DNA of 32,091 nt from Cupriavidus neocaledonicus (GTDB lineage Bacteria; Pseudomonadota; Gammaproteobacteria; Burkholderiales; Burkholderiaceae). The translations under genes were made by a program, and so were the position numbers. Numbering within the stretch: position 1 is the stretch's first letter; each line of letters begins with the position of its first letter. The stretch lies in assembly GCF_000372525.1 (NCBI RefSeq), contig NZ_AQUR01000061.1, forward strand, positions 1-32,091, given 5' to 3'. Shown piece after piece: positions 1 through 32,091 of the stretch. The notes under the pieces were generated by a model. It saw only the letters and a list, made by a program, of their open reading frames with translations, made no database searches and had not been told where the DNA came from.

Positions 1-197
1 AGCAACTTCTCCGGCGCGATACTGGGGCGGCCACCCTTGATATCGGCCTCGTACATCTGCGCGAACAGCCGGTCCATCTTCACCAGCGCCTGGTTGGCCA
101 TAGTCCGGATCGAGCGCAGCGGATGGGACTGCGGCACGAAATCCTCCAGCCTCCGCATAGTGAACAAGCTTCCCGTGAAGGTATCTGCGCCGCGCAT
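1..197 (-). CDS. IS5-family transposase, N-terminal part (runs off window)
   Basis: Read on the minus strand from the ATG at 197, the frame stays open to the window edge and encodes 65 residues beginning MRGADTFTGSLFTMRRLEDF and continuing through VPQSHPLRSIR to KGGRPSIAPEKLL. This is the conserved N-terminus of IS5-family DDE transposases, the part before the catalytic domain. The catalytic residues lie outside the window, so activity cannot be judged. No in-frame ATG lies upstream before a stop near 234. The IS end should lie between about 200 and 350, but I could not place its terminal inverted repeat. The gene marks the left edge of the repair block that follows. Confidence 0.85.
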   Translation of the reverse strand, partial: MRGADTFTGSLFTMRRLEDFVPQSHPLRSIRTMANQALVKMDRLFAQMYEADIKGGRPSIAPEKL

Positions 198-639
198 GAA
201 TGTGGGATTGGATGGGATCCTCAAAGCAACGCTTCAGCCAGTCGTCGCGCTGACGTCCGCTGGAGGTATTTCAGCGGCCTGTTAAGGGTGGTCACCTTGC
301 GCCAGGCGCAGTCGCGGTTATGCATTCGACAGACTCCTGATCAGGCAAATTGGTGATCATTCAGGGATATCCGGGTAACAAAGGACTGCCATTTTGCGAG
401 CGCAGCTTGCACCGCTTCGTCGTGCGCAAATGCGCGAGGTCGTTACGGGGCGCGATCGCCAAAACCGTGAGCGAGCTATTGGCCATCAGTGACGAAGAGA
501 TCGGCATCATCCGGAAGAACCAGCGGTTAGTCTCGCAACTTGGTAGACCGGCCACCATGAGGCGCACCCTGTTTCCGAAAGTTGGCTCTCTGGTGCCTTT
601 TTTGGACATTCATTCAAATTGGGCTCCCTGGCAATCATG
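198..639. other. IS flank and intergenic region, no convincing gene
   Basis: This stretch holds the non-coding 5' part of the IS and the space downstream of ligD. A plus-strand frame of 96 codons at 350-640 is open but has no recognisable domain and no clear ribosome binding site. A short palindrome CCTGATCAGG lies near 337-346 and an interrupted CCGCTG/CAGCGG repeat near 253-275. I see nothing else supportable. Confidence 0.5.
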
Positions 640-690
640 AAAAAAGCGCCACGTCATTGACGGTACGCCGCTCTGGATGCGCCGTGGCTT
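640..690 (-). terminator. Rho-independent terminator of the ligD operon
   Basis: Read on the minus strand, AGCCACG directly after the ligD stop codon pairs with CGTGGC about 30 bases later, and the second arm runs into GCTTTTTT. The stem is short and the loop long, with additional GC-rich pairing possible inside it. The U-tract and the position touching the ligD stop support a terminator. Confidence 0.6.
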
Positions 691-3226
691 AACTTAGCCG
701 TTCGATCGCGTCGGTCAACATCTGTGGGGTTTCCCAATAGGACGACCATGGGTCCGCGACCTGGAAGCTCAGATATTCACGGGCATCCCGGATCGTCCAT
801 TGCCCGCCACTCTTGAGTTTCGGCAACTGCTCCCACGACACAGGCATTGAGACCCCAAGTCCGGGCCGGGCACGCGCTGAGAACGCGGCGGCGGTGGTTT
901 GCGAGAAGCCATTGCGCAGGTAGTCGACGAAGATCTTTCCCTTGCGGTTGGTGGCGCCGGAACGTGCGGTGAAGCGCTGGGGCAGGGTGGCGGCCAGATG
1001 CTGAACTGCAGCCCGCGAGAAGGCTTTCACCTCATCGTAGGAATGCTGCGGTGCCAGCGGCACGACGACGTGTAGCCCCTTGCCGCCGCTCGTCTTCAGC
1101 CACGACTGCAGGCCCAGTTCGTCCAGCAGCGCGTGCACCAACATGGCGGCCTCGAGCATCGTCTCCCAAGCGACGCCTGCGCCGGGATCGAGGTCGAAGA
1201 TGACCCGGTCAGGATGGTCGATGTCGCGGGCAGTGGAGTTCCAGGTGTGAAACTCCACCACATTCATCTGGGCGGCCGCGACAATCGCTTCGGCCGAGTC
1301 GGCCGTCAGCAGCGCGGCATGTCCCGGCCATAGGGACGCCGGCCGCTCGGTCAGCCCCGGCATCGCGGTTTCGGCATGCTTTTGGAAGAACGTCGGGGCA
1401 TCGATGCCCTCCGGGGCGCGCACCAGCGATAGCGGGCGGTCCTTCAGATGGGGCAGCATCAGCATCGCGATGCTCTCGTAGTAGCGCACCAGTTCGACTT
1501 TGGTGATGCCCTCGGTCTTGTCGATCACGCGTTCGGGATTCGTGACCTTGATCGCGGCCATGCCGTGGGGTGTCACGGCGGTCTGAACCGCTTCGCGCCG
1601 GATCGACTTCGCGGCATGGTCGGTGCGCAGGCCCTTGAACGAGGCGTGGCGAACATGGCCTTCGGGCGTCCACTCGGAGAATTCCACTTCGGCGACCAGC
1701 GTCGGCTTAACCCATTGCACAGCGGTGGCGCGGCGGCCTCCCCATCGACGGCTCGCTCGGGCTTCCGTCGAAAATGGGCTTTTGTCCACTTGCAGTTTCA
1801 CGAGCCGCTTGCGCAGGTCCGTCGCCGCGGCGCTGTCCCAGCCCGTACCGACGCCGCCGGTGTAACGCAGTTCGCCGTCGGCGTAGACGCCAAGATAGAG
1901 TCTGCCGACCTCAGTACGGGAGCCTTCGCGATCGGAATAGCCACCAATGACGAACTCCTGACGCAGCTTGCACTTCGCCTTCAGCCAGCTCTGCGTACGT
2001 GCCGAGACATAGGGCGAATCTGCGCGCTTGAACATCAAGCCTTCCAGGCCGAGCTGGCACGCCGCCTGAAACATCTGGGTCGCCGGCGCGTCGAAGGCTT
2101 CGCTGAAGCGAACGCGCTCCGTGCGCTCCGCGACCAGCGCGGCCAGTTGGGCCCGGCGCTGCACCAGCGGCAAGCTGCGCAGATCGCGGCCTTCCAAGTA
2201 GGGCAGGTCGAAGGCGAAGTAGACGATGGCGTCATTGCGATGGCCGTCAATGGCATTCTGCAAGGCGTTGAAATCCGGCACGCCGTCGCGCAGCACGACA
2301 ATCTCGCCGTCCAGCCAGCCTTCCGAGATGTCCAGCTTCTCGATCTCCGCCGCCAGCGAAGCCAGCTTCCGGGTCCAGTCATGCCCATTTCGGGTAAAGA
2401 GCGTGACCCCGGCGTCGGAGATCCTGGCCAGGATCCGGTAGCCGTCGAACTTGTTCTCGATGATCCAGCCGGTGCCGGCGGGAAGTGTTGGCGACAGCGT
2501 GGCCAGTTGCGGGGCGAGCTTTGCGGGCAGCGGGGCACGGGGCGCGCGCTTGACGGCGGTGGCGGGATCCTCGTCGAGGACCGCGACAGATTCCTTGTCG
2601 CCATCCTCTGCATTGAGCGCGCCCAAGGGCTTGGCGATGACGCTGTCCGGCAGCGCCGTCAGCACATCGAATTCCGACAACGTGCGCGCCCACGCGTCGC
2701 GTTTCTTGAACAGGATCCACTGCTCGGATTTGTCGCCGGGCTTGGCGATGCGCACCAGTTCCCAGCGGCCGGCAAGCTTTTCGCCGTGGAGATCGAAGAG
2801 TAGCTTGCCCGCGGCCATGCCTTCGCGGGGATCGCCGACCGGTACCCAGGTGCCGCGGTCCCAAACAATCACCGATCCGGCGCCGTATTGCTTGGGCGGG
2901 ATTTCGCCTTCGAATGCGGCATAGTCGAGCGGGTGGTCTTCGACATGGATGGCGATACGTTTTTCCGCAGGATCGTAGCTCGGTCCCTTTGGCACGGCCC
3001 AGCTGAGCAGCACGCCATCGAGCTCCAACCGAAAGTCGTAGTGCAGTCGGCGAGCCCAATGCTTCTGGATGACGAAGCTCAAGCGTGCTGGCTTCTTTCG
3101 CCGCGCTTTCCGTCCCGCTGGCTCAGGGGTGATGCTGAAATCGCGCTTCTTCTCATAGCGCTCAAGCGGCGGCGATGGCTCCGTCTCGCCGCGCTTGGTT
3201 CTGCGCCTCGCGTGGGTTGTGGCCAT
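689..3226 (-). CDS. ligD: ATP-dependent DNA ligase D (PE-LIG-POL)
   Basis: The 845-residue protein has the three LigD domains in the Pseudomonas order. Residues about 45-180 form the 3'-phosphoesterase (HWARRLHYDFRLE, then DHPLDYAAFEGEIP and GSVIVWDRGTW). Residues about 230-540 form the ligase, with the nucleotidyl lysine K259 in ENKFDGYR, motif III WLDGE, motif IV EGLMFKR and motif V WLKAKCK. Residues about 550-845 form the polymerase/primase, with metal-binding Asp pair DLD (678/680), KTSGGKGLH and a third Asp in IFVDYL (768). The enzyme processes, fills and seals double-strand breaks in non-homologous end joining. Length and all motifs are intact. The DUF2188 gene lies 33 bp upstream on the same strand. 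No ku gene, the usual partner, is in the window. Translation starts at the ATG at 3226; the ribosome binding site is weak. Confidence 0.95.
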   Translation of the reverse strand: MATTHARRRTKRGETEPSPPLERYEKKRDFSITPEPAGRKARRKKPARLSFVIQKHWARRLHYDFRLELDGVLLSWAVPKGPSYDPAEKRIAIHVEDHPLDYAAFEGEIPPKQYGAGSVIVWDRGTWVPVGDPREGMAAGKLLFDLHGEKLAGRWELVRIAKPGDKSEQWILFKKRDAWARTLSEFDVLTALPDSVIAKPLGALNAEDGDKESVAVLDEDPATAVKRAPRAPLPAKLAPQLATLSPTLPAGTGWIIENKFDGYRILARISDAGVTLFTRNGHDWTRKLASLAAEIEKLDISEGWLDGEIVVLRDGVPDFNALQNAIDGHRNDAIVYFAFDLPYLEGRDLRSLPLVQRRAQLAALVAERTERVRFSEAFDAPATQMFQAACQLGLEGLMFKRADSPYVSARTQSWLKAKCKLRQEFVIGGYSDREGSRTEVGRLYLGVYADGELRYTGGVGTGWDSAAATDLRKRLVKLQVDKSPFSTEARASRRWGGRRATAVQWVKPTLVAEVEFSEWTPEGHVRHASFKGLRTDHAAKSIRREAVQTAVTPHGMAAIKVTNPERVIDKTEGITKVELVRYYESIAMLMLPHLKDRPLSLVRAPEGIDAPTFFQKHAETAMPGLTERPASLWPGHAALLTADSAEAIVAAAQMNVVEFHTWNSTARDIDHPDRVIFDLDPGAGVAWETMLEAAMLVHALLDELGLQSWLKTSGGKGLHVVVPLAPQHSYDEVKAFSRAAVQHLAATLPQRFTARSGATNRKGKIFVDYLRNGFSQTTAAAFSARARPGLGVSMPVSWEQLPKLKSGGQWTIRDAREYLSFQVADPWSSYWETPQMLTDAIERLS

Positions 3227-3259
3227 CGAATGAACGGTCCCTTGTCAGCCGCACGCCGG

Positions 3260-3481
3260 CTAGCCCTTGATGTCGCGCGGATCGTGGCCGAAGGAATTGC
3301 GCTCCCGAATCTGCCCGTCCCGGCCGTGGATCAGCAATTCGACCTGTTCCTGCTGCGCTTTCGCCGTGCCAGCCGCGATCGCGTCTTCCTGCCGCTTAAA
3401 TTCCTGGCGCTGGCCGCCGCCCTCATGCTCAATCGCCCAGCCGTCGCCAGCGGGTACGACGTGGATGTTCTTGCCTGGCAT
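3260..3481 (-). CDS. DUF2188 small protein preceding ligD
   Basis: The 73-residue protein (MPGKNIHVVPAGDGWAI...) has the DUF2188 pattern: a VHVVP-like strand, GWAIEHEG, then an alanine-rich helix and the closing LLIHGRDGQIRERNSFG. Function is unknown. Family members often lie beside ku or ligD genes, as here. Two in-frame ATGs exist, at 3487 and 3481. AGGAG abuts the first but sits six bases before the second, so I chose 3481. It is almost certainly co-transcribed with ligD, which begins 33 bp downstream. Confidence 0.85.
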   Translation of the reverse strand: MPGKNIHVVPAGDGWAIEHEGGGQRQEFKRQEDAIAAGTAKAQQEQVELLIHGRDGQIRERNSFGHDPRDIKG

Positions 3482-3584
3482 GTTCATCTCCTAACTTGTC
3501 TCTGAATGCTGTCAGCGTCGGCGCTTCGCGACCACTCCGCTATCCGGCGGCGTCCGACAAGCCGCGTGCAACAGACGCCGCTTT

Positions 3585-3614
3585 TTGCTGCATTGATTCG
3601 GATGACCGTAGAAT
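3585..3614 (+). promoter_or_regulatory. Putative sigma70 promoter of the SRAP gene
   Basis: TTGCTG at 3585-3590 and TAGAAT at 3609-3614 are separated by 18 bases, about 50 bases before the SRAP start codon. No LexA-type CTG-N10-CAG box is present in this intergenic region. This is inference from similarity to consensus only. Confidence 0.4.
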
Positions 3615-3665
3615 TGGGGGAGGGCAGCATCCCGAGCCGCTACAGGATTACTGGAGGAAACCAAC

Positions 3666-4631
3666 ATGTGCTATTCGGCGCAGATCCAGGCCAGCTACCG
3701 CAAGTACGTGCGCGACTTCGGCGCACTCATCAGCCTTGAGCGCTTTATCGATCTTTTCTGGGAAAAGCGACGTGATGGAGGCTGGTCGAAGCTACCCAGG
3801 GCCATGCGTGCGGCATTCGAGGCGCCGACCAACGAGGGTGAGTGTGCCATTGCGGACCTGATCGCCGCAGCAGAACAAGAGCAGGCTGGCGTCTTTGAGG
3901 CAGAGCTGTTCCAGCAGAAGACGCGTCTGACGACTGCCGAGCGCACGCTGGCCACCAAGCCGACGAAGAAGGCGGAGAACGACCAGCGCATCGCCACCGA
4001 CAAAACTTCTCGCGCCCAGCGCAACCTCGCCGACCTGCAGCGCACAGAGTTGCTGCCTCGCGATTCGCGGATATTTCCAGGACACTACGCGCCCGTGCTC
4101 GTCGTTGAGGATGGCCAGTTCACCGTCATTCCGATGCGCTATCAATGCCGCCTGCCAGGCTGGACTGCGGCAATGGAACGGCAGAAGCCCGGGACCTACA
4201 ATGCGCGACGCGACAATCTGAAGAAGGCCTGGCGCCAGCTCTACGGCTACAAGCACGGCATCGTGATCGTCAATGCCTTCTACGAGAACGTCGCGCGCCA
4301 TAAGATGGAGCATCGCGATCTTGCGCCGGGCGAGGTTGAAGAGAACGTGGTTCTGGAGTTCCGTCCGGAGCCGCAGCAGGACATGCTGGTGGCCTGCCTG
4401 TGGTCCTGCACAAAAGGAGGGGAGGGCGAAGCCGACCTCTATTCGTTCGCCGCAATCACTGATGAACCGCCGGCCGAAGTGGCTGCCGCTGGTCACGACC
4501 GATGCGTCGTTCCGATCCAGCGCGAAAGCGTCGACGCATGGTTGCACCCAGATCCGAAGAATTTAGCGGCACTCGATGCCGTTCTCGAAGAGCGCAGCCG
4601 TCCCTTCTACGAGCACCGTCTGGCCGCGTAG
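3666..4631 (+). CDS. SRAP-domain protein (YedK/HMCES family)
   Basis: The 321-residue protein begins MCYSAQ, so that removal of Met exposes Cys2, the catalytic residue that forms a thiazolidine crosslink with abasic sites in single-stranded DNA. The other SRAP signatures are present: NARRDN at 179-184, FYEN with Glu207, SFAAIT at 260-265 and the GHDRCVVPI segment with His277. A charged helical, probably coiled-coil insertion covers about residues 60-130 and makes the protein longer than E. coli YedK. The ribosome binding site GGAGG lies about eight bases before the ATG. By family knowledge it shields abasic sites in ssDNA. Its place next to ligD and the mutasome fits a repair role. It is separated from the ligD operon by a divergent intergenic region. 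Confidence 0.9.
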   Translation: MCYSAQIQASYRKYVRDFGALISLERFIDLFWEKRRDGGWSKLPRAMRAAFEAPTNEGECAIADLIAAAEQEQAGVFEAELFQQKTRLTTAERTLATKPTKKAENDQRIATDKTSRAQRNLADLQRTELLPRDSRIFPGHYAPVLVVEDGQFTVIPMRYQCRLPGWTAAMERQKPGTYNARRDNLKKAWRQLYGYKHGIVIVNAFYENVARHKMEHRDLAPGEVEENVVLEFRPEPQQDMLVACLWSCTKGGEGEADLYSFAAITDEPPAEVAAAGHDRCVVPIQRESVDAWLHPDPKNLAALDAVLEERSRPFYEHRLAA

Positions 4632-4689
4632 CGTCGAGCGCATCCCGTAAAATTCCTCACTTCTCAACTTGCGCTGCAGAGGTCAGACC

Positions 4690-5139
4690 ATGCGCGTTGG
4701 CCGCCCAATTCCTGTGCTTCCCCAGCCGGTATGCGATGACTGCGGCGCCAAGGCGAATTTGGCACGCGCGGGCGATGAAACGTATCCTTATCTCGAAGAT
4801 CACGGACCTGTGTGGATTTGCACCGCCTGCCAGGCCTGGATCGGCGTGCGGGCACGCAGCAAGCACAACGCGCCCCTCGGTCGACTGGCCAACGCGGCGT
4901 TGCGCGAGCGCAAAAGCCAGCTGCACGATGCGCTTGAGCCTTTGGTCGCGGCAAAGATGCGGCGCGACGGCGTCAATGCTTTCGCGGCTCGCGGCAAAGC
5001 CATGAAATGGGTCATTGCGTCGCTTGGTATGGCCGTCGCAACGCCAAGCATTCATGCATTGTCGCTGGAACAATGCGAACAGGCGATCCAATTCATCGCA
5101 GAGTTTCAGGCTTCCCGTCATTCAGATCGGACTGCTTGA
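4690..5139 (+). CDS. DUF3268-type zinc-finger protein
   Basis: The 149-residue protein (MRVGRPIPVLPQP...) has two CxxC pairs, CDDC at about residues 15-18 and CTAC at about 44-47, with GAKA and the VWICTACQAWIGVRA segment typical of the DUF3268/zinc-finger-containing family. A helical tail LHDALEPLVAAKMRRDG follows. It probably binds one zinc ion; the function is unknown. The start at ATG 4690 is chosen over an upstream in-frame TTG at 4669 because AGAGGT is correctly placed before it. It follows the SRAP gene by 58 bp in the same direction. Its last 22 bp overlap the convergent gene on the minus strand. Confidence 0.8.
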   Translation: MRVGRPIPVLPQPVCDDCGAKANLARAGDETYPYLEDHGPVWICTACQAWIGVRARSKHNAPLGRLANAALRERKSQLHDALEPLVAAKMRRDGVNAFAARGKAMKWVIASLGMAVATPSIHALSLEQCEQAIQFIAEFQASRHSDRTA

Positions 5140-5381
5140 ACCGAAGTCGCCAGTTCGGCGCCGCGCCAGATGATGACGTCGACGGTTCTCGGTTGCCGCG
5201 TTATGGAGACGATACATTTCGAGATGCCGGGCCGCTTGGACACCGCCACTATGCCGGCCCAGCGCCCATCCCGTGAGACATGAATCGCCAATGGATATTG
5301 ACGCCAATCTCCCGGCGCGATCGCTTCAACGCAGCATGTTGACGGCCTGGCAAAGTGATCAGCGACCCTCGAAGCGTTCAC
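5118..5381 (-). CDS. Small hypothetical protein behind the mutasome operon
   Basis: The 87-residue product (GTG start at 5381) contains a plausible beta-rich core, PLAIHVSRDGRWAGIVAVSK followed by RTVDVIIWRGAEL. I do not recognise a family. Support for a real gene: a purine-rich GGGGG just before the GTG, a start only 22 bp after the preceding gene on the same strand, and protein-like composition. Its end overlaps the convergent DUF3268 gene by 22 bp. If real, it is the last gene of the imuA-imuB-dnaE2 transcript. Confidence 0.5.
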   Translation of the reverse strand: MNASRVADHFARPSTCCVEAIAPGDWRQYPLAIHVSRDGRWAGIVAVSKRPGISKCIVSITRQPRTVDVIIWRGAELATSVQAVRSE

Positions 5382-5403
5382 AGCCCCCTTCGCGTGAGAT
5401 CCG

Positions 5404-5727
5404 TCATGGCTGCGTCGTTGGCGCGGCTAGCGCACCAGTCAAGGCTATTTTGGCACCGGACTTCTTGAGCACCGGCCCCCAATCGGTCAATCGATAAACG
5501 GGACCGAGCTTCTCGATACGAACCGCTGCCTGCTCAGCCGCTTGCCGAACCAACATTGTCACCGTCTTCTTGTCGATGCCGCTCCGCGCCGCCACCTTGA
5601 CCAGGGTCGCGTCGGGGATCTCGTCGATCGCGGCGAGGACTGCAAGCATGCGTCGCAGGTCGCCCCTCGGGTATTGCGGCACTTCGCTATCAGCTAGCAT
5701 CCAATCGCCCCCGTCACGATAGGCCAA
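5404..5727 (-). CDS. Small winged-helix-like protein downstream of dnaE2
   Basis: The 107-residue product has a helix-turn-helix-like central part (LRRMLAVLAAIDEIPDATLV, then VAARSGIDKKTVTMLVRQAA) followed by a beta-wing-like VRIEKLGPVYRLTDWGPV. It resembles small wHTH proteins that test replacement genes by phasing of helices, but I cannot name the family. The start is uncertain: the frame is open back to a TGA about 50 bp upstream, with TTG 5727 the best-placed initiator and an internal ATG ten codons in. It lies 117 bp behind dnaE2 on the same strand and may be co-transcribed. Confidence 0.6.
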   Translation of the reverse strand: MAYRDGGDWMLADSEVPQYPRGDLRRMLAVLAAIDEIPDATLVKVAARSGIDKKTVTMLVRQAAEQAAVRIEKLGPVYRLTDWGPVLKKSGAKIALTGALAAPTTQP

Positions 5728-5844
5728 GCGGTACTGCCGTCCGGTAGGTTCCGTTGCGAGACAGTATGCAAGGGATCAAGGTGCTTTTCAATGCACGATC
5801 ACGACACTTGGGCGTCCCCGGAACATCCGCAGGGTACTGCGTTG

Positions 5845-8800
5845 TCAGCAAAAATTCCGGCTGGCCGTATCGAGCCGGCCGAGCATCGACGAGAGATCCA
5901 CCACGCGCTGAGCGATGAGGTGACGGACCTCGCCCTCGCATTGCCACTGACCATAGATGCCGGCCATCCTCGCCCCGAGGACTTCTTTGCGGAAGCGTTC
6001 GAAGACCCCTGGCCAGACAATCACGTTGACCACACCGGTCTCATCCTCCAGCGTCATGAAGATGACGCCATTCGAGGTGCTCGGGCGCTGTCGCACGGTG
6101 ACCAGGCCTGCGGCACGAGCGGTTTGCCGCGGCTGGTATTGCGCCAGCTCTGCGGCGGACACGAAACGTCGAGCGGATAGCATCGGGCGCAGCAAGGCAA
6201 GCGGGTGGCGACGCAGTGTCAGGCCCATCGCCCGGTAGTCGCCAACGATCTCCTCGCCCTCGGTTGCCGGCACCAATTCGGCGGACTCCTCGGCCAGCTC
6301 GGTGGCACGCAGCATGTCCTTGTCCGGTACCGCTGCGGCGGCCTGCCACAGGGCTTGACGGCGCCCGCCCGTGATCGACGCCAGCGCATTGCCGCTGGCC
6401 AGCACCTGCAGGTCGTGCCGATCGAGTGCGGCGCGACGCGCCAGCTCTGCCGTGCTGGCGAACGGCCGTATCGCGCGGGCCTCCTCGATGCGCTGCGCGG
6501 CCTCGCGACGCATGCCGCGTAGGAGGGACAGGCCCAATCGCACCGCCGGCCGTGAGCCTGCGTGGAAGGGTTCGAGTGCGGAATCCCAACCGCTCACCGC
6601 CACATCGGCAGGCAATACGGTAACGCCGTGGCGCTTGGCATCCTGCACCAGCTGCGAGGGCGTGTAGAAGCCCATGGGCTGACTGTTCAGCATCGCACAG
6701 AGAAAGGCTTCGGGCTCATGGCATTTCAGCCAGGCGCTGGCGTAGACGAGCAGCGCAAAGCTGGCTGCATGGCTTTCCGGGAAGCCGTACTCACCAAACC
6801 CCTGGATCTGCCGGAAGATGCTTTCGGCAAACTCGCGATCGTAGCCGCGCTCGAGCATGCCCGAGACGATCCGATCGTAGTACTTGTCGATGCCACCCTT
6901 GCGCTTCCACGCGGCCATAGCGCGCCGTAGCTGGTCGGCTTCCCCGGCCGAGAAGCCGGCGGCCAGCATGGCCACCTGCATCACCTGCTCCTGGAAGATC
7001 GGCACGCCGAGCGTGCGCGACAGCGCTTTTTCCATCGCGGCACTCGGATAGGTGACTGGCTCGAAGCCCTGTCGCCGGCGCAGGTAAGGGTGCACCATGC
7101 CGCCCTGGACGGGTCCGGGTCGCACGATCGCCACCTCGATGACCAGGTCGTAGAACGTGCGCGGCTGCAGGCGGGGCAGCATCGACATCTGCGCACGCGA
7201 CTCGATCTGGAACACGCCAACGGTATCGGCACGGCAGATCATCTCGTAAGTTGCATGGTCTTCCGCCGGAATGTCCTGCAGCTCGAAGGCCTCGCCGCGC
7301 TGTTCCGCAACGAGGTCGAGCGCGCGTCGCACGGCGGACAGCATGCCGAGCGCCAGGACGTCGACTTTGAGCAGACCCAAGGCGTCCAGATCGTCCTTGT
7401 CCCACTGGATCACGCTCCGGTCTGCCATCGCGGCGTTTTCGATGGGCACGAGGCGCGAGAGCTTGCCTCGCGCCAACACGAAGCCGCCCGTGTGCTGCGA
7501 CAGGTGGCGGGGGAAACCCAACAACGAGACGGCCATGTGCGCCCATCGTTGGGACAACTCGGCTTCCGCATCCACGCCGCTTTCAGCGAAGCGCTTCAGC
7601 AGGTCCGCTTTCCCGTCGAACCAGTGATGCGACTTGGCCACCAGATCCACAATCGCAGGATCGACGCCGAGCGCCTTGCCGGTGTCGCGCAGGGCGCTGC
7701 GCGGGCGATAAGTCGTCACCGCGGCGGCAAGCGCGGCCCGGTCTCGCCCGTACTTGCGATACAGGTACTGGATGACCTCCTCGCGTCGCTGGTGCTCGAA
7801 GTCGACGTCGATGTCCGGTGGCTCACCGCGCTCCTTGGAAATGAAGCGCTCGAACAGGAGATTACCGCGTGCGGGGTCGACCTCCGTGATGCCCAGGCAG
7901 TAGCAGATCGCGGAATTGGCCGCCGAGCCGCGACCCTGACAGAGGATCCCGTTCGAGCGCGCAAAGCGCACGATATCGCTCACCGTCAAAAAGTACCGCT
8001 CATAATCCATGTCCCGGACGAGCGCGAGTTCATGCTCGATCTGCTGCTGCACGGCAAGTGGGATGCCAGCCGGGAAGCGGCGGTGGGCCCCCGCATAGGT
8101 TTCGGTGCGCAGGTAATCGGCCGGTGTGGTGCCGTCCGGAACCACCTCGTCAGGGTATTCGTATCGCAACTCATCCAGGGAGAATTGGCAGAGATTGGCG
8201 ATGTGGACCGCTTCGGTCAGGTAGCGGTGCGGGTAGATGTTGGCCAGTCGCAGGCGCGAGCGCAGATGCTGCTCGGCATTCGGTGCCAGGTCGTAGCCGC
8301 ACTCCGGAACAGGACGGCCAACACGGATCGCCGTCAGCACGTCGAGCATCGGTTTGCGCGAGCGCACGTGCATGGTGACGCAGCCGGTGGCCACGACGCG
8401 CAGATGGTGGCGGGCCGCCGCCGCCTCGACGGTGCCACGATGGATGTCGTCCAGCGGACGGTACAGCAGGTTCAGCCCCATCCAGGCCCGTCCGGCAAAG
8501 GTCGCGCTCACCCACGCAGCCTGGAGGTCCAGCCTGTCCGCCGGGGCACCGTAATCCGGCGTGAAGATGATGAGGCAGTCGGGCAGGCCCTTGAGGTGCT
8601 GGTGGGGCGCCTCTGGCGCGGCGAGATCGCGTGGCGTCAGGACATACGAACCCTTGGCGGCGCGCATGCGGGCCAGCGTGATCAGCTCGCAGAGGTTGCC
8701 GTAGCCTTCCCGGTTGCGAGCCAGGGCCACAACGGACAGGGCAGGGGAGCCGTCGGCATTCTGCAGGTGGAAGGAGGCCCCCACGACCAGGCGCATGCCG

Positions 8801-8997
8801 GCCTTCTTCGCTTCCGTATGCGCGCGCACGATCCCAGCCAGCGAGCATTCGTCCGTGATCGCGAGCGCATGGTAGCCCAACTGCGCCGCGCGCTCCGCCA
8901 GCTCTTCCGGACGGGACGCACCCGTGAGAAAGGAGAAGTTGGACAGGCAATGCAGTTCCGCATAGTCGGGCAGGCCTGTTGCGAGAATCTCGCCCAT
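5845..8997 (-). CDS. dnaE2: Error-prone DNA polymerase DnaE2 (ImuC)
   Basis: The 1050-residue protein is a C-family polymerase III alpha subunit of the DnaE2/ImuC type. An N-terminal PHP domain starts with ELHCLSNFSFLTGAS; the third residue of the usual HxH metal motif is altered, as is common in DnaE2. The catalytic aspartates lie in PPDIDVDFE (about residues 394-400) and in LKVDVLALGML (about 546). A helix-hairpin-helix region and an OB fold (VNVIVWPGVFERF) follow, ending in LDTASRNFC, a typical DnaE2 terminus. I start at ATG 8997, which gives MGEILATGLPDYAELH, rather than at an in-frame GTG at 9030 inside imuB. The gap to imuB is five bases. It performs translesion synthesis with ImuA and ImuB after DNA damage. 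Confidence 0.97.
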   Translation of the reverse strand: MGEILATGLPDYAELHCLSNFSFLTGASRPEELAERAAQLGYHALAITDECSLAGIVRAHTEAKKAGMRLVVGASFHLQNADGSPALSVVALARNREGYGNLCELITLARMRAAKGSYVLTPRDLAAPEAPHQHLKGLPDCLIIFTPDYGAPADRLDLQAAWVSATFAGRAWMGLNLLYRPLDDIHRGTVEAAAARHHLRVVATGCVTMHVRSRKPMLDVLTAIRVGRPVPECGYDLAPNAEQHLRSRLRLANIYPHRYLTEAVHIANLCQFSLDELRYEYPDEVVPDGTTPADYLRTETYAGAHRRFPAGIPLAVQQQIEHELALVRDMDYERYFLTVSDIVRFARSNGILCQGRGSAANSAICYCLGITEVDPARGNLLFERFISKERGEPPDIDVDFEHQRREEVIQYLYRKYGRDRAALAAAVTTYRPRSALRDTGKALGVDPAIVDLVAKSHHWFDGKADLLKRFAESGVDAEAELSQRWAHMAVSLLGFPRHLSQHTGGFVLARGKLSRLVPIENAAMADRSVIQWDKDDLDALGLLKVDVLALGMLSAVRRALDLVAEQRGEAFELQDIPAEDHATYEMICRADTVGVFQIESRAQMSMLPRLQPRTFYDLVIEVAIVRPGPVQGGMVHPYLRRRQGFEPVTYPSAAMEKALSRTLGVPIFQEQVMQVAMLAAGFSAGEADQLRRAMAAWKRKGGIDKYYDRIVSGMLERGYDREFAESIFRQIQGFGEYGFPESHAASFALLVYASAWLKCHEPEAFLCAMLNSQPMGFYTPSQLVQDAKRHGVTVLPADVAVSGWDSALEPFHAGSRPAVRLGLSLLRGMRREAAQRIEEARAIRPFASTAELARRAALDRHDLQVLASGNALASITGGRRQALWQAAAAVPDKDMLRATELAEESAELVPATEGEEIVGDYRAMGLTLRRHPLALLRPMLSARRFVSAAELAQYQPRQTARAAGLVTVRQRPSTSNGVIFMTLEDETGVVNVIVWPGVFERFRKEVLGARMAGIYGQWQCEGEVRHLIAQRVVDLSSMLGRLDTASRNFC

Positions 8998-9002
8998 GGC
9001 GG

Positions 9003-10469
9003 TTATCCGAAGAGACCATGGAGGTACCACCGCGATTCGTCGCCTTCGCGGCTGCCCATCCGCTCCTGGAAGATCCAGTAGCAGGTGTGGTCCTTACCTT
9101 GCGCCACGAAGTAATCGCGCGTGACCACTTGGCCGCCCCACCAGCCGGCTTCGATGCGCTCGGGTGGCGAAACGATATGCAGGGGCGAACCGTAGAACGG
9201 CCGGTGATCCCGCTCGATGAGCGGGACCGGCTTGCCCAACAGCCAGGTTGGTCGAGGCAGGGCTGCCGGCAGGGACACGCGTGCAGGCTTCTCGGTGGCC
9301 GGTCGCCATGCGTTGGCCACCTCGGGGCGGTAGTCTGCCTGCAAGCAGGGCTGGCGAACCCTGTCGGCGCCGAGGCGCGCGCTGAGCAGCTCGAGTAGCC
9401 GGGCGTGATCGGCATGCGTCCCGCCGGGTTCCGGGAAGAGGGACTCCGTGGGCGGTGCCATGGGCTCCGTGTCGATCGCGGACACGGCCACGGCGATCAT
9501 CGGGGCTTCGACGACAACGAGGGCGAGCCGCTCCTTGAGGATGCGGATCAGATGTTCCTCATGCCAGTTGGGCTCGGCGAGCGCAATCTCGATCGTCGTC
9601 GGCGGGATGGCCGCGCGGCCGCGCTCGTGGCGCAATGCCACATGGAACCGCTTGATGGCCAGGTGCCGGGCGGTCAACCAACCCACCATCTGCACCAACA
9701 GGCCGCGAACATACGCCAGCGTCTGTTCGGCATTCTCGATGCGATCCGGCAGATCCACCGTCGCATCGAATGCTGGGGGAGCTTCGACCCACTCGAAGAT
9801 TTCCGGGGCCTCCCCGTAGGCGCGATCCAGGGCATCCAGGAAGTCAGCGCCGCAGCGGCGCTGCAGACCGGCGCGAGGCAGGCGGCGCAGGTCCTCCAGC
9901 GTCAGGCAGCCCAGGCCTTCGAACCAGTCGGCAAACTTGCGCGCGGCGGGCAAGGCGTGAATCGGCAGGCCGGCCATCCTGCGTTGCAACGACGCCGTAG
10001 TCAAGGCGGTGCCACCGCCGGTGCGCGCCAGCAGCCACGCTCCCTGCGCCGTCGGGGCGCTGCCGACCATCGTGCTGAAGCCCATCGTCTGGACGGTCCC
10101 CATGATCCGTCGGCGGAGTTTGCGCGGGCCACCGAAGAGTCGTAGCGTGGTGCTGACGTCGATCAGGACCGCAGCTTCATCTGCAGCGGCGACATTCGGC
10201 GAAAACTGCAGCGTCGCCATGGTGACTCTCGCCAGTGCGTCCTCTTCCTTGCCGGCATCGCGATCAAACAGGATGGCGGCTGGCGCGATGGTTTGCACGC
10301 CGCCGCGGCGCATGCCCGGCTTGACGCCCGCAGCCAGGGCCAGGGGCGTAGCGAGATGGACCCGTTCCTTGTCGAGGACGGCAACGGCCAGTTCAGTGGT
10401 GGACCAGGTCGGCCGGAAGACTTCGAGAGGGAGCGACGGCAGGCGTAGGCAGATCCACAGGCGCAGCAT
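9003..10469 (-). CDS. imuB: ImuB, Y-family polymerase-like mutasome protein
   Basis: The 488-residue protein starts MLRLWICLRLPSLPLEVF at ATG 10469 and overlaps the end of imuA by 77 bp. The open frame extends further upstream, but that part is only the imuA sequence in another frame. It keeps the Y-family fold markers LIDVSTTLRLFGG and ADWFEGLGCLTLEDLRRLPR (helix-hairpin-helix thumb). The N-terminal metal-binding Asp position is replaced (WICLRL), as known for ImuB, which is held to be polymerase-dead and to act as the hub linking ImuA, DnaE2 and the beta clamp. The C-terminus ends YYWIFQ-like CYWIFQERMG and WYLHGLFG, the usual ImuB tail. The gene is intact. Confidence 0.95.
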   Translation of the reverse strand: MLRLWICLRLPSLPLEVFRPTWSTTELAVAVLDKERVHLATPLALAAGVKPGMRRGGVQTIAPAAILFDRDAGKEEDALARVTMATLQFSPNVAAADEAAVLIDVSTTLRLFGGPRKLRRRIMGTVQTMGFSTMVGSAPTAQGAWLLARTGGGTALTTASLQRRMAGLPIHALPAARKFADWFEGLGCLTLEDLRRLPRAGLQRRCGADFLDALDRAYGEAPEIFEWVEAPPAFDATVDLPDRIENAEQTLAYVRGLLVQMVGWLTARHLAIKRFHVALRHERGRAAIPPTTIEIALAEPNWHEEHLIRILKERLALVVVEAPMIAVAVSAIDTEPMAPPTESLFPEPGGTHADHARLLELLSARLGADRVRQPCLQADYRPEVANAWRPATEKPARVSLPAALPRPTWLLGKPVPLIERDHRPFYGSPLHIVSPPERIEAGWWGGQVVTRDYFVAQGKDHTCYWIFQERMGSREGDESRWYLHGLFG

Positions 10470-11100
10470 GGCGATACAACAAAATGGGGGACGGTTCCAG
10501 CGCGACGAGCAGAGGGGTCTCTTGCTGCGGCCCGCGGCGCTTGACGAAGTTGACGGTGACGCCGCCGACGGCAGGCTCGAGGGCCAGGCGCAACGGTGAC
10601 GGCGAGGCATCCCGCGCGCACGCAGCGGGGCGCACCACGAAGAAGAGCGTGTCCGAGGTTTGTGCGGCCAGGTGCAGGCGCCGTAGCGCGTCGTTGCGAA
10701 GGTGGGACTGCCAGAGAATCAAGGCGCCACAAGTCCCGGCCCGCAAGGTCTGCTCGGCCGCCCAAAGGACATCGGCAGTCCGTTGCGCATCAATCCACAG
10801 CAGCCGCTCCGGCGATATTCCCCAGCTCACCAATGAAAGGGCTTGTGGGGCGTGCGGCGGCGCCAGGAGCACGATCGGACGTCCAGATCGGGCCACGAGC
10901 GTGGGGCGCAGCAGCCGGAGTTCGCCGATGCCAGGTTGCTGCAGTAAGAGTTCCACCTGGCTGCCGATGGGCCATCCTCCGCCCGGCAACTCCTTGTCCA
11001 GCGCGGTATAGCCCGTCGAGGCGGTGCGCGCGTTGTCCCGGGCCAGTTGTGAGGCGACCCAAAGTGACGGATGGATGGTTTCAGGGGCGACGGTGAGCAT
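10393..11100 (-). CDS. imuA: ImuA, RecA-like mutasome protein
   Basis: The 235-residue protein (MLTVAPETIHPSLW...) has the ImuA layout: TGYTALDKELPGGGWPIG, then QVELLLQQPGIGELRLL in place of a full Walker A, RPIVLLAPPHAPQ and ALILWQSHLRNDALRRLHLA. It belongs to the SulA/RecA-like ImuA group that starts LexA-controlled imuA-imuB-dnaE2 operons. An in-frame TTG at 11106 is less likely than ATG 11100, since AGGA is spaced about eight bases from the ATG. Its end overlaps imuB by 77 bp, which implies translational coupling. The LexA-controlled promoter lies directly upstream. Confidence 0.93.
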   Translation of the reverse strand: MLTVAPETIHPSLWVASQLARDNARTASTGYTALDKELPGGGWPIGSQVELLLQQPGIGELRLLRPTLVARSGRPIVLLAPPHAPQALSLVSWGISPERLLWIDAQRTADVLWAAEQTLRAGTCGALILWQSHLRNDALRRLHLAAQTSDTLFFVVRPAACARDASPSPLRLALEPAVGGVTVNFVKRRGPQQETPLLVALEPSPILLYRHAAPVDLPTPAVAPSRSLPADLVHH

Positions 11101-11117
11101 TGGCAAGTCCTGTCACC

Positions 11118-11146
11118 AGAGTACTGTATATTTATACAGTTGTCAC
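11118..11146 (-). promoter_or_regulatory. sigma70-type promoter of imuA-imuB-dnaE2
   Basis: On the minus strand GTGACA (11146-11141) and TACTCT (11123-11118) are separated by exactly 17 bases. The spacer is occupied almost wholly by the LexA box, so LexA bound there would block RNA polymerase. The promoter ends 18 bases before the imuA ATG, leaving a very short leader. Confidence 0.65.
11124..11139. promoter_or_regulatory. LexA box (SOS operator)
   Basis: CTGTATATTTATACAG matches the proteobacterial LexA consensus CTG-N10-CAG with the preferred TATATATA-like AT core. It sits inside the imuA promoter spacer, 24 bases from the start codon. LexA cleavage after DNA damage should derepress the operon. 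Confidence 0.95.
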
Positions 11147-11256
11147 CTAGACGGAACGCCACGCCGCTCGGACCCGAAAAGCTGTATGAAGCCGGAATTA
11201 GTCGGAGTTAAAGGTGCGCTATATTTCACTCGACTACCGATTAGCCGGCGCGTAGA

Positions 11257-11285
11257 CCGTGGTCTGAATCCCGGATTCGCCACCA
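11257..11285 (+). other. tRNA 3'-end-like sequence (possible attachment-site remnant)
   Basis: CCGTGGTCTGAATCCCGG resembles a T-arm (GGTTCGAATCC type, with mismatches), and ATTCGCCACCA resembles the 3' acceptor strand, discriminator and CCA. A terminator-like hairpin follows nine bases later, as after real tRNA genes. No complementary 5' acceptor or anticodon arm is visible upstream. The sequence therefore looks like a tRNA 3' end left by an integration event, not a working tRNA. Confidence 0.35.
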
Positions 11286-11293
11286 TTTATTTG

Positions 11294-11328
11294 AAAAGCC
11301 GCGCTCCCAACAGGGTTCGCCGCTTTTT
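11294..11328 (+). terminator. Hairpin with T-run behind the tRNA-like end
   Basis: AAAAGC pairs with GCTTTT, an inner GCG with CGC, and CCC with GGG around an AACA loop. The second arm ends in CTTTTTGC. A-run, stem and T-run together make a bidirectional terminator shape. Confidence 0.5.
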
Positions 11329-11848
11329 GCTTTCGACTGCTGCCGAGGGTCTCACACAGAACCCGCCACCTTGCCGCTTGCAATGTGGCATACCGGCAGC
11401 GACGAAGAACTGGTCCGAGATGCTCGCCTTCAGTCACGGCCTACTCACGCCTATCCCCGGTCACTGGCGGTCTGTGCGTCTACTGTTTGGTCGCAAGGGG
11501 CTACTTATGCAAGCTTCCCGATCCGTGGTCATGGGCAGACCGCGGTCTTGACGAGATTTACCAAGACTGGCCTGGTGAACGAGAGCGCAAGGTTTTTCTG
11601 CATGGAGTGGATGTGCTGCGCAGCTTCCCGAAACCTGATTAGCCACGCGGATCCGGATACTGCATCGATGCGGTCTGGTCTACGCACATGGCAATGCAGG
11701 AAACGTCGTTCGAAGATGTCGTCCAACCGCGATCCTATTCGGTCACGATACCGACACCACGGCGTGCGTCGGCGGGGGACTGGCTGGCATCAAGTTCGGT
11801 CTGCCGGGAATCCGACGCGCTGGCTGCGTCAGCTTCGCGGGTCCGCAA
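11329..11848. other. Intergenic region without a supportable gene
   Basis: Several short frames are open on both strands, for example 11385-11642 plus, but none has a ribosome binding site together with protein-like composition or a family I recognise. The region separates the mutasome promoter and tRNA-like end from the cluster of very small genes that follows. Confidence 0.5.
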
Positions 11849-12046
11849 TCAGCGAATTCGCGCAACGGCTTGCAGGAATGAATGGCCGTGCGGCGTGACG
11901 CGAGGTAGCTGCCGCCCAGAAGCCAGAAGTTCCACGGTTACATAGTGACGTTCCAGCAGGGCGTGAAGGTCCGCACGGTCCAACTCGATTTGTTCAGGCG
12001 CATCGTTGACCACCTTCAGCGTTGCAAATTCATGCGGACTCAGCAT
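11849..12046 (-). CDS. Small conserved-looking protein, 65 aa
   Basis: The product MLSPHEFATLKVVNDAPEQI continues with LDRADLHALLERHYVTVELL and ends QAVARIR. Its helical first half and ERHYVTVE...RPRVT-like second half suggest a miniature winged helix. I recall similar small hypothetical proteins in Burkholderiales but cannot name a family. ATG 12046 has GGGAG six bases upstream, better than the longer in-frame start at 12076. Confidence 0.7.
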   Translation of the reverse strand: MLSPHEFATLKVVNDAPEQIELDRADLHALLERHYVTVELLASGRQLPRVTPHGHSFLQAVARIR

Positions 12047-12275
12047 TCGTGTCTCCCTGATAGTTTTGTGCCTCACTGCCTCTCACGTCGATGGTGGTCT
12101 GCTGCGAAAATTTAGAGGAAGGATTCTAACGCCGGAAGTTGACTTTCTGACGTAAATCTTACTCAGTGAATTCCCCTAACCCGAAATGCGTATGCTGCTC
12201 AGGTCGGATGAAAGGTATTCTTCTCAACAAGCGCCCAAGAGCGTGCAAGCACCGCCAAGACGGTGAAGGGGAGAT

Positions 12276-12470
12276 ATGTACGTCAGCTATCGAGTGGTCC
12301 CACGGGTGGAGGTGGTGACAAGCGGAATCTTCCCGCCCGGCGTACTGATCATCGCCTATGACGATGACGTGCCGATGAACGAACTGGTCTGGGACGGCGT
12401 CAATCCGGTTGCCGCCTACGATGACGCGATTGGTTGTGGCAGAAATACTGGCGCTGCGGGTTCGATCTAA
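12276..12470 (+). CDS. Small hypothetical protein, 64 aa
   Basis: The product begins MYVSYRVVPRVEVVTSGIF and contains VLIIAYDDDVPMNELVWDG. The beta-strand pattern and acidic stretch look protein-like. AAGGGGAG stands just before the ATG. The last 13 residues (from about GCGRNTG) are of lower quality and may follow a frameshift. No family is recognised. Confidence 0.45.
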   Translation: MYVSYRVVPRVEVVTSGIFPPGVLIIAYDDDVPMNELVWDGVNPVAAYDDAIGCGRNTGAAGSI

Positions 12471-12650
12471 GGTTGAGAAATCGACCCAACAAACCGACAT
12501 CCGACTACCAGCTATCCAGGCGATACTGCAACGGATCGCCTCGACAGGTCATTGGGAACCTGAACAGGTTCTCCCTCTCGGCCCAACCATCGCCAAGCAT
12601 GTGTGCCGGACCTCTCGGCGTCGTCGCATCTGACAATAGGAACCGGTGCT

Positions 12651-12878
12651 ATGCAAGCAAATGTTGTTCGTGGAAAAGCATTTACCCTTCACTGGAACAA
12701 CGGATGGGGTGAGCACTACAAAGGGGCCGTCACGCTGGTACTGCGGACCGCTCCAAACAAGGAAAGGATTGAGACGTATCAGTGCGATCAGACACGTTCT
12801 GAACGCGCCTTGGCGCAGGCAGACGCCGACCAATTATTCACACTGAAGACGAACGAAGTTGTGACGGCACGACCCTAA
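12651..12878 (+). CDS. Small hypothetical protein, 75 aa
   Basis: From ATG 12651 the product reads MQANVVRGKAFTLHWNNGWG and continues with AVTLVLRTAPNKERIETYQC. It has alternating hydrophobic strands and a helical end (SERALAQADADQLF). AGGAA lies about nine bases upstream. An in-frame GTG at 12603 would add 16 residues of poorer composition. No family is recognised and no neighbour gives a function. Confidence 0.5.
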   Translation: MQANVVRGKAFTLHWNNGWGEHYKGAVTLVLRTAPNKERIETYQCDQTRSERALAQADADQLFTLKTNEVVTARP

Positions 12879-12947
12879 CGGCGCAGGCTGCCAACTTGCG
12901 CCCCGACTATGGCTGTTGTCCGGGCAATTCACTGACCGGCCCACTGG

Positions 12948-13079
12948 TCAAAGCGACCACGCGACATACAGCAGGCCGAATGCCAGAATGCAGGCCCCTA
13001 GAATCAGGTAATACCGGCTGCCATGATGGGTGTCACCGGCACGATAGGCGTGGTGGGAGTGCTGGATGTGAGGCTTCAT
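12948..13079 (-). CDS. 43-residue single-pass membrane protein
   Basis: The frame ATG 13079 to TGA 12948 encodes a histidine-rich N-terminus (MKPHIQHSHHAYRAGDTHHG) followed by one hydrophobic span, YYLILGACILAFGLLYVAW. AGGAG sits four bases before the ATG. Six histidines lie before the membrane segment, which could bind metal, though this is a guess. It is too short for most gene finders. It lies close to another tiny membrane protein on the same strand (13310-13465), with about 230 bp between them. Confidence 0.65.
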   Translation of the reverse strand: MKPHIQHSHHAYRAGDTHHGSRYYLILGACILAFGLLYVAWSL

Positions 13080-13258
13080 GGTGCTCCTGATGGGGAACTG
13101 GTACTAGTTAGACCTTAGACAGGCCCCGTTTCTCATGCAGATTCTGTGCCTGCGGGCTAATTCGCGCTTCTTTTCACCGCAGTCCACGTAACTCCGGTTC
13201 TGAGACGGCCCAGCCGCGACGGAATTAGCTGTCAAATCATTGATTTCTTGGGGATCGC

Positions 13259-13275
13259 AGTCCGGCGAATTCCGG
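13259..13275 (-). repeat. Copy of the 17-bp CCGGAATTnGCCGGACT repeat
   Basis: AGTCCGGCGAATTCCGG at this position is the reverse complement of CCGGAATTCGCCGGACT. It matches the iterated repeats at 26821-26878 except for the variable ninth base. Confidence 0.6.
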
Positions 13276-13309
13276 TGCCTCACAAAACTGCACAGGTCAC
13301 AGCATCCGC

Positions 13310-13465
13310 TCAGTGCAGATGTCCGCCAAACAGTCCGAGCAGTCCGATGACGATTAGGTAGATGGCGACGATGTAGTTGAGCAGTCGCGGCATGACAAGA
13401 ATCAGGATGCCGGCAATCAGCGAGATGAGAGGCCCAGCGCTGGTGACAATGGTGATGTCTTTCAT
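13310..13465 (-). CDS. DUF3096 family small membrane protein
   Basis: The 51-residue product (MKDITIVTSAGPLISLIAGI, then LILVMPRLLNYIVAIYLIVI and GLLGLFGGHLH) matches DUF3096: a first hydrophobic helix, the MPRLLNYIVAIYLI core, and a second helix with GLLGL. It should sit in the inner membrane with two helices. Function is unknown. GAGG is placed five to six bases before ATG 13465. The gene is intact and typical in length. Confidence 0.85.
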   Translation of the reverse strand: MKDITIVTSAGPLISLIAGILILVMPRLLNYIVAIYLIVIGLLGLFGGHLH

Positions 13466-13879
13466 GATGCCCTCGCTATATGCTGCGATGGCACCAGTTT
13501 CGCGCTATGCAGCACGGCGGGATAGCCGAGGCTGTCCTACACGCTCGGCGACACCTTTGTCGCCATGCGGGGTCAGGGTAGTGATCTAGCCGCCCAGCCA
13601 GGGGTGCCAGAGGAAAAACGGAAGTTCTGCCAGAATTTGACGACCCTGGCAGCCAAACTCGGCGACGGCCTGGTGCTCGACCGGCTCTGAACGACCGCAG
13701 ATTCAACCGGCCATTGCCTCAGTCGCCGCTACTATTTCTGCTTCCCGATCAAGGGTGATCTCGACCGAGTGTTGGCCACTATCGTCAGAGCGCAAGCTCC
13801 GGCTTTCGAAGACTCTCTTCACACCTCGCACCTTGGGTTAAATTGGTGTCGAAACCAAAAACATCGGGAGGCATGAGTT
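13466..13879. other. Intergenic region, nothing supportable
   Basis: Frames here are short and interrupted. A plus-strand stretch around 13725-13780 (YYFCFPIKGDLDRVL in one frame) faintly recalls the YYYFPSKDDL motif of TetR regulators, but no start, HTH or continuous frame supports a gene. Confidence 0.45.
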
Positions 13880-13972
13880 ATGGGGGTCATTCGGGAGAGG
13901 ATCGACTGGCGCGTCACCTTGGCGGACGCGGCATCGACGCAATCGGCTGGGATGCGACGGGAGATTAGATGA
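13880..13972 (+). CDS. Possible 30-residue leader ORF coupled to the PIN-like gene
   Basis: ATG 13880 is preceded at eight bases by GGGAGG, one of the better ribosome binding sites in the area. The frame encodes MGVIRERIDWRVTLADAAST and ends REIR with a TGA that overlaps the ATG of the next gene (ATGA). The downstream gene has no ribosome binding site of its own as good as this, so the short frame may serve translational coupling. Sequence conservation is unknown. Confidence 0.35.
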   Translation: MGVIRERIDWRVTLADAASTQSAGMRREIR

Positions 13973-14778
13973 TGAGCGCCGACGCCGTCGTGCTGGTCGA
14001 CTTCGAGAGCGTCCAGGACATCGACTTCTCCCAGTTGTGTGGCTCGCGTCTGGTGGTGTTCGCTGGCGAGATCCAGAAGAAGGTCCCCATCGAAGTGGCG
14101 ATGGGGCTGCAGGCGCTAGGCGAGCGCGCCCGGTGGGTTCGCTCAAGCGGAATCGGGCCCAACGCGCTCGACTTCCACATTGCCTTCGAGATCGGCCGCA
14201 TGGTGGAGAAGGGCGAGAAAGGGCCCGTGTTCGTGCTTTCCCACGACCGGGGTTTCGATTCTCTGCTCACCTGGCTCGGCACGAAGCTTGGGATTCCTGC
14301 GCGGCGCGTGACCGCGCTCGCCGAGGCGTTTCGGGCCAGCCCGGCGGACACGGGGGCCGCCGAGGGTCAAGCCTCTGGTCCGGCTCAGCCGAGCCCCACG
14401 CCCGCACAGCCCGCGCGCGCGACGCCGGCTCCGGCGGCTTTCCCAAAGCCGAGCGCGAACGCCAAGCCTGCGGCCCACACGCCTCCGAAGGCGGCCAAGG
14501 CGGCCTCCGTGAAAACGCCCGCCAAAAAGGCCGCGCAGCCCCAGTCAGGCAACGACAAGAAGGGCAGTGCCAAGCCGAACGCCGAGCTCACGCGCCAGAT
14601 CCTGGCCCGCTCGCAGAAGGTTGCCCGGCCGCGCCGACGAGTGACCTTGGCGAAGCACATCCACGCCATGTTTAAGGTGCACGCCATCGCCGAGCGCGAG
14701 GTTGAGTCCATCATCGCCAAGCTCATCGCCAACCGCTCCATCAGCGACGTCGAAGGGGCGATCACCTACCATTTCTGA
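13969..14778 (+). CDS. PIN-like/NYN-type nuclease domain protein with basic C-terminal winged helix
   Basis: The 269-residue protein starts MMSADAVVLVDFESVQDIDF. Acidic residues typical of PIN-like nucleases are visible: D11 and E13, D68 in ALDFHIAFEIGR, and D93/D97 in SHDRGFDSLL. Residues about 120-200 form a low-complexity Ala/Pro/Lys-rich linker (KAAKAASVKTPAKKAAQ), like histone H1 tails. Residues about 205-269 form a helical DNA/RNA-binding-type domain ending VESIIAKLIANRSISDVEGA ITYHF. By family it should be a metal-dependent RNase or regulatory RNA-binding protein. A possible leader ORF overlaps its start. The linker makes it probably able to bind nucleic acids non-specifically (inference). 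Confidence 0.8.
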   Translation: MMSADAVVLVDFESVQDIDFSQLCGSRLVVFAGEIQKKVPIEVAMGLQALGERARWVRSSGIGPNALDFHIAFEIGRMVEKGEKGPVFVLSHDRGFDSLLTWLGTKLGIPARRVTALAEAFRASPADTGAAEGQASGPAQPSPTPAQPARATPAPAAFPKPSANAKPAAHTPPKAAKAASVKTPAKKAAQPQSGNDKKGSAKPNAELTRQILARSQKVARPRRRVTLAKHIHAMFKVHAIAEREVESIIAKLIANRSISDVEGAITYHF

Positions 14779-14889
14779 CTCGTCGGTTGGCGGGGGAGCG
14801 CGATAGGGCCGCCGCAATATTGGCGGCCTCGGCGTGCGGGCTAAGCCGCGGCCAGGGGCTATTGCCATGGCTGCACCATCCAGATCCCA
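14779..14889. other. Intergenic region behind the PIN-like gene
   Basis: GGGCCGCCGCAATATTGGCG carries the GCCGCCAATATTGGCGGC-like palindrome near 14808-14827 (CCGCC-AATATT-GGCGG on both arms). It may act as a terminator hairpin, although no T-run follows. Confidence 0.4.
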
Positions 14890-15126
14890 ATGGCGACCGC
14901 GCAGCGTCGAGGCCGCCCGAATGCGGCCAATGCCGGTAGGCATCCGAGAGAGGAGCTGCCCCTGTGCAAGCAAGGGGCTCTGGCCTTTCGAACCGGTCCC
15001 TACGGTGAGTTCCGTTCGTCCTTTCCCGCTTGCAGCTACAAGCCCAAGAAGCCGGGAACCTCGCCCTGTCCGCGGATTCGTAGAGACCAGACGGCACCGG
15101 AAGTCCTGGCTCTCATGCGCCAATAG
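14890..15126 (+). pseudogene. Remnant of a topoisomerase-type C4 zinc-finger domain
   Basis: Within this frame LCKQGALAFRTGPYGEFRSS followed by FPACSYKPKKPG closely resembles the C-terminal zinc ribbons of DNA topoisomerase I and of NERD-type nucleases (CPxCG..L..R.GRYGEF..CS.FP.C.Y). Only some of the four cysteines remain, and the preceding sequence is not domain-like. I take it as the broken 3' end of a larger gene. It lies between two intact genes and has no visible promoter. Confidence 0.5.
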
Positions 15127-15198
15127 CGAGCGGACGATTTCGGTCGGGTAAAATTCTAGTCTGCGCCGCAGGCAAAGCGCACCCCTTTCATCGTCAGC

Positions 15199-16665
15199 AT
15201 GAACCTACCATCCGCACAAGAGAGGCCTGCGAGCCTCGTTCGCGAACTCTGTAAGCTGCCAACGGAGACCGAGTGGCTTGAGTTCAAGCGCAATCGAGTG
15301 GACCACGAGCAAATCGGTGAGTACATCTCGGCATTGTCGAATTCTGCGGCTCTGGCCAACCGTGCCCACGGGTATTTGATATGGGGAGTCGACGATGCCA
15401 GTCATGAACTCGTCGGCACGATGTTCGACCCCAAGGCCGCGAAGGTGGGCAACGAAGAGCTGGAGAACTGGCTATTGCGCCTGCTCAGCCCGAAAATTCT
15501 ATTCTCTTTCGAGTCCGTGGAAGTTGATGGTCAACGCGTTGTCGTACTCGAAGTTGGTCGCGCTTACCGGCATCCGGTTCAGTTCATGCACAATGAATTT
15601 GTCAGGATCGGGTCGCTGAAGAAGAAGCTGAAGGAATTTCCGGAAAAAGAGCGCGAGCTCTGGCGCATCTTTGACGAGACACCATTCGAGGCAATGGTCG
15701 CTCGCCGCGACGCTTCGGACGAGGAGGTTGTGTCTCTCCTCGACTATCCGGCGTACTTCGATCTGGCAGGAATTCCATTGCCGGAAAACCGCTCCCAGGT
15801 CTTGGAGCGCTTGGCCGCGGAAAGCCTGATCCGGCGCAACGATAGCGGATCTTGGGACATCACCAACCTTGGCGCTATTTTGTTCGCCAAGCGCCTGGAA
15901 GACTTCAGTGGACTGCGGCGCAAAGCAGTGCGGGTAATCGCCTACGAAGGCAGAGATCGCGTCAGCACCCTTCGCGAGCAGGTTGGTGCGAAGGGGTACG
16001 CGGCTGGCTTTGAGGGATTGATCGGTTACATCAATGCTTTGCTGCCGTCCAACGAGATCATCGGCAAGGCTATCCGAAAGGATGTTCCCATGTATCCGGA
16101 ATTGGCAGTGCGGGAGCTTGCGGCCAACGCGCTCATCCATCAGGATTTTGGCTTGGGAGGAGCAGGGCCGATGATAGAGATCTTTAAGGACCGGATGGAG
16201 GTGACAAATCCTGGTAGTCCACTCATCAATGTCGAGAGATTCCTGGATACGCCCCCGCGTTCGCGGAACGAAGGGCTTGCTTCCCTCATGCGGCGCTTCG
16301 GCATCTGCGAGGAACGGGGAAGCGGCGTGGATAAGGTAGTGTCGGTCACGGAGGCTTACCAGCTGCCCGCTCCGGAGTTCTCGACAGTTTCCGACCATAC
16401 GCGGGCAACCTTATTCGCGCACAAAGAACTTACGAAAATGGACAAATCCGACCGAGTGCGTGCTTGCTACCTGCATGCATGCCTTCGGTACGTCCAGCGC
16501 GACTATATGACCAATGCGAGTTTGCGAGATCGGTTCGGCATTCCGGTCCAGAACAGTGCGACGGCGTCGCGACTGATCAAGGAGGCCGTGGAGGGTGGCA
16601 TGCTTCGGCCGTACGATGAGACTGCAGGCCGCAAGTTCATGAAGTATGTGCCGTACTGGGCATAG
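15199..16665 (+). CDS. AlbA_2 (Schlafen-like) and HATPase_c_4 domain protein
   Basis: The 488-residue protein has an N-terminal AlbA_2/Schlafen domain (TETEWLEFKRNRVDHEQIGE at about 22-41, then AHGYLIWGVDD at 56-66, VVVLEVGRAYRHPVQ and VRIGSLKKKL). The central region (about 165-290) contains winged-helix segments, and a HATPase_c_4 domain follows with its N-box in ELAVRELAANALIHQDF (301-317), NPG (337-339) and EERGSGVDKV (371-380). The C-terminal about 70 residues form another helix-turn-helix. These proteins are often misannotated as RecG-like helicases. Roles proposed for the family range from transcription control to phage defence; none can be assigned here. The frame is intact and typical in length. 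Confidence 0.85.
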   Translation: MNLPSAQERPASLVRELCKLPTETEWLEFKRNRVDHEQIGEYISALSNSAALANRAHGYLIWGVDDASHELVGTMFDPKAAKVGNEELENWLLRLLSPKILFSFESVEVDGQRVVVLEVGRAYRHPVQFMHNEFVRIGSLKKKLKEFPEKERELWRIFDETPFEAMVARRDASDEEVVSLLDYPAYFDLAGIPLPENRSQVLERLAAESLIRRNDSGSWDITNLGAILFAKRLEDFSGLRRKAVRVIAYEGRDRVSTLREQVGAKGYAAGFEGLIGYINALLPSNEIIGKAIRKDVPMYPELAVRELAANALIHQDFGLGGAGPMIEIFKDRMEVTNPGSPLINVERFLDTPPRSRNEGLASLMRRFGICEERGSGVDKVVSVTEAYQLPAPEFSTVSDHTRATLFAHKELTKMDKSDRVRACYLHACLRYVQRDYMTNASLRDRFGIPVQNSATASRLIKEAVEGGMLRPYDETAGRKFMKYVPYWA

Positions 16666-17200
16666 CTTATTTGACAACTAGCTTCGTACTTTGCTGCGCA
16701 GGATCGCCTAAAAGTGGAAACACCAATAAAATCAATGTGTTACGAGACACGCTCTTTTTGATGGTCATTTGATAGCAGCACCATCTCTGTGCTCCATGCG
16801 TCGTGGTTCAACGCGAGGCAATGTGCCTATAAAGCCTCTCGGAGAACTCTTCGGAGCGGACAGGGCGCGCCCCATCCCGGGCAACCATAGACGCCGCCCG
16901 CAACTACCTGTAGTCCTTCGCCATATCTTAACTTTCACACTTGAAAGTCCGGCGCATTTACCACGGAATGGTTCCGTTCGTTTCTGAGCCCATTGTCTAA
17001 GCCGTCGGACGCTTGAACGATCCAGACACGATAACCATTTAACATAAGTATTCTTATGCGCTCTGTGGCGTAGAAAGCACTTTATGGCGGAGCCTGCGAC
17101 TGTCTCCGGGATCGGCTCGGACATGCCGGAACAGTCTGTTGGGAGGGATTAGCTGTCACCGGGCTAACGACTCGCCTGCATACGTAGTCGACTGGCACGG
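16666..17200. other. Intergenic region with two small inverted repeats
   Basis: No convincing gene. A minus-strand frame of 119 codons (16765-17124) is basic and lacks domain-like composition. Two short perfect inverted repeats are present: ACTTTCA-CACT-TGAAAGT near 16931-16948 and ACGGAA-TGG-TTCCGT near 16964-16978. GGATTAGCTGTCACCGGGC at about 17147-17165 precedes the transposase remnant and could be its IS end. Confidence 0.45.
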
Positions 17201-17475
17201 TTGGTCACGTTCGAGCGGCGTGGAGCAGAGATGCTCATAGGCCCGGGAATGGCGGGAACCGAGGTCATTACAGTAAGCATGCGTGAGTTAGACAGGCTCC
17301 AGATCGTCCAGGCGGTCGTGGATGGTCAGTTGCGGCCAGGCGTGGCCGCCGAACGGCTGGGAGATCACGGATCGGCAATTCCGGCGGCTGCTGGAGCGTT
17401 ATCGGCAAGAAGGCTCATCCGGGCTGGTTTCTCTCGCCGGCGCGGTCGAACTGAGCCATTGGTGAATGCCCCCCG
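17201..17475 (+). pseudogene. ISNCY-type transposase N-terminus, frameshifted
   Basis: VITVSMRELDRLQIVQAVVD followed by GQLRPGVAAERL is the N-terminal helix-turn-helix of ISNCY (ISRso-like) transposases. After ERL the frame changes: ITDRQFRRLLERYRQEG SSGLVS continues in the +1 frame from about 17362, and SRRRGRTEP returns in the first frame after two extra bases near 17433. Two frameshifts and the absence of any catalytic domain show a dead fragment. It abuts a DNA ligase remnant. Confidence 0.7.
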
Positions 17476-17576
17476 CCAATCTCCTCGACGGAGGCATTTT
17501 GGACGGTGAGGTCTGCGTGCTAGACGACGGTCGCAGCGACTTCGCCCCTGCGACACGCAGCGGCTCTGAGGGGGTC
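17475..17576 (+). pseudogene. Remnant of an ATP-dependent DNA ligase (motifs III and IV)
   Basis: In one frame the sequence reads LLDGGILDGEVCVLDD then GRSDFAPATRSGSEGVVKR. ILDGEVCVLDDGRSDF is ligase motif III with its usual following residues (compare WLDGEIVVLRDGVPDF in the ligD of this window), and SEGVVKR resembles motif IV (EGLMFKR) brought close by deletion. No lysine motif I is present. A second LigD or LigC-like gene once lay here. Confidence 0.5.
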
Positions 17577-17577
17577 G

Positions 17578-17928
17578 TTAAGCGGCAAGGATTCGGAAAT
17601 CCGTAGCTTTGGCGACCGGGCGCACATGGTTCTTCTCACGTTTGAGGTCGACGATGCCATAGTTGGACATTGTTTTCAGCGTACGCGATAGGTTGCCGGG
17701 CTTGCGGCCCGTAGCTTGTGCGAGTTCTGAGATGGATTCCGGCTTGGTCTCGGTGATGACCCTCAACAAAGCACGATTGTCGTCGCTCAGCACTTCGGCC
17801 AACGACTTCATGGAAGTGAACCAGATCTTAGGCTCGCTGGCCTTCGGCCTGTACTCACCCCGCGCAATTGCCAACACGCGCTCACGGATTTTCTCTTGCG
17901 GCATGATGCCAATCACAATGGTTTTCAT
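17578..17928 (-). CDS. Winged-helix antitoxin-like regulator (HVO_A0114 type)
   Basis: The 116-residue protein (MKTIVIGIMPQEKIRERVLA...) contains a MarR-like wHTH: LLRVITETKPESISELAQAT followed by GRKPGNLSRTLKTMSNYGIV and a wing DLKREKNHVRP. It matches the HVO_A0114-family DNA-binding proteins that lie next to DUF6516 toxins. Its start overlaps the stop of the upstream DUF6516 gene by four bases (ATGA), so both are translated together. It probably neutralises or autoregulates its partner. Confidence 0.8.
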   Translation of the reverse strand: MKTIVIGIMPQEKIRERVLAIARGEYRPKASEPKIWFTSMKSLAEVLSDDNRALLRVITETKPESISELAQATGRKPGNLSRTLKTMSNYGIVDLKREKNHVRPVAKATDFRILAA

Positions 17929-18290
17929 CTCTTCTTCACCTCCGACAGAACGCGGTCAACGTCTGCGAAAAAGTCGTTCATCAGTTGCTGTGCATCCTTG
18001 AATTCGTAGGGCACCCCTTTATCCGACACGTGCCTGTGCTTGTGGTCATAAGCCAAAATGCGTCCGGCATACTTAAATTTCTTGGGCGGCTTCACTGCAT
18101 GCGCGTTGTCATACCCAAGAATTCTCTTGCCATACGGCTCATGCAGGGTGAGGGAGTACCTGATGCCATGGGGAATCTCCTTCGATATTTCGACTTGCCA
18201 GGCTTCGAGCTTGATCCAGTAACCGCCCCCTTGATCGAGGATCGAACCATGCAGGTCAAGCAGGGTATCAATAGCCGTGTCTCGTTTCAT
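17925..18290 (-). CDS. DUF6516 (toxin_45-like) protein
   Basis: The 121-residue protein shows the family pattern: GGYWIKLEAWQVEISKEIP, HGIRYSLTLHEPYGKRILGY then DNAHAV, ILAYDHKHRH and YEFKDAQQLMNDFFADVDRV. The conserved DNAHAV and DHKHRH segments suggest a catalytic centre. DUF6516 proteins are predicted toxins paired with wHTH antitoxins, as here; here the presumed toxin gene comes first. The start ATG 18290 lacks a good ribosome binding site. Confidence 0.8.
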   Translation of the reverse strand: MKRDTAIDTLLDLHGSILDQGGGYWIKLEAWQVEISKEIPHGIRYSLTLHEPYGKRILGYDNAHAVKPPKKFKYAGRILAYDHKHRHVSDKGVPYEFKDAQQLMNDFFADVDRVLSEVKKR

Positions 18291-18839
18291 ACCTAACTAT
18301 ATCACCTGCTGATAAAGTAGAAAAAGCGGGGTTCCCGATCTAGCCGGCGCGTCACCAAGCCATGATGCTAATGGCGCACATTTGGAGTAGAAACAACGTT
18401 TTGAAGGCTTTCGAAGTTCGCACAGGAATCGCATTCTTGCCGCCCTCCCGCGAATTGGTGACACCAGCGGTGACACGTTTACCGAGTTCCGCCCCGTGCG
18501 CTCGAACAAGGCGGCCTTGAACCGGACGCTCCGGTAGGCCAACCGCATGCGGTACGCAACGCTGTTGGATCGGCTGTGCCGGCATCTGGTCTTTCGCTCG
18601 CCTCGGTGCACCGGCCAGAGGAGAGCTGACGCCGCAATCCCCCAATGTGACCACTGACCAGCGGCGTCAGGCAGTCCCCGGCTGCGGACTGGGCCAGCCT
18701 GCGCAGCCGCGCACCTCGTGGGCACCATGCTCGAAGCATGGCATCATCGTAGCGGAGGCGTGCACAGCCCGCATCGCAATTCGATTCGTTCTGCCACCAT
18801 GGTCATCGTCCAGACCCAATACCGGCGCGCCCTCGACCC
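18291..18839. other. Intergenic or degraded region
   Basis: Short, overlapping frames on both strands show no domain. GTGACACCAGCGGTGACAC near 18458-18477 is a small direct repeat of GTGACAC. No promoter, terminator or RNA is convincing. Confidence 0.45.
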
Positions 18840-19040
18840 GTGGCCAGCGACAGCGAAGACGCCGCTTGGTGGGACCGCTGTCACCACGACTGGACACAAG
18901 TGGGCGATACATCGCTGGCGGCAGTCGCGCCCGTACGCCTCCATCCTGATCACCCTGCGCCGGGCCTCGACGCCTTGGCTGCGCCACTCGGCGCCCTCCC
19001 CTCTGACCGACGCCGGCATGTCCAGACCGTTCGGGCTTGA
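18840..19040 (+). CDS. Doubtful small ORF before the SNF2 gene
   Basis: A GTG-initiated frame encodes 66 residues starting MASDSEDAAWWDRCHHDWTQ. The tryptophan/histidine-rich start and codon use are protein-like, and it runs in the direction of the SNF2 gene 82 bp downstream. No ribosome binding site or family is recognised. Confidence 0.25.
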   Translation: MASDSEDAAWWDRCHHDWTQVGDTSLAAVAPVRLHPDHPAPGLDALAAPLGALPSDRRRHVQTVRA

Positions 19041-19122
19041 CGGAACTGGATCGTTTCCATATCCGCCGGCAGCCTCCCCGCGTAGAATGCTCCCCGCGTT
19101 GTCAACCTGAAGCCCTCGGCCG

Positions 19123-21483
19123 ATGTCTGTCTCCTACGACCCCAGGCAAATCGCAGCATGGCTGGACTCCTTCACGGTGTCCAAGGCCCGCTCCTATGCG
19201 AGCGCAGTCTCGGAACTCCGCTGGATCGACGGGGATACTTTAGCGGGTCTGGTGCAAGGCACACGTTCGCGTCCGTACGACGTGCGTGCGTATTTCCACG
19301 ACATCGACGAAGACATGTGGGTGGAAGGGGAATGCACGTGTCCGGTCGGCGTTGACTGCAAGCACGTTGCCGCGCTGCTGATCGCCGGGCTTGCGCTTCA
19401 GCCCAAGCCATCGGCCACTGGCGTGCGCGCCGAACTGGTGACCTGGCTCGAAGGTTTTCGCGCCCGACGCACGGCGGCCACTCCCGCTGCCAAGAAAAAG
19501 TCTGCCAAAGCCACGCATGCACTGGCTTACGTGATTGAACAATCCTATCGCGGCGCCGAGATCTTTCTGTACAAGGCCCGCGTGGGCGCTGACGGGACGA
19601 TTCGCTCGCTGGACGATCCGTGGCAGAACGTGGAGAAAGCGCTGATCCAGCCGCCGAAATTTGTCACCGAGGAAGATCTGCCGATCCTGCGCGGGCTGTG
19701 GCTGGGCCGCTCTGGCGCCTATTCCGGAGGTTTCAGTTTAGAGGGCACAACCGGTGCCGCTACCCTGGAGAAGCTGATCGCTACCGGCCGCCTGTTTGCC
19801 TCTTCCGCTGTGGGTACGATGCACCCCGGAACGCCCTGTCTCGTGCACAGCGGGCCCGCACGCAGCGCACAGATTACGTGGCAAGCGCAGGCCGACTCAC
19901 GCGTGCGGCCAGTCTTGCAGGCCGAGCCACCCGCCACCCTGTTGCTGACGACCACCCAGCCATGCTGGTATGTGGATGCGCATTCGGGCGAATCCGGACT
20001 CCTCGCCTTACCGTGGCCCGCGGAGCAGGTCGCGGATTTCCTGTCGATGCCGGCCATCACGCTCGACGAAGCGGCACTCGTTGGCAGTGTGCTACGTGAA
20101 ATTGCCCCGGACCTCCCTGCGCCACCAGCGGCCGACGCGTCGTCCATTCAGATGATCGACTCCGTACCGGTCCCAGTCCTGGCTCTGGATACCCTGCCGG
20201 TCTGGGGCGCGGGCTGGTCGCCGTCTGCTTCCCAGGGCGGATTGGATTTTGCGACGGTCAGCTTTGATTACGCGAGTCACAGCCTTCCCGCAAACAGCAA
20301 CACGACCCTGGTTCGAACCGCTGGCGGTGAAGTCATACAGATCCGAAGGTCAACTGAGCTCGAGCGCAAACGTCTGACAGAGCTACAGAAGGCCGGTTTC
20401 CGAAAGATTCCGGCCCATCGCGCTCAGGGCCCGAAAGCGTTTCCGCCTGGCTTGCTGGGCCCCGAGGATGACGGCGGCTGGCCAGACCTCATGACGCTGG
20501 TATTGCCCGCGCTCCGGGCAAGCGGCTGGCGCGTCGTCATGACCGACGCGTTTCGACACAACGTGATCGAGATCGAGGCCATTGACGGCAACTTGCGTCC
20601 GACCGGCGATGGCTGGTTTGACGTCGAGATGGGCATCACCGTCAATGGTCGCACGGTGCGCCTGGAACTACTGCTGGCAGACCTCTTTCGTCGGGACTCG
20701 CGCTGGCTGTCAGGCCAGCTCGAGACCATCGCTGACGACGAAGCGATCGACCTGAAAACCGATCGCAACGAACGGCTGCGCCTACGGGCGGACCGGCTCA
20801 AGCCGGTCGTGCGCGTGCTGATCGACCTGTTCGACTCGCTGGGCACCGGCATGCGCATTTCCAAGTGGGATGCGGCGCGACTCCATGCCCTGGATCAGAC
20901 CGGGCGCTGGCAGTTTCATGGCGACGCATCGATCCGATTGCTCGCGCAGCGTCTGATGGCGGGTCGTGGCGTGACGGACGTGCCAGTGCCGCGTGGGCTG
21001 AAGGCCGACCTGCGTGCTTACCAGCGCCAGGGACTTGCCTGGATGCAGTTCCTGCGCGAGCACGGGCTATCCGGCGTGCTTGCCGACGATATGGGCCTCG
21101 GCAAGACCATCCAGGCACTTGCACACATCCTCACCGAAAAGGAACGTGGCAGGCTGGACCGGCCAGCACTGATCGTCGTGCCGACCACGCTCATGCACAA
21201 CTGGTGCGAGGAAGCGCAGCGCTTCACTCCGAGGCTACGCGTGCTGGCTCTGCACGGATCCCAGCGTCACGAGCGCTTTGACCAGATCGGCGAGCATGAT
21301 CTCATCCTGACCACCTACGCTTTGCTTCGATTCGACCCAGTAGCCATTCGTAGACGGTTGGTCCAGTGTGCTCCTTTGCCGCCCAGTGGGCGATGTCGTG
21401 CAACTGCTCGTCAATCCGACGAAACTTCGCATCGTTTACCTGGCGCAGTCGCTCGAGGTTCTGTCGAATGGCTTCCCGGTTGA
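19123..21483 (+). pseudogene. SWIM/SNF2-family helicase, truncated after the Walker B region approach
   Basis: The frame begins MSVSYDPRQIAAWLDSF. A SWIM zinc finger is at residues 71-81 (CTCPVGVDCKH). The SNF2 helicase domain starts near residue 620: LKADLRAYQRQGLAWMQFL, the Walker A-type DDMGLGKTIQAL at about 652-663, ALIVVPTTLMHNWCEEAQRF, and HDLILTTYALL at about 724-734. The family should continue with the DEAQ box and the C-terminal helicase lobe, several hundred residues. Instead, from about 21330 the frame reads through reverse-strand jetA sequence to a chance stop at 21483. The helicase is therefore inactive in its ATPase part. Proteins of this kind are found as stand-alone or defence-associated ATPases. 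Confidence 0.88.
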
Positions 21484-22153
21484 GCATCGCATTGTCCGCG
21501 GTCAACTGCTTGGAGTACTCGCGCTGGAAACGGTCAAGAAATTCGACGAATTCGCTCCATTGCCGTTGGACCGAGGCTGTCTGCATTAGGTGGCGCACGA
21601 GTTCCTGGAAGTAATCGATGCCTTCGGTTAGGTCCTCGATAACCTTCTCGGCGTACTCGTAGGCGTCGACCAGGTCGTGAGCATCGCCGCGGGCTTGAAG
21701 CGCTGCTTCGAGCGCATTGCGGCAGCCGCGCATGTTTCGCTGGCGACTTCGACCCGGCCGGTCAAGCATCCAGAGCGCCTCGGCAAGGAGTTTGCCCGGG
21801 CGCGAGAATCGAAATGCCGTGACCAGGCCATGCCGGTCTGCGAACTGTTCAAGCCAGCCGTCGGTCAGAAGGGCCCGCATCAGCAGGTTCGTCAGTTGCA
21901 CTGGCTCACCGTCTGCGCTGCTGAATTCGTCGGGCTCAGCTTCCGTGGTCAGCCGGTCGGGGTTGTCACGCACGACCGCCATGAGCAGTTCGCGTAGCAA
22001 GTCACGCGTCATTGTGTGCGCATAGTCGGCTGCTGGCCCGTGCAGGCGCTCGTACAAAGCGCGCAAGCAAGCGACAACGAGCTCCCGACGTGAGCTGTTC
22101 AGGGGCCTGAAGAAACGTTTGCGCTCGGCCTCGAAGAACACGGGTTGACTCAT
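21302..22153 (-). pseudogene. jetA: Wadjet system protein JetA, 3' truncated
   Basis: The 283-residue frame starts MSQPVFFEAERKRFFRPLNS then RRELVVACLRALYERL and continues with GWLEQFADRHGLVTAFRFSR, the arginine-rich RQRNMRGCRNALEAAL and DLVDAYEYAEKVIEDLTEGI. This is JetA (DUF5716), the kleisin-like subunit of the Wadjet SMC complex that cleaves circular plasmids. JetA is usually about 450-500 residues. Here the match ends near YEWLLGRIEAKR, and the last residues come from the opposite strand of the SNF2 gene. jetB, jetC and jetD, expected next on the minus strand, are absent. Its ATG overlaps the stop of a 20-codon frame (MRDLVPQVVSLPPLHGGNIP). Confidence 0.85.
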
Positions 22154-22518
22154 GGAATATTTCCCCCGTGCAGCGGCGGCAGCGAGACGACCTGAGGAAC
22201 GAGGTCCCTCATTTCACCACCTTCTTGGCGACAGACTTCTTGAGCGGCACGGGCTCGTCGTCCGATGATCGATGGCCAGCACCTCAATGCTGTGGCACTG
22301 GCGGTAGCCAAGGATAAGCACTTCAAACATGTTGGCAAATCGGCGACCTTTTCCAACGGTCGCCGCCTCCCAAGCCCCCCCGGAATTGCAACGTTAGCTT
22401 GATGGTTGCCACTTCGGTTTTGGTCCTTGCGTGCACCACAGCGCCCTCTCTCGGCTTCAGGTATTGCCCCTTATATCGTAGTTCGAAATCCCCCTCAACC
22501 ACCGACTAGCGGGGTCTG
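22154..22518. other. Degraded region upstream of jetA
   Basis: On the minus strand a C-terminal-looking peptide DDEPVPLKKSVAKKVVK ends at a TGA overlapping an ATG (AAATGAGG), followed by the 20-codon frame that overlaps jetA. This chain of overlaps suggests a former operon whose first gene is now reduced to its tail. A nearby frame reads MFEVLILGYRQCHSIEVLAI and then shifts. No intact gene is left. Confidence 0.45.
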
Positions 22519-22538
22519 GCGCCTACCGATAAAGGCGC
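22519..22538 (-). terminator. Hairpin downstream of the DUF6527 gene
   Basis: Read on the minus strand, GCGCCT and AGGCGC form a six-base stem around an eight-base loop, five bases after the DUF6527 stop codon. No T-run follows, so termination strength is unclear. It marks the end of the ubiquitin-like operon. Confidence 0.45.
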
Positions 22539-22542
22539 AGAA

Positions 22543-22995
22543 CTAAGTGTTCCACCACTTGCGCAGCAAATCTATCAGCTGACGAATAAGTCCCGGCGCT
22601 GTTCCCGAGGTTGGAGGGTTGTTCCCAGTCTGCCTTTCCGACGCGGCATTGGTTCGACTGACATAGCGCTCCATGTCGCGCCGATCACGCTGCCGTACCG
22701 ATTCAATGGCTTTGGCATCGAATGCTCCGGCCTTGATTACCTGGTTCCGGATTATGTTGTAGTGTGACTTACAGGCGTATTTCCAGTTTCCAACAGATGG
22801 CAAAAGGGTCACCGCCTCTCCCTCTTTCCGGATTCGCCATTTCGCTGGGTTTAGCGGTGTGATAACCTTTTCACCGCAACCACAGCAGCAAAGATGGGCA
22901 GCAGTCTCGAACTCCTCACTAATATAAAGGACGCCCTCTTCTAAATTGGCTGGAAAATGTTCCACATATTCCGGGCGGATCGTGCGTATCTTCAT
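22543..22995 (-). CDS. DUF6527 protein of the ubiquitin-like operon
   Basis: The 150-residue protein begins MKIRTIRPEYVEHFPANLEE then GVLYISEEFETAAHLCCCGC. The cysteine cluster HLCCCGCGEKV (34-44) and the later CKSHY (75-79) form a probable zinc site. PSVGNWKYACKSHY and the C-terminal LIRQLIDLLRKWW complete the family pattern. DUF6527 proteins typically lie beside ThiF/E1-like and multiubiquitin genes. I recall that in bacterial ubiquitination-like (Bub) operons a member was given a peptidase/deconjugase role, but I cannot verify that here. The ATG overlaps the E1 stop codon by four bases (ATGA), so the two genes are translationally coupled. An in-frame start at 23022 is disfavoured for that reason. 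Confidence 0.88.
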   Translation of the reverse strand: MKIRTIRPEYVEHFPANLEEGVLYISEEFETAAHLCCCGCGEKVITPLNPAKWRIRKEGEAVTLLPSVGNWKYACKSHYNIIRNQVIKAGAFDAKAIESVRQRDRRDMERYVSRTNAASERQTGNNPPTSGTAPGLIRQLIDLLRKWWNT

Positions 22996-24164
22996 TGATG
23001 GGTGCACTGGTTCCAGGAGCACTTATAATTGATCACGTTTGGCGAGATTTCATCCGTAAAGAACTGCAGATGCTGCTTGTATCGGATTAAGGCTAAATTT
23101 GCGTTGATCGAATTGAGCTCAGCCAATTGAATGTTGCCATAGACTGCCTCATCGGAATCATCGGCAGTCGGAAGGGAGTCAACCAGATACGCGGTGTCTG
23201 GTGTGACCAATGTTACCCGCGCCCGGCCGTGTAGCTTGAGAAGATCCGGCTTCTTGTCCACACCAATGCCTACATCAATGAACGGGATACGGGCGTTCGC
23301 CAAGTACCGTGCGATGAGACCGCGCGACGGGCCATGGTCGACCGCAATAAATACAAACTGACAATCGTGCAATTGCCCGAGGTTGGCTTCGGCCACCATC
23401 TCCGGATGACTAACAATGCCGGTTCTGAACTGGCTGAAGGTTTGCTGCAGAAGGTCCGTCTTCTTGTGCTTACCGTACACAGTTTCTATTGGCAGTGCGC
23501 CCGGCACCCGGAACGCATTATGTGGCTCGATGATATCACCATCAAACAGGTGAATCTCTGCCACCGGCGTCTTCGCCAGACCGTCGAGAATATAAGCCCC
23601 GGTTCCACCTAGCCCGACGATCGCCACCTTTTTAAGCTCAAGTTTGGCCTCGTATGCTTCGAGCCCGGCCCTCGCAGTGGCCCAGTTCGGATAGTGAAAA
23701 ACCGACGCCGTGTCCCGGCGTGTAAAGCTACCCCTCCCGCGCGCACTAGCCGTGGAATCAATGGCCGAAGCGTAGCTGCCTAGTTTGCGAATGTAGTGGG
23801 TCAGCTTGTTGTAATAGCAACTGAGCATATCGCCGATTGGTTCCGGCTTATATGAAAGTTGGCAAAGTGCAGTTCGCCCCGCCACAGTCTGGGGAGTGGA
23901 ATTAGCCACCATCGCACTTTCCAGCGAAACACCGTCATCCCTGTATGGAATCGACCCAGTAAAAAACACCCAGTGGTCGAGGATCGCGGGTACGCCGGCA
24001 TGCTCGGCGTACGTCGAAATCATAGTCCCATAGCCAAGCGTACGGGACTGCTTGACATAAGGCACCCTGTGGACGATCAGGTGGCTGCCTTCAAGGCTGA
24101 TCTCGTAACCCTCGTCAACGAGACGCTGCAAGTCGGCATTAGGAGCGGTTCGATTTGCCAGCAT
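22992..24164 (-). CDS. E1-like activating enzyme (DUF6791-ThiF)
   Basis: The 390-residue protein has an N-terminal DUF6791-type domain (about 1-165: LQRLVDEGYEISLEGSHLIV, VHRVPYVK, LDHWVFFTGSIPYRDDG) and a ThiF/E1 Rossmann domain (about 175-350). The adenylation residues are visible: VAIVGLGGTGAYILD (180-194), the acidic FDGD (207-210) followed by EPHNAFR, and the lysine-containing GKHKKTD. Cysteines at 101, 116, 268, 382 and 387 are candidates for a thioester site. By family the enzyme adenylates the C-terminus of a ubiquitin-like protein. Start ATG 24164 lies inside the end of the beta-grasp gene (26-bp overlap), its presumed substrate. Confidence 0.9.
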   Translation of the reverse strand: MLANRTAPNADLQRLVDEGYEISLEGSHLIVHRVPYVKQSRTLGYGTMISTYAEHAGVPAILDHWVFFTGSIPYRDDGVSLESAMVANSTPQTVAGRTALCQLSYKPEPIGDMLSCYYNKLTHYIRKLGSYASAIDSTASARGRGSFTRRDTASVFHYPNWATARAGLEAYEAKLELKKVAIVGLGGTGAYILDGLAKTPVAEIHLFDGDIIEPHNAFRVPGALPIETVYGKHKKTDLLQQTFSQFRTGIVSHPEMVAEANLGQLHDCQFVFIAVDHGPSRGLIARYLANARIPFIDVGIGVDKKPDLLKLHGRARVTLVTPDTAYLVDSLPTADDSDEAVYGNIQLAELNSINANLALIRYKQHLQFFTDEISPNVINYKCSWNQCTHQ

Positions 24165-24375
24165 CAAATTTCATCCCATTCTCGAGATCCACCGATTGAC
24201 CGGGCGTCAAGCTTCCCACCTTATGACCGTGCTTCCAATCCACGTCATACAAGCCAAGGTCAACGCCCGACACGTTAATGTTGGCCAACTCCAAAACTTT
24301 CTCGAAAGTGATTTGTGGGCCCGTCACCTTCTTGGGGTCCGTGTTGATGAAAATCTGAAACTCATGGGGATTCAT
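24139..24375 (-). CDS. Multiubiquitin-type beta-grasp (ubiquitin-like) protein
   Basis: The 78-residue protein reads MNPHEFQIFINTDPKKVTGP then QITFEKVLELANI and ends LENGMKFDAGKSNRS. The pattern FxIFINtdpKkVtGpqITFEkVLeLA, followed by YDVDWKHGH and a final GM.F strand, is that of the multiubiquitin domain, a single copy here. The last glycine is G73, with five residues (KSNRS) after it, so the C-terminus is not a bare Gly. It would need trimming to be conjugated through G73, or may act differently. GAGG lies six bases before ATG 24375; the longer TTG start at 24402 is unlikely. The E1 gene overlaps its end by 26 bp. Confidence 0.85.
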   Translation of the reverse strand: MNPHEFQIFINTDPKKVTGPQITFEKVLELANINVSGVDLGLYDVDWKHGHKVGSLTPGQSVDLENGMKFDAGKSNRS

Positions 24376-24545
24376 AGTGGTCCTCGTTAGGCAGTAATTC
24401 AAAGGTCTAAACGTGCGTCATTGCACGCACAACAATGCATACAACACATCACTTCAATGCAAGTTAACTCGGCCCCCATTGCACTGGTGAACGGTGTCGG
24501 CCTCAAACCGGGCATTCCAGCTGCCCGTAGAAAGTGACGCGATGA
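24376..24545. other. Gap inside the ubiquitin-like operon
   Basis: This 170-bp gap is the only large spacing in the minus-strand gene group. It contains the inverted repeat GTGCGT-CATTGC-ACGCAC at 24413-24430. Weak promoter-like hexamers (CTTGCA, then TATGCA after 16 bases) face the multiubiquitin gene. The E1/ubiquitin module may therefore have its own promoter, or the hairpin may tune read-through. Confidence 0.4.
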
Positions 24546-24731
24546 TTAGCGACTGCTGTTCGGCGTGATCTTTACTGGAGTCCAGGTACGCCCAGGCTTA
24601 GTCGTCGTGGGCAGTGACCTGTTGTCTGGCACTGTGGCGTAGTTCCGCTGCTTGCCACCGCGCGGACCAATCTCCTGGTAGATCCCGCCCTTGTTTCCGG
24701 TGCTTTCACCCGGCTTCTTCGTGGTCACCAT
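24546..24731 (-). CDS. YjzC-like small protein
   Basis: The 61-residue product MVTTKKPGESTGNKGGIYQE continues IGPRGGKQRNYATVPDN and ends with RTWTPVKITPNSSR. The KPGE..GNKGGIYQEIGPRGG core and the closing RTWTPV resemble the YjzC-like family. Function is unknown. It has the best ribosome binding site in the window, AAGGAGGT, four bases before the ATG, so high expression is likely. It lies 28 bp behind the DUF3892 gene on the same strand. Confidence 0.7.
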   Translation of the reverse strand: MVTTKKPGESTGNKGGIYQEIGPRGGKQRNYATVPDNRSLPTTTKPGRTWTPVKITPNSSR

Positions 24732-24759
24732 AGGGACCTCCTTAGGTAGATTGGCGTTA

Positions 24760-25044
24760 CTACAACGGACACTGGTTCAGCGCCAGCAGGTTGTTGTTCC
24801 AGCGGCCGTCCGCATGTGTGCGCAGATACGGTGCCTTCCCAGCGTCCCGGACCACGCCAATGTCGGCGCGCTTGCCTGTAGACGGGTCCAACACATAGAA
24901 CGTGTTGGTCTTGGCATCGATGCTTTGGATTACCTGTTCGCGTGTCCACATCCAATCCGCGGCTGGATTACCCAGATGTGTGATGTGTTCGTGCGGGCTC
25001 TGTGGGTTGGGCTTACTGATACAAGTTACACGTGCGTCAGCCAT
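24760..25044 (-). CDS. DUF3892 family protein
   Basis: The 94-residue protein starts MADARVTCISKPNPQSPHEH and shows the DUF3892 signatures: a first VTCI strand, HEHITHLG, WTREQVIQSIDAKTNTFYV, and the closing YLRTHADGRWNNNLLALNQC P. Function is unknown. It is the first gene of the minus-strand operon, facing the XRE repressor gene across the operator region. AGGAAG is spaced about seven bases before ATG 25044. Confidence 0.82.
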   Translation of the reverse strand: MADARVTCISKPNPQSPHEHITHLGNPAADWMWTREQVIQSIDAKTNTFYVLDPSTGKRADIGVVRDAGKAPYLRTHADGRWNNNLLALNQCPL

Positions 25045-25092
25045 AACAATCTTCCTTTCTTTCTTGCTGCTGCCAGAAGCGTCATCTACAAT

Positions 25093-25108
25093 ATGACGAA
25101 TTCGTCAT
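25093..25108. promoter_or_regulatory. Palindromic operator O1 of the XRE repressor
   Basis: ATGACGAATTCGTCAT is a perfect 16-bp palindrome, 49 bases upstream of the DUF3892 start codon. Its size and symmetry fit a dimeric XRE-type repressor, and the motif recurs in front of the XRE gene. Read towards DUF3892, it would sit in the spacer of a weak promoter with TATTGT as -10. Confidence 0.7.
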
Positions 25109-25126
25109 GCTCCTGACCGAAAGAGA

Positions 25127-25140
25127 GGCCCCGCGGGGCC
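25127..25140. repeat. GC-rich palindrome between the two operators
   Basis: GGCCCCGCGGGGCC is a perfect 14-bp palindrome lying between operators O1 and O2. Its role could be structural or a hairpin separating the two divergent promoters. Confidence 0.5.
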
Positions 25141-25156
25141 ATGACGAATCAGTCAA
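25141..25156. promoter_or_regulatory. Operator O2 of the XRE repressor (imperfect)
   Basis: ATGACGAATCAGTCAA repeats the O1 half-site ATGACGAA exactly and keeps GTCA in the other half. Its centre lies 48 bp from that of O1. A third half-site, TTCGTCAT, at 25172-25179 overlaps the XRE start codon. Confidence 0.6.
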
Positions 25157-25169
25157 TTTTTACTATACG
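25141..25169 (+). promoter_or_regulatory. Putative promoter of the XRE-ImmA pair, possibly leaderless
   Basis: ATGACG (25141-25146, inside O2) and TATACG (25164-25169) are 17 bases apart. Transcription would begin about 25175-25178, at or next to the XRE ATG at 25178. No ribosome binding site precedes that ATG, so the transcript may be leaderless. O2 overlaps the -35, which fits autorepression. Confidence 0.5.
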
Positions 25170-25177
25170 CTTTCGTC

Positions 25178-25540
25178 ATGTCGCAGTCAACACCCCCGCC
25201 CACCTCACCGTCCGCCGTCTTTCCAAGTCGATTGCGAACGGCGCGTGAGTATCGCGGCCTGAACCAGGGCGAACTAGCCCAAAAGGCCGGGATGCAGCCG
25301 TCCGCGATTTCTCACTTCGAAACTGGCACCCGAAAACCATCCTTTGATAACTTGCGCATCTTGGCTGACAGCCTTGATGTCACTACTGATTACCTTCTAG
25401 GCCGTGTTGAGGACTTCAAGGCTCTGGCTGGAGCGGATCGCCTTCATAGGCATTATGGGTCACTTCAACCATCGGACCGAAAGATGGCCGACGATCTGAT
25501 AACCATGCTTGCCAAGCGCGCGCAGGAAAAAGGCAAATAA
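25178..25540 (+). CDS. XRE-family repressor (CapH-like)
   Basis: The 120-residue protein has an N-terminal XRE helix-turn-helix at about residues 17-75 (RLRTAREYRGLNQGELAQKA, then GMQPSAISHFETGTRKPSFD, NLRILADSLDVTTDYLLGR) and a helical tail. It should bind the ATGACGAA operators as a dimer. The ImmA-type peptidase gene follows with a TAATG overlap. XRE plus ImmA/IrrE pairs (CapH-CapP, DdrO-IrrE, ImmR-ImmA) act as repressor plus anti-repressor protease; the repressor is cut upon DNA damage or phage infection. By position it controls the divergent ubiquitin-like operon. Confidence 0.9.
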   Translation: MSQSTPPPTSPSAVFPSRLRTAREYRGLNQGELAQKAGMQPSAISHFETGTRKPSFDNLRILADSLDVTTDYLLGRVEDFKALAGADRLHRHYGSLQPSDRKMADDLITMLAKRAQEKGK

Positions 25541-26418
25541 TGATAAAAGCCGATCCCTATGCCTTTGCCTCTCTCGCCGCGGAACAGATCATCAAGGGCC
25601 TTGGGATCGCTGCACTTCCGGTCGACCCTAAAGCAATCGCTCGCGACTGCGGCATCGAGGTGGTCGCGAAGCCCATGGAAAATGAAGGTGTCTCAGGAAT
25701 GCTTGTCCGGTATGGCAATGACTTCGCCATTGCCTATGCCACGCACCATGAGAATGAAGGCTTTGAGAACTTCAGCGTCGGTCACGAGCTAGGCCACTAC
25801 TACCTGCCCGGCCACGTAGATGCCGTCATCGTTGGCGACGCCGGCTCGCATGTGTCACGCGCAGGATATTTGTCTGGAGACAAGTATGAAGCGGAGGCCG
25901 ATCGCTTTGCCGCAAGCTTCCTGATGCCTCGCCATCTGTTCTTTCCGGCACTTGAGCGTGCCGGTGTCGGTCTTGCGGCTATCGAAAGACTTGCGGTGCT
26001 GTGCAAGACGTCCATCCATGCCACGGCAATTCGATATGCGCAATGCACTCGCGAGGCTGTGGCGATCATCGTTAGCCGCAGCGGCATCATTGACCACTGT
26101 TTTATGTCTGAGGCGCTAAGGAATCTTGATGGGATTGATTGGCTTAGGAAGCGGAAAGCGGTACCGCAAAATACAGCCACCTACGCGTTCAACCAGGACC
26201 CGGTCAATGTGCGACACGGGAACCGCGTCGAAGAAGGTTCAAATCTCCAACACTGGTTCGGCGGCCGACGCAGCATCGAGATCTGCGAAGACGTTGTTGG
26301 TCTTGGCCGCTATGGCAAAACACTGACAGTGCTTTACGACATCGACCTACCCTCCCCAGAAGACGAGGAGGAAGAGCGATCTCTTATCGAGTCTTGGACC
26401 CCGCGATTCAAGCGATAG
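25540..26418 (+). CDS. ImmA/IrrE-family zinc metallopeptidase (CapP-like)
   Basis: The 292-residue protein carries the gluzincin motif HELGH at 82-86 in SVGHELGHYYLPGH and the third ligand region YEAEADRFAASFLMP at 116-130, as in ImmA/IrrE peptidases. The N-terminus (LAAEQIIKGLGIAALPVDPK, ARDCGIEVV) is also typical. A C-terminal domain of about 140 residues follows, ending in an acidic EDEEEERSL tail; in CapP/IrrE this position holds a sensor domain. The ATG overlaps the XRE stop codon (TAATG), giving coupled translation. It most likely cleaves the XRE repressor when triggered. Confidence 0.92.
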   Translation: MIKADPYAFASLAAEQIIKGLGIAALPVDPKAIARDCGIEVVAKPMENEGVSGMLVRYGNDFAIAYATHHENEGFENFSVGHELGHYYLPGHVDAVIVGDAGSHVSRAGYLSGDKYEAEADRFAASFLMPRHLFFPALERAGVGLAAIERLAVLCKTSIHATAIRYAQCTREAVAIIVSRSGIIDHCFMSEALRNLDGIDWLRKRKAVPQNTATYAFNQDPVNVRHGNRVEEGSNLQHWFGGRRSIEICEDVVGLGRYGKTLTVLYDIDLPSPEDEEEERSLIESWTPRFKR

Positions 26419-26445
26419 TAGGCGGACGATGCAGCCTAGCGAATT

Positions 26446-26492
26446 TTTATCGATATAGTGGGCGGCGTTTAGCCGCCCACTATATCGATAAA
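26446..26492. repeat. Perfect 21-bp inverted repeat with 5-base loop
   Basis: The arms 26446-26466 and 26472-26492 are exact reverse complements around GTTTA. The stem combines an AT-rich outer part (TTTATCGATATAG) with a GC-rich inner part (TGGGCGGC). It begins 28 bases after the ImmA stop. No T-run follows on either strand, so it is either an unusual terminator or a protein/recombination site. Confidence 0.85.
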
Positions 26493-27019
26493 CGGGAAGG
26501 ACGTATGCTTGGCGACTTACTACCATCGGCTATCCAATTGCAGCAAAAGGACCATCCCCGTGTCGCGCTCGGAACGGCAACAGCGCTCAACGTCAATGCG
26601 AGACTGGCCGCCAGACACACGAAGCGCGTTGCCCTTTGGCGACATCTGCCGCGGAAGGTCGTGGAATGTCGGTCGGCCCCGCGCCGCGCCTTGCCTTCTG
26701 GCCGGCCTTGGTGTTGCCCCGCGATCGGCAATAGACATACGGGGGGGCTATGTCAAAAACCGTGAGAGGGGAGCGCCTTTGTTGCTGCTGTCGTTTGCCA
26801 TATGACCCGATTGTAGGAAACCGGAATTAGCCGGACTACTCCAGTTCGCCGGACTGAAAATCCGGAATTGGCCGGACTGGCTTGAAACCCCCATGACGCT
26901 GAGCCAGGACCTGACGGTCCAGTTCCCGTCGCCAATTGGCTTGTCGGAAGTGCAATGGATGGATCAAGAAATCGGCGAGGCGGCCGTCAATATGGGAAAC
27001 TTCATTTCCTGTCTGCGCC
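26493..27019. other. Degraded intergenic region
   Basis: Frames in this stretch are short, basic and lack domains. The minus-strand frame 26836-27021 (MAQTGNEVSHIDGRLADFLI...) crosses the repeat array and is not convincing. The stretch contains the iterated repeats listed separately. Confidence 0.45.
26821..26878. repeat. Three iterated CCGGAATTnGCCGGACT repeats
   Basis: CCGGAATTAGCCGGACT (26821-26837), a shortened AGTTCGCCGGACT (26843-26855) and CCGGAATTGGCCGGACT (26862-26878) lie in tandem with about 20-base phasing. Arrays of short repeats of this kind are found at the ends of IS21-family elements, where they bind transposase. Related copies lie at 13259-13275 (inverted) and 11192-11206. 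Confidence 0.65.
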
Positions 27020-27244
27020 ATGCGTTACGCCCCCATCCAAGACCAGCACCTCGCCATCCCAGCTTGCGACCGCGTCTGGCGGGCGCAGCCTGAACGACGT
27101 TTTGACGTCGAAGACCTCATCCAAGCATGCGTTCCAGACGCCGCTACCTGTGATCCAAGCTTTGTGGCGGACGGGATTCGGGAGTGGTTTGATAGTTTCG
27201 GGGTCGGCATTCCGACGTGGCGGGTGGCGTCACAAGATGGATAA
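27020..27244 (+). CDS. Hypothetical 74-residue ORF, possibly a gene fragment
   Basis: From ATG 27020 the frame encodes MRYAPIQDQHLAIPACDRVW and continues RRFDVEDLIQACVPDAATCD then SFVADGIREWFDSFGVG. Codon use is protein-like, but there is no ribosome binding site and no family is recognised. On the opposite strand 27030-27090 reads SWDGEVLVLDGG, which recalls ligase motif III. Which strand, if either, is the remnant is unclear. Confidence 0.25.
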   Translation: MRYAPIQDQHLAIPACDRVWRAQPERRFDVEDLIQACVPDAATCDPSFVADGIREWFDSFGVGIPTWRVASQDG

Positions 27245-27402
27245 GATGGCCCGCACCGGCGCTACGACATTTTCGACCTTGACTACCTGATTGCCGTCAG
27301 CGTCGGCCAACGGCCGAGGCCGTGTGGAAGCGCTCCGAGGACGCGCTGCGCGCATCCATATATGCAACTCATGCTGGGTGCTTCCAATTTTGGCCCCTGA
27401 CC

Positions 27403-27908
27403 GGGGTCCCTTTGATTTCTCTGCAATTTGAATGTGTAGCGACCCCTAGCATTCATGCGGCTCTCCGGACTATGCCCACCTGAAATTCCCATTAAATCAA
27501 TAGGTTGCTGTTACGAGTCCAGCGCGCATGCGGGTGGCGTCGGCCAACGGCGTTCGGCGTGTGCGATCGCCGCGACCGTCGGGGCTGGCCGCGCCCTGTC
27601 GCAAGGCCTGGCAGTAGGCGAGCAGGAGCTGGCGCGTGAGGTCGGACAGCGGCCCGCGCCCCTGGCGGCTCCCACCAGCCAATCAGGCGGCGCAATTCCG
27701 CAGATTCTGGTGATGGCTACGGAGTGGGTAGCCGCTCGGCCGGCCCGTGCCAGGGCTCCAGTGGAGTAGGACCATTGGGAAATGGCGGAAAAGGACAAGT
27801 CAGCAAGTGTCTGATTTGACGGCGATTTCAACTGAGCATCGCCCGGAAACCCGTATGGGTGCTAGGGGTGGCTACCCCAGTAAATTGCGCGGAAATCAAA
27901 GGGACCCC
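27403..27908. mobile_element. MITE-like element with 58-bp terminal inverted repeats
   Basis: The left end 27403-27460 and right end 27851-27908 are imperfect inverted repeats: GGGGTCCCTTTGATTTC, GCAATTT, GTAGC and ACCCCTAGCA occur at identical distances (0, 20, 33 and 39 bases) from both outer edges. The 390-bp interior has no transposase. A minus-strand frame (LSDLTRQLLLAYCQALRQGA, then SPDGRGDRTRRTPLADATRM) may be a captured gene fragment. The GGGGTCCCTTT ends recall IS21-type elements. Confidence 0.75.
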
Positions 27909-27991
27909 CTCTCGGCGCACCGAAATGTGTGTAGGTCTGGCAGCACAACCACTGTCAAGAAAAAGCTCGCCGAGGTGGGTTGATAGGCCGC

Positions 27992-28840
27992 TTAGCGATT
28001 TGTTATGAGCCAGCCTTCGAGTTGCCCAGCCAGAGCATCGGGCCGCGTATCGGAATACGAAACGACGCCCATATCCTGCACTTCCTCAAGCAACTGGCCG
28101 GTCTTTTTCGCTATTGCCATTTCGACCGGCGTCTCCGGATCAGGCAAGACAACGAACAGCGCGGGTGGCGCCGCGTGTCGATGTGTAAGATTGTGCGCAA
28201 CAAGAACGTCTTTTAGCGACTTATAGACGTGACGCTCGACAGTTTGCATACTGGAATATCGGGCTGAGAGAATATTCCCAAAACTCTTCCCATTGTCTAG
28301 TCCCACATGCAGTTTCCTTGCGCCGATGGTCAATTCACGATTTGGCACAAAGATCTTTCTCGATAACGAAGCCAGGGCTTTGCGCATCTCCATGTATGCC
28401 CAATCATCATCCATCGGCGATTCGCGTGGCGCAACATCGACCCAAAGAGCGCCAGCTTGGCGTTTGAGCAAGCTTGTGAGTTCCTTCTCGACATGATCCG
28501 TGGCAAGGTAACCGCAACTCACCATCCGCACGTGTGGCGTCCCAGTCGCTGCTTTGGAGAGACCCTCTCGGAAGCTGGCGCCAATAGCGTTTTCGATGCC
28601 TTTCACCAAATCACGAAGGTCAGTTCCGCTCAGCGCATCTCCATAAAGACTTGAAAGCTTGTTAAACGCCGGAAGCCATCGAAGGAGCGGACGCTCGTCC
28701 CCCTTGATCACCGCCGCGACGCCTATGACAAAGTCCTGCTGACTGGCCAGGTCCGGACGGAAGAAAACGGTCGCCCACTCTCCAGTAAAGACTGGCTCGC
28801 GTACGGCCGCTGTTCGCGAAAGAAGAAGTGAGAGGTCCAT
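27992..28840 (-). CDS. Partner protein of the HipA-like kinase, 282 aa
   Basis: The protein starts MDLSLLLSRTAAVREPVFTG and contains WATVFFRPDLASQQDFVIGV and YLATDHVEKELTSLLKRQAG. No domain is recognised with confidence. Its FVIGVAAVI segment and place directly behind a HipA-like kinase recall the DUF3037 partners of such kinases, but it is longer and the match is weak. ATG 28840 shares one base with the kinase stop codon (TAATG), so translation is coupled and the two proteins are probably made in fixed ratio. The pair may be a toxin-antitoxin-like or defence module. An in-frame TTG at 28858 is disfavoured. Confidence 0.75.
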   Translation of the reverse strand: MDLSLLLSRTAAVREPVFTGEWATVFFRPDLASQQDFVIGVAAVIKGDERPLLRWLPAFNKLSSLYGDALSGTDLRDLVKGIENAIGASFREGLSKAATGTPHVRMVSCGYLATDHVEKELTSLLKRQAGALWVDVAPRESPMDDDWAYMEMRKALASLSRKIFVPNRELTIGARKLHVGLDNGKSFGNILSARYSSMQTVERHVYKSLKDVLVAHNLTHRHAAPPALFVVLPDPETPVEMAIAKKTGQLLEEVQDMGVVSYSDTRPDALAGQLEGWLITNR

Positions 28841-29667
28841 TAGATTAAGCGCCCGCAAGCTTGCGCAAGCGTACCATTGCTGGCGCGCGTGCTCATGTAT
28901 TCAACGATCGTGTCGATCTGCTCCGAGTCCAGGAGGCCGATTAAGTCCCTACGCAGTTGGTTTGACACTTCCGGCCAGATGTCTTGCGTCTTAAGACCCT
29001 CCTGTAGCACTGATGCATACCACGACGAAAGTTGGGATGCCGTCATCTCCCTCTGTGCCGCGAGGTTGAGTTGATTTCCGGCCGTCTCGTCTGGCCAGGA
29101 GGAATGCCAATAAGGGCCTCCACCTACCGCGCCTTGGTCGATGGCAACGTACTTCATATCGTCCAAGTATAAGAAGTTGGCATCACTTCGATCGCTGTTA
29201 CCTGTGGCATGGTCAACACCAGTGAGGATGTGAGCAAACTTGCTTCTAAAGAAAGCGGCAAGCTGATCCTGGTCGAAAGTGGACAGACGGCGCAAGAACC
29301 GGAACGGTTTGGCATTCTGCACCAACGTGGCAGCCCAGCACACGGCCAGACCTGTACTCCGATCTACGTAGGCTGTGACATCGGCATCGAAGACTGGCAA
29401 CATCTCCCGGTTCAGCAGAATGACTCCTCCCCTCGCTGGCTGGTCGACTCCCCTTACGGCATTCGCCGTAAAGCCGATGACCTCGTTTGCCACGCCGCAC
29501 GAATCGGTTGGGTAAAGCTTGATCACCGTATCTTCCGGCTCACTTGCCCCTGGCCACAGAACGCGCCCCACAAAAACAGGTTGAGCGCCTGTCGCGTGGA
29601 CAGCATCGTGGTCACTGACCCAGCCCGAAAATCCACAATACGCATCTGCGTGCAAGACGCTAATCAA
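28840..29667 (-). CDS. HipA-like serine/threonine kinase
   Basis: The 275-residue protein shows a HipA/PI-kinase-like active site: Lys50 in DTVIKLYP, Glu62 in NEVIGFTANAV, the catalytic loop DHATGNSDRSDANFLY with D159 and N164, and the metal-binding D177 in VAIDQGA. This is the HipA-like kinase domain group, smaller than HipA itself and lacking its N-subdomain 1. A kinase of this kind could phosphorylate a translation factor or an incoming phage protein; the target is unknown. The start is TTG 29667, with GGGAGCGG five bases upstream and no ATG before residue 89. It is the first gene of a two-gene operon. Confidence 0.78.
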   Translation of the reverse strand: MISVLHADAYCGFSGWVSDHDAVHATGAQPVFVGRVLWPGASEPEDTVIKLYPTDSCGVANEVIGFTANAVRGVDQPARGGVILLNREMLPVFDADVTAYVDRSTGLAVCWAATLVQNAKPFRFLRRLSTFDQDQLAAFFRSKFAHILTGVDHATGNSDRSDANFLYLDDMKYVAIDQGAVGGGPYWHSSWPDETAGNQLNLAAQREMTASQLSSWYASVLQEGLKTQDIWPEVSNQLRRDLIGLLDSEQIDTIVEYMSTRASNGTLAQACGRLI

Positions 29668-29908
29668 GGCCGCTCCCTAGAAGGTATCGGCTCGACGACA
29701 TGCGGCGACCCGATCTAATGTTGCGCATCAGGCGCTCAAAGCGCTTGACGGAGTATTGTCCTTGGTCGGCAACCGTGGCGCAAGACAGACGCCCGAAAGT
29801 TACGGATAGCTATCACGTGTCGACTAGCCATCAGGGAAATCTGGCAAGCGGGCGCGCCAAGATAAGGAGAATCCGCTATCACAAGGAGACCCCTCGGTAT
29901 TGACGCCG
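29668..29908. other. Intergenic region upstream of the kinase
   Basis: GGCGCTCAAAGCGC near 29731-29744 forms a small hairpin. No gene and no clear promoter hexamers are seen. Confidence 0.4.
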
Positions 29909-30160
29909 CTATCCGACCCGATAAGACTCCCCGCTCTGCCCCGCATTGACTGCCCGCCACAGCCAGTCCGGCATCTCGCCGGTCCCGTCCCAGTTCTGTC
30001 CGGCGGCGTTGCGGTACCAGACCACCGGCGGCGGCGGGGGCGGTGGTGGAGGGGGCGGCGGATCGAAGCCCCCCGCTGCTGCCAGCTCCGCCATGGTCAT
30101 GTCGTAGTCATCGTTGCCGTCGCTATCCTTGCTGTCTGCCTGGTTGGCGCCGGCCCCCAC
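29909..30160 (-). CDS. H-NS-like C-terminal domain with polyproline linker
   Basis: The 83-residue product (GTG start at 30160, GGAGGG upstream) has an acidic start, MTMAELAAAGGFD, twelve consecutive prolines (about residues 34-45), then VVWYRNAAGQNWDGTGEMPD WLWRAVNAGQS. The YRN..GQ.WDG.GE.P.WL pattern is the H-NS/MvaT-type DNA-binding domain of beta-proteobacterial H-NS family proteins. The usual N-terminal coiled-coil dimerisation domain is missing. A helical stretch in a neighbouring frame just upstream (AEAEAALARQLLADLRLPRE, 30180-30240) could be part of the original N-terminus, lost by frameshift. Without dimerisation it might act as an H-NS antagonist (inference). Confidence 0.65.
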   Translation of the reverse strand: MGAGANQADSKDSDGNDDYDMTMAELAAAGGFDPPPPPPPPPPPPVVWYRNAAGQNWDGTGEMPDWLWRAVNAGQSGESYRVG

Positions 30161-30435
30161 CGGCGCCCTCCCGCTCGCGCGGCAGGCGTAAGTCTGCCAG
30201 CAGTTGGCGCGCTAGCGCCGCCTCGGCTTCGGCGCGCTCGGCCCCGGCGCTGCGCCGTGGCGTTCTGCAACCAAGCCCAACAAGGGCCCTAACCAAGATA
30301 CGCCCCCGACTGCGTTGACAGTTCGTTGATACCCAACTCAAACGGCAGGAAAATTACTCTCCCGTCGCCGACGAAAGCAGCCAATGGCGCTCCACGCACA
30401 ATCTGCCGCTATCATGCCTGTACTTCGACTCCGCA
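30161..30435. other. Intergenic region before the membrane protein
   Basis: It contains the helical reading frame noted with the H-NS-like gene on the minus strand. On the plus strand the frame of the membrane protein is open back to 30319 without an ATG, so its true start may lie here. Confidence 0.4.
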
Positions 30436-31842
30436 GTGTGGTACGGCACACTTGGCACGGTAATGTATGGGATCTTTTTCAATACCCTTAGTTATCAGGC
30501 AAAACGCTTCAAGAAGCAGTGGCGCCGGGAGAACACCGAGCGGAGGGCAACCAAGTACTCAAGACTGCATGGTTGCCTGGTGTATTGCGGCAACCATCTC
30601 GCTGCCTTTTCCTTCTCAGTGTTTGCGGCCGTCCTCTTTGCCGCGATTCTTTGCTTAACACTGCCCGAGTATCCCGGACTAGTCCTCGCGCACGCCAAAG
30701 CTAGCGACTCTCTTCCCTACTTCACAGCACTGTGGGGAACGCAAGCAACGCTCGCGGCATTGTCCTACCCAATAGTGTTCGCGTTCGTTGCTGTCAACCT
30801 CCAACAGCGGGCAACGGCAAAACTTGGCCTGAAGGTCTATCTTCTGGACTCCGGAGCGCTCGTCTCGGGAACCAGTTCGGTCTGCCTACTTGCCTGGATG
30901 ACCTTTCAGTACTTCTTTGTTCCCTATCACGAAGCGGACTTGGTTGCCTCCTTCATGGCGGGCAACGTCGGATGGTTTCTCCTCAATGCAGTTCTAACCG
31001 GCATTTTCCTTTTCCGCACAGTCCTCTTCCTCTCTGATACCCACCGCCTAAGAGCAATCTCCAGTTACGCTGTCCATGTGGCACTGCCGCGCGAGATGGC
31101 GCTGCGCCTACCCACTCAGCTACTACTCGCAGCAAAGCAAAACGGATGGGTACCGAACACGCCAGATGATAGCGATCCGACTCAGCCCAGAATTGAGTGG
31201 TTCCGGCTAGGCGACGACGAAGCCTGCGTGGAACTGACCAGCCGCCCTGGCTTGCGGATCGTGGACATTCGCCTTCGTCTACTTGATTGGGCCATCCGCC
31301 TATGGATGAGTCGGCTGCAAGAAGCGCAGAAGATCGAAATGACGGACTGGAGCGCGCAAGATGCTATTGGTCGGCAACCATGGCTTTTGCTTCCGATATG
31401 TCCTGGCACACCAACGTCCAGCAAGACGCCTATCTGCAGCGTACGAAATGCTCCCCCGCCCGGCGTGCTAGCTCGAACCCTACTGCGGTGGTCAATAGAT
31501 CTTGGGCGCCCCAAGGATCCCGGTGACGACGAAACCGTAGCAATACTTACGGAACTAGTCTCCGAGGTTGTGTCGCTACTGGAAAAGCGACACTCCGACG
31601 CAGCCATTCAACTGGTGGTCCACGTCGTGGACGTTCACGCAACGCTGCTAAATGCAAGTGTCTTCAAAAATGCTGAAGGAGAGCTCGAGCACATTGGACA
31701 GCTGCAAGACGGCAACTTCTTCCGCACCATTCATGAACGATGGGTGGACGAATATCGTAGCCTGGCAGAAGCTGCTATCGACACCATTGAAAGCGACAAC
31801 CGCTTCTTTCGTAAGCGTGGCCCCAGCACCGTCTGTTCATGA
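30436..31842 (+). CDS. Multi-pass membrane protein, C-terminus replaced by IS66 end
   Basis: The frame gives up to 468 residues. About four hydrophobic segments are visible: near 55-75 (LAAFSFSVFAAVLFAAILCL), 105-125 (LAALSYPIVFAFVAV), 140-165 (LVSGTSSVCLLAWMTFQYFF) and 178-200 (WFLLNAVLTGIFLFRTVLFL). A large soluble C-terminal region follows. No family is recognised; it resembles membrane proteins of accessory loci in which a cytoplasmic sensor or effector part is anchored. The start is uncertain: GTG 30436 has no ribosome binding site. From 31811 the frame reads into GTAAGCG, a likely IS66 end, so the last ten residues (RKRGPSTVCS) are not native. Confidence 0.65.
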   Translation: MWYGTLGTVMYGIFFNTLSYQAKRFKKQWRRENTERRATKYSRLHGCLVYCGNHLAAFSFSVFAAVLFAAILCLTLPEYPGLVLAHAKASDSLPYFTALWGTQATLAALSYPIVFAFVAVNLQQRATAKLGLKVYLLDSGALVSGTSSVCLLAWMTFQYFFVPYHEADLVASFMAGNVGWFLLNAVLTGIFLFRTVLFLSDTHRLRAISSYAVHVALPREMALRLPTQLLLAAKQNGWVPNTPDDSDPTQPRIEWFRLGDDEACVELTSRPGLRIVDIRLRLLDWAIRLWMSRLQEAQKIEMTDWSAQDAIGRQPWLLLPICPGTPTSSKTPICSVRNAPPPGVLARTLLRWSIDLGRPKDPGDDETVAILTELVSEVVSLLEKRHSDAAIQLVVHVVDVHATLLNASVFKNAEGELEHIGQLQDGNFFRTIHERWVDEYRSLAEAAIDTIESDNRFFRKRGPSTVCS

Positions 31843-31860
31843 AGAGCCATAGGCGGCAAT

Positions 31861-31891
31861 CTGGTTCCCACCAGAATTTGGTGGGAACCAG
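31861..31891. repeat. Perfect 13-bp inverted repeat in the IS66 leader
   Basis: CTGGTTCCCACCA and TGGTGGGAACCAG flank GAATT. The hairpin ends five bases before the TnpA start codon and would occlude its ribosome binding site in transcripts that enter from outside. Confidence 0.75.
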
Positions 31892-31896
31892 AAGAA

Positions 31897-32091
31897 ATGG
31901 AAATCAAGGCGCGGGGTCGCCGGCGAGGCTCCAAGAACTACTCGAAGGAATTCCGCACGCAGGTCGTGGCGGAAACGCTGGACCCGGCAAGCTCACTGGC
32001 AGAAGTTGCGCGCTCGCATGGCCTGAACGCGAATCTCGTGTCGAAGTGGCGGCGGGATTATGAGCGAGCTGCGACGTCAGCATCCGAGCCT
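31897..32091 (+). CDS. tnpA: IS66 accessory protein TnpA, 5' part
   Basis: The frame from ATG 31897 is open to the window end (65 codons): MEIKARGRRRGSKNYSKEFR, then TQVVAETLDPASSLAEVARS and HGLNANLVSKWRRDYE. The helix-turn-helix with GLNANLV.KWRR is diagnostic of IS66 TnpA (OrfA). It supports transposition together with TnpB and the TnpC transposase, expected further downstream outside the window. Confidence 0.88.
   Translation, partial: MEIKARGRRRGSKNYSKEFRTQVVAETLDPASSLAEVARSHGLNANLVSKWRRDYERAATSASEP

What the first reader, a model, noticed from the sequence alone, without database searches (positions are those of the whole stretch)
22543..26418. Ubiquitin-like conjugation operon under an XRE/ImmA protease switch
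Seen: DUF3892, YjzC-like, multiubiquitin-type beta-grasp, DUF6791-ThiF E1 and DUF6527 genes lie in one direction, with ATGA and 26-bp overlaps in the core. An XRE-ImmA/IrrE pair diverges across a shared operator region. Established: ThiF/E1 plus ubiquitin-like genes form Bil and Bub-type bacterial conjugation systems, and CapH-CapP (XRE plus IrrE-type peptidase) switches on CBASS and other defence operons on DNA damage. Inference: this is a damage- or phage-triggered ubiquitin-like tagging system with two added small genes. The five-gene composition with this regulator is not one I can match to a named system.
Basis: partly seen in the sequence, partly recalled or inferred. Interest (0 to 1): 0.9.

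Follow-up and report, generated by a model that had tools for sequence, protein, structure and literature searches.

The report
Ubiquitin-like cassette behind a damage switch
In Cupriavidus bacteria, a three-gene ubiquitin-like cassette of a family found across many bacterial phyla lies directly behind a control module that also occurs without it, and the pair is predicted to switch on after DNA damage and would then likely attach a small protein tag to other proteins, possibly against phages or other stress.

Summary
The genes are real, but the locus is a composite of two modules. (1) Window 22543-24375: Ubl, E1 (DUF6791-ThiF) and DUF6527, found together in 77 of 78 other loci read (one is cut off), over at least ten phyla. 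The class was described in 2006 as operon type 6e with 'domain X' in place of JAB. Its sister is published Bub: the CapS accession that a 2026 paper puts before Bub is followed by Ubl-E2, JAB-E1 and DUF6527. The window branch has no recognisable E2 or JAB. (2) Window 24546-26418: CapP-CapH-operator-DUF3892-small gene, which occurs elsewhere without the cassette (77% DNA identity ending at both gene ends); four of four opened CapP relatives precede CBASS. Not seen in what I could read: E1 starts inside Ubl with a fixed 26-nt overlap in 76 of 78 loci; the Ubl ends in Ser (77 of 78), never GG; no E1 cysteine exceeds 73%, while one DUF6791 Ser is invariant; three unrelated damage switches change places as freely as shuffled labels. 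Conjugation, induction and defence are untested, and the E1 fold could not be predicted.

The parts
22543..22995 (-). DUF6527 protein, 150 aa: zinc-type residues H34, C36, C38, C40, C75, H78 (150-aa numbering) and a basic, aromatic C-terminal helix
   Evidence: Pfam PF20137 75.4 bits; in 77 of the 78 loci, L072 being cut off; residue conservation over 78 rows, C38 at 95%, the other five at 100% (numbers nine higher); AlphaFold2 model pLDDT 91.7, eight strands then two helices
22992..24164 (-). E1: N-terminal DUF6791 ('domain X') plus ThiF adenylation domain, 390 aa; invariant H64 and S104, no well-conserved cysteine
   Evidence: Pfam PF20590, PF00899; 78-row conservation, best cysteine column 73% and not Cys in the window (whose numbers are one higher)
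24139..24375 (-). Ubiquitin-like protein, one beta-grasp (Multi_ubiq) domain, 78 aa, ends ...FDAGKSNRS
   Evidence: Pfam PF14452 37.3 bits; tail statistics over 78 loci
24139..24164 (-). 26-nt overlap of Ubl and E1; E1 ATG lies inside the Ubl tail
   Evidence: same geometry in 76 of 78 loci, 21 of 24 in a second set
24376..24545 (-). 170-bp junction between the two modules; no promoter-like or terminator-like site found in it
   Evidence: blastn match to L098 ends at the small-gene stop, match to the second cassette begins 1 nt before the Ubl ATG; scan
   Evidence: L098, L086, L161 carry it beside HTH-ImmA without Ubl
24760..25044 (-). DUF3892 gene, 94 aa, part of the switch module
   Evidence: Pfam 54.9 bits; L098 and L086 with HTH-ImmA, L087 with an ImmA gene
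25045..25177 (.). shared promoter/operator with TGACGAA/TTCGTCA half-sites (25093-25108, 25141-25155, 25167-25180); consensus-scan -10 TATAGT of the minus-strand operon at 25167-25162
   Evidence: kept in L098; the palindrome is unique in the genome
25178..25540 (+). CapH-type XRE repressor, 120 aa
   Evidence: PADLOC capH E 1.5e-23
25540..26418 (+). CapP-type ImmA/IrrE metallopeptidase, 292 aa, HELGH motif
   Evidence: PADLOC capP E 8.9e-60, Pfam PF06114; four of four opened plasmid relatives of its L098 homologue precede CBASS

Best explanation
This is a three-gene Bub-like cassette (Ubl, DUF6791-E1, DUF6527) lying directly behind a separately occurring CapH-CapP-DUF3892-small-gene module; it is predicted to be derepressed by DNA damage and then likely to conjugate its Ubl to proteins through an E1 that would carry its own substitute for an E2. 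Shown here: the two modules, their separate occurrence, the fixed Ubl/E1 overlap, the Ser-ended Ubl tail, and the lack of an E2 or JAB that the profiles used can recognise and of any E1 cysteine above 73%. Established for relatives, not tested here: CapP is activated by single-stranded DNA and cleaves CapH (PMC13373217, passages). Inferred: cleavage of CapH opens the promoter at 25045-25177; transcription runs through DUF3892 and the small gene into Ubl-E1-DUF6527; the ThiF domain adenylates the C-terminal Ser of the Ubl, which needs no trimming; the acyl group passes to the invariant Ser104 of DUF6791 as an oxyester, in the place where Bub has a cysteine-less E2 fused to its Ubl; DUF6527, with its zinc-type site and basic tail, chooses targets, perhaps at the membrane.
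For: Core: Ubl in 84 of 84 and DUF6527 in 83 of 84 loci, four own-genome loci and the window's own allele L003 included. Switch: CapP-type genes 46 times in 247 kb just upstream against 7 in 725 kb elsewhere in the same loci; CapK/CapS or CapW in its place elsewhere; labels HTH-ImmA 47, CapK/S 10, CapW 4, other 13, cut 4 of 78 rows; 13 changes on the E1 tree against a shuffled mean of 13.3. Modules: 77.3% DNA identity over 1873 bp to L098, from the capP stop to the small-gene stop; 70.4% over 1634 bp to the genome's own second cassette, from the Ubl ATG on. Regulator swapped in: CapP 80% identical to L098's but 27% (over 197 aa) to that of L004, whose E1 is 68% identical. Bub link: CapS WP_001567865.1 is followed, on a plasmid of another E. 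roggenkampii strain, by Multi_ubiq+Prok-E2_E, Prok-JAB+ThiF and DUF6527; that ThiF protein matches PDB 'Citrobacter BubCD' at 1.2e-253. No Bub E2_E or JAB in the ORFs of 127 loci at E 0.01, of which 104 hold the cassette, with positive controls. Tail Ser 77 of 78, GG 0 of 78. One invariant Ser in DUF6791 and one in Bub E2_E, no well-conserved Cys in either.
Against: DUF6791 is not shown to be E2-like: HHalign gives probability 0.95%, E 0.058, and 8 of 100 column shuffles score as high. DUF6527 keeps cysteines, one at 95%, that could be catalytic rather than zinc ligands. My Ubl profile does not find the Bub Ubl at E 0.01 and BLASTP sees nothing; only Pfam's Multi_ubiq unites them. The second cassette in the same genome has no Cap-type gene in the 18 kb fetched, and 13 of 74 rows have none of the three switches, so damage control is not universal. 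The CapP profile also takes fused HTH-ImmA proteins, so not all 47 need be CapH-CapP proper, and L038 (weak) and L017 (CapS near a contig end) were counted as CapK/S. Cotranscription over the 170-bp junction is untested. No substrate or phenotype is known; the 2026 paper says Bub has not been shown to protect against phage.
Confidence: 0.6

Rival explanations
1. DUF6791 is a stand-in for JAB, i.e. a peptidase or regulator that trims or removes the Ubl, as Iyer and colleagues speculated for 'domain X'; transfer is done by a host protein or directly from the adenylate.
For: It sits exactly where JAB sits in BubCD and has conserved polar residues (H64 and S104 invariant, K120 nearly). The 2006 text makes this guess.
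Against: No similarity to JAB (HHalign probability 0.26%, 3 columns). The Ubl already ends at its conserved tail, so no trimming seems needed.
Confidence: 0.2
2. No conjugation: E1 adenylates the Ubl to make a carrier or a peptide-nucleotide product, as ThiF/MoeB or MccB do.
For: MccB is among the nearest solved E1s (E 5e-4); no recognisable E2 and no well-conserved E1 cysteine.
Against: The nearest solved E1 is BubCD (1.5e-11 with the profile), named by its depositors for a ubiquitination-like pathway. A sulfur carrier would be expected to end in GG (recalled); 0 of 78 do.
Confidence: 0.15
3. The five genes form one dedicated system, with DUF3892 and the small gene as working parts of the tagging pathway.
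For: Same strand, one shared operator; DUF3892 also lies behind the DUF6527 of a BubCD-type operon remnant in L097; the order is kept in three further genomes of the same genus, with identical CapP.
Against: 0 of 78 loci have them; one or both occur with ImmA-type genes and no Ubl in L098, L086, L087, L161.
Confidence: 0.12

Closest known systems
Bub (bacterial ubiquitination-like) operons, E. roggenkampii / Citrobacter type
   Same: Multi_ubiq Ubl, ThiF E1, DUF6527, in that order, behind a damage-responsive Cap regulator
   Different: Bub has Prok-E2_E fused to the Ubl and Prok-JAB fused to E1; the window branch has neither. Whether the authors count this branch as Bub could not be checked: their two papers are not held.
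Operon type 6e with 'domain X' (Iyer, Burroughs, Aravind 2006, PMC1779556; section 14 read whole, Table 1 and other parts as passages)
   Same: E1 with a non-JAB N-terminal domain, one to three Ubl repeats, a metal-binding partner; Ralstonia (now Cupriavidus) metallidurans is listed under the footnote for it
   Different: What I read of it does not mention a regulator at the promoter, the 26-nt overlap or the Ser tail
9cd2, 'ZDHYS365 multi-ubiquitin domain protein' (PDB)
   Same: A solved Ubl of this very branch: it matches nearly letter for letter (E 1.3e-145) the Ubl of the Buttiauxella DUF6791 locus L030
   Different: Three beta-grasp domains there (recalled), one here; the window Ubl matches it at E 0.15 only
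CapH-CapP of CBASS
   Same: Divergent HTH-ImmA pair; four of four opened plasmid relatives (46-48% identical to L098's CapP) precede CBASS operons
   Different: No CBASS cyclase family among the ten window ORFs scanned; it faces DUF3892 and a Ubl cassette
Bil (BilABCD)
   Same: Ubl and E1
   Different: Bil has separate E2 (CEHH cysteine) and JAB enzymes (PMC11354881, passages); none recognised here

Membership tests
Bub as characterised (E. roggenkampii / Citrobacter) | Multi_ubiq ubiquitin-like protein | tested here: met
   PF14452 above cut-off in both; but no direct profile or BLAST match between the two Ubls
Bub as characterised (E. roggenkampii / Citrobacter) | ThiF-type E1 | tested here: met
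   HHalign 97.8%, E 1.1e-12 between the two ThiF alignments; PDB BubCD is the nearest solved E1
Bub as characterised (E. roggenkampii / Citrobacter) | DUF6527 partner | tested here: met
   PF20137 in both; 35% over 57 aa
Bub as characterised (E. roggenkampii / Citrobacter) | Prok-E2_E domain (fused to the Ubl) | tested here: not met
   0 hits at E 0.01 in ORFs of 127 loci, 104 with the cassette; control 6.2e-61
Bub as characterised (E. roggenkampii / Citrobacter) | Prok-JAB domain fused to E1 | tested here: not met
   DUF6791 there instead; 0 hits, control 1.1e-85
Bub as characterised (E. roggenkampii / Citrobacter) | CapW, CapH+CapP or CapK+CapS at the promoter (common, not universal) | tested here: met
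   CapH/CapP in the window; 61 of 74 rows have one of the three kinds
Bub as characterised (E. roggenkampii / Citrobacter) | Protein conjugation activity | not testable with these tools
   needs biochemistry
Operon type 6e with domain X (2006) | E1 with an N-terminal domain unrelated to JAB | tested here: met
   DUF6791; HHalign to JAB 0.26%
Operon type 6e with domain X (2006) | One to three Ubl repeats in the neighbouring gene | tested here: met
   one here, three in the Acinetobacter relative L106
Operon type 6e with domain X (2006) | Metal-binding partner with C-x3-C-x(35-38)-H-x2-C | tested here: inconclusive
   DUF6527 has C36-x3-C40-x34-C75-x2-H78: nearly the same spacing, H and C in the other order. 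The model has strands, not a helix, at the second pair.
CapH-CapP | HTH repressor and ImmA/IrrE peptidase pair matching the curated models, divergent from the operon | tested here: met
CapH-CapP | ssDNA-activated cleavage of CapH | not testable with these tools
   established for relatives (PMC13373217 passages)
Bil | E2 with catalytic Cys and JAB peptidase | tested here: not met
   no E2 or JAB family among ten window ORFs scanned with Pfam; no Bub-type E2_E or JAB hit near the cassettes

The most novel reading that the evidence does not exclude
The DUF6791 branch is a minimal, thioester-free ubiquitin-like ligase: one protein is both E1 and E2 substitute, the Ubl ends naturally in Ser and is passed as an oxyester through Ser104, and there is no peptidase of its own to undo it. 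The 26-nt overlap locks the exact C-terminus of the Ubl to the start of its own activating enzyme, and this lock has held from Burkholderiales to Bacteroidota and Chloroflexota while three unrelated DNA-damage switches were swapped in front of it.
Probability: 0.3. Interest if true: 0.8.

Novelty: new variant of a known kind. Interest (0 to 1): 0.55.

Why it matters
The branch without E2 and JAB is widespread (515 related stretches among 84,980 species genomes by two motifs), while the enzymes named Bub that I could identify are of the JAB type. If the branch conjugates without any thioester, it is a very small ubiquitin-like system and a direct test of how little such a system needs. The regulator swapping suggests that DNA damage, not one particular sensor, is what matters for its use, and the composite locus shows how plasmids can assemble such systems from ready parts.

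Tried and rejected

Counting: the 78 loci are L004-L082 without L011 (same genome as L010), the best-scoring 80 of 515 being all that was kept; near copies are included, and 78 tree rows form 69 groups at 90% identity. The tree has L003 and lacks L048 (split E1). The E1 rows are the window and 77 relatives. The iterated CapH profile also takes CapP genes, so only the CapP profile was used for counts.
Full report
What is in the window. On the minus strand, in order of transcription, lie DUF3892 (24760-25044), a 61-aa small gene (24546-24731), Ubl (24139-24375), E1 (22992-24164) and DUF6527 (22543-22995). On the plus strand lie capH (25178-25540) and capP (25540-26418), divergent across 25045-25177. 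The start sites follow the annotation of the near-identical Cupriavidus taiwanensis plasmid NZ_CP016951.1, whose E1 is 99.7% identical. The window is one contig of a 6.77 Mb genome, and Cupriavidus sp. WGlv3 holds the same E1.

The cassette. A scan of 84,980 species genomes found 515 related stretches, of which the best 80 were kept. With iterated profiles I found Ubl in 84 of 84 loci and DUF6527 in 83 of 84, these counts including four own-genome loci and L003, the window's own allele. The set used below is 78 loci of other genomes, near copies included, from Pseudomonadota, Actinomycetota, Bacteroidota, Chloroflexota, Bacillota, Acidobacteriota, Planctomycetota, Verrucomicrobiota, Nitrospirota, Balneolota and one archaeon (L055), going by the record titles. 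The family is patchy: 1 of 274 genomes sampled in the class and 18 of 299 in the family, 108 of 72,556 plasmid records with a match over at least 80% of E1, no phage record.

The frozen overlap and tail. In 76 of the 78 loci an ATG in the E1 frame begins exactly 26 nt before the end of Ubl, stop codon counted; no other in-frame offset within 62 nt exceeds 23. Collapsing E1s at 90% identity leaves 66 of 68 groups. In a second set 27 loci were tried; in 24 both genes were found, five of them the window's own or sister copies, and 21 agree; L145 and L147 are a divergent subgroup and L146 has a split E1. The nine-residue Ubl tail ends in Ser in 77 of 78, with K, R or Q before it in 77, T or S at -4 in 78, and no GG in the last eight in any. 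Over 78 E1 rows no cysteine column exceeds 73%; H64 and S104 (390-aa numbering) are invariant, as are the adenylation residues GGTG, D208, D210, R219 and K235.

What it is related to. A 2026 paper studies an E. roggenkampii CapK-CapS pair that sits in front of a Bub operon and gives its CapS as WP_001567865.1 (passages). On plasmid NZ_CP109730.1, from another E. roggenkampii strain, this exact accession is followed by three genes. Pfam shows Multi_ubiq plus Prok-E2_E, then Prok-JAB plus ThiF, then DUF6527. The middle protein matches the PDB entries named Citrobacter BubCD at 1.2e-253. So published Bub is Ubl-E2, JAB-E1, DUF6527, and the window is Ubl, DUF6791-E1, DUF6527. The 2006 survey had already put both under operon type 6e, with an E1 carrying an unrelated 'domain X' in place of JAB and a metal-binding partner 'Y', and lists Ralstonia metallidurans for the domain X form. 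DUF6791 as domain X, DUF6527 as Y and Prok-E2_E as its inactive E2-like domain are my identifications. The survey calls that E2-like domain cysteine-less; in my 95 rows it has no conserved cysteine and one invariant Ser, in WSRHR. DUF6791 likewise has one invariant Ser, in FSxKP (LSYKP in the window). That parallel, plus the oxyester chemistry that I recall for Bub from an abstract seen in no call here, is the basis of the Ser104 proposal; profile comparison does not prove homology.

Two modules. L098 has CapP, CapH, DUF3892 and the small gene in the same order, with no Ubl, E1 or DUF6527 in the 8.3 kb fetched, and two genes that I read as integrases following. The other half of the window aligns at 70.4% over 1634 bp to the genome's second cassette, starting at the Ubl ATG. 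That second cassette lies behind genes that I read as nrdA and nrdB, with no Cap-type gene in the 18 kb fetched. The nearest relative of the cassette in another genus, with its own CapH-CapP pair (L004), has an E1 68% identical but a CapP only 27% identical. So the switch module appears to have been exchanged as a unit. Nitrosospira (L086), Acinetobacter (L161) and Bradyrhizobium (L087) carry DUF3892 and/or the small gene beside HTH-ImmA or ImmA without Ubl, and Deefgea has an ImmA gene upstream of the small gene. Of 35 plasmid records with a relative of the L098 CapP I opened four, and all four precede CBASS operons.

Switch swapping. Of 78 E1 rows, 47 have an HTH-ImmA/CapP-type gene upstream, 10 CapK/CapS, 4 CapW, 13 none of these and 4 are cut off. 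The CapS label rests on one member, L031, that matches the solved structures 9z71 and 9z72 at 1.8e-48 and 1.5e-50, and on profiles built from it and four others; CapW rests on the WYL domain. On the E1 tree the labels need 13 changes where 2 would do, and shuffled labels average 13.3, as low in 98 of 200. The paper's own counts for Bub are 219 of 544 with CapW or CapH+CapP and 59 with CapK+CapS.

What remains open. The step from adenylated Ubl to target, the role of DUF6527, cotranscription across the 170-bp junction, induction and any phage effect are inferred. The two Bub papers could not be read here, so I cannot say whether this branch was counted in them. 'Not seen in print' is claimed only for what my seven paper searches and the three papers read in part (PMC13373217 and PMC11354881 as passages, PMC1779556 section 14 and passages) would have shown.

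Noticed in passing
window 19123-22153: Two broken genes abut: a SWIM/SNF2 helicase that stops early in its SNF2 domain (profile 1-114 of 290) and, on the other strand, the N-terminal half of a Wadjet JetA (PADLOC 2-273 of 475, E 4e-130).
   Followed up: partly
G000:C96, about 71840-73660 (L102 11840-13660): A second Ubl-E1-DUF6527 cassette lies on the same strand directly behind genes that I read as nrdA and nrdB, without a Cap-type gene in 18 kb.
   Followed up: partly
window 26446-26492: A perfect 21-bp inverted repeat with a 5-bp loop just after capP, found once in the genome and, among the loci held then, only in copies of this same allele.
   Followed up: partly
L097 2-1303: A DUF3892 gene directly behind the DUF6527 of an operon whose E1 remnant, cut by the contig start, is 59% identical to the Bub JAB-E1 P0217.
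   Followed up: partly
L055 (Candidatus Nitrosotalea devanaterra): An archaeal member of the cassette, with ACG instead of ATG at the 26-nt position and a divergent 430-aa neighbour without a Pfam family.
   Followed up: no
L040, L046, L023, L028, L029: Actinobacterial loci with no Cap regulator carry long genes just upstream; the one scanned (L040) matches RecF/RecN/SMC-type ATPases.
   Followed up: no
L145, L147: A divergent DUF6791 subgroup whose Ubl ends ...GTGES and lacks the 26-nt overlap.
   Followed up: no
window 5845-11106 and 689-3226: ORFs that I read as DnaE2, ImuB, ImuA and a LigD-type ligase (no family search made); the sister plasmid annotates imuA at the matching distance.
   Followed up: no
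window 13969-14778 and 15199-16665: A PIN7 protein and a Schlafen AlbA_2 protein.
   Followed up: no
window 27992-29667: Two overlapping minus-strand ORFs (288 and 275 aa) with no significant Pfam, NCBIfam or PADLOC family.
   Followed up: no
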